Source: a virus. From it: DNA of 47,117 nucleotides. The DNA lies in the IMG/VR virus record IMGVR_UViG_3300032360_001291, positions 1-47,117 of that record; one strand, 5' to 3'. Under the pieces are notes generated by a model. That model did not search any database. It saw only the letters and a program-made list of their open reading frames with translations, and had not been told where the DNA came from. The translations under genes and the position numbers were made by a program. Shown one piece after another: positions 1-47,117 of the stretch (positions within the stretch are counted from its first letter, which is position 1; every line of letters begins with the position of its first letter).

Positions 1-1
1 G

Positions 2-72
2 GTGTTCGATGGGGTGTTCGATGGGGGTACAGGTGTTCGATGGAGAAGGTCATGGTCGAACGGGTGTTCGAT
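2..72. repeat. Cluster of four GTGTTCGAT repeats
   Basis: The 9-mer GTGTTCGAT occurs at 2-10, 14-22, 33-41 and 64-72, with G-rich spacers. The last copy is one arm of a perfect LexA-type palindrome (56-71). The same 9-mer recurs in the non-coding spacers near 24035 and 25788. The cluster is non-coding and operator-like. Its target is probably a gene left of the window, because the nearest gene on the right ends at 236 and reads towards it. Confidence 0.75.
56..71. promoter_or_regulatory. Perfect actinobacterial SOS (LexA) box
   Basis: TCGAAC-GGGT-GTTCGA is a perfect palindrome matching the actinobacterial LexA consensus TCGAACN4GTTCGA. A second perfect box lies at 24027-24042. The regulated gene is not visible here. 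Binding by host LexA is inferred from the match only. Confidence 0.65.
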
Positions 73-97
73 GAGGGGGGGGTACCCCTACCCTCCA

Positions 98-134
98 CCT
101 ACCCACACGCAATTACCCCTATCCACCCGTAATT
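98..134 (+). repeat. Two 17-bp direct repeats, iteron-like
   Basis: CCTACCCACACGCAATT (98-114) and CCTATCCACCCGTAATT (118-134) match at 14 of 17 positions with a 20-bp period. A partial third copy starts near 87, beside the palindrome GGGGTACCCC (79-88). They could be iterons or operators. No replication initiator gene is visible next to them. The rest of 135-235 shows no further structure. Confidence 0.45.
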
Positions 135-235
135 GTAAAGAGGTCCAACTTTTCGACGGTGTCACGCCTGTCTGGGGGGCTATGCGCGATTTTTTGGGGT
201 TCGCTTTTGTTTGGATTGTTTTATCCGACGGTGGG

Positions 236-424
236 CTAGTTGGTGTGTGCTTGGGCGATTGCTCTGATGTCTAGTAGGTGGTCTTGGATTTCGGTTGCGG
301 GGATGTTGTGGCGGCTTCCGGTTGCTTTGAGGAAGTTGTCGATTTCTTCGATGAGTTGTTCACCTGCGGTGGGCGGGGTTTCTTCGGTGGTGGTTTCTTC
401 TGTGATGGTCGCTTCTTCGGTCAT
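236..424 (-). CDS. Small acidic hypothetical protein (62 aa)
   Basis: The first 20 residues are almost entirely Glu and Thr and look disordered. They are followed by a predicted amphipathic helix (EQLIEEIDNFLKATG) and a second helix ending near the C-terminus. The ATG is preceded by AAAGGA at a suitable distance and lies inside the stop of the upstream gene (421-582), so the two are probably translationally coupled. It is the last gene of a three-gene leftward set. The family is not recognised. The pairing of an acidic tail with helices would suit a small binding or inhibitor protein, but that is inference only. Confidence 0.6.
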   Translation of the reverse strand: MTEEATITEETTTEETPPTAGEQLIEEIDNFLKATGSRHNIPATEIQDHLLDIRAIAQAHTN

Positions 425-582
425 GTTTGGTCCTTTAAGATTTTGGCCGTTTCAGGGATGATTGCTGCTAGTGATCTTGGGGTGTGGTGTTCTTCTCCGT
501 TTTCGTCTACCCAGTGTACCCACATGTATGGGTTGGCGAGGTTACCGGTGATTTGGCTGAGGTCATATTTTTCTCTAGCCAT
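421..582 (-). CDS. Small hypothetical protein (53 aa)
   Basis: This 53-codon gene starts MAREKYDL and ends KILKDQT. Its start overlaps the stop of the preceding gene by 8 bp (575-582), and its TGA overlaps the ATG of the next gene by 4 bp, which is the typical packing of a phage operon. The middle (YMWVHWVDENGEEHH) looks like a short beta hairpin as in small SH3-like or DUF folds, and the end is helical. There are no cysteines and no membrane segment. The family is not recognised. The support is the tight overlap on both sides and protein-like composition. Confidence 0.6.
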   Translation of the reverse strand: MAREKYDLSQITGNLANPYMWVHWVDENGEEHHTPRSLAAIIPETAKILKDQT

Positions 583-811
583 GTTCTGCCTTGTATGGGT
601 TGCGCCATGAGTCGTATGCGGTGGAGCGTTTTTGTGGTTCGCCGGTTCCGCCGTTTAGGTAGTTTACTCGGGCTGATGCGTCTTTTTGGTGAATCCATTC
701 GGATTCCATTATGAACTCGTTGTATGGCTTACCGTCATGGCTGTATTTGGTCATGTAGAAGCCCACTAGCCATCTACCTTCTTCTTGCCAACCCTTGATG
801 TACACATACAT
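575..811 (-). CDS. Small hypothetical protein (78 aa)
   Basis: The protein begins with beta-strand-like segments (MYVYIKGW, RWLVGFYMT) and includes a basic, polar C-terminal third. The aromatic-rich start (YVYIKGWQEEGRWLVGFY) resembles small phage proteins of unknown function. AGAGG lies 8-10 bases before the ATG. Upstream are a perfect -10 hexamer (874-879) and the recurrent TAATACTAT motif (833-841), making this the promoter-proximal gene of a leftward three-gene operon. Function is unknown. Confidence 0.65.
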   Translation of the reverse strand: MYVYIKGWQEEGRWLVGFYMTKYSHDGKPYNEFIMESEWIHQKDASARVNYLNGGTGEPQKRSTAYDSWRNPYKAEHG

Positions 812-832
812 GTTCTGGACCTCTGTTCCAAA

Positions 833-841
833 TAATACTAT
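833..841. promoter_or_regulatory. TAATACTAT motif, copy 1
   Basis: TAATACTAT lies 22 bp upstream of the leftward start at 811. Read on the minus strand it is ATAGTATTA, with TATTAT as a possible -10. Exact copies occur in two other intergenic regions (12122-12130 and 25852-25860). It could be a phage promoter element or a regulator site. Confidence 0.45.
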
Positions 842-873
842 CCGTAGGACGACTATGCCGCCCCTGTTTTCCG

Positions 874-879
874 ATTATA
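874..879 (-). promoter_or_regulatory. Probable -10 element for the leftward small-gene operon
   Basis: The minus strand reads TATAAT, a perfect -10, preceded by TTG. Predicted transcription would begin about 867 and give a leader of roughly 55 bases to the ATG at 811. No good -35 hexamer is visible. Confidence 0.45.
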
Positions 880-959
880 CAAATTTTTTCGCGAATTAAC
901 TACTTTGGGGGTTGGCCCGTCCCGTAGGGGTTGGGGCAGGGCCGTTTCCGACCCCACCC

Positions 960-1397
960 CGGGTTGGCCTTGCGGTGCCAAGCAGTGCCTCGCCGCGCCT
1001 TGCCGCGCCTCGCCTGCCGTGCCTCGCCTAGTCACGCCGAACCGCGCCCCGCCCTGCCTCGGCTTGCCTAGCCTGCCGTGCATTGCCATGCCAGTCCGTG
1101 CCGCTCCACGCCGCTCCATGACTCGCCATGCCTTGCCTGCCATGCCTTGCCTTCCCATGCCGTACCATGCCTTGCCTTTCCATGCCTGCCACGATGTTGC
1201 CGTGCCCCGACAAGCCTTGCCTAGCCTTGCCTGCCTCGCCTTGTCGCGCCATTCCGAGCCCTGCCTTGCCAAGCCTCGCCATGCCTGCCCTGCCTCGTCA
1301 AGCCATTCCATGTCCTGCCTTGCCCCGTCATGCCTTGCCTGCCTTGCCGCGTTGAGCCGTGCAGCGCCGCGCCTGTCCGCGCCATGCCCCGCCTTGA
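960..1397. repeat. Degenerate pentanucleotide (NNGCC) repeat, about 440 bp
   Basis: The plus strand is an almost unbroken series of 5-base units whose last three bases are mostly GCC (TTGCC, ATGCC, TCGCC, GCGCC). Occasional 4-base units reset the phase. Because 5 is coprime with 3, every frame gives spurious pentapeptide repeats (the minus frame reads ARQGK-, AWHGM-like), so the open frames here are not called as genes. The segment has strong strand asymmetry (G-rich minus strand). It sits between a terminator (1415-1441) and the promoter at 874. The rest of 842-1452 holds only those elements. Confidence 0.85.
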
Positions 1398-1414
1398 CGG
1401 TCCTTGGTAAAGAG

Positions 1415-1441
1415 AAAAAGGGGGGAGCCGAAGCCCCCCCC
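1415..1441 (-). terminator. Rho-independent terminator of the 1453-2696 operon
   Basis: On the minus strand a GC stem (GGGGGG-GC paired with GC-CCCCCC, one bulged T) closes a TTCG tetraloop and is followed by TTTTT. It lies 12 bp beyond the stop codon of the gene ending at 1453. The T tract on the minus side only marks it as leftward. Confidence 0.88.
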
Positions 1442-1452
1442 TCTAAAAACGA

Positions 1453-1911
1453 TTACTCGTCCTCCAACGCTGCTTCGATAGCCTCAGAAACAACCGCCCA
1501 CTTAGGATCAAAGTTGTCTGCGACTGTCTGATAAACGTCAATCTCGTCACGGAATCGCACTGCCTTAGCCTTCATGCGATTCAGAAGGTTATCGGCCCGC
1601 ACAGGATCAGCCAGAATATCTACTGTCCGCTCCCAACCGCTACGGTCCTCGTTCTGAGACAACATCTTGACATTGACCTTCCGGATCTCTCCAGAACCTG
1701 CCGGAACCTCAATCCTGATCTCATAACGATTGATCAGATGCTCCGCCTGTTCAAGACGAAACTGATGGCCCGCTACCTTGTCATTCCACTCAAATGATGT
1801 ATGGAGAACATTGTCTGGATCCTTGGCAGTATCAACCACGAGTTCTGTCGTGATCTTGCCATTCTTCGCAAGGATGTCCAGTAGTTCATCTCTTTTAGGA
1901 TTATCAATCAT
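1453..1911 (-). CDS. Conserved-type phage protein of unknown function (152 aa)
   Basis: The N-terminal part (DELLDILAKNGKITTELVVDTAKD) looks like a small helical or winged-helix segment, followed by a beta-rich middle and a helical C-terminus ending EAIEAALEDE. The ATG overlaps the upstream stop (TAATG), so it is coupled to the gene at 1911-2696. A strong terminator follows its stop, so the two genes form one transcription unit. No catalytic motif or membrane segment is visible. The helical start and charged composition would allow DNA binding, but this is a guess. Confidence 0.75.
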   Translation of the reverse strand: MIDNPKRDELLDILAKNGKITTELVVDTAKDPDNVLHTSFEWNDKVAGHQFRLEQAEHLINRYEIRIEVPAGSGEIRKVNVKMLSQNEDRSGWERTVDILADPVRADNLLNRMKAKAVRFRDEIDVYQTVADNFDPKWAVVSEAIEAALEDE

Positions 1912-2696
1912 TAGATTACGTTACCTTTCATAGTAGTTATTCCGCATGCTTCAAGGTCAACCTTGAACCGTCCAAATGTGCCACCTGACGAATTCGGTGA
2001 ACTGGGACGCCATTCGCCGACCCCTCCGAGTCCGGCTGCATTTACCAATGTAGCCACTGACTCAAGATCAATCTGATGTGGCAGATAGGTAACTGCCAAT
2101 GTCGTTGACCACTCTGTAAACATCGGTCGGTAACGCAAGTCAGTCTGGTTCATTCCAACCTTGACATGATCCTCACGCATGATGCACTCTTCAAACTCCA
2201 ACGGCATCAACTGATCTGCACCATGTCCATGGAAGAACAAGGCAGTCTTGATTGACTTTTTGGTAACTGACTTATCAAACAATCCCGTGGCGTCAGCCGT
2301 GGCGATCTTGAATGCTGTAACCGGATGTCCGGGCTGGCCGTTCTCCAACAGATACTTTGCCGCTTCGAATTCCGCTTGCGGATCCCGAGGTGGACGCTCT
2401 GCCTTGATCGTGCCCTTACCTTGCATAGCCTCTAACATCATCTTCATCGCTTTTTCATCGAAACGATGCTGGATCAACGGTGCGATTCCGGTTATCGGAA
2501 TAAACGCCGTAATCTCTTCAAAAGGCTTGATCGAAATCAAAGCCTTCCTGCCTTCAGTAGCCTCGGCTACCTTCTTGGCCTCTTTCACTGCGGCAATCTG
2601 ACGCTTGGCCTCAGCCTTAGTTACGCTCTTGCGAGCAGGTGTCTTTGTAATGGATCCGCTCTTGGCGGATACGGATGACTTAGTTGTTGATGCCAT
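1911..2696 (-). CDS. Conserved phage protein with PLIQH and GVGEWRP motifs, unknown function (261 aa)
   Basis: A basic, Ala/Lys-rich N-terminus (residues 1-55) precedes a beta-rich domain that begins with ITGIAPLIQHRF. The domain contains RPPRDPQAEFEAAKY and DLRYRPMFTEW, and ends with GVGEWRPSSP and a Gly-rich GGTFGRF loop. I recall this combination of motifs from many phage genomes as an uncharacterised family. The 'GxxPLIxH' strand near the start of the domain and the terminal Gly-rich loop recall RAMP-type folds (Cas5/Cas7), but that likeness is untested. It is the first gene of the operon terminated at 1415-1441. Confidence 0.8.
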   Translation of the reverse strand: MASTTKSSVSAKSGSITKTPARKSVTKAEAKRQIAAVKEAKKVAEATEGRKALISIKPFEEITAFIPITGIAPLIQHRFDEKAMKMMLEAMQGKGTIKAERPPRDPQAEFEAAKYLLENGQPGHPVTAFKIATADATGLFDKSVTKKSIKTALFFHGHGADQLMPLEFEECIMREDHVKVGMNQTDLRYRPMFTEWSTTLAVTYLPHQIDLESVATLVNAAGLGGVGEWRPSSPNSSGGTFGRFKVDLEACGITTMKGNVI

Positions 2697-2707
2697 AAAC
2701 GAGCACC

Positions 2708-2722
2708 CTAGCGAGGCGCTAG
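2708..2722. repeat. Short perfect inverted repeat
   Basis: CTAGCG-AGG-CGCTAG forms a perfect 6-bp stem between the start of one leftward gene (2696) and the stop of another (2739). No T tract follows on the minus strand, so it is more likely an operator or weak pause site than a full terminator. Confidence 0.4.
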
Positions 2723-2738
2723 TCGAAAAACAACCTGT

Positions 2739-2894
2739 CTATGAAGAAATCTTAGATCCAGCCTTCCAGCCGACAAATGCTCCCACTGGAACGAGTGCTG
2801 CAAACGCCCACCACTCTCCAACGAGCCCGCCAGCAATAGTGCCTCCGGAGATAGCGAAGATTACGCCGAAGAATAGATGCGGTAGTGTTTTCAT
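2739..2894 (-). CDS. Small two-helix membrane protein (51 aa)
   Basis: The protein has two hydrophobic segments, about residues 4-26 (LFFGVIFAISGGTIAGG) and 28-47 (WWAFAALVPVGAFVGWKAG), separated by a short GEW turn. It ends with a short charged tail. The start is placed at the ATG at 2894, preceded by GAAAGG six bases upstream. A longer frame begins at 2936 but lacks a ribosome site. Size and topology would fit a small holin-like or membrane-targeting phage protein; nearby is a lysozyme-like secreted enzyme (5364-6212). It follows a highly structured leader (2929-3090). Function is unproven. Confidence 0.65.
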   Translation of the reverse strand: MKTLPHLFFGVIFAISGGTIAGGLVGEWWAFAALVPVGAFVGWKAGSKISS

Positions 2895-2928
2895 ATCGTT
2901 ACCTTTCTTATCGGATACGGAGGGGGAC

Positions 2929-3090
2929 GGAGCCATCTTACGGGCCGCAATCCCTGCCTTCTACCCTTGGTGGTGAAAAGGGGAGGCTGGGCAAAAACCC
3001 GTGTACTCGTGGGTATACGGTAGGACTAATCCGACATACCAGTGAGGCAGATGGCTCCTTAACCCGGGTAGAAAGGAAGGCCCGGGCTTA
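2929..3090 (-). ncRNA. Candidate structured RNA or leader element
   Basis: A perfect 10-bp inverted repeat, GGAGCCATCT (2929-2938) and AGATGGCTCC (3049-3058), encloses about 110 bases that can form further stems on the minus strand. These include GGTAT/ATACC around GGA-TTAG-TCC, ACCC/GGGT, and GCCT plus CCCTT paired with AAGGG plus AGGC. A GC-rich hairpin (CCCGGG at 3063-3068 and 3081-3086) lies just upstream. The element immediately precedes the ribosome site of the 2739-2894 gene, so it could be a 5' regulatory leader or a processed small RNA. No named RNA family is recognised. Strand is inferred from the downstream gene. Confidence 0.45.
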
Positions 3091-3122
3091 GTCCCCCCCT
3101 CGTTCGTGATGAGTTCCAGTTA

Positions 3123-4067
3123 TCATTGTCCAGACCACAAGTTGTCCAATCCTCTAACCATACCACCCGCACGAAGATAGTCAACGGCAGCAGAAAGTTT
3201 GAAGTACGTCTTACCCTCCACACCAATGGGGTAGCGGTCTTCCAACAGTCGCACCGTGGCTTCAAACGGATACCCGTCCCATTCTGCATCGAACAACGTG
3301 TACGGCGCATCGTTCGGAGTCGGGGTTGTTTCTCCGCCACCGGCGTTGGTAATCTCTGGTAGTTCTTGTTCCGGCGCCATTCCGGTGGTTTCTGCGAGGA
3401 CCACTGCGGTGGTCGTCGGGGCGGGAACTTCTGGTTCGGATGCTTCCTGCTCTGGCGCTGGTTCTGGTTCTGGGTCGGGAGGAGGGGGAGGAAGCGTCGT
3501 CGTTGTCGTGGTGGTCGTGGGGAGGTTCGACTCCCAAACACCGTCTTCGTTGATTTCCATGACGGGTATCGAATATCCGTAGTCGCCCATGCAGAGTGAC
3601 TGCCAGACGGTCCACGATGGGGTCATCGGGTTCGCCGCAGCCCAGTAGGGATCGTTGAACCTGCGGATGACCATGTTGGCATCCAAGATCCATTCGGGCA
3701 CCTTGCCGGAAGCGAACATCAGTTCTTCGATTTCGGGGTGGTCGCCGTTGGCCCAGTCGTGGATGGACAGAATCATGCCGTCTTCCAGACCGCCAGCCCA
3801 ATTATCCCACGCCGGAATCGTGCCGTCCTCCAGCACGGTATTGCCCTTGCCTCCGTGGAGTTCTTCGTAGTAGCGGAACACGATGCCGGGAGGAATGGTT
3901 CCGTCGGCTTCCATCGTGGTGATGTGTGCCGCCCACTCGTCGTAGGTCATGTGGATGTACCCGTACTCAGTGGAGCAGGGCGAGTAGATGGTGTCGTGAG
4001 TGGCGCTAGCCGGAGTGGCAGTTAGAACTGTCCCAAAGACGGCCGCAGCGACCAGCAACTTCAGCAT
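3123..4067 (-). CDS. Secreted protein with Thr/Pro-rich linker (314 aa)
   Basis: A Sec signal peptide is clear: Lys at position 3, a hydrophobic core, then a probable cut after TPASA (residue 22). The N-terminal domain (about 23-180) is rich in Trp, Asp and Glu. It is followed by an eight-Thr run, a Pro run, and a Pro/Glu/Ala/Thr linker to about residue 255. A C-terminal domain of about 55 residues follows (FDAEWDGYPFEATVRLLEDRY). Poly-Thr/Pro linkers of this type are frequent in exported Acidimicrobiia proteins, so the gene may be host-derived. AGGACC precedes the ATG. Possible roles are cell-surface binding or superinfection exclusion, but no family is recognised. Confidence 0.75.
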   Translation of the reverse strand: MLKLLVAAAVFGTVLTATPASATHDTIYSPCSTEYGYIHMTYDEWAAHITTMEADGTIPPGIVFRYYEELHGGKGNTVLEDGTIPAWDNWAGGLEDGMILSIHDWANGDHPEIEELMFASGKVPEWILDANMVIRRFNDPYWAAANPMTPSWTVWQSLCMGDYGYSIPVMEINEDGVWESNLPTTTTTTTTLPPPPPDPEPEPAPEQEASEPEVPAPTTTAVVLAETTGMAPEQELPEITNAGGGETTPTPNDAPYTLFDAEWDGYPFEATVRLLEDRYPIGVEGKTYFKLSAAVDYLRAGGMVRGLDNLWSGQ

Positions 4068-4093
4068 AATTGGTCCTAGGTTGTGAGGGTATG

Positions 4094-4444
4094 TTATTTT
4101 TTTCTCGCTGTCTTAAGGGGTAGTCCCTTATACAGATTTTCTGCCGCCGGAAAACGGCGACTACTTCTTAGTGCTTGAGCAAGTTGATGCCTCGCCGCTG
4201 CAATCTTGGCTACCTCATCTATGGCGATATCGTACATGCCCTGCTCAATGATTTCAACAAGGCGTTTAGGGTTGGGCAATCTCTGCGGAGGGCACTCATG
4301 CCTTCCGTTGATTTCGTCCAAACGATCCAAGGCGGCGTGTCCTGCTACGCAGGCCGCGTTGACTTGTGCTTTGGTGCTGAAATACCCCAAATGTACATCT
4401 TTACCGTTGTGCCTAATTTTGGCGCGCAGTTTACTAGTAGCCAT
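4094..4444 (-). CDS. AP2-like DNA-binding protein (116 aa)
   Basis: The first 45 residues (RAKIRHNGKDVHLGYFST then alternating Ala) match the AP2/integrase-type three-strand-plus-helix pattern: a GK turn, HLGYF strand and an Ala-rich helix. In phages this domain is often attached to HNH homing nucleases. Here no HNH follows; instead there is a helical region with PNPKRLVEIIEQGMYDIAI and a basic C-terminus ending ARKK. It could be a free-standing DNA-binding protein or the remnant of a homing nuclease. No clear ribosome site is visible before the ATG. Confidence 0.6.
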   Translation of the reverse strand: MATSKLRAKIRHNGKDVHLGYFSTKAQVNAACVAGHAALDRLDEINGRHECPPQRLPNPKRLVEIIEQGMYDIAIDEVAKIAAARHQLAQALRSSRRFPAAENLYKGLPLKTARKK

Positions 4445-4484
4445 GACTGAAGGCTACTGACCGATCGTACAATTCACAACCTGT

Positions 4485-5180
4485 TCAGGTCGCAAGTTTT
4501 TCTGGCTTGCAGAAAACCAGCAGGGATTCATGGGGTATTCGATGTTCGGCATTTTCTCCATGGGTTAGTCCAGAAACCGGAATAATGCGTGTGTCCTGTT
4601 GCTTGAAACCCATAGTTCTGCATGTTTCTGCATGCCATTGCGTAACATGCTGTATCTGTCCGTTTCTAATGTGATCTTTGATATTTATTATTAAATGTCC
4701 ACCTACTTTAAGAATCTTCTTAGCCTCTAACCATGCTTCGGTGTGGAAGTGTTTGTATTCCTCGCCCCACTGCATCCCCGCCGCGCTGCCTTTAGTTAGT
4801 TCCCGACCGAGGTAATGCCGGTAGGTGTGTCGTTTGCTGTCATCCTTGGCGTCGTGGTGATCGGCCATGCGGTTGCCGAAACATGGCGAGGTAACTACGG
4901 CGTCGAAGTATTTCTCGTCATATCCGGTCCTTAGAGCGCTACCCACGGCAGTACCTTCTCGTTGGTACGCCCATTCCGGTTCAATCTCTATACCCGTCGT
5001 CATGTACGGCAGATCGTGAATCGTGCCGATTCCGGCAAAAGGATCCAAAATTAAGAGTGTGGGATTGTCCCCAAGAATTTCGATGACTTCATTTAAATGT
5101 TTGGCCGTGAATTTGGCTGGATGCGGAGGGGGTAACGGATGGTGGGCGTCTTGGTCGGGCCAGTTCGGGTCGATACTCAC
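4485..5180 (-). CDS. DNA N4/N6 methyltransferase (231 aa)
   Basis: The SAM-binding motif is DPFAGIGT (residues 46-53), followed by an acidic GIEIEPEW strand. The catalytic motif IV appears as TSPCFGNRM (97-105), a TSPPY-type variant seen in N4-cytosine or N6-adenine enzymes. The C-terminal half has the WxxEAKKILKVGGHLIINIKDHIR strand and helix typical of beta-class-like methyltransferases. No specificity domain or adjacent nuclease is present, so it is probably an orphan methylase giving protection from host restriction or marking phage DNA. It starts with GTG overlapping the TGA of the gene at 5177-5371. Confidence 0.88.
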   Translation of the reverse strand: MSIDPNWPDQDAHHPLPPPHPAKFTAKHLNEVIEILGDNPTLLILDPFAGIGTIHDLPYMTTGIEIEPEWAYQREGTAVGSALRTGYDEKYFDAVVTSPCFGNRMADHHDAKDDSKRHTYRHYLGRELTKGSAAGMQWGEEYKHFHTEAWLEAKKILKVGGHLIINIKDHIRNGQIQHVTQWHAETCRTMGFKQQDTRIIPVSGLTHGENAEHRIPHESLLVFCKPEKLAT

Positions 5181-5371
5181 GACTTTCCCCGATATTTTCT
5201 TTTTAGTTTCATCTGACGGGGGGCTGGCTGACCCTCATGTCGGACAGTGTGACTTGTCCCCGCCTTGTGTCCTTTTGGACCCGGCTCGTCTTTCTTATAG
5301 AAGGTGATGATCCCGAATGGAGTGCTGTAGACATCCTTGGCTTCATCTGATTCGATCAATTCTTTATCCAT
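5177..5371 (-). CDS. Small basic hypothetical protein (64 aa)
   Basis: The start is placed at the ATG at 5371, with GGAAGGA nine bases upstream and an 8-bp overlap with the lysin stop codon. A longer frame to 5557 lies wholly inside the lysin gene and is ignored. The first 30 residues are acidic with a short beta segment (TPFGIITFYKKDEP). The C-terminus is strongly basic (QMKLKRKYRGKS). The family is not recognised. Its position between a lysin and a methyltransferase with start/stop overlaps on both sides supports expression as part of this operon. Confidence 0.6.
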   Translation of the reverse strand: MDKELIESDEAKDVYSTPFGIITFYKKDEPGPKGHKAGTSHTVRHEGQPAPRQMKLKRKYRGKS

Positions 5372-6212
5372 GTGGTGTGTCCTTCCAACATGATTTACTT
5401 GGGTTCCAATGATGGACCCCGCTGTTATAGAATAGCCACGCCGCCACAGCGACGTTGGCTCGTCCGTGGAACGGGTGGTAGTCACCCCATCCGGCTCTTT
5501 CGGATCTTTCCGCCCAATACTTAGCGAGGTGTTGGAACCAGCCGACGGCGAGAGCATCGGACACTACCTCTGAACCAACGTCATGGGTTTGCCCGCTGGA
5601 CTCGCAGAAGGCAATCATGCGAGCCAATGCCCTGTCCTCGGGTTGGAAGTATTCGTTGATTAGTTCTCCCAAGGTGGGAAGTTCGTAATGTTCGTCGCCC
5701 GGCTCGCACCCGTGGGAACACGGCGTCAGTGTCTGTCCAAACTCCGGGTAGTTCTGATAGAGGAGGGCCTGCGGGCCACCAAGCGATTCAACGTGGGCCT
5801 TGCGTGTCTGCGGCCCGTAGACACCGTCAACAGATCGCATTCCAAGTTCTATCTGGAGGGCGGTGACCTCTAGGGATCGTTCAAAATACTGGTACTGCTC
5901 GCCGGTCATGGAGTTGGAGGATCTCGTGTGAACACGCGGAAGCGTCGTGGTAGTCGTGGTCGTACTTGTTGTTGTACTCGTCGTGGTTACCGCCACAAGG
6001 GTCGGGCGCACGATCGCGATCGTAGTGGTACTCGTAGTGGTACTCGTTGTGGTGCTGGTTGTGGTTGCCGGAGGTTTCGATGTGGCGGTTACAGCCTTGG
6101 TCGGGTTGTGGCCACTGATCGGAGCAACGTTTCCGGCAGTTGTGCCATCGAAGCAGGATGCCGTCCATGCAAAAATAGTTAGGAGAGTCCCAACGGCGAT
6201 TCGTGAAAGCAT
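5364..6212 (-). CDS. Secreted lysozyme/transglycosylase-like lysin with peptidoglycan-binding-like domain (282 aa)
   Basis: The ATG at 6212 is chosen because GGAGAGGAG sits just upstream. Residues 1-20 are an export signal ending in TAS-C20, a weak lipobox. Residues 48-91 form a TTST-type linker. About 100-145 resembles a peptidoglycan-binding domain (ALQIELGMRSVDGVYGPQTR). Residues 180-282 resemble a lysozyme/SLT fold, with probable catalytic Glu204 in FCESSG, then AVGWFQ and ANVAVAAWLFYNSG. It probably cleaves host peptidoglycan after Sec export, or acts at entry. Unlike a classic endolysin it carries its own signal, so it may not need a holin for export. It heads a leftward group ending in a methyltransferase. 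Confidence 0.82.
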   Translation of the reverse strand: MLSRIAVGTLLTIFAWTASCFDGTTAGNVAPISGHNPTKAVTATSKPPATTTSTTTSTTTSTTTIAIVRPTLVAVTTTSTTTSTTTTTTTLPRVHTRSSNSMTGEQYQYFERSLEVTALQIELGMRSVDGVYGPQTRKAHVESLGGPQALLYQNYPEFGQTLTPCSHGCEPGDEHYELPTLGELINEYFQPEDRALARMIAFCESSGQTHDVGSEVVSDALAVGWFQHLAKYWAERSERAGWGDYHPFHGRANVAVAAWLFYNSGVHHWNPSKSCWKDTPHG

Positions 6213-6228
6213 GGTCGCTCCTCTCCAG

Positions 6229-6258
6229 TTGACCAAAGTCCACAGTGTTAGGTATGCT
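6229..6258 (+). promoter_or_regulatory. Candidate promoter for the rightward replication block
   Basis: TTGACC (6229-6234) and TATGCT (6253-6258) are separated by 18 bp in the spacer between the divergent lysin (start 6212) and the gene at 6350. The match is moderate. The predicted leader is about 85 bases. Confidence 0.4.
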
Positions 6259-6349
6259 GGTGTGAGCCTCTACAGTGTACTCCTGCGGGCTGATCGCCTC
6301 TAGAGGGTATACGAAAAGATCGGCCGGTCACAACCTGCGAGGAAAATTC

Positions 6350-6724
6350 ATGCCAGACACTAAAGAAGATAATAGCAAATTAGAAATACCGTCTGATTTA
6401 ATTGAGGCTATTGAAATGTCGTCTTTCGAGCGGCAACTACCGCGTCAGGGTTGCAACGCGATACATAAATTTCTAATAGATCCAGATAATAAAGACGCTG
6501 AAGAACGAGCCAATGAGTGGATCGAAAATCAAAAGGGACTATGGCCAGAAGTGGATCGGGTGGTGTATCGCCTACACCACGTTACACCCGAAAAGAACAA
6601 TCTTGCTCCTTGGCTTCGTGAAGCGTGGTGGATGCAACTAACTCTTCCATGGTCAGACGGCTTGGAAGCCGCTATAGAATCAGCAGACGCTTGGTGCGAC
6701 TCACGCGATGACCAGCCCGCGTAA
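6350..6724 (+). CDS. Hypothetical protein at start of replication block (124 aa)
   Basis: The ATG at 6350 has GAGGA seven bases upstream. A longer frame from 6275 has no ribosome site and reads through the promoter spacer. The protein is helical and acidic, with several tryptophans in its second half (WIENQKGLW, WLREAWWMQLTLPWSDG). No catalytic or metal-binding signature is visible. It is the first gene of a rightward run ending with the primase-helicase and WhiB, and overlaps the next gene by 17 bp. A role in replication or transcription control is inferred from position only. Confidence 0.65.
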   Translation: MPDTKEDNSKLEIPSDLIEAIEMSSFERQLPRQGCNAIHKFLIDPDNKDAEERANEWIENQKGLWPEVDRVVYRLHHVTPEKNNLAPWLREAWWMQLTLPWSDGLEAAIESADAWCDSRDDQPA

Positions 6725-7106
6725 CGCCCCACGCAGGGAAACAGTGTCGATAACTAAGGTTGGCAAGTACGGACATGTAATATGGGCGCATCAACTAGTG
6801 TGTGGACACACAATAACTAGAAAGCGGAAATCACCTACCGGCGTACTTGGTTGTGTCAAGTGCCTAGAGTCATATGACTTTGAAGAACTTTCTCAAAGTC
6901 TGGCCGTCCCCGTCGAAACCCCTCTTGATGACGGTTTACCGGAAGCGGAAGCCAGTGCTCAAAAAATCCGAGCATTATTGGCTGGACGTTTCAAAGTCCC
7001 ACCAGAACAGGTGGATGTGGTTGTCCGGCAGAGCCCAACTGGGATGATGGAAGTAGATTCGGCCACAATTTCACTCACCGGAAGACAACTTCGAAACCTG
7101 AAATAG
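6708..7106 (+). CDS. Hypothetical protein with CGH...CxxC zinc-ribbon-like motif (132 aa)
   Basis: The N-terminal half has two beta strands ending in LVCGHTITRKRKSP and GCVKC. This C-x-H/C-x2-C arrangement could bind zinc. The C-terminal half contains a helix (EAEASAQKIRALLAGRF) and strands. The ATG lies inside the preceding gene (17-bp overlap), so translation may be coupled. The family is not recognised. Size and zinc-like motif are compatible with a small nucleic-acid-binding accessory protein of the replication block. Confidence 0.6.
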   Translation: MTSPRNAPRRETVSITKVGKYGHVIWAHQLVCGHTITRKRKSPTGVLGCVKCLESYDFEELSQSLAVPVETPLDDGLPEAEASAQKIRALLAGRFKVPPEQVDVVVRQSPTGMMEVDSATISLTGRQLRNLK

Positions 7107-7173
7107 TCTAGACCGCCCAAATGACATCGGTGTAAGTTGCTATTCCTTCCGAGGTCGCCTAGGCTCCTTCTTC

Positions 7174-7524
7174 ATGGACCCCTCTCTCGAAGACATATTA
7201 GATGTTTTTCACTGCTGGGTCGTGACTTGTAGAACATCCGCACGAGGCAGGAAACCCGTCTTGGGCGACAAGCGACGACGCAAGATTAAAAAAGCAATTG
7301 AACTGTACGACGTAGAAACTTGCAAGCAGGCCATACAGGGAGTTGTGCTTTCTCCATGGCATATGGGTTACAACCCCAGCGGTAAGAAGTACGATGATAT
7401 AGAACTCATCTTGAGAGATGAGAAACATATCGAACAGTTCTTATCTTACTATGATAACGCTCAAACAACAGAGAGCGAATTCAAAGTCATTGAGTCGTAT
7501 GCCAATGGCAATGAGCCCTTCTAG
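7174..7524 (+). CDS. Conserved-type phage replication-associated protein (116 aa)
   Basis: The protein is helical: ILDVFHCWVVTC, a basic KRRRKIKKAIELYDVETCKQAIQG segment, then SPWHMGYNPSGKKYDDIELILRDEKHIEQFL. The pattern of a basic helix pair followed by 'SPWHMG...YDDI.LILRD...IE.F' is familiar from phage genes next to primases and helicase loaders, where it resembles the C-terminal part of replisome organiser proteins. No clear ribosome site is seen. It is followed six bases later by the putative helicase loader, supporting a replication-initiation role. Confidence 0.7.
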   Translation: MDPSLEDILDVFHCWVVTCRTSARGRKPVLGDKRRRKIKKAIELYDVETCKQAIQGVVLSPWHMGYNPSGKKYDDIELILRDEKHIEQFLSYYDNAQTTESEFKVIESYANGNEPF

Positions 7525-7529
7525 TTGCA

Positions 7530-7997
7530 ATGGACAAGGACGATCTCGCTCGGGTCGTGAAGCGAGTTAGTGTTAATTGGAATCTGCCCACCGCTGGTCC
7601 TCCTTTTCAAGAGCGATGTGTGCTTTGGTGGGATTTCTTAAACGATATTGAAATCGATTTAGCGGATAAAGCCATCAAGCAAATCATTGCGTTGGATCAA
7701 AAGTTTCCACCACGCGTAGGACAAATCCGACGTTTAGCAGTAGACATGAAACTGGAAGCAGACCCTATACCTTCTTCCCCGGAAGCATGGGCACAGTTTC
7801 GTCAGGCCATCGACGCCTCTGAGTCGGGGATCTCCTTTCGTAAGCCCCACAACCTCGTTGGTCAAACCATGAAATCGTTTCCCAATAATGGTGCTGGATT
7901 GAGAACCAACTCTGACAGGGAACTGTTTCTTTCCGCCTACGGAAAAATCGTTGAAGAGGCGGAAAAAGAAAGGTATTTGAGTGGACCGGACACCTGA
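7530..7997 (+). CDS. Probable helicase loader (G39P-like) (155 aa)
   Basis: The N-terminal 75 residues form a helical bundle with the pattern WWDFLNDIEIDLADKAIKQIIALDQKFPPRVGQIRRL. This resembles the helicase loader/inhibitor domain of phage G39P-type proteins (helix, 'A...I......FPP....I'). The C-terminal half is disordered, then helical. Its end overlaps the start of the primase-helicase by 17 bp, the usual place for a loader. It would bring the replicative helicase to the origin. The assignment rests on motif pattern and position, so alternatives remain. Confidence 0.6.
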   Translation: MDKDDLARVVKRVSVNWNLPTAGPPFQERCVLWWDFLNDIEIDLADKAIKQIIALDQKFPPRVGQIRRLAVDMKLEADPIPSSPEAWAQFRQAIDASESGISFRKPHNLVGQTMKSFPNNGAGLRTNSDRELFLSAYGKIVEEAEKERYLSGPDT

Positions 7998-9657
7998 GGT
8001 TGACCTCGTTCTCTCCAAACTGGACAAAGTACGACATGCCGGTAACGGCTGGGAAGCATGCTGCCCGGCCCACGCTGACGATAAACCTTCTCTTACTGTC
8101 GGGATCGGACGAGAGGGGCAGGTTCTCCTGCACTGCCACAGTGGTGCCGCATGCTCTTTCAACGAAATCTGTGACGCTATAGACCTTAAGCCGAACGACT
8201 TGTGGCCAGAGTCAGATAAACCAAAACAGAAACTGCGGAAAGAAGCCACCTACGTCTATGAGGGTGCTGATGGAAATCCCGTAATGCGGGTAATCCGCTT
8301 CAAGGATGAGTTGGGTAACAAAACTTTTCGGCAGCAAAGGTATGAAAATGGTGAGTGGGAGTGGGGCACTCAAGATATTGAAAAGCCCCTCTATCGATTG
8401 CCGCAGGTTTTAGAGCGAATCTCCAATGATGAAATCGTCTACGTCGTGGAGGGCGAGAAGGACGTTCACACGTTGGAATCGTTGGATCGGGTGGCAACTT
8501 GCAATCCCGGTGGGGCGGGAGCCGAAGGACAAGATAAGTGGTTACCTCAACACACCCAAGCCTTGGCCGGTGGGAAAATCGTTATCATCGCCGATGACGA
8601 TAAACCCGGTTATGCCCATGCAGCCCATGTGGCGGCAGAACTTAGAAAAGTTGGAGCAAGGGTAAAGGTTTTTAAACCAGCACAAGGTAAAGACATATCA
8701 GATCATATAGGTGTTGGATTATCAATGAGCGATTTGAAAGTTGTCGCTAGTGAAATCAGGGACACATTCACTGATTTCATCGACTCTCTCAAAAATCTTG
8801 ACCATAGCCAGCCATTGCGTGTCAGAGTAAACAAAGCCCAGCGTTTACTGGATACTTTCAATGATAATGGAAATGACATAGAAGAAAAGGGCAGACTGGT
8901 TGATTGGGCGACTTTGATCGGAGAAGAATCGGATGATTCCTTTGATTGGCTCATTCCCGGCCTTTTGGAACGTCAGGAGCGGGTGATTGTTGTCGCTGCC
9001 GAGGGTGTCGGTAAAACCTATTTGGCACGACAGGTTGCACTTATGTCTTCGGCTGGGATACATCCGTTCAAGCGAGACAAAATGCCACCGGTTCGAACTT
9101 TATTCGTAGACCTTGAAAATCCTGAACGAATTATCAGAAGAACCGCTAGGAAAATTTACAAGCGCATTGAACAGGTTGGGCGAGCGGGGGACATGGAAGC
9201 CCATCTTGTTGTCAAACCGGATGGATTGGATGTACTTAAACCGGATGACCGTAACAAACTGATTGAATGGGTAGATCAAACCCAACCGGAACTACTTGTC
9301 CTTGGTCCACTGTACAAAACCTTTTTAGATCCCGGTGGGAGAACGGCCGAATCAGTCAGCACTGAAGTGGCCAAATTTTTGGACTACATCCGCCATGAAT
9401 ACGGCTGTGCCCTCTGGCTAGAACACCACGCCCCCTTGGGGTCAGGTGGCAGCCGGGACCTACGTCCATTTGGTTCTGCTGTTTGGAGTCGTTGGTCTGA
9501 GTTCGGCATATCCATCAGTCCGGACCCAACCGATCCGGATGTTATGGAAGTCAAACATTACCGAGGAATGCGCGATGAGAGAGAGTGGCCAACTCGTATG
9601 CGTCGGGGAAATGAAGACGAGTGGCCGTTTATTGTTCTTGAATTTCTTAAGTTTTAG
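7981..9657 (+). CDS. Primase-helicase: zinc finger, TOPRIM and RepA/RecA-like ATPase (558 aa)
   Basis: It starts with GTG inside the preceding gene. Residues 27-58 carry a CHC2-like zinc finger (C28-x2-H31, then C52 and C58). A TOPRIM domain follows with Glu157 in VVEGEKD and the acidic triad D205-D207. An AAA/RecA-type ATPase has Walker A AAEGVGKT (339-346), a hydrophobic Walker B-like strand (ELLVLGPLYKT) and a WLEHHAP sensor segment. This order fits phage primases fused to RepA/KaiC-like helicases and suggests RNA priming and unwinding at the fork. It is the central enzyme of the rightward replication block. Confidence 0.92.
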   Translation: MDRTPEVDLVLSKLDKVRHAGNGWEACCPAHADDKPSLTVGIGREGQVLLHCHSGAACSFNEICDAIDLKPNDLWPESDKPKQKLRKEATYVYEGADGNPVMRVIRFKDELGNKTFRQQRYENGEWEWGTQDIEKPLYRLPQVLERISNDEIVYVVEGEKDVHTLESLDRVATCNPGGAGAEGQDKWLPQHTQALAGGKIVIIADDDKPGYAHAAHVAAELRKVGARVKVFKPAQGKDISDHIGVGLSMSDLKVVASEIRDTFTDFIDSLKNLDHSQPLRVRVNKAQRLLDTFNDNGNDIEEKGRLVDWATLIGEESDDSFDWLIPGLLERQERVIVVAAEGVGKTYLARQVALMSSAGIHPFKRDKMPPVRTLFVDLENPERIIRRTARKIYKRIEQVGRAGDMEAHLVVKPDGLDVLKPDDRNKLIEWVDQTQPELLVLGPLYKTFLDPGGRTAESVSTEVAKFLDYIRHEYGCALWLEHHAPLGSGGSRDLRPFGSAVWSRWSEFGISISPDPTDPDVMEVKHYRGMRDEREWPTRMRRGNEDEWPFIVLEFLKF

Positions 9658-9671
9658 AAAGAGAGTGGGTG

Positions 9672-10019
9672 ATGGAAAACGACACTTTAGATTCATGGGT
9701 TGGTCAGGCGAAGTGCCAAGAAGAAGACACTGAACTATTTTTTATTCTTCGTGGTGATCCAGACCAGAAGCGAAAGCGCACAGCGGCTTACGCTATCTGT
9801 CAATACTGCCCAGTAAAATTAGAATGCTTGGACTATGCGATCATCAACCATGAGGTTGGAATCTGGGGTGGGACGACCGACGCCGAGAGACGGTTCCTCA
9901 GGCGATCGTGGACACCAAAATCGGAGCCTAGGAAACGGATTGTTTTTCAGGGTCCTCCACGAGGTGCAGTCGGCGGCGTTCCCAGATCAGAGTTGCCCCG
10001 CACTCACAATGGATCCTGA
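9672..10019 (+). CDS. whiB: WhiB-family iron-sulfur transcription factor (115 aa)
   Basis: Four cysteines (C15, C43, C46, C52) show the WhiB spacing with C-x2-C-x5-C, followed by the G-[VI]-W-G-G turn (GIWGG, 63-67) and a basic C-terminal tail (PRKRIV). WhiB proteins bind a 4Fe-4S cluster, contact the primary sigma factor and regulate transcription. They are confined to Actinobacteria and their phages, so this is the strongest host clue. Phage WhiB proteins can repress host whiB genes or block superinfection. A GTG three bases upstream (9669) is an alternative start. GAAAGAGAG provides the ribosome site. Confidence 0.93.
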   Translation: MENDTLDSWVGQAKCQEEDTELFFILRGDPDQKRKRTAAYAICQYCPVKLECLDYAIINHEVGIWGGTTDAERRFLRRSWTPKSEPRKRIVFQGPPRGAVGGVPRSELPRTHNGS

Positions 10020-10118
10020 ATCTCCAAAGGCCCGTTGTGGTGCCTTTGTCGATCAGATCGCTTAAGTCTGTATAACAGGTTGGACAAATGTTCATGCTGA
10101 CCTCCCTGCAAAAAGCGT

Positions 10119-10145
10119 AGCACTACTACTACTAGTAGTGGTGGG
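10119..10145. terminator. Candidate terminator between convergent genes
   Basis: CACTACTA... pairs with ...TAGTAGTG in a 7-8 bp hairpin between the WhiB gene and the leftward gene ending at 10151. On the minus strand it is followed after a few bases by TTTTT, so it favours leftward termination. The hairpin is AT-moderate and not strong. The remaining spacer (10020-10150) shows no tRNA or other gene. Confidence 0.45.
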
Positions 10146-10150
10146 AACTC

Positions 10151-10792
10151 TTAGGGAAACAATAATTCGCCCAAAGAGGGGATTAGTTGATGATGATAGA
10201 TATTCCATTGACTTTTATGTGACTTAAATTTGTTGTAGTTGGTCGGTCGTGGGTCGATCTCGCCCTTCTTGATCCCAACCGCCCTTTTATAGAACTGATC
10301 TTTTGGTAGCCATCCGCAAAAATAGCCAACCATTCCCGGCACCTTCGTTTTGCCGATCATTTCTTTTTCGTTGTAGAGAATACGCATGAAGGCAAAGACA
10401 TCGACATCCTGAGGTAGGTCGCTGTCGTCCTCACGGCCCATGGCAACACTGCCTTCCCAATCGTATTTGGGCATGCCTTTGGACCACTTCGATTTAACGT
10501 CGATTTTGATTCCTTGAACATCCAAATCGAAGGGCGATTTCAACTCTGGATGATCCTGTGTCTGATGCTTGATCTTCAGTGGACCTCCACCATAGCCATG
10601 CTCTCCGTACACGGAATCTTGAAGCATCTGTTTGAAGGCGAGTTCCCCCAGACAGCCAAGTAGATCACCCCCGCCTTCCAGAATAGAACCCCTACGCCCT
10701 TTGCCGTCGCCCATGGCGTCGGCCATACGTTGAGCCTCCTGCTTCATCCGAACGTCCAAAAGGATGTTCGCGGCAGGTGCCCACGGTGCCAT
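10151..10792 (-). CDS. PD-(D/E)XK-like nuclease or modification-dependent enzyme (213 aa)
   Basis: A conserved GCLGELAFKQML helix supplies the first acidic residue. Then FDLDVQGIKIDVKSKWSKG gives the D...(D)xK core, with a DVK signature on a beta strand as in restriction-like folds. A beta-rich region with PQDVDVFAFMRILY and GYFCGWLP follows. This matches small phage PD-(D/E)XK proteins that act as resolvases or end-processing nucleases. It is the last of three overlapping leftward genes (10151-12095). The fold assignment comes from motifs, so the exact substrate is unknown. Confidence 0.65.
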   Translation of the reverse strand: MAPWAPAANILLDVRMKQEAQRMADAMGDGKGRRGSILEGGGDLLGCLGELAFKQMLQDSVYGEHGYGGGPLKIKHQTQDHPELKSPFDLDVQGIKIDVKSKWSKGMPKYDWEGSVAMGREDDSDLPQDVDVFAFMRILYNEKEMIGKTKVPGMVGYFCGWLPKDQFYKRAVGIKKGEIDPRPTNYNKFKSHKSQWNIYHHQLIPSLGELLFP

Positions 10793-11091
10793 TAGAAGTC
10801 GTTCATGGATTTCACGATGATCGGAGTTCCCTCACCCATCCACGCACTAAACGTGTTGAAACACAGGAAGTCATATGCTTCTTCAAAGTCCCAGCCCTCA
10901 GTCCAGACGAGATGTTCAATCATCTTTTCTTCGTCATAGACGAGGACTGGGTCTTTTGAGTATTGGCAGCCGATACCGATAATGGCTTCGTCAAAGGTCG
11001 GATCCACAAAACGCAACGCTTTAGGATTCAACTCTTGGAGGTGGTCCAACATCCAATCAAGTTGCGTTTTGGGATCCTTTGTGTCTGGCAT
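10792..11091 (-). CDS. Conserved hypothetical protein (99 aa)
   Basis: This small protein contains KALRFVDPTFDEAIIGIGCQ, PVLVYDEEKMIEHLV and FEEAYDFLCFNTFSAWMGEG, a well-ordered alpha/beta pattern. The highly regular blocks suggest a conserved family; similar sequences are recalled from phages and bacteria without assigned function. Start and stop overlap neighbouring genes by one base each (TAATG type), so it is translated with the DUF932-like protein upstream and the nuclease-like protein downstream. Confidence 0.7.
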   Translation of the reverse strand: MPDTKDPKTQLDWMLDHLQELNPKALRFVDPTFDEAIIGIGCQYSKDPVLVYDEEKMIEHLVWTEGWDFEEAYDFLCFNTFSAWMGEGTPIIVKSMNDF

Positions 11092-12095
11092 TAGACCAAA
11101 TCAAGGATCAGGTCTGCCGCCTTTGTCTTCATGTTGTATGACTTGTTGCCAATTTGCATGGCCGCTTTGGCGTTCCGGTCGGCATCGTCAAACCAATGAT
11201 GGTCGTAGTATTCGCCTACGGAGTTGAACAAACTCCAACCGTTGTGGCCGTATCCGGCTGAATTCTTGCTGTTGGCGAACAGACCACGAACCAACATCAA
11301 TGTGTTGGCACGGTTCTCTTTCTTGCGGTCTGTGTCAGCATCCTTTTCAGGCCATAGGCCATTCAGGACCCTGTCAATCTTATGACTACCGGCAGGAACT
11401 GGTACTGCGAGTAGACGCTCTGCGGTTTCCTTGAACGACTTCGCCCAATTGGATGAAATCTGGAGAACCTCATTTGCCTCTTCCAATGCCTTGTCGTAGT
11501 TGGCCGTGTGTCGTGCTGTCACAATGGACTTTGCCACCGACTGACCGAACCTGACCGTGTTCTTGCACACCGCCCGGATGTCCGTGTTGGCGTATGTGAT
11601 TGGTGTGGTGCCGTCGTGACTGGTGTGGACAACGAGGTACCGAGCAATTTCATCGTTGATGCCGGTTGGATCAATGATCAACGTGCCGAGGTCGATGGTG
11701 GCGAAGAACTCGCGGCCATCCTTAAGAACACCGCAGGTATCCATGACAGCATCGCCTTTGGATGCGCCACAGACGTTCAAAGCCTTGTCCAGAACAGTCT
11801 CATTCTGAACGACCCGATATCGGTCTTTAACTACTTCAAATGGAACAACTCCACCATCATCGTTCACGCGTGCCGTGATGTGCCTGTCTTTCATGTCCAT
11901 CAGGACCCCATCTGGGGTGGTGTACTGCACTGGCAGCAAGGTGACCTGATAATCGGCTCCTGCCATGGGCAGAATTGTTTCTGCCGTCTGATGGCCAGAC
12001 ACTGGCGTACCGAGTCGGTGCCACGGGGCACCACCCTCTTTGCGCCAAACGAAACTGGCCTTTCCTGCTTCGTTCATTTCTAACTCGTGTGACAT
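11091..12095 (-). CDS. DUF932 phage/plasmid-like protein (334 aa)
   Basis: The N-terminus 'WRKEGGAPWHRLGTPV' followed by DYQVTLLPVQY, and the later DIRAVCKNTVRFG and FNSVGEYYDHH segments, match the phage/plasmid-like TIGR03299/DUF932 family at normal length. Members occur in phages and mobile elements, often near replication genes. Their biochemical role is unknown. AAAGGAGGG lies ten bases before the ATG and the TAATACTAT motif sits 27 bp upstream. It is the first gene of the leftward set 12095-10151, divergent from the SNF2 helicase. Confidence 0.88.
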   Translation of the reverse strand: MSHELEMNEAGKASFVWRKEGGAPWHRLGTPVSGHQTAETILPMAGADYQVTLLPVQYTTPDGVLMDMKDRHITARVNDDGGVVPFEVVKDRYRVVQNETVLDKALNVCGASKGDAVMDTCGVLKDGREFFATIDLGTLIIDPTGINDEIARYLVVHTSHDGTTPITYANTDIRAVCKNTVRFGQSVAKSIVTARHTANYDKALEEANEVLQISSNWAKSFKETAERLLAVPVPAGSHKIDRVLNGLWPEKDADTDRKKENRANTLMLVRGLFANSKNSAGYGHNGWSLFNSVGEYYDHHWFDDADRNAKAAMQIGNKSYNMKTKAADLILDLV

Positions 12096-12121
12096 CTCTA
12101 TGCCCTCCTTTGGGTTACGGA

Positions 12122-12130
12122 TAATACTAT
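12122..12130. promoter_or_regulatory. TAATACTAT motif, copy 2
   Basis: An exact copy of the 9-mer found at 833-841 and 25852-25860, placed between divergent genes and 27 bp upstream of the DUF932 start. On the minus strand it provides TATTAT as a possible -10. Confidence 0.45.
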
Positions 12131-12157
12131 CGGAAGAGACACCGGCTCACAACCCGG

Positions 12158-12185
12158 TTGGAAAATAAATCTGTTGGTGTAGATT
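12158..12185 (+). promoter_or_regulatory. Likely leaderless promoter of the SNF2 gene
   Basis: TTGGAA (12158-12163) and TAGATT (12180-12185) are 16 bp apart. Transcription seven bases past the -10 would begin at the A of the ATG at 12192. No ribosome site is visible, as expected for a leaderless mRNA, which is common in Actinobacteria. Confidence 0.5.
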
Positions 12186-12191
12186 GTGTCC

Positions 12192-14111
12192 ATGGGCGGC
12201 GAAAAAAAGATCCTTCTCCACGATGACCAGATTATTTTAGACAGCCCGTATGACGCCGAAGAAGTCCGGGCCATCAAGGATATCGCTGGGGCAAGGTGGG
12301 ACAGGTTGGGCAAGGTTTGGAAGATACCGGTGTCTAGCCTCAAACAGGTCAAAATGTATGCCGTCTCATTCGATTACTGGTTGGACCCTGATCTCAGGAT
12401 TTTAGACCTTCCTGACCATCCCTTCGAACGACAGGAAATAGAACTGTCGAAAGACAATCTGATTATTAGATTCGCTTACGATTCTGTAAAGGTTGCTGCG
12501 GTCAGATTGATTCCCGGTACCCGATGGGATACCAAGAAGAAGGTGTGGATCGCTCCCGTGTCCGCTGTGTCTGAAGCGATTGAATTCGCTAGAAATTTCA
12601 AACTGTACGTTCCTGAAGAACTTGAGGAAATGCAAGTGGAGATCCAAGAGCGACAGGCTGTAGGTATCGCTGCGTCTAGGTCCGTAGTGTCAGACATTCA
12701 GATCCCTGACCTCAAGGGAGAGTTGCTTCCTTATCAGGCCGCTGGAGTTGAGTATCTGGTCAAGCATAAGAAGGCATTCTGCGCGGATGAAATGGGTCTA
12801 GGGAAAACGCTAGAAGCACTGGATTCTGTCCAATACGAAAACGCCTATCCGTGTTTGGTCGTATGTCCTCCGAACTTGGCGTTGAACTGGGCCAAAGAAA
12901 TCGACAAGTTTTTTCCAAGTCGAACATGGCGACGAGTGATCAATCGTTCCGAGTTTCCCGAGGAAGACGCCGACTTCACCATCATCGGTTATTCCAACAT
13001 CGATTTTCACCCGGAAACTCTTAAGGGTTACAGGTCTTACATATTCGATGAAAGTCACTATCTCAAAAACCCTAAAGCGAAAAGGACCAAGCGTGCCCAA
13101 AAACTTGCCAAAACGGTACCGAGTGATGGATTGGTTTTATGCCTCACTGGAACGCCTATTACAAATCGTCCAGCAGAGTACGGACCCCAACTGGAAATCA
13201 TCGGACGACTCAAAGAGTTCGGTGGCCTCTGGGCGTTCTACAAGAGATACTGCGGAGCCTTCCAAGACCGATTCAAACAGTGGCACATCGACGGAGCCAC
13301 GAACCTAGATGAACTAAATGATCGCCTACGGGCGTCGTGTTATATCAGGCGAACCAAGCCTCAGGTTTTGAAAGACCTTCCACCCATCCGTCATTCAGAG
13401 TGGATGATCGATCCAGACCCCAAGTACAAAAAAGAATATGAGGCTGCGGAAAACGATATTGCTCAGTTCGTTGCCGATAGGGCGGCAGAGTTGGCAGAAG
13501 AATTGGGAGAAGACCCGCGTGGTGCCGCCGTGCGAGCCAGATTGGCAGCAGAGGCTCACGAGTATCTTATTAAATTGTCAGTATTGAAACGAATCGCGGC
13601 CAAGATGAAGATGAAGGCTGTTGATGAGTGGGTTGAGAATCGACTAAACGAAGGTCGCAAAGTTGTTCTGGCTGCCCACCACCGAGAAATTGTGAGTTCA
13701 TTGGCCGACCAGTATGGCGGACTGAAGATCCAAGGTGGGATGTCCGTTACCGAAATCGAATCGGCTAAAAAGCGGTTTATGGAAGAAACGGTTGAAGACG
13801 CCCCCGTGATTGTTCTATCTATTCAGGCTGCCAAATCCGGCCACACTTTGACCGTTGCACAAGACATGCTGTTTGTAGAGCATCCTTGGACCCCCGCAGA
13901 CGTTGACCAAGTCTCTGCGCGAATACACAGAATAGGAACCACGGGAGCGGTACAGATTACCCACGCTCTTGCTGCTGGAACCATTGACGAACAGGTGTTC
14001 GCTCTGATCAATTCGAAGCGTTCCGTGGTAAATGCCGCCACCGAGGGTGTCGTTACCGATGAGGAAAAGATAAATGCCGCAAGTCTTATGGAAAACTTTC
14101 TGCCGGATTGA
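12192..14111 (+). CDS. SNF2-family helicase with two N-terminal HARP-like repeats (639 aa)
   Basis: Residues 1-60 and 80-140 are two related units (pattern 'PYDxEEVRAIKDIAGARWDRLGKVW' and 'YDSVKVAAVRLIPGTRWD'), resembling the HARP domain of SMARCAL1-type annealing helicases. The ATPase core follows: DEMGLGKT (Walker A), FDESHYLKN (motif II), LTGTP (motif III), then SGHTLT, HPWTPADVDQ and QVSARIHRIG (motif VI). It should translocate on DNA and remodel or anneal forks. It is placed alone on the plus strand between leftward operons. The ATG fits a leaderless promoter; a GTG at 12186 would lie within that spacing. Confidence 0.93.
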   Translation: MGGEKKILLHDDQIILDSPYDAEEVRAIKDIAGARWDRLGKVWKIPVSSLKQVKMYAVSFDYWLDPDLRILDLPDHPFERQEIELSKDNLIIRFAYDSVKVAAVRLIPGTRWDTKKKVWIAPVSAVSEAIEFARNFKLYVPEELEEMQVEIQERQAVGIAASRSVVSDIQIPDLKGELLPYQAAGVEYLVKHKKAFCADEMGLGKTLEALDSVQYENAYPCLVVCPPNLALNWAKEIDKFFPSRTWRRVINRSEFPEEDADFTIIGYSNIDFHPETLKGYRSYIFDESHYLKNPKAKRTKRAQKLAKTVPSDGLVLCLTGTPITNRPAEYGPQLEIIGRLKEFGGLWAFYKRYCGAFQDRFKQWHIDGATNLDELNDRLRASCYIRRTKPQVLKDLPPIRHSEWMIDPDPKYKKEYEAAENDIAQFVADRAAELAEELGEDPRGAAVRARLAAEAHEYLIKLSVLKRIAAKMKMKAVDEWVENRLNEGRKVVLAAHHREIVSSLADQYGGLKIQGGMSVTEIESAKKRFMEETVEDAPVIVLSIQAAKSGHTLTVAQDMLFVEHPWTPADVDQVSARIHRIGTTGAVQITHALAAGTIDEQVFALINSKRSVVNAATEGVVTDEEKINAASLMENFLPD

Positions 14112-14129
14112 TGTGTTGACTAGTAATAT

Positions 14130-14187
14130 GAGGTGATCATATCCAAGGTTTCCTCGGCAAGGAACCCCGGCAGCAAGGAGGTGATCC
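14130..14187 (+). other. Two Shine-Dalgarno-like sequences complementary to the 16S rRNA 3' end
   Basis: GAGGTGATC at 14130-14138 and AAGGAGGTGATCC at 14175-14187 are complementary to the bacterial 16S rRNA 3' end (GGATCACCTCCTT); the second is a perfect 13-base match. Between them is an imperfect hairpin (GGTTTCC/GGAACC). No convincing gene follows: the frame from GTG 14133 runs antisense into the methyltransferase. With the terminator-like hairpin at 14196 this may be a short untranslated RNA. Confidence 0.4.
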
Positions 14188-14195
14188 GCTACACC

Positions 14196-14228
14196 GTAAG
14201 GGGCGGGTCACTGCGGCCCGCCCCTTAC
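14196..14228. terminator. Strong hairpin at the SNF2/methyltransferase junction
   Basis: A perfect 12-bp stem (GTAAGGGGCGGG with CCCGCCCCTTAC) closes a 9-base loop. It lies between two convergent genes and contains the TAA of the leftward methyltransferase. It lacks a T tract on either strand, so termination may be partial or bidirectional. Confidence 0.65.
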
Positions 14229-14776
14229 CCGACTAGGGGATCTACCTTGTTGACACCATTACCCCAGTGGTCCCAGCCCGGAACCTTTTCTCGGGCAAAC
14301 AGTTCAATTTTCTTTTGTGTGGGGAACATTTGTTCGATTCTCCGACGCACCTCTTTCGGCTTCGCACTATGAATACCACGAGGGCTACTTAGAAATTGTC
14401 GAACATTACGGGCACCTCGTGGTTGTGGAATCCGGCCACGCTTTCCAACTAGACAAAGTTCTATCTGGCTCATCGTGTAGTAGCCGGGATTGACTCGTTG
14501 TTTGTCCCAGACGAAAGCAACCGTGGCCCATTTGAAGTCCCATGCTGTCATAAGCCTAAGTGCTTCCGGTAGGTGCGGATTACTGGTCCACATGAACAAC
14601 AGTGATTGTTGGGGGTCAGATATGGCGGGCACATCCATTACCGCCAAATCGGTTCCAGCCATTGTGGGATAGTGTTCTTTTGCCCCACCAGTTGTTTCAC
14701 CACCACTACCGGTGTGTTGCAGTTGCCCCCGGTAATCCCAAGGGGGGTCAGCGTAAATAATTTGGTAGAGCGTCAC
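14225..14776 (-). CDS. MT-A70-family adenine methyltransferase (183 aa)
   Basis: The catalytic DPPW is at residues 10-13 after the IIYADPPW strand. Further segments are LLFMWTSNPHLPEALRLMTAWDF, a VAFVWDK strand and SQIELCLVGKRGRIPQP. This order is typical of MT-A70-like N6-adenine methyltransferases of phages and mobile elements. The protein is short for the family but contains all core blocks. Its GTG start overlaps the stop of the ParB-like gene (GTGA), so it is the last gene of the four-gene set 17028-14225. It probably methylates adenine in DNA, but RNA is also possible. Confidence 0.9.
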   Translation of the reverse strand: MTLYQIIYADPPWDYRGQLQHTGSGGETTGGAKEHYPTMAGTDLAVMDVPAISDPQQSLLFMWTSNPHLPEALRLMTAWDFKWATVAFVWDKQRVNPGYYTMSQIELCLVGKRGRIPQPRGARNVRQFLSSPRGIHSAKPKEVRRRIEQMFPTQKKIELFAREKVPGWDHWGNGVNKVDPLVG

Positions 14777-15282
14777 TTGTCAGGTGTCGGTGGTCGTTCA
14801 ATGTGGAAGTCTTCGGTGGCCGAGGATTCAACAGGAATCCACGCTTGGTTGTAGTCGTGTTGTTTGACTTTTCTCTTTTTAATCAACGAGCCCTCTTCAA
14901 AAATGTCGAACTCGTCTTCTGACATGTTGAGGGCGTCCATGATTTCCCGATCGCCCATGACCTTGAGCAAAGTTCTGATTGCTTGACTCATGCGATGGGG
15001 AACCACTGATCCACGACAGCGATTCATTTGCAAGTGCAGCAAGATTGCTTCTGCTTGGTTGCATTGAAGTCTCTTGACGGGCACATCATGGAGGTCCAAT
15101 TCGTGGGCTACCAGCCAACGGGCATACCCGTCGATAATGGTTCCGTCCTCCATGGCGATGATCGGCTGGAGGATCCCAAATGTTTTGATGGATTGCATGA
15201 GACCCAAATAGTCGGGCTTCAGAATATAGGTCGTCCGCCAATTCGGTGTCTTGAGATTTTGTGGTTTCAGGAGTTCACTCAT
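14773..15282 (-). CDS. ParB/Srx-like nuclease-fold protein (169 aa)
   Basis: The segment SIKTFGILQPIIAMEDGTIIDGYARWLVAHELDLHDVPVKRL (around 30-70) is a ParB-like domain: 'GxxxPIxxx-DGxxIDGxxRxxAA' with the terminal V-P-V-x-R strand. It is followed by a helical DNA-binding-like region. Such proteins are often coupled to PAPS-reductase-like ATP-pyrophosphatases (IbrA/IbrB pairs). Here the ATP-PPase is two genes upstream in the same overlapping set. It may act as a DNA-binding or nucleotide-hydrolysing partner. The GTGA overlap couples it to the methyltransferase. Confidence 0.8.
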   Translation of the reverse strand: MSELLKPQNLKTPNWRTTYILKPDYLGLMQSIKTFGILQPIIAMEDGTIIDGYARWLVAHELDLHDVPVKRLQCNQAEAILLHLQMNRCRGSVVPHRMSQAIRTLLKVMGDREIMDALNMSEDEFDIFEEGSLIKKRKVKQHDYNQAWIPVESSATEDFHIERPPTPDK

Positions 15283-15887
15283 GGAAGTCGCTCGTGATTT
15301 TTAAACAATGGTTTCCCCCGCTGTGATGTATACCCGTGCGGATGGTTTATCCGAGCACGTTCCGTTTCTCTTTGTCGGGCGATCTTTATTATTTCTGCTG
15401 GTACCGGTTTTGTATCCCGAAACCATGATGCAATCGTATACCTCTCACCTTCAGAAATCATATTCAACCCGTGCTTGATTGCAGACCCGCGAAAGAAAAT
15501 GCTACGGCCCTTTTTGGGTTCGACAACATGTCGATCTTCCTCGTCTTCCAGAAAAGTCCTTCCACCTTCAAAGTCTTCATTCAAGTAAGTCACTCCACTA
15601 TAAACAGTGTCCTCAAAGTCGAAGTGGGCACCTAGGGCACACCCCGGACCACGCTGGACAACCTGCATGTAGTCTACGAATGAATTCGGTATAGGACTTT
15701 GACGAGCAAGGGCAGCAGCAAGAAACTTGACTTCGTGGTAGTAGGAGATGCGAGTAGTCAATTCCACTAGTTGGATTGGACCGCTACCTGATGTACCTAA
15801 AACGCTTTCTTGTTTCTTGAACAATTCGATAAACCAGTCGCATTGCTGATCTGTCAAAAATCCGTCAACCATTTCAAAGGAGATCAT
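15279..15887 (-). CDS. 2-oxoglutarate/Fe(II)-dependent oxygenase (prolyl-4-hydroxylase-like) (202 aa)
   Basis: The iron ligands are visible as H88-x-D90 in GAHFDFED and H139 in AIKHGL, with R149 (GERYTIASWF) as the probable 2-oxoglutarate ligand. Around them are SGVTYLNEDFEGGRTFLED and the KKGRSIFFRG strand, matching prolyl-4-hydroxylase-like double-stranded beta helices. The enzyme hydroxylates an unknown substrate. It lies between the ATP-PPase (overlap 14 bp) and the ParB-like gene (overlap 4 bp). The C-terminal 45 residues are basic and may bind nucleic acid. A DNA-base or tRNA substrate is inferred only from its neighbours. Confidence 0.9.
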   Translation of the reverse strand: MISFEMVDGFLTDQQCDWFIELFKKQESVLGTSGSGPIQLVELTTRISYYHEVKFLAAALARQSPIPNSFVDYMQVVQRGPGCALGAHFDFEDTVYSGVTYLNEDFEGGRTFLEDEEDRHVVEPKKGRSIFFRGSAIKHGLNMISEGERYTIASWFRDTKPVPAEIIKIARQRETERARINHPHGYTSQRGKPLFKNHERLP

Positions 15888-17028
15888 CTATTTTGTCCAT
15901 GTCGTCAGCGTCGGCTATGGCAGCCATTCTCATTCGATGTGCTTTCGTCTTCGGACCAACGGGAGATGGTGCCGTGTGACGGAACTCATTCAATAGCAGA
16001 GTTCGAATCAGGTGATCCAAAGGATACCCGTATGGGTCGTTCTTTCTTTTCCGTCTGAACTCAGCGGCAAACTTCATGGCATCCTTGTGTTTACCCGGCG
16101 AAAGCATGTTGTCATTGATGCAGCGCCGAACCCCATCCCAGCGGTCTTGGGAGTAAGAGTTGATCAAATTCTCAATGTTGAAATCTTTCCACAACCGTCT
16201 TTGGGCGTCGATGTGAGGAAATGCTCGGTAAAGATTGTCATAGAATTCTGGCTCGGTTGTCACGACATCGTTAAGTCGTCGTGCGGCCACCGAGTGCAGG
16301 GGAATACCTACTCTGGTATTGGCCCCAGATATGGCCGCGTAGTCGTAGTAATCACAATAGGGAAAGTCGTTGTCCACCGCGACATATTTCAAAACGTCAT
16401 CGGTAGTCCAATCATAGATTGGCTTAACCAGTCTTAGCGGGATTGCTTTACTCAGTCGATAGGGCCGATTGATGTAGTTCTCGTGGAGTTTTTGAACCAC
16501 CGAGCGATACCGGATCATGGACTCATTAGCCCTAACCCCAGTCAGGAATGCAACTCGCCCTTCTTTACCTTGCATGGTGTAATAATCAACCGGCTGAGGC
16601 ATGACCTTGCTGTTGTCACGTTCAAAGTGTTGAGCGGTGATGGCCCACGGTGGAATGTTTCTTACAAGGCGACCCTCTTCTTGGCGAGTCTTTGACCACA
16701 ACAAACAGTATTCCCGGCGTCCCAGAACCCAGACCTCTTGTCCGTAGGGCAGGCAGTACCACTCCATATCCACCCAGTCCAAGTCTTTAACCCATTCCAA
16801 GTAACGAATGACGGCAGGAGAAACCATCTCTTCGTCTCGAAAAATAACTTTGACAGGGCCGAGGCCGCGCTCTTCGTGAAGTTCTTTAGCAAGCAGGAGG
16901 ACAGCAGAAGAATCCTTTCCACCGCTGAACTGAACACAGACCGTATCGAAGATGTCGTAAACGTGCCGCAGACGCTTTCGCGCCGCTTCTACAACATTGA
17001 CATCTAAAAAAAGTCGTCGCCGTGGCAT
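15874..17028 (-). CDS. PAPS-reductase-like ATP-pyrophosphatase (IbrA/DUF3440-like) (384 aa)
   Basis: The N-type ATP-PPase loop SGGKDSS is at residues 35-41, followed by LLAKELHEERGLG and VIFRDEEM. The middle contains the conserved GVRANESMIRYR segment and KPIYDWTTDDVLKYV, characteristic of PAPS-reductase-like phage and IbrA-like proteins. The C-terminal third is helical and basic. Such enzymes activate substrates with ATP; phage members are proposed to work in DNA modification or anti-defence. It is the first gene of the set with the oxygenase, ParB-like and MT-A70 genes. No clear ribosome site is visible. Confidence 0.88.
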   Translation of the reverse strand: MPRRRLFLDVNVVEAARKRLRHVYDIFDTVCVQFSGGKDSSAVLLLAKELHEERGLGPVKVIFRDEEMVSPAVIRYLEWVKDLDWVDMEWYCLPYGQEVWVLGRREYCLLWSKTRQEEGRLVRNIPPWAITAQHFERDNSKVMPQPVDYYTMQGKEGRVAFLTGVRANESMIRYRSVVQKLHENYINRPYRLSKAIPLRLVKPIYDWTTDDVLKYVAVDNDFPYCDYYDYAAISGANTRVGIPLHSVAARRLNDVVTTEPEFYDNLYRAFPHIDAQRRLWKDFNIENLINSYSQDRWDGVRRCINDNMLSPGKHKDAMKFAAEFRRKRKNDPYGYPLDHLIRTLLLNEFRHTAPSPVGPKTKAHRMRMAAIADADDMDKIDDLL

Positions 17029-17175
17029 GCCGGGAGTTTACAGGAAAAAGCGAGGCGGGAGGTGGGGACAGGAGTCGAAGGAGGAAAACGCCCAAACCGA
17101 CCCCCCGCCGCGCCAACTTATACCCCGGCAGGTCAGATAAGACTACACGATAGTTTTTACTGAAAGGAAGAACTA

Positions 17176-17907
17176 TTAAGAGCGAGCCTCTGTAATGGCC
17201 GTTATCAGTTCTGCCTTTTTAAGGCCAGAATATGAGAGACCGAGTTCAGAGGCAATTTCTTTGAGTTCTGCAACCTTCAAAGAATCTAAGTCTTCTGTTG
17301 TTGTTTCTTCTGCCGCCTCTGGCTCGTCTTCAAAAATTAAGATTTCACCATCATTGGCCACACCAACCTGTTCAGGTGCATCGTAATTTTGTAAACCTTC
17401 TTCGAATTTATCCCAATCGATATGTCCCGGTGTGGTCGTATAATCCTCGCCGGGGAAAGCGTGCCGACAGACGATGCCCTCCATGGTGCGAAGGGTTTCG
17501 TGACCAACCTTTTCTCCTACAACGCACAGGTGGGTGATAGCGGGCACTGCTTCTACATCACACAATACGCGCAATAAGCGCCCGAGTTGGACCGTAGCAT
17601 CGTCGCTAAGAGTAACTGTCGTGGATTTCACAACACCAACAAAAATACACCTAGAACTGCGGTGCGGGGCGGTTGGGTGAAAATCCCCGACCACTGAATA
17701 TTCAGTGTTTATCATTTTGTAGATGGCAAACCCTTCCGGATCTACCACATAGTGGGGCCGGTGGGATTTTGGATCCATCCCATACAGTTTTATGGCGCTT
17801 TCTGCCGACTGAGTGTCGGTGGCTTCTAAAACAAGTTTAGGAGCGAACGAAGGAAGCAGCGTTCCCGTTCGGTAATCGCCCGATGTTTGATCAACTATTT
17901 CCAGCAC
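17176..17907 (-). CDS. Protein with C-terminal SAP-like DNA-binding domain (243 aa)
   Basis: It begins with a beta-rich domain of about 170 residues, followed by an acidic linker (EDEPEAAEETTTEDLD). The end is a SAP/Rho-N-like helix-extended-helix motif at about 207-243 (LKVAELKEIASELGLSYSGLKKAELITAI). The SAP-type motif usually binds nucleic acid. The N-terminal domain is not recognised. The GTG start at 17907 lies 28 bp after the SSB stop. The association suggests replication or recombination. The 147 bp downstream contain no gene. Confidence 0.68.
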   Translation of the reverse strand: MLEIVDQTSGDYRTGTLLPSFAPKLVLEATDTQSAESAIKLYGMDPKSHRPHYVVDPEGFAIYKMINTEYSVVGDFHPTAPHRSSRCIFVGVVKSTTVTLSDDATVQLGRLLRVLCDVEAVPAITHLCVVGEKVGHETLRTMEGIVCRHAFPGEDYTTTPGHIDWDKFEEGLQNYDAPEQVGVANDGEILIFEDEPEAAEETTTEDLDSLKVAELKEIASELGLSYSGLKKAELITAITEARS

Positions 17908-17935
17908 GGGAAACAGGCTACATCAATATTCGTAT

Positions 17936-18385
17936 TTAGAAGTCCAATTCCTCATCAAAAGGACTAGCCGCCTTCGTGGCCGTCTGTTTCATCGGCACAG
18001 ATGGGCGGTCGCCGTCGCGCTTCTCGCGTTTCACCCGGACAAGGCTTTCAATATCCTCAACCGGAATCAAAACCTCGCGGGCATTCAATTGATAGGCGTA
18101 CCGCTTTTCGCCTGCGTCGGTTTCCCAACTGCGCTCTTCCATCTGACCCTTAACCTCAATGCGCATGCCCTTCTCCACAATGCCAGCGGTGTGTTCGGCA
18201 AGATCGCCCCAAAGTTGGACGTTGAAAAATGAGGTGTTGGTTTTTTCCCAAGCCTCACCAGACTTCTTCCACTTGTCTACAGCCAGCCGCAATCGCAACA
18301 TTGCTGTTCCGGTCTGGGTGTACTTCATCTCAACGTCGATGACGTTGTTTCCCCGAAGGGTCATCTGTGATTCTGAGCGAGCCAT
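17936..18385 (-). CDS. ssb: Single-stranded DNA-binding protein (149 aa)
   Basis: The OB-fold core includes GTAMLRLRLAVDKW, NTSFFNVQLWGDLAEHTAGIVEKGMRIEVKGQMEERSWE and YAYQLNAREVLIP. A flexible linker and the acidic tip PFDEELDF follow, the usual SSB interaction tail. It coats single-stranded DNA during replication and recombination and recruits partners through the tip. GGAGA precedes the ATG. A bidirectional promoter region (18386-18444) separates it from a small rightward gene. Confidence 0.95.
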   Translation of the reverse strand: MARSESQMTLRGNNVIDVEMKYTQTGTAMLRLRLAVDKWKKSGEAWEKTNTSFFNVQLWGDLAEHTAGIVEKGMRIEVKGQMEERSWETDAGEKRYAYQLNAREVLIPVEDIESLVRVKREKRDGDRPSVPMKQTATKAASPFDEELDF

Positions 18386-18409
18386 AATTGTCTCCTACTA
18401 CTCATTGGG

Positions 18410-18438
18410 TTGTTTGCTCGTGGAGTCGAGTGTATCAT
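18410..18438 (+). promoter_or_regulatory. Probable leaderless promoter; overlaps a leftward -10
   Basis: TTGTTT (18410-18415) and TATCAT (18433-18438) are separated by 17 bp, with the predicted start at the A of the ATG at 18445. The same palindromic GTATCATAC gives TATGAT on the minus strand, which may serve the SSB operon. The rightward gene has no ribosome site, consistent with a leaderless transcript. Confidence 0.5.
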
Positions 18439-18444
18439 ACCGTC

Positions 18445-18666
18445 ATGGACGACTCCATCCTCCTGATCCGAGATCACATGATCGGCGTCTGTATGGATCT
18501 TGTTTCGACCAGCGAAGACGAGGATCCAGCAGATGTGCGAGAGGATTTTACCGAGATGGTGGACATCTTGCTGGAAGCAACAGACCTAAAGGTTCAGGAA
18601 ACTAAGCCCAACGGTAAGAGCACGCTTTTCAATTGTACCGTGGAGTTAATCAACCCGTTTGACTGA
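18445..18666 (+). CDS. Small acidic hypothetical protein (73 aa)
   Basis: This gene begins at an ATG exactly one turn downstream of a -10 element. It encodes an acidic helical protein (SEDEDPADVREDFTEMVDILLEATD) ending VELINPFD. The terminal acidic/aromatic tip resembles SSB-type tails, though it is not an SSB. It is the only rightward gene in this stretch and overlaps the convergent ParB-like gene by 17 bp. Function is unknown. Confidence 0.6.
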   Translation: MDDSILLIRDHMIGVCMDLVSTSEDEDPADVREDFTEMVDILLEATDLKVQETKPNGKSTLFNCTVELINPFD

Positions 18667-19366
18667 CATGCTTTCCCAAAAAGGCCACCACCTGAGCAGA
18701 GGTGGTGGGCAGTGTCGAAAAGTCCGGGTGCGCTTTTAAATACCGTAAGAATGAATACCACGCTGCCTGTTGCTCTGCATCATTAAACACCAGCGTGTAT
18801 TGAATGTTCGTTTTGGCTCCAGCCGAACGTGTCGCAGTCGCTCCTTGCGTAACCAGTGACTCTGTTGTCTCAGGCGTTGGATCAACCATGACGGGTGCAG
18901 TCCAACCGTCATTAGCGATCACAGCAGAACTCGCCCCAGCCGAGGGGGTTTCAATCGCTGCGATTTCAAAATCATCCCATCCAAGCCCCTCGAAGAATTC
19001 TGGCATCTCATCAACCACGGACATGAGCATTTCATGGAGGAGTCCTTGATCGTCCTCTCCCAAGTCTGATGTTCTGTTGTCGGCCAGAGCAAAAGCAATG
19101 GCTTTGTCGTGGTCAAATGGAACGTGCAATACGGCAACATGAGTCCAGCCCAATTGCTTGGCGGCGGCCAGTTGGTGATTGCCTGCGATAACCGTTCCCG
19201 TGCCATTCTCGTTATTTACAGCGACGAGTGGCTTAACCTGTCCGAATTCTTTATACGAGGCAGCAATAGCAGTGATGTTGCCCTTACGGGGGTTGCCCGG
19301 AAGGGTTTCCAATTGTTCTATCGGAATAAGAAGGTGTTCCAAGTCTTTGCTCACTTGGTGTTTCAT
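18650..19366 (-). CDS. Second ParB-like protein (238 aa)
   Basis: The ParB/Srx-type core is at about residues 15-90: LLIPIEQLETLPGNPRKG, FGQVKPLVAV, VIAGNHQLAAAKQLGW and HVPFDHDKAIAFALADNRTSDLG. It is longer than a minimal ParB-like nuclease domain and carries a C-terminal extension of about 130 residues that includes a predicted mixed segment (YTLVFNDAEQQAAWYSFLRYLKAHPDF). This arrangement is common in phage proteins with ParB-type domains next to methylases. It overlaps the next upstream gene by 4 bp. Partitioning is unlikely as no ParA is present. Confidence 0.8.
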   Translation of the reverse strand: MKHQVSKDLEHLLIPIEQLETLPGNPRKGNITAIAASYKEFGQVKPLVAVNNENGTGTVIAGNHQLAAAKQLGWTHVAVLHVPFDHDKAIAFALADNRTSDLGEDDQGLLHEMLMSVVDEMPEFFEGLGWDDFEIAAIETPSAGASSAVIANDGWTAPVMVDPTPETTESLVTQGATATRSAGAKTNIQYTLVFNDAEQQAAWYSFLRYLKAHPDFSTLPTTSAQVVAFLGKHVSQTG

Positions 19367-19698
19367 ATCTGTGCCCTGACATTGGCGGCGAGGGTGCGCA
19401 AAGAGTCCAATGCCGTTCGAATGGAGTTCAATTTTTCCTTCTTGGCCTTAAGTAGGGCATCGGCGATTTTGACCTCGTAGTGCCCATCGCTCTGCTTGTA
19501 GTCGGCCCACGACTCTCGCTCCTTGATGGAACCGTTGGCAGAGAGGTATTCGTGAGCCCATGCCGATTTATATCGGGCTTCTTTTTTTGCCTGATCTACC
19601 GCTAACACTTCGAATGCTTCGGTGTGTTCTTCAAGTTCTTCGACTAGACGAACAATGTTATCTTCGATATCAATAGGGTTAATGGGAGAAGTCCTCAC
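19363..19698 (-). CDS. Conserved-type coiled-coil phage protein (111 aa)
   Basis: It is almost entirely helical: IEDNIVRLVEELEEHTEAFEVLA, then AKKEARYKSAWAHEYL, then EKLNSIRTALDSLRTLAANVRAQI. The heptad-like pattern and the 'EA.YK...A...L...GS...RE..AD' block match a common phage family found beside HNH and recombination genes. No function is assigned. It overlaps both neighbours by 4 bp, so it is co-translated with the HNH protein and the ParB-like protein. Confidence 0.72.
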   Translation of the reverse strand: MRTSPINPIDIEDNIVRLVEELEEHTEAFEVLAVDQAKKEARYKSAWAHEYLSANGSIKERESWADYKQSDGHYEVKIADALLKAKKEKLNSIRTALDSLRTLAANVRAQI

Positions 19699-20054
19699 AG
19701 CATCCCCTCCTCTTTAGCAATGACGCTCAATCTTTCAGCCTCTTCTTCCCAGTCGAATTTGTCGATAGAGTTTCTCTTTTGAATAAGTTCGTCAAACTTT
19801 TCATCACCGATCTTGTCGATCGTGAAGATGCCGAACTCCACTGGATTGTCGGTGAAAAATCTATGGCATGAGGCGCAGAGACAGAACGCATTATCCAAGT
19901 CCGTTCGGGTCCACGAATATTTTCTAGAGATAATATGAGCACACTGTAGAACGTGCCTAGATCCACAGCGCTCACACCTGCCCCGCGACCTGACGATCAA
20001 AGCGTGTAACTTGGTCGCTTTCCCTTTTGCGCCCTTGCCGTAGATGTTGCTCAT
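19695..20054 (-). CDS. HNH endonuclease (119 aa)
   Basis: The HNH core is complete: CERCG (27-31), CAHIISRKY with the first His, DLDNAFCLCASCHRFF with the central Asn and last His, and zinc ligands C-x2-C. It has no AP2 or other attached domain. It could be a nicking nuclease for packaging or replication, or a homing enzyme. Location inside an operon, not next to terminase, makes packaging less sure. Its stop overlaps the coiled-coil gene by 4 bp. Confidence 0.9.
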   Translation of the reverse strand: MSNIYGKGAKGKATKLHALIVRSRGRCERCGSRHVLQCAHIISRKYSWTRTDLDNAFCLCASCHRFFTDNPVEFGIFTIDKIGDEKFDELIQKRNSIDKFDWEEEAERLSVIAKEEGML

Positions 20055-21134
20055 TCATATAACACTTTCCAATATTTGGTCTAATCTTAGCGCACCCCGT
20101 CGGACATCTAGGGATTGAACCGCTTCCAGATTTGCTAGGGCTTCCGATTGTCGGACTTCTGCATCAGACAAGTATTCGAGGTGCTTCTTCCAATCTATGA
20201 ATTTCTTAGCGAGTCGCCCCGCTCCGTACTCTTGCTTCAAGCGAACATATTCTGAAATCTTGGACGCAATGAAAGGAACCCCGGCTGCGACATACTCCAA
20301 GGGTTTGATCCAAGATTTAGCGTGATTGAAGGGGATATTATTAAGTGGGGCTACCCCAATATCGAACGTCAACATCAGTGGGATTTTCGTTGGTGAAACC
20401 ATTGGAAACAGAGTTACCCGACTTTGCTCTACGCCAACCTCTTCCCAAAAAAGAGGGTTTCTAGAGTTGTGTCCGGTGTGATGGAAAGAAAATTGTTCTG
20501 GATCGGAAGTTGAGTATACGTCGCGCAAGCAATCTAAGTCGCCACTACGATGTCCAGTGGAACCATGCCAACCCACAACAACCGGACCATCAACATGCTT
20601 TCGACGGTAAGGTAAGTAGGCGTCGAAATCAACACAATTCTCTAATAGGGCTAGGTTCTTGACGCCCAGTGCCGTTTTCGCCTTATCGATAAGAAATGGA
20701 GTAGAAACTACGACCAAGTCTGAAAGAGAAAGAACCTGTCGATAGAAGTCACTATTTTCTGCCTTGTTGTTCTTCGGATCAAGCACGACCTTTGCTCTAT
20801 GGCGATGGTGTAATCCCCAATACCAATCGTCCAAGTCGTTTATTATAATTTGACCGTTGGCTTGAGCCTTGCGGATGTTATCTGGAATATCCCACATCAT
20901 CCAACGTTGCATATAAACTATATCGCAGTCAAGATGATGGTTGCCGCTAGTGTCCGTAACACCAAACACTTCTGCGTTTTTAGAATAGACTAAAGTTCCG
21001 AGAACATGATCAGTTTCAAGATACTTTGAATATTGTCCAATGCGAATCCAGCCTGATCCTCCCATGCATGGGGCACCGTCATCTTCTGTGACGGATAAAG
21101 ACCAATCTGCACTGGCAAAACCTACTTTTACCAA
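20055..21134 (-). CDS. GT-B-type glycosyltransferase (359 aa)
   Basis: The C-terminal half has the GT4-like donor-binding pattern: VVVGWHGSTGHRSGDLDCL, then DIGVAPLNNIPFNHAKSWIKPLEYVAAGVPFIAS, with the E of LEYVAAG as the probable nucleotide-sugar ligand. The N-terminal half has strands and SDLVVVSTPFLID. The predicted start is TTG at 21134, overlapping the upstream gene by 7 bp; the first in-frame ATG would remove the N-terminal strand. It transfers a sugar to DNA, protein or a surface glycan. DNA glucosylation is a possibility given the other modification-type genes. Confidence 0.85.
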   Translation of the reverse strand: MVKVGFASADWSLSVTEDDGAPCMGGSGWIRIGQYSKYLETDHVLGTLVYSKNAEVFGVTDTSGNHHLDCDIVYMQRWMMWDIPDNIRKAQANGQIIINDLDDWYWGLHHRHRAKVVLDPKNNKAENSDFYRQVLSLSDLVVVSTPFLIDKAKTALGVKNLALLENCVDFDAYLPYRRKHVDGPVVVGWHGSTGHRSGDLDCLRDVYSTSDPEQFSFHHTGHNSRNPLFWEEVGVEQSRVTLFPMVSPTKIPLMLTFDIGVAPLNNIPFNHAKSWIKPLEYVAAGVPFIASKISEYVRLKQEYGAGRLAKKFIDWKKHLEYLSDAEVRQSEALANLEAVQSLDVRRGALRLDQILESVI

Positions 21135-21619
21135 TTTTCAAGTTCGTTATTCAGTCCGACAAAGCCCCAGTCTCCATCGATAGCCTGCCAAAGGGCTTTA
21201 TCTATAGGAGTTGGTTCAAAATCGTATTCCACCATTAGGGCTTGATGTTCTTCGATGGCCCTTTTGAGGAAATCGGCCATTTTTAAATCCGGATCTTGAC
21301 TATCTTTCCCCAGAGCAAGCATCCTCTCGGCTTCGGCCAGTCGCTGTTGAACGTAGAAGCGAAACCGATTGACCTTTGTTCGTTTTTCATCGGCAGTAAT
21401 TTTGAAATCTGTGATCATGTGACTGGGAAGGCTTCGGGTAGATGTACTCTCGTCTTGGGCCAATCCGTTTATTTGTTCATCCAAATTTTGCATGAGACTT
21501 AAAAGTGATTGTCGCCAAGCATCTTGATTAGAAGGCAGGCGTAGGTATTCGGCTTTTTCGGGTGAGATTTGATTCTTAACGTCTTCCGAAACCAGTCGAT
21601 CGAATTCTTGACTGTCCAT
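21128..21619 (-). CDS. Helical hypothetical protein (163 aa)
   Basis: The protein is mostly helical, with SPEKAEYLRLPSNQDAWRQSLLSLMQNLDEQINGLA and TKVNRFRFYVQQRLAEAERML as clear amphipathic helices. It ends in a Trp-containing DGDWGFVGLNNELENW segment. No metal site or catalytic motif is visible. Proteins of this size and helix pattern occur next to phage recombination genes. It lies between the RecB-like nuclease and the glycosyltransferase in a run of overlapping genes. Function is unknown. Confidence 0.68.
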   Translation of the reverse strand: MDSQEFDRLVSEDVKNQISPEKAEYLRLPSNQDAWRQSLLSLMQNLDEQINGLAQDESTSTRSLPSHMITDFKITADEKRTKVNRFRFYVQQRLAEAERMLALGKDSQDPDLKMADFLKRAIEEHQALMVEYDFEPTPIDKALWQAIDGDWGFVGLNNELENW

Positions 21620-21634
21620 ATTATATTTTCTCCG

Positions 21635-22393
21635 TTAAGACCATGCCGGACAAATAGGTTTATAGGCACACCAGTTACATAGTGGACCTGTCTTGGTGGG
21701 AAATACTCCGGTGTCACATCCGGTTTGAACTCTGTCCCAAGTTTGATCGATAAGTTTTAATACTGTTTTCCGTCGCTGAGGGGTGGGGTCGTACCTTTTT
21801 CTTTCTTTGAACTTAACATACATGATTTCCGCATTGTCAACTTGAACATCATTTAGTCGTTCAAGCATCTCTGCATAAAGAACGATTTGAAAAACTTTAT
21901 CACCCTCATACTGAGGTTTAGAGACTTTTCCACTTTTATAATCCGTGACAGTTAGAGATCCGTCTTCTTCTTCAGTCCATCGGTCTATAAATCCAAGCAG
22001 TGGAACATCGTTGATGGAAGCAGAGAACTTGTCCTCTACCCCACGAATCTTAACCTCTGGCGGGTTTTCCATCTCGAAAGTGTTTTCTATACACCACCAC
22101 GCCCGCCAACGAAAATCGTTGATGTCCTTGATTCGAACCGTACTGGTTTCTTCTACGAATTTATTTTCCCAAAGTTCCCGAGCAATGCGTCTAGCCTCTG
22201 CAACTGTTCGCTGCTCAGGTTCAAGACGATACAACTCTTCCAAAATCTCGTGAACAAATGTTCCCAAGATCATCGCCTCGGTTGTGGGTTCTGGTATTCG
22301 ATCTATTCGTGAAAATCTAAAACGAAGAGGACACTGTTCAAAGGTTGTGATACTGGACGCGGAAAGATGTTTAGGAAGTTCTAGGGCACTCAT
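21635..22393 (-). CDS. RecB/AddB-type nuclease with iron-sulfur staple (252 aa)
   Basis: The PD-(D/E)XK nuclease signature is GFIDRWTEEEDG, then VTDYKSGK, then a QIVLYAEML helix. The Fe-S staple is C21 (FEQCPLRF) with C239-x2-C242-x5-C248 (CNWCAYKPIC), as in Cas4/AddB-like nucleases. GTFVHEILE is the conserved His-containing helix. It would resect or process DNA ends, supplying single strands to the nearby Rad52-like protein. No Cas1 or Cas2 is present, so a CRISPR role is unlikely. It overlaps the next gene by 4 bp. Confidence 0.9.
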   Translation of the reverse strand: MSALELPKHLSASSITTFEQCPLRFRFSRIDRIPEPTTEAMILGTFVHEILEELYRLEPEQRTVAEARRIARELWENKFVEETSTVRIKDINDFRWRAWWCIENTFEMENPPEVKIRGVEDKFSASINDVPLLGFIDRWTEEEDGSLTVTDYKSGKVSKPQYEGDKVFQIVLYAEMLERLNDVQVDNAEIMYVKFKERKRYDPTPQRRKTVLKLIDQTWDRVQTGCDTGVFPTKTGPLCNWCAYKPICPAWS

Positions 22394-22716
22394 GCCAGAT
22401 AGCCGTGAGAAAGGCTGAAACCGGTCGGCTCTGCGGTTGCAATGTTCTCCATCGCCATCTTGGTTTCTTGTTCTAGATGACCCTCGCCACGGATAGCGGC
22501 GTCGCAGATGGCGGGCCGGAGATCGATTGTCAGGATTCCACCGTCCAAACTGATTTCCGAGTCAGAAATAAGAGCGTAATCCTGATAATCAAGTTCGGCT
22601 TGCCGGACATACGCTCTCCGTTCGGCTCCTGTAATCGGAGGCATGCCACGTTTGCGTACCGCTTTGGCCCGCTCATAAAATCGCTGAACCATTGCTGCCG
22701 TATCTAAGGTATCCAT
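22390..22716 (-). CDS. Hypothetical protein (108 aa)
   Basis: The start is placed at the ATG at 22716, which has AAGAAGAAG upstream. A longer frame to 22791 lies across the neighbouring 37-residue gene and is rejected. The N-terminus is basic and helical (MVQRFYERAKAVRKRG), then a beta segment GGILTIDLRPAICDAAIRGEG, and a C-terminal helix. It is coupled to the nuclease by a 4-bp overlap and probably belongs to the recombination cluster. The family is not recognised. Confidence 0.65.
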   Translation of the reverse strand: MDTLDTAAMVQRFYERAKAVRKRGMPPITGAERRAYVRQAELDYQDYALISDSEISLDGGILTIDLRPAICDAAIRGEGHLEQETKMAMENIATAEPTGFSLSHGYLA

Positions 22717-22717
22717 G

Positions 22718-22831
22718 TTATGTCTTCTTCTTTTTTGCTTCCTCGTCCATTCGATCTTGTTCAGCCTGTCTAGCCTTTTTCCATTCCCCAAGAGTTAGGG
22801 TGTCGTGTCGCATGGCGGAGATATTTGCCAT
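22718..22831 (-). CDS. Micro-protein (37 aa)
   Basis: The reading frame runs from an ATG overlapping the stop of the Rad52-like gene (TAATG) to a TAA two bases before the next gene. It encodes a Lys/Glu-rich helical peptide (LTLGEWKKARQAEQDRMDEEAKKKKT). Overlaps at both ends and no gap in the operon support it. It could be a small cofactor of the annealing protein, but no family is known. Confidence 0.55.
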   Translation of the reverse strand: MANISAMRHDTLTLGEWKKARQAEQDRMDEEAKKKKT

Positions 22832-23472
22832 TAGTACGTTTCCTCTTCTTCGACTTCTTCTGCACCAAAGGACAGTCGGATCACTTCGACCTGTGCCTTC
22901 TGGAATCCTTCAGCATCCATGCCACGCTGCGGCTTCTCGCCCAACCCCTGAGACACGAACCACTCACGGAAAAGATCCTTCTTCTCATCGTCCAGTGCCC
23001 GGAAGTTGCCCACGAAAACTTCCCACTGTTCTTGGGGCACTGGATAAGACTCTTCGACATCCAAGGCCAATGCCTCTTCGCTGCGGGCCAAATGGAGGGC
23101 GATGCCCAACCCTTGACATGCCTTCTTGAACGCATCTGACGCTGCCGTTTTGAAGTCGTTTCCAAGATCCATGACTCCGCCGGTCTTCATCATCTTGATC
23201 TTCGCTCCGCCATACTGCTCTTTGATGGCAGTTGCTCCATCAATAACTGCGGTGACTCGGACATGAGCAATCACATGTTCTTTGTATTCGGGCTGAACAT
23301 GACACTTTAGAACTTCGTAACTCCAACTACCCGGCCCAAGCACCTTGTTCAATCGTGCGACGTATTCGGCTACGGCGACGTAATCGAACTGGCGTCCACC
23401 GACTGAGCGCTGATAGATGAGCATGTCATCAAACGGCTCTGCCAGTTGATCGGCCTGTGACTTGTCAGACAT
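22831..23472 (-). CDS. Rad52/22-like single-strand annealing protein (213 aa)
   Basis: The typical block is at about residues 85-125: MDLGNDFKTAASDAFKKACQGLGIALHLAR, following a beta-sheet core (VLGPGSWSYEVLKCHVQPE, HVIAHVRVTAVIDG). This matches Rad52/22-type phage annealing proteins. It would promote annealing of complementary single strands in repair and recombination, with SSB and the Fe-S nuclease in the same set. The C-terminus is acidic (EEVEEEETY). Its start overlaps the upstream gene by 8 bp. Confidence 0.88.
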   Translation of the reverse strand: MSDKSQADQLAEPFDDMLIYQRSVGGRQFDYVAVAEYVARLNKVLGPGSWSYEVLKCHVQPEYKEHVIAHVRVTAVIDGATAIKEQYGGAKIKMMKTGGVMDLGNDFKTAASDAFKKACQGLGIALHLARSEEALALDVEESYPVPQEQWEVFVGNFRALDDEKKDLFREWFVSQGLGEKPQRGMDAEGFQKAQVEVIRLSFGAEEVEEEETY

Positions 23473-23956
23473 TGTTACTCCTATATATAAGATTGGTTAG
23501 TGGTTCACCAACGTCGCAAAAATCGTCCGGGTCGATACCCAACTCGCGGAGAGCGCCCACGCGCCAATAAGAAGGCGCAGCGTACTCAAGCAGTTCTTTG
23601 ATCATCTGTTGAGTGGTCTTCAAAACTTCACCGGTATCCATGTCGATGGCGCTGTCGGAGATCCTTTTGGCAACCAGCGCCGCCAAAGTGTCGTGATCCC
23701 ACTTTTTGCGTGGCTGTCCAGTCTTGGTTTCCATAGAGAAGTGCTGATTCTGGAAGGGACTGCGGTCCCAGTCGGACTTCAACAGTATGTCTGTGGCCTC
23801 TCTCTGCAATGCGGCGATAGTCTTTTTGGCTTCACCAACTATGAATCCTAAAAAGATGAGTCGCATCGTTCGTTCAGGATCATCAGCGCTACGCTCATGG
23901 TTGATGGCGTCGTCCAACTTGTCCAATGAGGCTTGGAGGTCTTCTTGGAGTCCCAT
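23465..23956 (-). CDS. Hypothetical protein, first gene of the recombination operon (163 aa)
   Basis: The start is placed at the ATG at 23956, preceded by GAGGAGGAG. A longer frame to 24034 crosses the promoter and SOS box and is rejected. The protein is helical at the N-terminus (LQASLDKLDDAINHERS and LGFIVGEAKKTIAALQRE), with a Trp/Asp block (KWDHDTLAALVAKRI) and the terminal WRVGALRELGIDPDDFC. The family is not recognised; the position just before a Rad52-like protein suggests a recombination accessory role. An SOS box lies upstream. Confidence 0.72.
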   Translation of the reverse strand: MGLQEDLQASLDKLDDAINHERSADDPERTMRLIFLGFIVGEAKKTIAALQREATDILLKSDWDRSPFQNQHFSMETKTGQPRKKWDHDTLAALVAKRISDSAIDMDTGEVLKTTQQMIKELLEYAAPSYWRVGALRELGIDPDDFCDVGEPLTNLIYRSNNV

Positions 23957-23985
23957 GTCTCCTCCTCTAGTAGTAGTACACCGGA

Positions 23986-24014
23986 ACGATACCAGAGCCC
24001 GATGACAAAGGCAA
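23986..24014 (-). promoter_or_regulatory. Promoter of the recombination operon
   Basis: On the minus strand TTGCCT (24014-24009) and TATCGT (23991-23986) are separated by 17 bp. The predicted start is about 30 bases before the ATG at 23956, which has a strong ribosome site. The LexA-type box at 24027-24042 is just upstream of the -35. Confidence 0.55.
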
Positions 24015-24026
24015 CTCCCTCGTCTC

Positions 24027-24042
24027 TCGAACAAGTGTTCGA
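24027..24042. promoter_or_regulatory. Second perfect SOS (LexA) box
   Basis: TCGAAC-AAGT-GTTCGA is a perfect match to the actinobacterial SOS consensus. It lies 71 bp upstream of a gene followed by the Rad52-like, Fe-S nuclease and other genes, so DNA damage induction of this block by host LexA is plausible. Confidence 0.72.
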
Positions 24043-24048
24043 TTTTTG

Positions 24049-24075
24049 TAATTAATTAATAACCTAATTAATTAA
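24049..24075. repeat. AT-rich double repeat
   Basis: TAATTAATTAAT (24049-24060) and TAATTAATTAA (24065-24075) flank AACC. Each is itself near-palindromic, so the pair is both a direct and an inverted repeat. It may be a DNA-unwinding or protein-binding site next to the SOS box. Confidence 0.5.
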
Positions 24076-24103
24076 CAAGTAGAACAAATGAAAGAAGAAT
24101 TCG

Positions 24104-24424
24104 TTACTCTGGGAGCAGGAAGGCAGGAGTTCTTGGCCCTCCAAACGGAGAGCCAAGATTTACTCCGGTCACAGTCAGACTGTCGTAAATGGCACCTTGC
24201 GCTTTGAACAGAAGCGGTCGGTCAGCGGGCATCCACACTTCGTCCGATTTCGTTCTGGTACTGGTGCTGACTGCTGCCGAGTTCCACCACGAAGTGTAGG
24301 TCAGAGCGCCCCACCACAGGGCGTGAAGATCCCAGCCCCTCTAACGGGCGAACGACGCTGGTCAGGCGACGCCGGTGGGCCGGAGCGCTGACCATATCCG
24401 CGCGTTGGTGGACGAGTCAAGCAT
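24104..24424 (-). pseudogene. Stop-interrupted reading frame after the terminase
   Basis: An ATG overlaps the terminase stop (TGATG) and opens a frame of 107 codons that contains TGA at 24362-24364 and TAG at 24341-24343, then runs on to TAA at 24104-24106. The part after the TAG is protein-like (DLHALWWGALTYTSWWNS, FKAQGAIYDSLTVTGVNLG). It has no nearby ATG start except a late one at 24232. This suggests a disrupted gene, sequence errors, or stop-codon readthrough. The rest of 24035-24423 holds the SOS box and AT-rich repeat only. Confidence 0.4.
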
Positions 24425-25725
24425 CACACGATGATTCGTACCCGACCCCGGACACCTTGACCCAAACCGGCGGCTTCCGTGAAGCATCCAGAGGTGGCGT
24501 CAACCTGATCGTCATGCCACGATGACTCTGGGAACGTGGCCATTTCATCTAAATAGTCCGTGATCCACGGACCACGCACCAACCGGATGTTGCCGTTGGC
24601 GAGGGCGGCACCGAATGGCTTGGCTCGAACCACCTTGTTACCGGTAGACCTGATCCCGATGAAGTCGCAACCGGGGAGCACATAGCGAGCGTACTGATCA
24701 ACAAGGTTTTTGCCGCTACTGCCCGGCTCTTGCTCCATACGGATGGAGACATGGGGGCCGTCGATTTGGGCGGTTTCAGCGATAAGCCGTTCAACAACGT
24801 CGCCCTTTCCTCGAACGCGCTGTACGTCGATGACGTAGAACACACCCTGATCGAATACCCCGAGAACGCCCACGGTCCAGTCTGGGTCGGGGGTGACGGC
24901 GGAAGGTTCGGTGGCGGCGAGATCCCAGAATCTGACGTACTCGGGTTGTTTGAAATCGGGGAGGTCTGTGGGTTCGATGATGATGAATGCTTCCCGGTCG
25001 AACATGCTTCCGGAAGACACAGCCCACCAGTCACCGTTTTCGAGTCGCTTTCGTTCGGTCGGGTCGATTTCAGCAAGAGCGATTCGATAGGACTCGGGAT
25101 CAATGCCGGGGTTATCGTCCAAGAAACTAGGAACGAAGATGCGGCCCTTTTCCGTCCCCTCCACGATGAATCGTTGTCTAACCCAATTGGGCGCCGGGTT
25201 GGATGCTGCCCTCATTCGGAGAGGAACCTCAGAGAGTGGACCGCTGTTGGGTTTACGCAAACGGCTGAACATGTAGCGATAGTCGAACTCTCGGATTTCA
25301 GTGACCTCATCCATACCTATCATTTGGAACTCGCTGGACTTGTACCGCAAATAGTCGTTTTGGTTGTTGAGATAACCAAACGTAATTCTTGCACCAGATG
25401 GAAAGGTTGCTACATAGGTGGATCCATTCCACCTTATTTCGTCGTATTCTTTAACCCAAGTGAGAAAACGATCCATAAGCGCGCCCGGAAGTGCCAAGTC
25501 GGCGTATGTGCGTCGGAAGAGGATCGCTGAATAATTTGGTATATGAACATATTGGAGAGCGGCCATCAATAGAGCGGAAGATTTCCCACCACCTGCGGCA
25601 CCCCCAAAGAGTGCTTCTAGGGCGGCAGATCGAAGGTATGTTTTTTGGGTTAGGGAAGGTGATTCGGGACAGAACAGCGAGGGTAGGGGTTGGAGGAATT
25701 CGTAGATGTCTGACCAGTCTTTCAT
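24424..25725 (-). CDS. terL: Large terminase subunit (433 aa)
   Basis: Walker A GGAAGGGKSS is at residues 41-50, with a Q-like and adenine-binding block before it. The Walker B region is MIGMDEVTEI. The C-terminal nuclease carries FWDLAATEP, RMEQEPGSSG and HDDQVDATSG, supplying the acidic metal ligands of an RNase H-like packaging nuclease. It powers DNA translocation into the prohead and cuts at its end. It reads leftward, away from the portal. The start is placed at ATG 25725; GTG 25737 is an alternative. No small terminase subunit was recognised nearby. Confidence 0.95.
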   Translation of the reverse strand: MKDWSDIYEFLQPLPSLFCPESPSLTQKTYLRSAALEALFGGAAGGGKSSALLMAALQYVHIPNYSAILFRRTYADLALPGALMDRFLTWVKEYDEIRWNGSTYVATFPSGARITFGYLNNQNDYLRYKSSEFQMIGMDEVTEIREFDYRYMFSRLRKPNSGPLSEVPLRMRAASNPAPNWVRQRFIVEGTEKGRIFVPSFLDDNPGIDPESYRIALAEIDPTERKRLENGDWWAVSSGSMFDREAFIIIEPTDLPDFKQPEYVRFWDLAATEPSAVTPDPDWTVGVLGVFDQGVFYVIDVQRVRGKGDVVERLIAETAQIDGPHVSIRMEQEPGSSGKNLVDQYARYVLPGCDFIGIRSTGNKVVRAKPFGAALANGNIRLVRGPWITDYLDEMATFPESSWHDDQVDATSGCFTEAAGLGQGVRGRVRIIV

Positions 25726-25783
25726 CGTGTTGTACACTTTCTGTAAACGTGTGCCGATGGGTGCTTACCTAGCGACAGGATTT

Positions 25784-25796
25784 GAACGTGTTCGAT
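25784..25796. promoter_or_regulatory. Third GTGTTCGAT site between divergent terminase and head genes
   Basis: GAACGTGTTCGAT carries the 9-mer seen in the left-end cluster, with GAAC only two bases from GTTC. It is not a LexA box (spacer 2, not 4). The location between terL and the head operon suggests an operator for one or both. Confidence 0.4.
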
Positions 25797-25838
25797 TTTA
25801 AAAGTCTACCAAAGCGTTCAACCATTGCTCATGTGTGC

Positions 25839-25955
25839 ATGCTTTCCTCTGTAATACTATTGGGGTTAGGTTTGGGCAAATTCAACATGGGTTTAGGGTT
25901 GGCCGGATGTGGGTTGGCTCTTGGCCTATACGGCTATCTGTTGGGTGCTGAATAA
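25839..25955 (+). CDS. Very hydrophobic micro-protein (38 aa)
   Basis: The frame encodes MLSSVILLGLGLGKF then MGLGLAGCGLALGLYGYLLGAE and stops 2 bp before the portal ATG. It is almost all Gly, Leu and Ala, with a single Lys, and would span the membrane. Start choice is uncertain: ATG 25839, or ATG 25887 giving 22 residues. No clear ribosome site is seen for the first. It may be a small membrane peptide, holin-like, or simply a leader that couples portal translation. Low-complexity chance coding is possible. Confidence 0.38.
   Translation: MLSSVILLGLGLGKFNMGLGLAGCGLALGLYGYLLGAE
25852..25860. promoter_or_regulatory. TAATACTAT motif, copy 3
   Basis: Third exact copy of the 9-mer (also at 833 and 12122), here in the divergent region between terL and portal. 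It partly overlaps the putative micro-protein at 25839-25955. Confidence 0.4.
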
Positions 25956-25957
25956 AT

Positions 25958-28171
25958 ATGGCGTGGAACTCCAGTAACAAGGCGATTAATCCAGACAGTA
26001 AGAAGTCTATCTCTATTGGTGCCCCTGTAGCGTATAACGCCGGACTTGTGGGCAAGCCGTACAACGATGGTTGGGATATTGAACGCGCCTATCGGGAGGG
26101 TTTGGCCAAGGTCGTTTGGGTCTATCGTGCTATCGACGCTATCGCTAGTAATCAAGCACGCCTGCCTGTTGCTTTTCTAAGAGACAACTCACCCTTTGGT
26201 GAGAGGGTTCCACGCGATGAGGAAAATGAAGATTTAGCCACGTTGTTGAATCAAAAGTCGAATGATGGTGAAAGCGCTTTCGTTTTTAGGTATCGGGTTT
26301 CTGCTCAGTTGTTGATGAGCACCCGTGGGGTGTTTATTGAGATTGTTCGGGCTAGGGGTGGTCACCCCGCTGCGCTACACCTGCTTCCTCCTCAGAGTAC
26401 GGCTCCGATTCCAGATGAGAAGAAGTTTGTGTCGGCGTTTGAGGTTGAACTTCCTAACGGGAAGAAGCAGAAATTAAATCCAAAGAATGTGATTTGGATT
26501 AGGCGTCCGCATCCGCTGGATCCCTATCTGTCGATGACCCCGATGGAGTCGGCTGGTGTAGCGATTGAAGTGGAGCATTTGGCCAAGTTGTATAACAGGA
26601 ACTTCCTGCTGAATGATGGTCGTCCGGGTGGGCTACTTGTGTTGAGAGGAATGATTGATGATGACGACAAACAAGAACTCCAAGCACGGTTTAGGGGAAA
26701 TCTTGCTCGGACTGGTGGAATCGGTGTTATCTCATCCGATGATGGAGCAGATTTCGTTGATACGGCGGCCAGTCCCAGAGAAGCGGCATATGACTCGCTG
26801 CGACAAATAACAAAAGAAGAGATTCTGGCTTCATTTGGTGTGCCGGAGAGCGTTATCGGCAATGCCGCTGGGCGGACCTTTTCAAACGCACAAGAGGAGG
26901 GCAGGGTTTTCTGGGGTGAGACTATGAGTCCGCACCTTGAGTTGCTTTCTCGTGGACTTGATGTACTGGATGAGAACTTCTACGTCACGTTTGATACTTC
27001 GTCTGTTCCTGTAATCGAATTGGCGAAGCAAGAGAAGGAGCGCCACTATCTACAGGAAGCCCAGATGGGGATGATCACCCCTAATGAGTATCGCGAAATT
27101 ACAGGCAGGGATAAGGTCGATGCTTATTTGGCAGATTCGATGTTGGCTAGTCCCAATCTTGCCGCAATCGGCAACACCGAAGAGGCGATGCCTAAAGAGG
27201 AGCCGATGCCACAGGGTATGCCGGGTATGCCGGGCATGCCGCCCGAGGGTATGCCGCCCGAGGGTATGCCGCCCGAAGGGGCTGGCGTTGTTGTTCCCCC
27301 GCCAGAACCGATACCTGAGCCAGAGATGGAGGGGGTGTTTCCAGAGGGGGAAGGGTTGGAAACTCGATCGTTTATGGGTGGCTTTGATGTCAAGCGATTT
27401 GAACTTAATGGACAGTGGGAGCATAAGGCATTTCAGGACATCGATCGATGGGAGGCAATTTTTAGTCGATCTTTGGAGCGCTACTTTGAACGGCAGGAGA
27501 GGGTTGTTACAGAAAAGGTTTCAGGGGCAAAAACAAAACGATCTATGTTAACTGGGGAATTGAAGATTGAACAGATTTTTGATGAGTCTATTTGGAATAA
27601 ACAATTGAGAGAAGATTTGAAGCCCGTGATTGAAGGGGCGATGATGGAGTCGTCCACAACGGCGTTACGGGAGTCTGATGAAAAGGTTGACATAGGGGAG
27701 GAGGAGATTCAGGAGTATGTCGAGTCTCAGTTGGTGCGGGTTGAACATGTGAACCAGACCACGAAGAAAGAACTGGCCGCAGCGATATTGTTGGCGACCC
27801 TGTTGTTGAGCGATGATGGAGACGCTGCTTCGGGAAAGGCCAAGGCGGCCATGTTGTCAACTGCGATTGGTGCTGTGTTCGCCGCTTTGCTGACGAAGCG
27901 GTTGAAAGACATATCTGAGGTTGAGAGCACCGGTGCTTATAATGCTGGTCTATTTTTTGGAGGTAGGCGTGCTGGAGCGACTACAAAAACGTGGATTACA
28001 CGCAAAGATCAGCAGGTTAGGGCTGCCCATGCTGCTTTGCAGGGGAAAAGTATCCCGATTGGGGAGGGTTTCAAGGCTGGAAAGCATGCTTTGAGGTTCC
28101 CCGGGGACCCTCTGGCGCCTCCAGAGTTGGTGATTAATTGTCGTTGTCTGTTGAAGTTCGGAGAGGTATAG
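25958..28171 (+). CDS. Portal protein fused to MuF-like head morphogenesis domain (737 aa)
   Basis: Residues 1-390 fit the HK97-type portal: VVWVYRAIDAIASNQARLPV, FVFRYRVSAQLLMSTRGV, NPKNVIWIRRPHPLDPY, GGLLVLRGMIDDDDK and ASFGVPESVIGN. Residues 415-460 are a Gly/Met/Pro linker with tandem GMPPE repeats. Residues 480-660 are helical. Residues 660-737 fit a MuF domain, with KTWITRKDQQVRAAHAALQG and the terminal PELVINCRCLLKF. Portal forms the DNA channel; MuF proteins enter or shape the head. Most phages encode the two separately. Confidence 0.9.
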   Translation: MAWNSSNKAINPDSKKSISIGAPVAYNAGLVGKPYNDGWDIERAYREGLAKVVWVYRAIDAIASNQARLPVAFLRDNSPFGERVPRDEENEDLATLLNQKSNDGESAFVFRYRVSAQLLMSTRGVFIEIVRARGGHPAALHLLPPQSTAPIPDEKKFVSAFEVELPNGKKQKLNPKNVIWIRRPHPLDPYLSMTPMESAGVAIEVEHLAKLYNRNFLLNDGRPGGLLVLRGMIDDDDKQELQARFRGNLARTGGIGVISSDDGADFVDTAASPREAAYDSLRQITKEEILASFGVPESVIGNAAGRTFSNAQEEGRVFWGETMSPHLELLSRGLDVLDENFYVTFDTSSVPVIELAKQEKERHYLQEAQMGMITPNEYREITGRDKVDAYLADSMLASPNLAAIGNTEEAMPKEEPMPQGMPGMPGMPPEGMPPEGMPPEGAGVVVPPPEPIPEPEMEGVFPEGEGLETRSFMGGFDVKRFELNGQWEHKAFQDIDRWEAIFSRSLERYFERQERVVTEKVSGAKTKRSMLTGELKIEQIFDESIWNKQLREDLKPVIEGAMMESSTTALRESDEKVDIGEEEIQEYVESQLVRVEHVNQTTKKELAAAILLATLLLSDDGDAASGKAKAAMLSTAIGAVFAALLTKRLKDISEVESTGAYNAGLFFGGRRAGATTKTWITRKDQQVRAAHAALQGKSIPIGEGFKAGKHALRFPGDPLAPPELVINCRCLLKFGEV
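27214..27280 (+). repeat. Tandem repeats encoding GMP and GMPPE units
   Basis: Three 9-base units (GGTATGCCG type) are followed by three nearly identical 15-base units (ATGCCGCCCGAGGGT) at 27236-27280. They code for a flexible linker in the portal-MuF fusion. Such in-frame repeats can vary in copy number by slippage. Confidence 0.8.
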
Positions 28172-28172
28172 C

Positions 28173-28200
28173 AGTTTACTAGAATAGGTTTTAGTAAACT
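28173..28200. other. Perfect 9-bp inverted repeat after the portal gene
   Basis: AGTTTACTA (28173-28181) and TAGTAAACT (28192-28200) can form a hairpin with a 10-base loop just past the portal stop. Only two Ts follow, so it is a weak pause or processing site between portal and protease messages. CTTATGG/CCATAAG further on (28215-28252) is another short inverted repeat. Confidence 0.45.
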
Positions 28201-28260
28201 TTGCGGCATGGGTTCTTATGGCAGTGTACACTTTTCGTAGTCTGAACCATAAGGGTGATT

Positions 28261-29556
28261 ATGCCAACTCTAACTTTTACGGAAGCATCTGAAATTCGCT
28301 TTAAGGCTCGTGCTGGTCAGGTCAATATTGATCAGGCAAAAGGTATCGTGGAGTGCTTTGTCGCTGCTATTGGCAATAAAGATTCTGTAGGCGACATTAT
28401 TATTCCCGGCGCTTTCGACGGTTCTCTCAAACGGCGCAAGCCACGGGTGGTATGGGGACACAACTGGAATGAGCCGATTGGCAAAGTTCTAGATATTTTC
28501 GAGGTTGCACCGAGGGATCGGCGGCTACCTCAGAAGATGTTCGATGCCGGTGTTGGTGGTCTTTTCGCCAAGGTTCAGTTCAACATGAACTCTGAACGCG
28601 GGAAAGAGGCTTTTGCGAATGTTGCCTTCTTTGGGGAGGAGCAGGAATGGAGCATCGGTTACAAGACGATCGATGCTGATTACGACCCCACCAATCAGGC
28701 GAATGTTCTAAAAGAGGTGGAACTGTACGAGGTTTCTCCAGTTCTACACGGAGCAAACCAGTTGACTGGGACTCTGTCCGTTAAAGACAACGATGATTGC
28801 GGCACCGATGGAGAACTTTGCGCTGTGAAAAACGTGTTCGACACGGAAGAGCCAAGTACTGAGGTAGTTTCTGATATTGCTGAGGTATTAGAGAAGGCAG
28901 TTAATACAGTTTTTGATGAGACTGTGGCATTGTGGGATTTTGATGATACCCGAGCGGTAGTTACTAAGAACGATCAAGCGTGGGTTATTAATTATAAATA
29001 CGATGAAGACAATTCTGAGTACTTGTTTTCAAAACCGAAGCAAGCCGTTTTGGAAACTTTTGTCCGCGTTCTAGACGACGAGACAAAGGGTGCAGGTTGT
29101 GAGTGTGGTGGAACTTGTGGCGGTTGTAGTGGAGAGAAGACTTTGGACGAAGACGCTGAAGTCAAGGGGGCTAAAAAGATCGATGCCCGGGGCGTTCAGA
29201 AACTGAATCAGGCTATCGACATCCTACGAAGCATCGTTAGTGAAGTTGCCCCTTCGGAGGGGCCGTTGGAGCAGAAGGAGCCCGTTGGGGAAAAGGTGCT
29301 CTTGTCTGGAGATTATGACGAGTTTTCGAAATCTCTTCCGTTTGATTGTGAGACGGAAGATGAAATGATCGATGTCATTGAGGCATTGGCGGGAGCCGGG
29401 GTTGCGGTGAAATTTCCAACCCCAGAGTTGTTTGCTGCTGGCATGAAGACCTTGGAGGTCATGTTGCCGCAGGATGAGCAGAAAAAGGACAGCGTTGTTC
29501 TTGCGATGAGCAAGGCGTTGTCAAATGTCAGTTTGCTAGTTGGCGAAACCCAGTAA
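28261..29556 (+). CDS. Prohead maturation protease (HK97/U35-like) with C-terminal extension (431 aa)
   Basis: The start is ATG 28261 with AAGGG upstream (a GTG two codons earlier is less likely). The protease domain has KDSVGDIIIPGAF, WGHNWNEPIG with the catalytic His, and QEWSIGYK with the catalytic Ser, then the EVELYEVSPVLHGAN strand typical of the family. The C-terminal 250 residues are not protease: a beta-rich domain, a Cys cluster (CECGGTCGGC) and a helical end. The extension may be a scaffold, as in HK97-type protease-scaffold fusions. It cleaves head proteins during capsid maturation. Confidence 0.9.
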   Translation: MPTLTFTEASEIRFKARAGQVNIDQAKGIVECFVAAIGNKDSVGDIIIPGAFDGSLKRRKPRVVWGHNWNEPIGKVLDIFEVAPRDRRLPQKMFDAGVGGLFAKVQFNMNSERGKEAFANVAFFGEEQEWSIGYKTIDADYDPTNQANVLKEVELYEVSPVLHGANQLTGTLSVKDNDDCGTDGELCAVKNVFDTEEPSTEVVSDIAEVLEKAVNTVFDETVALWDFDDTRAVVTKNDQAWVINYKYDEDNSEYLFSKPKQAVLETFVRVLDDETKGAGCECGGTCGGCSGEKTLDEDAEVKGAKKIDARGVQKLNQAIDILRSIVSEVAPSEGPLEQKEPVGEKVLLSGDYDEFSKSLPFDCETEDEMIDVIEALAGAGVAVKFPTPELFAAGMKTLEVMLPQDEQKKDSVVLAMSKALSNVSLLVGETQ

Positions 29557-29569
29557 CAAGGAGTTAACA

Positions 29570-31390
29570 ATGTCCGAAGAGGTTACAGACGAACAGTCTG
29601 AGGCTGCTGAAGAAAAGTCTCTAGAGGAGCAGATCGCCGTTCTGGAGGGTATTGCTACAGCCCTAGAGGAGGAGATCGAGGTCAAGGCCGACGAGACTGA
29701 GGCTGAGGAAGACTCCGAGGTTAAGGCTGAGGATGACACTGAAGAAAAAGGCTTTGGCGAGGCTGACCATTCTGAAGAGGAATGCAAGGACATGGAGAAA
29801 TGTCCGTGGCATGGTGTTGACGCCAAAGAGGGGGAAGAGCCTGACAGCGAGGAAAAGTCGGTTGAAGACGATGAGAAGGCTCATCCGGTAGCGACCGGTT
29901 ATCCATATGACGCTGTCGTATTACAGCCGGGCGACCCAGAGTTTGATGAGGAAGAGGACGAAAAGAACGAGATGGTTGTGCCCAAGAAGCGGCGCATTGT
30001 CGTCGTGGAAATGGACCCCTCACAGGTCACTGAAGACATGAAGGCTTATGAGGTAGAGGTTGACGAAGACGAGGAAGAGGAGCAGCCGTATCCCGAAGAG
30101 GAGGATGCGAAGCGTCACGAAAGGCGGCCACAGCCCGAAGAGGATGAAAGGGAGCGTCCTCGGATGGCGGCTCCCCCGCCCCCTCCGGCTCCTCCTGCGC
30201 CGCTTAACGAGGCACCGACACCCGACAGGTTGCCTCCTCCCCCTCCGGCTGCGTCAGTTCCGGCGGCTAATCCCCGCTTGGCGCGACTGCTGGCTATGGC
30301 GGCAGGGCGAAATGAGAATAGTCCTGAAGAGGAAGAGGAAGAGCAAAATGCCGCTCGCCTTCCGAGGGCTGTTCTTGTCAGGAAAGAAGATGACGTAGAA
30401 GAGGCTGACGCTGGGGTATCTCCAGAGAACACTGTGATAGATCCCGTGGGCTTGACCAAGCGTTTGAAGCGTTTGGGAATGACTTCGGCAGAAATCAAAT
30501 CGTTTGGAGGAGACGATTTCATGTGCGGCGTCGAACGGAAGGTGCGTTCTGGAGATGTCTGCAACTTCTGTCGTGGTGGATGTGCCAGCGAAAAGGGTCT
30601 TCCAAGTCTCCTAGAGGTAGAAGTTGCTGCCGAAGCGGAGTACAAGGGTGAGATCGTTGATTCGGGTTATGCGCCCAAGGACGACATCTTTGTTCTTGAC
30701 TTGAAGACTGATGATGGCTTCTTGGAGGCGTATTACGCTGGTAACGGTTCTCCGCTTGGCTGGATCAGGCTGGACGAGAACGCTGCGATCAAGTCTGCCG
30801 AAGAAGAGTCGGCAGAGGTTGTGTCCTTCGATCAGGCCGAACAGACGGCGCTGAAGCATATCAAGGGCAAGTCTCTTGGCGTAGACGTAGACATTTTCCA
30901 AGGCGAGGATGCTTACGTTGTTGAAATCGACGGCACTGATGGCAAGTCCTATGACGCCTATGTCGGGGTTACCGGACAGTTCCTTGGTTCGGACATGATT
31001 GAGTTCACTGAGGATGAAGAGGATGAGATCAAGGTGCTGCGGGTAGAGAAGCAGGCGCTTGAGTCAGAGTTGTATCTGAAGCGGAACTACGCCACTTCTG
31101 ATGTGACGCAGATGGCTCAAGACGGTCTCGCGTTGGAGGATGGTTCTTATCCCATCTTGACTGGTGAGGACTTGACTCACGCTGTCCGCATTAGTTATCG
31201 GGTTAAGACGGATGAACTCCGAACCCATATTGAACAGCGGGCATACGACTTGGACCGCATGGATCTACTCCCACCGGAGTGGGGTGAAGAAGAGAAATCT
31301 GCTTTAGAGGCGGACTTTGTTTCTTCGATGATGGAATTGGAAATGTTAGAGGCAGAACTTCCGACTGAAAGTAGTGATTCAGATGCGTAA
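29570..31390 (+). CDS. Acidic multi-domain protein with PepSY-like repeats (606 aa)
   Basis: The start is ATG 29570 with AAGGAG upstream; an earlier TTG overlaps the protease end. The first 200 residues are dominated by Glu/Asp. Then come a Pro/Ala linker (about 200-235), a Cys block (MCGVERKVRSGDVCNFCRGG, about 317-340) that may bind zinc, and two PepSY-like beta-alpha units (about 345-405 and 419-480: EQTALKHIKGK then DGKSYDAYVGVTGQFLG). The C-terminus is helical. The acidic N-terminus and position after the protease suggest a scaffold, capsid-associated or DNA-mimicking role. No major capsid motif is seen. Confidence 0.75.
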   Translation: MSEEVTDEQSEAAEEKSLEEQIAVLEGIATALEEEIEVKADETEAEEDSEVKAEDDTEEKGFGEADHSEEECKDMEKCPWHGVDAKEGEEPDSEEKSVEDDEKAHPVATGYPYDAVVLQPGDPEFDEEEDEKNEMVVPKKRRIVVVEMDPSQVTEDMKAYEVEVDEDEEEEQPYPEEEDAKRHERRPQPEEDERERPRMAAPPPPPAPPAPLNEAPTPDRLPPPPPAASVPAANPRLARLLAMAAGRNENSPEEEEEEQNAARLPRAVLVRKEDDVEEADAGVSPENTVIDPVGLTKRLKRLGMTSAEIKSFGGDDFMCGVERKVRSGDVCNFCRGGCASEKGLPSLLEVEVAAEAEYKGEIVDSGYAPKDDIFVLDLKTDDGFLEAYYAGNGSPLGWIRLDENAAIKSAEEESAEVVSFDQAEQTALKHIKGKSLGVDVDIFQGEDAYVVEIDGTDGKSYDAYVGVTGQFLGSDMIEFTEDEEDEIKVLRVEKQALESELYLKRNYATSDVTQMAQDGLALEDGSYPILTGEDLTHAVRISYRVKTDELRTHIEQRAYDLDRMDLLPPEWGEEEKSALEADFVSSMMELEMLEAELPTESSDSDA

Positions 31391-31526
31391 AACAAGTTAT
31401 TTCGATCCAAATCTTGGGCGGATTGTTCACGAGGAGGAGGAGGCTTCGGCTCCCCCTCCCCCGCCCCCGGCTCCTAAGCCAGTTCCCAAACCTGCTGAGA
31501 GCACAAAGAAAGCGAAGAAAAACTAG
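31383..31526 (+). CDS. Pro-rich micro-protein (47 aa)
   Basis: The ATG overlaps the previous stop by 8 bp. The product has a short N-terminus (MRKTSYFDPNLGRIVHEEEE), a six-Pro run with PAPKPVPKP, and a Lys-rich end. It is bracketed by the acidic protein and the giant gene and ends 20 bp before the latter's start. Such proline tails may be virion adaptor peptides. The family is not recognised. Confidence 0.55.
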   Translation: MRKTSYFDPNLGRIVHEEEEASAPPPPPPAPKPVPKPAESTKKAKKN

Positions 31527-31546
31527 ATCACTTTTGAGGAAGTGTC

Positions 31547-34500
31547 ATGGGTGAGAAACTCCTTGAGGTCAAGTTACCTCAAGACCTAATCGACATAATC
31601 CCACAGGAGCGGATTACTGGTGACATTCTTCGTGGCCATGGACCGCGCCGCGGGAATTTAGAGACCCTACTTAGATACTGGCGTCCCATTATGCGGAAGC
31701 CGGGTGGTTTTCGGCGGTGCATTGTGATTCTCGCCAATCACCCAGAGTTGTATCCGCTTCAACGTATCTGCGCGTGGTTGCATCACGAAACGACTGGCAA
31801 GTGGCCCAACGAGGGCAATCATCACGGCGTTCGTCGTGGTGGTGGCAGGGCCGGTCGTGTTCTTCGTCGTGCCATCCCCGGGAAAAGAAGGCGCCGCCGC
31901 GGGAAAAGTGATAGTGGTGTGGAGATAGCCAGTTGGAGAATCTATCGACGGCTGGGAGGGATGGCGACGCGTCCGATCGGCGGCGATCAGAATGCCGTTG
32001 AATATAAGGCTGCACGTTTTAAGCAGGGGTGCAGGTCTGTTCCCATGCCGGGTTCCTTCGAGTGGGACGAACACTATGTGAAAAGTCCTTTAGACACCTT
32101 GGACTTTAAGAGGCTCCCCAGAGGGCCGAGAGCCCACGGGCGTGGTGGACGGTTCCTGTCCAGCCTCGCTTCTTTCTTTACTCCGGGCGATATGGGCAAG
32201 TATCGCAGTCCGGGTCGTTCTTTGTTGTGGGGGGCGTTGACTCCCGGCGGTGGAGGACTCGGCGGCGGTTTGGGCGGCGGCGGTCTGGGCGGCGGCGGTC
32301 TGGGCGGTGGAGGCATTGGTGGTGGTTTGCCAACCATTGCAGCGGCTGAAGCCTTGCGGTGCCCGTCCGGTTATTTGAATGGTGGTCGATTTACTGATCC
32401 GAAGTTGACCAATTGTGGTGGTGTGATTTTTGATTCTCCCTCACAGGGTCCGGGTGCTGTTACTGAGGTTGACGTAGAAAAGATGACTCGTCGTTTTGAG
32501 TCTGCTGCCGCTGAAGACCTTCCAGACTTGGTTAGAGACATTGTTATCAACAAGCCACAAGGTGACCCTTTCGCCGTTATCCGTGAAGCGGCGATGCGAC
32601 CAAAGACTACGCCGAATAAAAAGCGGCGGGATTCATCAACGGAAGATGTCATTTCTCATTTGTCTGAGAATGAAAATGAGACTCGTCTTGTGCGTAGGGA
32701 TGGGGCAGTGTTGGAACCGACGCTTGGTCCAGAGGCGCTGGCGAGGATTGATCACGACAGCATAAAAGACGCTGTTTATGTCACCTCGAAAATCCCTGAA
32801 CAGGGGCAGATGACCGGAGACGAAGTGCGGCTTTTGACCAGAGGGGCAAAGGCGATTGTGTATGCGTTCCCAGAGGGCTCTGTCACTTTGTCGCGAAAGA
32901 AGGATCTGGATGTTGCTACGGCGTCAAGGATTAGAACTAGGTGGGGTGGACTAGTAAGGCATGCGAGTCTTTCGCACAACCCGGCTGAGGCGATGTTGCG
33001 ATTGGCGAAAGAGTTCGCTGACAGCCTGTCTGTCAGTACCGATTTCAGGCATATGCCGGGGGCGGATGAGCGGATAGTGGTGTACAACGTGTCGGGTGAG
33101 AGAAGGATCGTCCCACGTTGGATATTCCAAATGTTCTTATCGTTGCGTGCTCCTCGTCGTCCCTTGGGTGTGGTAAAGCCGTTCAGTTTGATTCCACCGG
33201 GTGAAGAAGAGGGTGGTCCGACCAAGTCCGAGTATTGGCGGCCAGAGCGTAGTCAGTTCGCTGTGTGGGGGATGGAACGAAAGGCGTTGTCGCTGCAATT
33301 GAACCCAGTTCCTTGGAAAGGGTCTGTCAATCTTTCCAGCGTATTGATTGGTGAGGAGCATCGAAAAGAATCTTTGATTGATTTCAAGGCGGCCAAATTT
33401 GGTAGGGCCTTGGAGGATCCCGAGATGATGGTCAAGGGGCTGTTGCGTGGGCGGATGCGTGGACGCCGCATCAGCAACCTTGCGCGTCGGATGCCAAAGG
33501 TGGTGCCGTATAACCCCGATGCCGTGGATGGCGAGGGTGACGGTCTGGTTCAGGATGGAACTATTTGGGAGCGTCCTGTTGGGACTCGTTTCGCTAATTT
33601 GAATAGTGGGGCTACAAGATTGTTGGTTGGTGCATATCTGGTAAACGCTCAAGGAGAGCGGAGTGAGTACTTGCCGGGTCAGCATCCCAAATCGCCAATA
33701 GGGCAGACGTATCAACCGAAGTTGACGGGGGCTCGGAGGATTGGGGCGAGGATTGCTGAACGTGGCCGTATCGGCGGGCGAGATGTCGTCCGCAAGCGAG
33801 ATGTCAGGCGTGGGGCGCAGGCAGATTTTACGGCTACTCAGGCACGAGCAGAGTTGCGGCGGCTGAATCTACAGCGTCGCATACGACGTATTCGAACGCA
33901 GCCTGAATATCGAGAGCGTCGGGCTGATCGTCTACAGGGACGAAGTGAACGGAACTTTGAGGTAGCAGAAGAAAGATTTGCGCAGGCTAGCGAGCGTGCC
34001 GCAGAAAGAAATGCCGAACGACAGGAGCGGCAGGAGCGGCAGGAAGTGGGGCAAGCGGCTCGCCGGGCGCGTCGTGAGATGAGTTTGAGGCATCGTGATG
34101 AAGGTGTAGCGGAGTCTCAGCGTCGAATGCCTGATGGTTCGCTTGCTTCCGCCCGTGAGCGTCGGCGACGGGATCGAAACCTTGATGAGCAAAACAGGCG
34201 GGAACGGGCCAATCTGGATCTTGAGAGTTCTAATGCGTTGCGGCGTCGGAGGGGGGCGAGGATTCTTGAAAGAGAAGAAAGGAGAGACGCTCGATCATTG
34301 GAAAGGTTGGATAGGCGTACCCCTGCTTTGGATTTGAGGTCGATGTCTGATGAAGATTTGATAGCGGATCGTAAGGCAGGATTCCGTCGTCATTATAACG
34401 ACCAGAAAAGACGAGGAACGTATAGCGGAATAGGAGACTTGCCTGACGATTTGAAGGCTGTTGAGAGAGAATTGAGAAGGCGGCGTTTGCCCGGTCCATG

Positions 34501-37500
34501 GAATAGAGAAGGGGTGGAAATCAATTCACGAGAAAGGATTCGACGGGTTGCGGTTGGACTATCGGATGCTGGGGAAAGGATTCGAGACCGTTACAGGTTG
34601 ATGGGTCGGAAGGACGTTAAGGATCAAGAGCGGGCTGTGGTCGCCGAGCAATTGGAATTCTCGGCAGGTGAGGTTGAACAGCAGTTGACATTGTTCAGTA
34701 TGCCGCATTCTTTGAGCGATGGATTTTCCACTCGTCGGGGCATAGTTGAATATACGGCGAGTCGTTTTGATGGAGAAACGGTTGCTGGGAGATTGGCGAA
34801 TGATGCTTATTCAGGGTTGGTGGACGCATCTGACGACAGTCAGGAAACGTTGGACGATTGGAAAAAGCAGATGAATCGGATTCGAATACGGATCCAGTCT
34901 GTTGACGGAGATGAGATAGTTCGAGTTGATGCTGACGATGATATTGACGACCTTATTCGTGCCACTGATTCTCCATTCGACGCAGATAAAAAGATGGTTG
35001 CCAAGTCGCGGGAAATGTTGATGGTTGGAGACTTGTGGATTGGAAGGGAGAGTCCTACGGAGATTGGAGAGGCGCAGTCTGTTGAAGAGTTGATGGAAGC
35101 GGTAGAAGACAATATTTCTTTTGTTGCCAAACCGGCAGAATTGTTGGCCCGACTAGAAATGATTATGGATGGGCTTGGTTCCGCTCGGGCGCATTTGCGG
35201 GGTATTGACACCGATGGTTTAATCGGTAAGCAGTTGCGTCGGTGGGCTAACAGTCCGGGCGGGAACATCGAAGACGACGGTTTGTTAACTGATCTTTTGA
35301 AGGCCCGCGTTTTACAGGCGACTACTGCCGAAGGTATTAGAAATGTAAGGAGTGCCCATGAAGCCGCTCTTAGGGTTGTAGGTGGGCTGAGAACAAAGAG
35401 TGTTGATGATGTGGATGGGCCTGAGAAGGCAAGGATTGAGATTAAGGATGCTCAGATTTTGGCGAGGGTTATTGCGCCGCAGGTGAGGGCACGTTTGGAG
35501 GTGGGTAAAGCAGTACGGGTTGAGAGTGGTAATGATAAATGGACTTTTACAGATTACGGCGTTGATATCGATGAGGTTTTCCGGCGTGTAGCCGATGGAA
35601 CGCCGTTGAGAGAAAGGGACGTAAAGGCTTTAGAAACGTTGGTTGATGATGCGTTCTTGTTGGGGAGGGTGATCCAGTCTACTCGTGATCCAGAATTAGA
35701 ATTTCTCATTGTTGGCAGGGACGTTGATCCTAGCGATGTTGTAGATCGTCCGAGAACTTCTCCTTTGAAGGGTGCGGATGCGCCTTCGAAAATATTGCGA
35801 GTGCGTAGAGATAAGGGAAAGATTGAAGTTCACTTTTCTGGAAAGATTCTTGCTCGCAGGTCAGGCGGAAAGACATTCTATGGCAGAGAACAAGTCGCAG
35901 GATTTGGATGGTCTGATGTCGGCAGCATTGAGCGAGCGGTGTCGTGGAGCAAGGGGCGGAGTGGAAACATTGTTGGAAAAATTGACAACATAGAACTGGA
36001 TCTAGATAGGCCCGGTTCGGGGACTCTTGGAAAGTCTCCCGTCAGGGTGAAAAACATGGGGCTATCCACTGTTGTGGGTAGTCATGCCGAGTTGTCGCTT
36101 TCTGCTACGGGAGTGGTTGAGTCAACTCTTTCTGGCAGAGATGAAGGACTCTTGGCTTTCGGCATGGCGGGTTTTAGAAATCTTGATGCCGAGGAACGAA
36201 TGATGGGAGCGATTGGAGAAACCGTCAGGTCTTATCGAATAGATGGTCCCTCTGATTCTCAGATTATTTTGAATGATAATATGGCAAATGCCTTAGAGGA
36301 ATTGTTGGATATTCATAATAGGCATGACGATGTTTCTTTCTTGCATGTTCATCAGGTTTTAAATGATTCGAGGTTTCTTCCAAAGGGTAGTCGGCGGCAT
36401 CCGTGGCGGAAAATAGTTGAACCTTTGCGGGATGAAGACCTTTTTCCGTATAGCGGGGTTGCCGAAGCAGATCGGTATGGGGATTGGTGGGTGGCAAACG
36501 CTCCCTTTAGGGACGGTTCCGTGCGTTTGGACGGCGAGGTCGGCGAATGGTTGGAAGAGGCTCGAAGTGGGCCACAGACATTCATTACCGATCTCACTGA
36601 GGGTTATCAAGTGGCTCGATGGAACCGTCACCATGGCGACAGGTCCCCTGATCCCGGTGATCCTAATCGTCATCGGTTCCATCGCAAGCAGCGGAGTCGC
36701 CGGAGAAGGCGTGCTCAGGATGGTGAGTTCCGACGCCGTGATGATGAGCCATCTTTGGAACAGATCCGTGAGAGGTGGCGAGCGAATGAACACATGATGA
36801 GTGATGAGCAATTGGAACTTTTGGCTGATGGGATGTTGAGTTTCAACTATGAGGACGACACGGAGCCTAGTCCTATGATTACTAATTATCTTCGAGACCT
36901 CGCTCGTGAAACTTTAGTTCGGCGCAACGAAGAAAGACATAATGTGACGCCTTGGGACGAGCCGGATCAGCGGGAGCAGGAGGAACTGCTTGGTCTTTCT
37001 GGTCCCAATTTTACGGCTAAGGATACGCAGTATGGGCGGGTTAATCCAGACGATCACCAGCCCGGGTGGTATCCAGAGGGTTTAAATCCGGATGCAGTTC
37101 ACAGGATGTCGTTAGATGATGCTGAAGTGTTGTTGTCTGAGATTGATGCGGCTATCCGGTATAACGATTTAGAGGACTTGGATAGTCCTCAGATAATTCT
37201 ACCAGATCGGAACGATCTTCGTCCATCGTTGCGAAAGTTGAATAACGCTTTTCTTGAAGATATCAAGATTGGGGTTGAAGGTAAAATAAGAAGGGGAGAA
37301 GAAGATACCCCACGGGGTGCGAGGCGGTATGCCTCTCGGATTAGTCCACCGATGAGGGAAAGTCGTAGCCGACAAGCACGGCAAAAGCAGATAGACGACA
37401 TGCCCGGTTTTCAGTTGTCTGAACTAAGCGACGAGATGGTGAAGGAACTCAAGAATGGGCGATGGGTACTTGAATACGATGGCCCCACTTCACGGCGTGC

Positions 37501-40500
37501 CCGGGGAGACTTGGAGTTCCGGTTTAATGAAGATGATTTTGAAGTAGTTGGCTACTCATCCGGTGAAGTATTGCTACGGGCTAAGGGAGGCGGTGTTCTC
37601 AGTGGATACAAGGCTGGAGATTACATAAGGATTCCAATTCACACGAAGGATGATTCTCGTGAGGCGCGGTTGGCCAAGAAGAGTACGGACTTGCCGTTCC
37701 CGACACATTCGCCGGTTTGGACCCAGTGGCGTCCGACGGGGAGGTCCCGACCCATTGACACGGCGTGGTGGAATTTCACGCAGAACTTTTTGGATAGAGA
37801 ATGGCCAAAGGCCCAAAAGGAGAGGCGGAGGGACAAGGGGAAGAAGGCTCCGCAAGGTCGTGACTATTCTGGAGAAAGTTTAGAAGAATGGAATAATACG
37901 AATTTATCTGATGGTTCTTTTATTGGATCTGATAGTTCGGATGCTGATCTTCGTACAGCGAATTTGGCTGGGTCGGATTTATCAAAGTCGAAATTTGTTG
38001 GAGCCGACTTGGGTCAATCGTATATCGAGCATGCAGATTTCACCGAATCAGATTTATCTGGAGTGGAAATGATTGAAGCGATGGCTTCGCACACAAACTT
38101 CAGAAAAGCGATCTTGGAGGGGGGGAAGTTCAGTAGAACAGATTTTCGAGGCGCAAGATTCTTTGGCGCAAAAGCCAAGGGAGCAGACTTCGAAGGTGCC
38201 AATTTGCATACCGCAGATATGAGCGTAATGGATCTTCGGGATGCAAATCTCAGAGGTGCTGTTTTGCAAGGTGCTGATCTTGATGGTGCTGATTTGACTG
38301 GCGCTGATTTGACTGGTGCTGACCTTCGGGGTGTTGATTTGAGTAGGGCGATTTTGACGGATGCCATTTTGACGGATGCGAATGGCTGGGCGGCAGACTG
38401 GCCGGAGGGCTTCGATCCTGTGGCGGCCGGGGTTGATCTTGACGCTCCGTTGGGCCGGTGGCCGGGCGGCGGTCCTGTCGATCCCGGCGATTTGGATGCT
38501 GACGATCCAGAGATTCTTGGGGAAGCGGATCGACTTCTGGACGAGTTGGGTGAAAACTTGAATCCAGATTTAGTTGAAGCGATTGATCCTGAGAAGAAGA
38601 AGCAATATTTCGCAAAGGCTATATCAGATGTGGAGGCCATGATCGCCGCGGCATTAAGAGATCCAGATTGGGACCCGGGATCCGAAGCGGCCAGAGTAGG
38701 CGAAGAGACGTTGAGTGCATATACGACAACTTTGGGTATTGCAGAACGCATGTCTGATGCTGAACTTAAAGCATATATTCAACAACTATCTGTAATTGAC
38801 GAAGTTGACATGGGTGTTGATCCGCGTCTTATCGGGCTGATGCCTCATCTTATGTCTCCGCCTCGGGACGGCTTAGAGCCGAGGCAGGCTGGGCGGTTGA
38901 GGGGATATCAGCATGCCCTAATGATCAATTGGGAGATGAAGCGTGAATCCGCTCGGCGGAGCATGAGGCGGGCAGCCTCGCGTCTGTCTCAAGAAGAATT
39001 GCGTGCGAGACTAGAGAGGCTAGATGACATGGAGCCGGGGGCGGTGATTACGGACATGCCCGAGTTTGCTCTTGGAGATGATGCCTTGGTTTCATTTGGG
39101 GTAGACGAGGAATATCTTTTCGGAGCCCGCTTTCAGGGATTATTTGAAGTTTACAACGTCAGAAACAATCAGGATCCTCTAGGGGAAACCCAATTTAGGC
39201 CGGGCAATAATCCTTACAGTATTAACGCAGAGGGGGACATAGTTTTCAACATGGACATGAATGTTGAAGGGGCCATGGATGCAGGGGCCGCTGGGATGGT
39301 GAGGGAGGTAGAGGAGCATCTCGCTGGGGCAGTACATCCCGACGACCAGTCCGCCAGCAACGTTCCGGGCGGCGGAACCGGCCTCGCTTCTCAAAATGAA
39401 AAGGTTCGAAGACTGTCAGAGATAGATGCGGAAATAGATCGTCTAGTTGAGGGACATCAATACGAAGGAGGGAGAGGCGCTGAAGACATAAGCGGCGCAG
39501 CGCGCAGAGAGTCACTGCGTGAACAGTTTGGAGACATGGAGCCGGAAGACGTAGAGAGGTTAGGAAGGCTGTTGGATGAACGGGTAGCAATCAACAATTC
39601 GTTCCCGAAAGATTATCAGCCGCCTCGTGACTGGAATCAGGCGGCCAGAGTAGGCAGCCCCATGCATGAGGTGGATCTGGAGCGACCGGTGACAGAGATG
39701 ACTTGGCAGGAACTTGACAACATCGACGGTGCGTATAGGGCGCTGGATGCAGCGAGAGACGAGACTGATATTCGCTATCAACTGTCGGAAGAAGTACCGG
39801 ACTGGACCCCGGAAGAGGCTGCATATCGCGAGGAGGTGAAAGCGGAGTTGGCCAAACGCAAGGCACATCCCGATTTCGACTACGGCACCGGTCCCAACGG
39901 TTCGCGCACGGAAGAAGATGAACGGAGGGATGATGAAGCCGAGCATGAAAAGGAAGTGCGGAAAGCGCGGGGACGGTGGAACCATAGAGAGAATCGGAAG
40001 AATGAATACAGGGCAATGTCCGATGAAGAATTGGAAAAAGAATACGAAAAGATTCTTGCCGATAATGATGAAGCGGTGGCGGCTGGAGATTACGAGTACG
40101 GCGATAGATACGACGTTCGGCCTTCAATGGCTGTGTGGAAGGACGGCGTTCGCATGGAGGATACAACAGGGGGGATGACTGGTTACCACGCGGACGCCTT
40201 GACAGACCTTGAGACAGTGATGGAAGAACGCTCTTCCGGTACGAAGCCGTTTGTTTTGCGTACCGCTACCCCTAGAGAGAAGGACGCAAAGTCGAAGGAG
40301 AACACTGCTGAAATACGTCGCCTGATTGGACAGCCGGATTCCAAATACCCCCTTATTGAAGACATGCATCACACTCATCGTGATACTGGCGAACGCTTCG
40401 GCGGCGTGTCCATTGAGGACGAAATGACGGTGCGGCGGTTAGAGGACGAGAACGAAGAGATCAACCTGTCGTTCCCGCATGACTACGACGCTGATCTTGA

Positions 40501-41569
40501 TCCTGATCAGTTGAGGGATGCTATAGGACAATTGGCAGGTGATGGGGGTGCCCAAGTCGTGGATCCCAGTGAGGTTCCGAGTGATTTTGGGGTCCAGCCT
40601 TCTTCTGCCACAGAAGATCCTGAGTGGACGATGTCGATTTACGATCAGGCGCTTCGACGGTATCAAACTATGAATGATGAAGACTTGGCCATTGAAAGGG
40701 GTGGCCTTTGGCGGAAAACAATGAGGTGGCGGGAAGCGGGACATGAGCCGAGGATGGCTGATCAGTTGAAACTGTCGGCGGCAACAAATGAAATAGAGAG
40801 CCGTGGTACGCCCATGGCGGATGAGGTCGAAGGTCAGTTGCCCATTTGGTCATTGGAGTCTCCCGAAGACGGCGAGTCTTATGACGCAGCGCGTAGGCAG
40901 GTGAGCGACATCCAGCAAATGGAAAATCTCAAGAATCTACATCACAACGCGAAAAGGAGCGGCGATAGGGCAAGGATGAAGGAGTTGGAAGATGAAATGA
41001 GTGTACTTGCCGCGAAGCAGACTATTTCTTTAGGTAAGCGCGGTTTTGATAAGGGTGGTGTCAGGCCGGATGCAAAAATCAAAGGACGGAGAAAGTGGGC
41101 AGAGAGGGAGGTGGAGCGTCAGGGCGCGCCACGGAGTGAGGTGGAAGGATTTCTCAGTGGCTGGGAGTACGCAGAATCAACTATTCGAAGCGGTGACGGA
41201 CGCAGCACTTCGAAGCGGTTGGAAAATGGGCGGTTCACTGAGGACGACATCATAGAAATCCACGGCTATGTCGATGAGAAAGGGAGAAGGGAATACCGGA
41301 CGACTCCTGTCACGTTCGCCAATGGGACCGAGGCGCTGTCAGCAGAGTTGATCCCACGGGCCATGAAAAATCTGATACAAGCCCACAAGGATGGGGACTT
41401 GACTCCTGAAGAGTTTGTGGAGGAGTTTCTCAAGATTCACCCGTTTGAGGATGGAAACGGTCGTACTGCTTCGATTCTGCTGAATGCTTTGGAGTGGCAG
41501 CAGAAGGGTTCTGCTGGTCCAGATCGCATGTTTTTCTCAATGCTCCCTAAGTTTTTTGAAGGTGAATAG
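31547..41569 (+). CDS. Giant multi-domain phage protein with pentapeptide repeats and C-terminal Fic domain (3340 aa)
   Basis: The ATG follows GAGGAAG. Order: a basic N-terminus (1-130); a Gly-rich stretch (240-265); a CPSGYLNGGRFTD...CGGVIF block; a region with LIDFKAAKF; a DGEGDGLVQDGTIWERPVG motif (661-679); Arg-rich coiled coils (750-1000); repeated MSDEEL-type helical units; a pentapeptide-repeat domain (2110-2285); and a Fic domain (about 3190-3340) with HPFEDGNGRT at 3298-3307. It follows portal, protease and the acidic protein. Size and mosaic domains fit polyvalent proteins carried in the virion and injected. Fic proteins transfer AMP or other nucleotides to targets; the pentapeptide part could mimic DNA. 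It might also be processed by the protease. Confidence 0.85.
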   Translation: MGEKLLEVKLPQDLIDIIPQERITGDILRGHGPRRGNLETLLRYWRPIMRKPGGFRRCIVILANHPELYPLQRICAWLHHETTGKWPNEGNHHGVRRGGGRAGRVLRRAIPGKRRRRRGKSDSGVEIASWRIYRRLGGMATRPIGGDQNAVEYKAARFKQGCRSVPMPGSFEWDEHYVKSPLDTLDFKRLPRGPRAHGRGGRFLSSLASFFTPGDMGKYRSPGRSLLWGALTPGGGGLGGGLGGGGLGGGGLGGGGIGGGLPTIAAAEALRCPSGYLNGGRFTDPKLTNCGGVIFDSPSQGPGAVTEVDVEKMTRRFESAAAEDLPDLVRDIVINKPQGDPFAVIREAAMRPKTTPNKKRRDSSTEDVISHLSENENETRLVRRDGAVLEPTLGPEALARIDHDSIKDAVYVTSKIPEQGQMTGDEVRLLTRGAKAIVYAFPEGSVTLSRKKDLDVATASRIRTRWGGLVRHASLSHNPAEAMLRLAKEFADSLSVSTDFRHMPGADERIVVYNVSGERRIVPRWIFQMFLSLRAPRRPLGVVKPFSLIPPGEEEGGPTKSEYWRPERSQFAVWGMERKALSLQLNPVPWKGSVNLSSVLIGEEHRKESLIDFKAAKFGRALEDPEMMVKGLLRGRMRGRRISNLARRMPKVVPYNPDAVDGEGDGLVQDGTIWERPVGTRFANLNSGATRLLVGAYLVNAQGERSEYLPGQHPKSPIGQTYQPKLTGARRIGARIAERGRIGGRDVVRKRDVRRGAQADFTATQARAELRRLNLQRRIRRIRTQPEYRERRADRLQGRSERNFEVAEERFAQASERAAERNAERQERQERQEVGQAARRARREMSLRHRDEGVAESQRRMPDGSLASARERRRRDRNLDEQNRRERANLDLESSNALRRRRGARILEREERRDARSLERLDRRTPALDLRSMSDEDLIADRKAGFRRHYNDQKRRGTYSGIGDLPDDLKAVERELRRRRLPGPWNREGVEINSRERIRRVAVGLSDAGERIRDRYRLMGRKDVKDQERAVVAEQLEFSAGEVEQQLTLFSMPHSLSDGFSTRRGIVEYTASRFDGETVAGRLANDAYSGLVDASDDSQETLDDWKKQMNRIRIRIQSVDGDEIVRVDADDDIDDLIRATDSPFDADKKMVAKSREMLMVGDLWIGRESPTEIGEAQSVEELMEAVEDNISFVAKPAELLARLEMIMDGLGSARAHLRGIDTDGLIGKQLRRWANSPGGNIEDDGLLTDLLKARVLQATTAEGIRNVRSAHEAALRVVGGLRTKSVDDVDGPEKARIEIKDAQILARVIAPQVRARLEVGKAVRVESGNDKWTFTDYGVDIDEVFRRVADGTPLRERDVKALETLVDDAFLLGRVIQSTRDPELEFLIVGRDVDPSDVVDRPRTSPLKGADAPSKILRVRRDKGKIEVHFSGKILARRSGGKTFYGREQVAGFGWSDVGSIERAVSWSKGRSGNIVGKIDNIELDLDRPGSGTLGKSPVRVKNMGLSTVVGSHAELSLSATGVVESTLSGRDEGLLAFGMAGFRNLDAEERMMGAIGETVRSYRIDGPSDSQIILNDNMANALEELLDIHNRHDDVSFLHVHQVLNDSRFLPKGSRRHPWRKIVEPLRDEDLFPYSGVAEADRYGDWWVANAPFRDGSVRLDGEVGEWLEEARSGPQTFITDLTEGYQVARWNRHHGDRSPDPGDPNRHRFHRKQRSRRRRRAQDGEFRRRDDEPSLEQIRERWRANEHMMSDEQLELLADGMLSFNYEDDTEPSPMITNYLRDLARETLVRRNEERHNVTPWDEPDQREQEELLGLSGPNFTAKDTQYGRVNPDDHQPGWYPEGLNPDAVHRMSLDDAEVLLSEIDAAIRYNDLEDLDSPQIILPDRNDLRPSLRKLNNAFLEDIKIGVEGKIRRGEEDTPRGARRYASRISPPMRESRSRQARQKQIDDMPGFQLSELSDEMVKELKNGRWVLEYDGPTSRRARGDLEFRFNEDDFEVVGYSSGEVLLRAKGGGVLSGYKAGDYIRIPIHTKDDSREARLAKKSTDLPFPTHSPVWTQWRPTGRSRPIDTAWWNFTQNFLDREWPKAQKERRRDKGKKAPQGRDYSGESLEEWNNTNLSDGSFIGSDSSDADLRTANLAGSDLSKSKFVGADLGQSYIEHADFTESDLSGVEMIEAMASHTNFRKAILEGGKFSRTDFRGARFFGAKAKGADFEGANLHTADMSVMDLRDANLRGAVLQGADLDGADLTGADLTGADLRGVDLSRAILTDAILTDANGWAADWPEGFDPVAAGVDLDAPLGRWPGGGPVDPGDLDADDPEILGEADRLLDELGENLNPDLVEAIDPEKKKQYFAKAISDVEAMIAAALRDPDWDPGSEAARVGEETLSAYTTTLGIAERMSDAELKAYIQQLSVIDEVDMGVDPRLIGLMPHLMSPPRDGLEPRQAGRLRGYQHALMINWEMKRESARRSMRRAASRLSQEELRARLERLDDMEPGAVITDMPEFALGDDALVSFGVDEEYLFGARFQGLFEVYNVRNNQDPLGETQFRPGNNPYSINAEGDIVFNMDMNVEGAMDAGAAGMVREVEEHLAGAVHPDDQSASNVPGGGTGLASQNEKVRRLSEIDAEIDRLVEGHQYEGGRGAEDISGAARRESLREQFGDMEPEDVERLGRLLDERVAINNSFPKDYQPPRDWNQAARVGSPMHEVDLERPVTEMTWQELDNIDGAYRALDAARDETDIRYQLSEEVPDWTPEEAAYREEVKAELAKRKAHPDFDYGTGPNGSRTEEDERRDDEAEHEKEVRKARGRWNHRENRKNEYRAMSDEELEKEYEKILADNDEAVAAGDYEYGDRYDVRPSMAVWKDGVRMEDTTGGMTGYHADALTDLETVMEERSSGTKPFVLRTATPREKDAKSKENTAEIRRLIGQPDSKYPLIEDMHHTHRDTGERFGGVSIEDEMTVRRLEDENEEINLSFPHDYDADLDPDQLRDAIGQLAGDGGAQVVDPSEVPSDFGVQPSSATEDPEWTMSIYDQALRRYQTMNDEDLAIERGGLWRKTMRWREAGHEPRMADQLKLSAATNEIESRGTPMADEVEGQLPIWSLESPEDGESYDAARRQVSDIQQMENLKNLHHNAKRSGDRARMKELEDEMSVLAAKQTISLGKRGFDKGGVRPDAKIKGRRKWAEREVERQGAPRSEVEGFLSGWEYAESTIRSGDGRSTSKRLENGRFTEDDIIEIHGYVDEKGRREYRTTPVTFANGTEALSAELIPRAMKNLIQAHKDGDLTPEEFVEEFLKIHPFEDGNGRTASILLNALEWQQKGSAGPDRMFFSMLPKFFEGE
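32257..32330 (+). repeat. Gly-rich tandem repeat in the giant gene
   Basis: Units of 12 bases (GGCGGCGGTCTG type) code for repeated GGGL/GGGI motifs in a flexible linker at about residues 240-265 of the giant protein. Confidence 0.75.
37880..38390 (+). repeat. Pentapeptide-repeat domain coding region
   Basis: The segment encodes repeated A(D/N)LxG-type pentapeptides, such as ADLDGADLTGADL, with about 30 units. This folds as a right-handed quadrilateral beta helix. Flanking residues are low in repeats. The unit is 15 bases, and codons vary between units, so this is a conserved domain, not recent slippage. Confidence 0.9.
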
Positions 41570-41571
41570 TA

Positions 41572-41628
41572 GTGTTTAAGAGTCTGTTGGCATATTGGAG
41601 ATGGTTTAAAAAGTCATGGAACGCGTAA
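41572..41628 (+). CDS. Possible Trp/Lys-rich micropeptide (18 aa)
   Basis: GTG at 41572 follows GAAGGTG by eight bases and encodes VFKSLLAYWRWFKKSWNA, an amphipathic cationic helix with three Trp, ending at TAA 41626-41628. Its end overlaps the ATG of the next gene (41616). The start is weak and the frame is short, so it may be noise, but its composition is like membrane-active peptides. Confidence 0.3.
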   Translation: MFKSLLAYWRWFKKSWNA

Positions 41629-41888
41629 GCGAAATATCTCTCATCAAAATGAAAGATTATATTCAGAATCGTAATAATGCTACGCGTTTGGGAATGGTTG
41701 AATTGGTGGCCCAGTATGTGATGCATGATCTTGAAGATGTCAGCGAAGAAGAGAAGGAGGAGGCTTTGGTTTTAACGAAGTACCACTTATCCACAGATCG
41801 TGGTATTGAAGAAATCAAAGCCTTGTATCCGTCGGCGGTTGCTTGGGCTGAAGAAGGACTGTTCCAGAAGGATTTGGAGACTAAGTAG
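41616..41888 (+). CDS. Small acidic helical protein between the two giant genes (90 aa)
   Basis: It is helical and acidic (HDLEDVSEEEKEEALVLTKYHL), with a hydrophobic N-terminal helix (LGMVELVAQYVMHDL). It ends two bases before the next giant gene. ATG 41616 has an AAAAAG upstream; ATG 41649 is an alternative. Its place between two giant genes suggests a chaperone or inhibitor of one of them, for example an antitoxin-like partner of the Fic domain. Its sequence shows no Fic-inhibitory (S/T)xxxE(G/N) motif, so this is speculation. Confidence 0.62.
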   Translation: MERVSEISLIKMKDYIQNRNNATRLGMVELVAQYVMHDLEDVSEEEKEEALVLTKYHLSTDRGIEEIKALYPSAVAWAEEGLFQKDLETK

Positions 41889-41890
41889 TC

Positions 41891-44800
41891 GTGGAAACTT
41901 TGTCCGAGTCTCGTCTGAACCTTGTTGAGTTCAAGGCGCGCGCTTATATGTCTCAGGAGCAGAAGGGCGCGTTTCGCATGCTGCGCAGGCTTGTGGGGCT
42001 GGGTGGAAGAGGGAAGAAGAAGCGTATCCGGGGTCGTAGGGCGCGCGCGGCTCACTATGGACGGCGTCTCGGCGGTGGGGGACGAGGGCCGGGTAGGCCA
42101 TATACGGGTGGTCGGAAGCCGAGAAGTGATGTTCCCTATGAGCGTCATTCACGCGACGCCGATGGTGATGGGTTGCTTCAGGAGGGGACCATTTGGGAGC
42201 GTCCTGTTGGTTCCGGGGTTCACTCTCAAGAAGGGCCGGAGTTGGAGGCGGGCGCTACTGGTCCTGATAGTGGTTTTACCACCATTCGTAATGCTGCCGG
42301 GGACCCGACTGGGTATGACCCAAAGAAAAATCCAAAGTCGCCGCTGTATCAGAGCACTCGGGAAGTTAGAGATGGGCAACGGCGTGTGGCTCGGGGGCGG
42401 GCACAGGCGGAGCAGGCGGCGAGGGATCGCACGGTCAAGCCGCGTGAGCAAGAGGTAGAACAATCCGAGGTGAAATTAAGGAGAAGGATTTCGATTGTTC
42501 TCCAAGATGACAACATCGACAGGATGTTGGACGCTGAGGATCGGGTGCAGGCTGGTCGGTCGGATCAAGCACTTGGTTTTTGGATGTCTTTCGCCGAGGG
42601 GTTTACTGGCGTAAGGATGCAGTTAGGTAAGAGGTCGGATAAGGATAGTAAGAAGGGTTCTGGTTCTGCTGCTACTGAAGAATTGAAGCGTCTATCTGAG
42701 GGTGCAATCGTCGCGTTGGGGGAGCAGCGTCATATCGCTGATCGTGCGGGCCGTGAGATTACTGATGAGGATCGGCGTCGGCAGAACCATCAGGACGATC
42801 AGATTCTTCCGCATGACGTTAATCGTGCCGAGCATTACAAGAAGATGAAAGAAGACGCTGCGTATCGCAGGGCGTTCATCTTGTCGATGATACACCACGA
42901 TGAGAACGAGGACAATTTTGTATACCCGCCGGGTTATAAGAGGCCGGATGGGCGGACTAGGGCTGGTGCGAGAGAGCCTAAGGCCGACCGCAAATTCCGG
43001 ATCAAGCCTCACACTTTTGAAGATGACGAACTTGATGATGCTATTGAGATGATGGCAAGTAGGAGGGGCACGGATGAAGAGCAAGAGGGCGACAAGCAGT
43101 ATCACATTGATTTGAAGAAAGAGAAAGCCCATCGGGTAAAGATGTCCACTGCGGAGAGGAGTGCGGCGGCCACTGAGAGGCGGAAGGAAAGGGACCGGAT
43201 AAGGGATGAGAAGAAAAAGACTGTCGATGAAATAATCGCGCGGAAAAAGGAGTTGCAGAAGGCGTGGGATGACGGTCCTGAGAAGATGTCCCATGAGGAT
43301 CTAAAAGAGCATTTGGCAGGTTTGAGTCCTGATGACTTGAGGAAGATATCAAAAGAATATGGGACGAAGTTAACAGGTCATAAAGATGACAAGATAGATG
43401 CCATTATTGGGAAAGTACGCCCAGCGTATGGCCCCTCTGTGCCGGAAATCGATGACTTGGATCCTGAAGATCCTGAATATGCAAAGCGTCTAAGGGAAGA
43501 TCCAAAGGCTCTTAGGAAGTGGGCAAAGGTATATCTGATTGAAGGTCGTGGCACGTTAACGGATCCGGGCAATGAAGATAAATACGATCCAGAGGAAGCG
43601 ATACGTCGAATCATTGCTAAAAGGACAGGGAAGGAACCTCCGAAGACGTTTGCCGATGCGGCCATGGAAGGTGCTGTGGCTGATTTGGAGGCCGAGGCGG
43701 AGGCAGTGAGCAAGTTGGATCCGGCGACTGAAATGACTCGTGAAGAGTTGTTGGCTACGTTCCCCCGGAAAGCCCCCCTGCAAGAGATTTTGAAGGGCAT
43801 GGGGATGGAGAAGGTTCCGGGTGGTTGGAGTCGGGACACATTGGTTGACAAGATTATTGAGCGGCGTGGGCCGGAAACGGTTGAGCAGGTTTTGTATCGA
43901 GACGTTGGGTCGATGTCCCGAGAAGAGATGAAAAAAGAACTGGAGAAATTGCTAGCCAAGGGGGATCCTGCTGACGCTGATCGCATTACGGCTTTGAGTA
44001 CGGCGTTGGGGCGGGTTGAGGAGAAAAAGCCTAAGCAGAAGAAGCCCGTTGCTGGACCTTCGAAGAAACCGATTCCGCCGCCGCCGGACAAGCCGCCGCC
44101 AGACCCAGAAAGTGTTGTATTCCGTACCGAGAAGTTCTGGGGAGAAAACAATCTCATTACTCCCGAACCTTCAGGGTCACAGTGGGTGAGGAATGCTGAT
44201 GGTTCGTACAGTCGGTTTAGCACTCGTCCGGAGGGCGAGGGTACTGGCGATGTGTTTGTTGAGCCGTTGTCGGGGTGGCATAAACCTCGGAAGTATGTGT
44301 TTGTAACTGAAGAGGTGGGTGCGGCCGCGAAGGCGAGTGGTGTTCCGCCGAAGGATGAGGATGTCAGCCCGACTCCTGAAGTTGGGTTGCATGCGTTGTC
44401 GATGGGTGCAACGCCGGATGAAACTCATTTGAGTGATCGGATTGTTGAGGTGCCTGATGTGGGCGTTGAGGAGGAGCCGTGGGATGGCGCTGGGGTGTTG
44501 CGTCCTCGTGCTGGTGGAGGAGTAGAACCACCGGAAGGTTGGTCGGACACAGATTTTTCGACTTGGTCTGATCTGAGGTTGGACTATGAGATTAGACATG
44601 GGCTTGAGTTCGCTGGTACCGAGTATGCGGATCCGATAAAAACTTCTGCCATGGTGAGGGAGTGGGATAGTCGCTCGGCCAACGCCGAGCGGGATTCGTT
44701 GGTGGGTGAAGACAGTGGTGTCCGACGAGATGCGTTGCTTGACGCACAGCAGGAGATGGCGGATCACGTTGAGGCGAACTGGGAAAGGGTACTTGAGATA

Positions 44801-47117
44801 CTTGATGCCAGAAATGCAGAATCGGATCTTCCCCCATCGAGTGGTCTACCGGAGAGGAAGTTCTTTGATGACGATTCGGATATTGCTGACGAATTTAGCC
44901 GGTATTACGGCCCGGGTGGAGACCTGAACGATCACGGCATTTTGATGAATGACGGGATAATAGAATTGAGGGAGCGTTCGGTTGCGGGGGCTGAGACTGA
45001 GGAGGCGATTGCAGAGGTTGAGCAGGCAGAGGCCAAGATTATTGAGCGGGCACGGGATCGAAAGTTGCCGAGGGACATTGATCCTGCGAAGGTTCCAGAA
45101 GATGTCGTTGGAGAGGCGCCTGAGCATACGCCGCGCTTGATTGAACTAGCAGGCTATGCGCAGTTTGAAAAGTTGCGTCGTGAAAATGACAAGTTGCCGG
45201 AGCCGGAGGACCCTAAGAACATTAAGGATGGAGAGCGACTCAAGCCATATCAACTGGGTCGCGAAGTCGATCCCTTGCTGGGGAATGATCCTGCCGTCGT
45301 TACTGCTAGGAGTTGGGGTTGGAGTAATGACTCTGAGATCCCTGCCGATATGGAGGATTTGCCAGATGAGACTCTTGACCGGATTACCGAAGAGGCTTTA
45401 GCAGAGTTTGATCGTCGTGTCGAGATCGAACAGTTGCGGGTTGAAGCGGACCCTGAAACGCGTCAGCCATTACGGTTGGAAGGCTTGACTGATAAGGAGA
45501 TAGAGGCTCAGATAAGACTTCAGCAGGTAGGTAGAGATCGAGTTGATCAAGGATTGGAAGATACGGGTTGGGTAAAACATGATCCCGATTATCTCAAGAG
45601 GCTTACAGCGGAAAGGGCGGCGCGTGAAGAGCGTGGCGATTGGACGAATCCCGACTTGCCGCCTAACCCACGGGTTGCTGGTCAAATCAAAAAGTTGGAA
45701 AAAGAAATAGAGGAAATAGAAGCGGCAGTCGCAAAAATTAAGCCGAATCAAAGGACTCACAAGCCTAAAGGCCAGAGGAGTATGAGCCGTGATCGTGCTC
45801 ATGCTTATTACGGCGGGTTGAGGCAGATGAAACGGTCAAGGATTCAACAATTGCAGGAGGAATTGGACAATGAGGGTAGAGATGCCCCCGAAGCGGATGC
45901 CCCTGAAGTGGATGTTCCTGAGGCTCCAGCATTGGATGTCCCACCTGCTGATGATGACGGTTTTCCTTATGGTGGCGAGTATCCGAAAGGTTTAGAAGGT
46001 AGTGATGCACAGCGTGCTTGGCTTGACACGTTGCCGATGGAGAAGCGAAAGGAGTGGTTGAGGGCTGGAATAGAGAAACAAGAAAAAGGTATATATAATA
46101 AACTTGTTTACGATAGGGAAGGCTCCGCTGATCCTGATCTGGGGGAGCATTATCACAACCGGATGATCGCTGCGAGACAAAGTCCGTGGGCTGGATCGAC
46201 TGATCCGATAGACGATCGAAAAGATGAAGCGTTTCACGATTATCTCAATGAGATAAGGGACACTCTACTTAGTGGAGATGAAACAGAAGGTACGCGTCTT
46301 ACTGCTCCAGAAATGTTCGACGCTGCGGTGGCACACGCCGAGTATCACTATGACGGGTCTGGCTTGCCTTCGGATCGAGAAATGTATTGGGGCGGGGCCA
46401 TGCCTCAAGATATGGACCCAAAAGAGATTGAAGCCGAACTAGCAAGTCTGTTGGATCGGATGATTTCTGATGATGTGTTGTCTAATGTTGAAAGTAATCG
46501 GGTCTTATTGCTTCAGACATATCAAGCGGTTTTTGATGGGCTAGAACCGGATGCTGTGGAGGCTGTTCGAAAGACGTTGTCGGATTTTGACAGGTTGGAT
46601 GCGGATTCTCCCGATCACGAGATTCAGGATGTTAAAGAGCGTTTAGAAGCGGTGGATGTCGCTTTGGAAAATCGTGTTACGTCTAGGCAGCCGTTGGAGG
46701 ATTCTCTGGTGCCTTTGCGGGCAAGCGTTTATGAGGTGGTACATGGTGAACCGTATCCAGATCGGGTTCGCCAGTCGGATGAGGGGGTTGTGCCGGAGCC
46801 AGATATTCCTGAGCCCAAGCCTAAGCCTGCACCTGCACCCAAGCCCAAGCCTGCACCTGCACCTGAGCCTGACATTCGTGAGGTCTCAGACGAAGAAATC
46901 CAGAGTCGGATAGATGATTTGGCGCATTGGGACATAACGAGATTGGATAGAGAGGGTGTTGCTGCTTCTCCTTTCTGGAAAGAACTGCTTCAGCGTCCAC
47001 CCGAAGGGTTGGATACCGAATCTTTAATAGACCTGATTCTTGAAAAGCGTCAAGAACATACATGGCGCACTGAATTGGAAGCGGATATAGATGCCGATCT
47101 TGAAGAGGTGGATCTGG
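41891..47117 (+). CDS. Second giant phage protein, C-terminus beyond the window (at least 1742 aa)
   Basis: The frame opens with GTG at 41891, two bases after the preceding stop, and stays open to the window edge. It shares with the first giant an FKA segment (VEFKARA, residues 12-18) and the DADGDGLLQEGTIWERPVG block (89-107). Other parts: a basic N-terminal region; long charged helices; two SAP-like motifs (about 478-505 and 620-660, LSPDDLRKISKEYGTKLTGHKDDKI); MSxEEL-type repeats; and a KPKPAPAP linker near 46806. It is probably a virion or injected protein related to the first giant. Its C-terminal effector, if any, is not visible. Confidence 0.78.
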   Translation, partial: METLSESRLNLVEFKARAYMSQEQKGAFRMLRRLVGLGGRGKKKRIRGRRARAAHYGRRLGGGGRGPGRPYTGGRKPRSDVPYERHSRDADGDGLLQEGTIWERPVGSGVHSQEGPELEAGATGPDSGFTTIRNAAGDPTGYDPKKNPKSPLYQSTREVRDGQRRVARGRAQAEQAARDRTVKPREQEVEQSEVKLRRRISIVLQDDNIDRMLDAEDRVQAGRSDQALGFWMSFAEGFTGVRMQLGKRSDKDSKKGSGSAATEELKRLSEGAIVALGEQRHIADRAGREITDEDRRRQNHQDDQILPHDVNRAEHYKKMKEDAAYRRAFILSMIHHDENEDNFVYPPGYKRPDGRTRAGAREPKADRKFRIKPHTFEDDELDDAIEMMASRRGTDEEQEGDKQYHIDLKKEKAHRVKMSTAERSAAATERRKERDRIRDEKKKTVDEIIARKKELQKAWDDGPEKMSHEDLKEHLAGLSPDDLRKISKEYGTKLTGHKDDKIDAIIGKVRPAYGPSVPEIDDLDPEDPEYAKRLREDPKALRKWAKVYLIEGRGTLTDPGNEDKYDPEEAIRRIIAKRTGKEPPKTFADAAMEGAVADLEAEAEAVSKLDPATEMTREELLATFPRKAPLQEILKGMGMEKVPGGWSRDTLVDKIIERRGPETVEQVLYRDVGSMSREEMKKELEKLLAKGDPADADRITALSTALGRVEEKKPKQKKPVAGPSKKPIPPPPDKPPPDPESVVFRTEKFWGENNLITPEPSGSQWVRNADGSYSRFSTRPEGEGTGDVFVEPLSGWHKPRKYVFVTEEVGAAAKASGVPPKDEDVSPTPEVGLHALSMGATPDETHLSDRIVEVPDVGVEEEPWDGAGVLRPRAGGGVEPPEGWSDTDFSTWSDLRLDYEIRHGLEFAGTEYADPIKTSAMVREWDSRSANAERDSLVGEDSGVRRDALLDAQQEMADHVEANWERVLEILDARNAESDLPPSSGLPERKFFDDDSDIADEFSRYYGPGGDLNDHGILMNDGIIELRERSVAGAETEEAIAEVEQAEAKIIERARDRKLPRDIDPAKVPEDVVGEAPEHTPRLIELAGYAQFEKLRRENDKLPEPEDPKNIKDGERLKPYQLGREVDPLLGNDPAVVTARSWGWSNDSEIPADMEDLPDETLDRITEEALAEFDRRVEIEQLRVEADPETRQPLRLEGLTDKEIEAQIRLQQVGRDRVDQGLEDTGWVKHDPDYLKRLTAERAAREERGDWTNPDLPPNPRVAGQIKKLEKEIEEIEAAVAKIKPNQRTHKPKGQRSMSRDRAHAYYGGLRQMKRSRIQQLQEELDNEGRDAPEADAPEVDVPEAPALDVPPADDDGFPYGGEYPKGLEGSDAQRAWLDTLPMEKRKEWLRAGIEKQEKGIYNKLVYDREGSADPDLGEHYHNRMIAARQSPWAGSTDPIDDRKDEAFHDYLNEIRDTLLSGDETEGTRLTAPEMFDAAVAHAEYHYDGSGLPSDREMYWGGAMPQDMDPKEIEAELASLLDRMISDDVLSNVESNRVLLLQTYQAVFDGLEPDAVEAVRKTLSDFDRLDADSPDHEIQDVKERLEAVDVALENRVTSRQPLEDSLVPLRASVYEVVHGEPYPDRVRQSDEGVVPEPDIPEPKPKPAPAPKPKPAPAPEPDIREVSDEEIQSRIDDLAHWDITRLDREGVAASPFWKELLQRPPEGLDTESLIDLILEKRQEHTWRTELEADIDADLEEVDL
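46806..46876 (+). repeat. Tandem repeat encoding a KPKPAPAP linker
   Basis: Two related units (CCCAAGCCTAAGCCTGCACC type) code for Pro/Lys/Ala repeats (EPKPKPAPAP) that would form a stiff, charged linker in the second giant protein. Confidence 0.7.

Follow-up and report, generated by a model that had tools for sequence, protein, structure and literature searches.

A shared peptide motif in a giant Fic-bearing protein encoded beside phage head genes

Results

A single 10-kb reading frame follows the portal and protease genes

The window (the whole stretch of DNA that was analysed) is IMG/VR record IMGVR_UViG_3300032360_001291, 47117 bases in length and classed as virus; every feature of the window located below lies on the plus strand. 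Positions 31547-41569 encode a giant protein of 3340 aa with homologues in a dozen IMG/VR contigs. The frame starts at an ATG with GAGGAA upstream and is uninterrupted by stops; at 51% GC an open frame of this length has a chance probability of ~5e-68, and comparison with the closest relative indicates purifying selection (Ka/Ks 0.07-0.58). The gene sits among head and packaging genes, with those for terminase, portal-MuF and protease adjacent. The portal protein, with its C-terminal MuF-like domain (25958-28171; PF04860, E=1.1e-46), matches PHROG 2662 across nearly its full length (E=2.6e-95), the MuF part itself giving a weak match just below cut-off (PF04233, 4.7e-6). It is followed by an S78-type prohead maturation protease of 433 aa (28255-29556; PF04586, E=5.4e-13; PHROG 80, head maturation protease, 5.9e-32) and by a 616-aa protein (29540-31390), acidic in composition and putatively scaffold-like, whose residues ~503-589 resemble the C-termini of actinophage capsid proteases (blastp matches to those of ChisanaKitsune and GMA6, ~1.7e-7). 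The initial annotation had described one 10-kb frame directly after portal, protease and acidic protein, and these assignments bear it out.

Two further frames lie downstream. A small protein of 90 aa (41616-41888) separates the first giant gene from a second giant ORF (41891-47117), which encodes at least 1742 aa, has no Pfam match, runs off the contig end, and is hidden in a listing of closed ORFs. The 90-aa ORF is conserved at 51-62% identity in at least 10 related contigs that have no Fic domain (tblastn). The order portal-MuF, protease, acidic protein, first giant, small protein, second giant is kept in related contigs.

A conserved N-terminal part precedes a fast-evolving remainder

Scanning viral contigs with the portal yielded 19 related loci. 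Where these extend into the giant gene, alignment holds over the N-terminal ~750-830 residues (54-94%), beyond which the sequences diverge. The closest relative (IMGVR_UViG_3300031701_000017, hereafter the sister) has a complete giant protein of 3245 aa, 77-81% identical over residues 1-3098. Selection is distributed unevenly along this pair: residues 1-640 are 94% identical with a Ka/Ks of 0.07, rising to 0.22 at residues 641-720, 0.26 in the pentapeptide part and 0.38-0.58 elsewhere.

The slowly evolving part (31547-33466, residues 1-640; mean column identity 70% in a 12-sequence alignment) is presumed to be the head-association, or anchor, part. Structure prediction for the N-terminal part is confident at residues ~355-550 only, and the fold predicted there finds no match in the PDB; its matches come from the viral library only, where it resembles predicted viral proteins whose annotation is prohead protease or minor capsid protein. 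Immediately after the conserved part lies a motif (33491-33604, residues 649-686, VVPYNPDAVDGEGDGLVQDGTIWERPVGTRF; profile A3, E=1.1e-22), referred to hereafter as the tag, and then a low-complexity region (33644-34546, residues ~700-1000) with 24-26% Arg per 100 residues, the long Arg-rich part already recognized in the initial annotation. The pentapeptide repeats placed mid-protein by the same reading are confirmed at 37916-38398 (residues ~2124-2284; PF00805, E=1.3e-33, over the Pfam curated cut-off), with further profile matches to PF13599 (4.5e-11) and PHROG 15350; the sister keeps this region. Several domains are thus joined in one polypeptide—pentapeptide repeats, Fic and several regions without assignment—and a Pfam search of the 3340 aa found no match to the polyvalent hallmarks ArdC-N and MPTase-PolyVal.

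The Fic domain belongs to a C-terminal module absent from the closest relative

The C-terminal module (40841-41566, residues 3099-3340) contains a Fic core (41234-41488, residues 3230-3314; PF02661, E=3.6e-9; score 37.8 bits, cut-off 24), again where it had been reported, at the end of the protein. The catalytic HPFx[DE]GNGR is present as HPFEDGNGR at residues 3298-3306, then TAS; the second Arg of the Fic motif (GNGRxxR) is therefore missing, with Ser in its place (GNGRTAS). In AMP transferases this second Arg serves ATP binding, so that ATP as donor, and AMP transfer, are not to be assumed here. The domain resembles Fic/Doc proteins (PF02661) such as FICD in that the HPFxDGNGR core and the upstream flap segment align (phmmer matches to FICD structures at ~1e-4), and differs from them in this Ser and in being part of a 3340-aa phage protein. 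The inhibitory [ST]xxxE[GN] helix of class II Fic proteins lies ~129 residues before the His in FICD. Here the single [ST]xxxE[GN] match is SKRLEN, which precedes the His by 72 residues instead of the usual distance, at a chance expectation of 0.42 matches. The single-sequence structure model of the Fic part is poor (mean pLDDT 53.7) and gave no fold match.

In the sister, the protein stops at the position that matches residue 3098 and has no Fic; the small ORF and second giant of the sister are collinear with those of the window, and nucleotide homology resumes at ~41643. Homologous sequence flanks the gap on both sides, so that the Fic module behaves as a single block of ~0.7 kb, present in one phage and absent from the other, and a chimeric assembly is unlikely. 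Judged from these alignments, the Fic module is a unit, gained here or lost as such by the sister, and its presence or absence in close relatives shows putative effectors being exchanged at the C-terminus. Among homologues at greater distance, one shows a PI3/4-kinase-like match close to the C-terminus, slightly below cut-off. For the C-terminal region of the giant protein, searches of IMG/VR returned the sister contig only, and plasmids gave Fic-level matches. Among the phages examined, the Fic module is confined to this one; elsewhere, Fic turned up in 1 of 50 records with the motif, where an unrelated frame of 179 aa encodes it, and our literature search found no paper on phage-packaged Fic.

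A motif common to both giant ORFs recurs in otherwise dissimilar phage proteins

The tag recurs in the second giant ORF (42122-42235, DVPYERHSRDADGDGLLQEGTIWERPVGS; profile A3, E=2.5e-19). Its consensus spans ~30 residues, Y-[DN]-P-x-A-x-D-x-D-x-D-G-[IL]-V-Q-E-G-T-x-W-E-R-P-x-G-T. Searching for QEGTxWERP alone as a DNA pattern gave 113 matching stretches in viral contigs, against a roughly estimated chance expectation of the order of one (2^-36 per position, with the collection size estimated rather than measured); the three Asp, which lie outside the searched string, are invariant in 89 of 89 distinct seeds. With a slightly stricter pattern, 257 Gb of bacterial and archaeal genomes yielded only 9 stretches, on contigs from five assemblies. 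Carriers of the motif amount to 160 ORFs in 66 clusters, mostly from uncultured phages. When dissimilar carriers were aligned blind (sets of 28 and 36), the motif emerged as the main conserved stretch, with a consensus VDxxGxxxxYxP downstream. The QEGTxWERPxGT extension is conserved as strongly as the Asp loop. We found no paper containing the motif strings.

Counts over whole records reach 7, 6, 5 and 5, and certain proteins have the motif in two or three copies. The carriers of the seven-motif record range from 539 to 4433 aa, and the motif is the only stretch common to all of them, some pairs sharing further domains when compared all against all. Two groups of motif-bearing contigs (L137-L139 and L142; L141, L144 and L145) were assigned to MAGs of Phycisphaerae and Gammaproteobacteria; as these contigs are likely phage, the bins say little about the host.

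Carriers include effector-like giants, protease fusions and short proteins

Pfam domains among the carriers comprise Zeta_toxin, PI3_PI4_kinase, RNase_T, DUF3626, ADPrib_exo_Tox and KTSC. In a 2741-aa carrier from another phage, the motif occurs together with Zeta toxin, pentapeptide repeats, ArdC-N and MPTase-PolyVal, the last two being hallmark domains of the polyvalent class (PMC5512222). Several records have a tagged giant frame whose own N-terminus is the S78 protease (frames of 701 to 4433 aa), as in L149:271-13569 (4433 aa) and L030:3208-12147 (2980 aa), and a capsid gene is located among tagged genes. We regard the protease fusion, as seen in these frames, as the strongest indication that the giants may belong to the prohead. 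The C-terminus of the 4433-aa fusion additionally has several helix-turn-helix matches nearby.

Other carriers fit less readily. Short DUF7936 proteins have a low-complexity linker and the motif at the extreme C-terminus (L025:4456-5148, L081:8064-8618, L127:9470-10081 and others), in gene neighbourhoods unlike head clusters, so that the motif may be something other than a head signal. The largest records include tagged genes separated from the protease by tens of kilobases, and an S78 match is absent in half of the 50 records searched, many records being fragments. One DUF7936 carrier (L121) adjoins a 2OG-Fe(II) oxygenase gene.

Cultured actinophages have a variant with the same spacing

Against cultured phages, the gene cluster had no nucleotide match, neither half of the giant protein had a tblastn match, and the motif as tblastn query gave chance matches only, in a search limited by low-complexity filtering. 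The nearest cultured relatives of the portal infect Gordonia, Brevibacterium and Streptomyces; only these portal relatives suggest that the hosts may be actinobacterial.

In four actinophage loci (L003, L004, L154 and L155) we observe a related sequence, VRDxx[YF]WGxPxGTPI. It occurs N-terminally, at residues 20-46, both in the ADP-ribosyltransferases of GMA6, ChisanaKitsune and Stormageddon and in the protein beside the ADP-ribosyltransferase of GMA6 and ChisanaKitsune; in Mycobacterium phage Argie it lies at residue 888 of gp8, a protease-MuF fusion. These phages resemble the present case in placing effectors such as ADP-ribosyltransferase beside portal and protease genes, or fused to MuF and protease, and in the W-x-x-P-x-G-T-x-I spacing, which is identical in both motifs and extends to the protease-MuF fusion; they differ in that their motif has no DxDxDG...QEGT part. 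The background for W-x-x-P-x-G-T-x-[ILVF] is 7 in 334,422 residues of non-carrier frames, and the identical spacing suggests that the two motifs may have a shared origin. Streptomyces phage Gilgamesh gp48 (L002:18679-32553; 4624 aa, function unassigned, encoded shortly after a portal-MuF fusion gene) was considered as a counterpart and rejected, being a giant without a visible tag.

Discussion

A probable head cargo protein with a proposed tag and exchangeable C-terminal modules

Phages package and eject proteins whose action precedes all gene expression, and to our knowledge the selection of such cargo is poorly known outside T4 and phiKZ-like phages. The gene described here, in our judgement, probably encodes a polyvalent-type head cargo protein in which exchangeable effectors follow a conserved N-terminal anchor and a shared tag. 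The slowly evolving ~640 N-terminal residues would join the giant protein to the assembling prohead, and the motif at residues 649-686 would be a position-independent peptide tag, placed on many otherwise unrelated giant proteins and probably acting as a docking or loading signal in head assembly, alongside the S78 protease and the acidic scaffold-like protein. What follows the tag would be fast-evolving cargo: the Arg-rich region, a pentapeptide-repeat rod and the C-terminal Fic module. During infection this cargo would accompany the DNA into the cell, its C-terminal modules acting in the next host, where the Fic domain, if active, may modify a host protein through nucleotide or phosphate transfer. 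The sequences themselves establish the reading frame and its domains, the gene order, the modular nature of the motif, the protease fusions, the gradient of selection and the presence or absence of Fic between close relatives, whereas packaging, ejection, the role of the tag, and the activity and target of the Fic domain are steps that we infer; the recurrence of the motif in these carriers suggests that the tag may mark proteins for loading into the virus particle.

Several known systems bear on this proposal. Polyvalent proteins (Iyer et al, 2017; PMC5512222) share with the giant protein a very large multidomain architecture, a portal/head gene context and effector domains, and a relative with the same motif has ArdC-N and MPTase-PolyVal, hallmarks that the 3340-aa protein itself does not have. 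The initial annotation had proposed a virion-associated polyvalent-type protein; that part stands on gene order, on the motif shared with protease fusions and on the tagged Zeta/ArdC-N/MPTase-PolyVal relative, but Fic as a fixed part of it does not, the nearest relative being without Fic. Nor does Fic belong to the published list of polyvalent domains, as had been assumed: the terms Fic and pentapeptide are absent from the 2017 survey (PMC5512222). Injection and a takeover or anti-defence role, also put forward in the initial annotation, may apply to the giant protein. The shared motif, the second giant ORF and the conservation of the N-terminal ~640 residues are observations that go beyond that annotation. 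We conclude that the giant protein is probably a variant of polyvalent head cargo, and that the real interest lies in the shared motif.

Effectors packaged via a short signal alongside a prohead protease would share their logic with T4 Alt and the T4 internal proteins that carry a capsid-targeting sequence. The T4 signal is N-terminal and cleaved, whereas the present motif is unrelated to it in sequence and may take any position, being internal or C-terminal in many carriers. More tentatively, and with somewhat less than even confidence, we put forward a generalization: one ~30-residue peptide, DxDxDG[IL]VQEGTxWERPxGT, might be a general address label by which phages of several lineages load giant effectors into the capsid, shortened to WxxPxGTxI in actinophages, with effectors evolving by the attachment of domains to a fixed label. 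If the motif marks giant effector-like proteins, cargo could be found from sequence alone, including proteins that have no recognisable domain; the motif makes the question of packaging directly testable, possibly in the cultured actinophages with a related motif.

Alternative explanations for the motif and the Fic module

The alternative that we set aside with most reserve, while still thinking it rather unlikely, is that the motif is a structural element only: a Ca2+-binding loop (DxDxDG), lengthened by an extension, which helps large proteins to fold or to keep an extended form and has spread by recombination, with no part in targeting. D-x-D-x-D-G does resemble the loops of EF-hand, dockerin and thrombospondin type 3 proteins, and the variable, sometimes repeated position of the motif would suit such a role. 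However, conservation of QEGTxWERPxGT to the same degree as the Asp loop goes beyond the needs of a generic metal site, the motif is nearly confined to phage contigs (the 113 viral against 9 cellular stretches given above), and in the actinophage variant the W-x-x-P-x-G-T core persists although the Asp loop is missing.

The proteases of T4 and phiKZ-like phages remove head propeptides, and the motif could by analogy be a processing site, at which the prohead protease cuts within or next to the motif (for example at W-E-R-P) and frees the cargo from the N-terminal assembly part. Its location between protease domain and cargo in the protease fusions, and at the border of the conserved N-terminal part in the 3340-aa protein, is as such a site would have it; yet in the DUF7936 carriers only a few residues follow the motif, such that a cut would release nothing, some proteins have two or three copies, and the Glu-Arg pair is absent from the cultured actinophage variant. 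We consider processing unlikely.

We attach similarly low probability to a third alternative, in which the giant protein would be a head or neck structure (scaffold, internal body or minor capsid protein) and its Fic domain a degenerate passenger without enzymatic role. The head-gene position of the gene is compatible with this, as is the modelled likeness of residues 355-550 to viral proteins annotated as prohead protease or minor capsid protein; the Ser in place of the last Fic-motif Arg, and a sister that lives without the module, would fit a passenger. Against it, the catalytic His and HPFxDGNGR are intact in a domain that scores over the Pfam cut-off, and relatives have unrelated enzyme or toxin domains in comparable places. 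A reading of the C-terminal Fic as toxin and the small downstream ORF as antitoxin, prompted by the position of the 90-aa ORF (41616-41888) directly after the Fic-bearing gene, is highly improbable and was rejected, for that ORF is kept in more than ten Fic-less relatives and in the Fic-less sister, and by eye contains no [ST]xxxE[GN] motif.

A further similarity to another phage lies within the N-terminal part of the giant protein: residues ~50-93 (31694-31825) form a near-invariant segment, RRCIVILANHPELYPLQRICAWLHHETTGKWPNEGNHH, and a similar segment, RCVRHLRKHV...LCNVYHTSAVGKPP, occurs in Cantare gp12, encoded just upstream of the Cantare protease.
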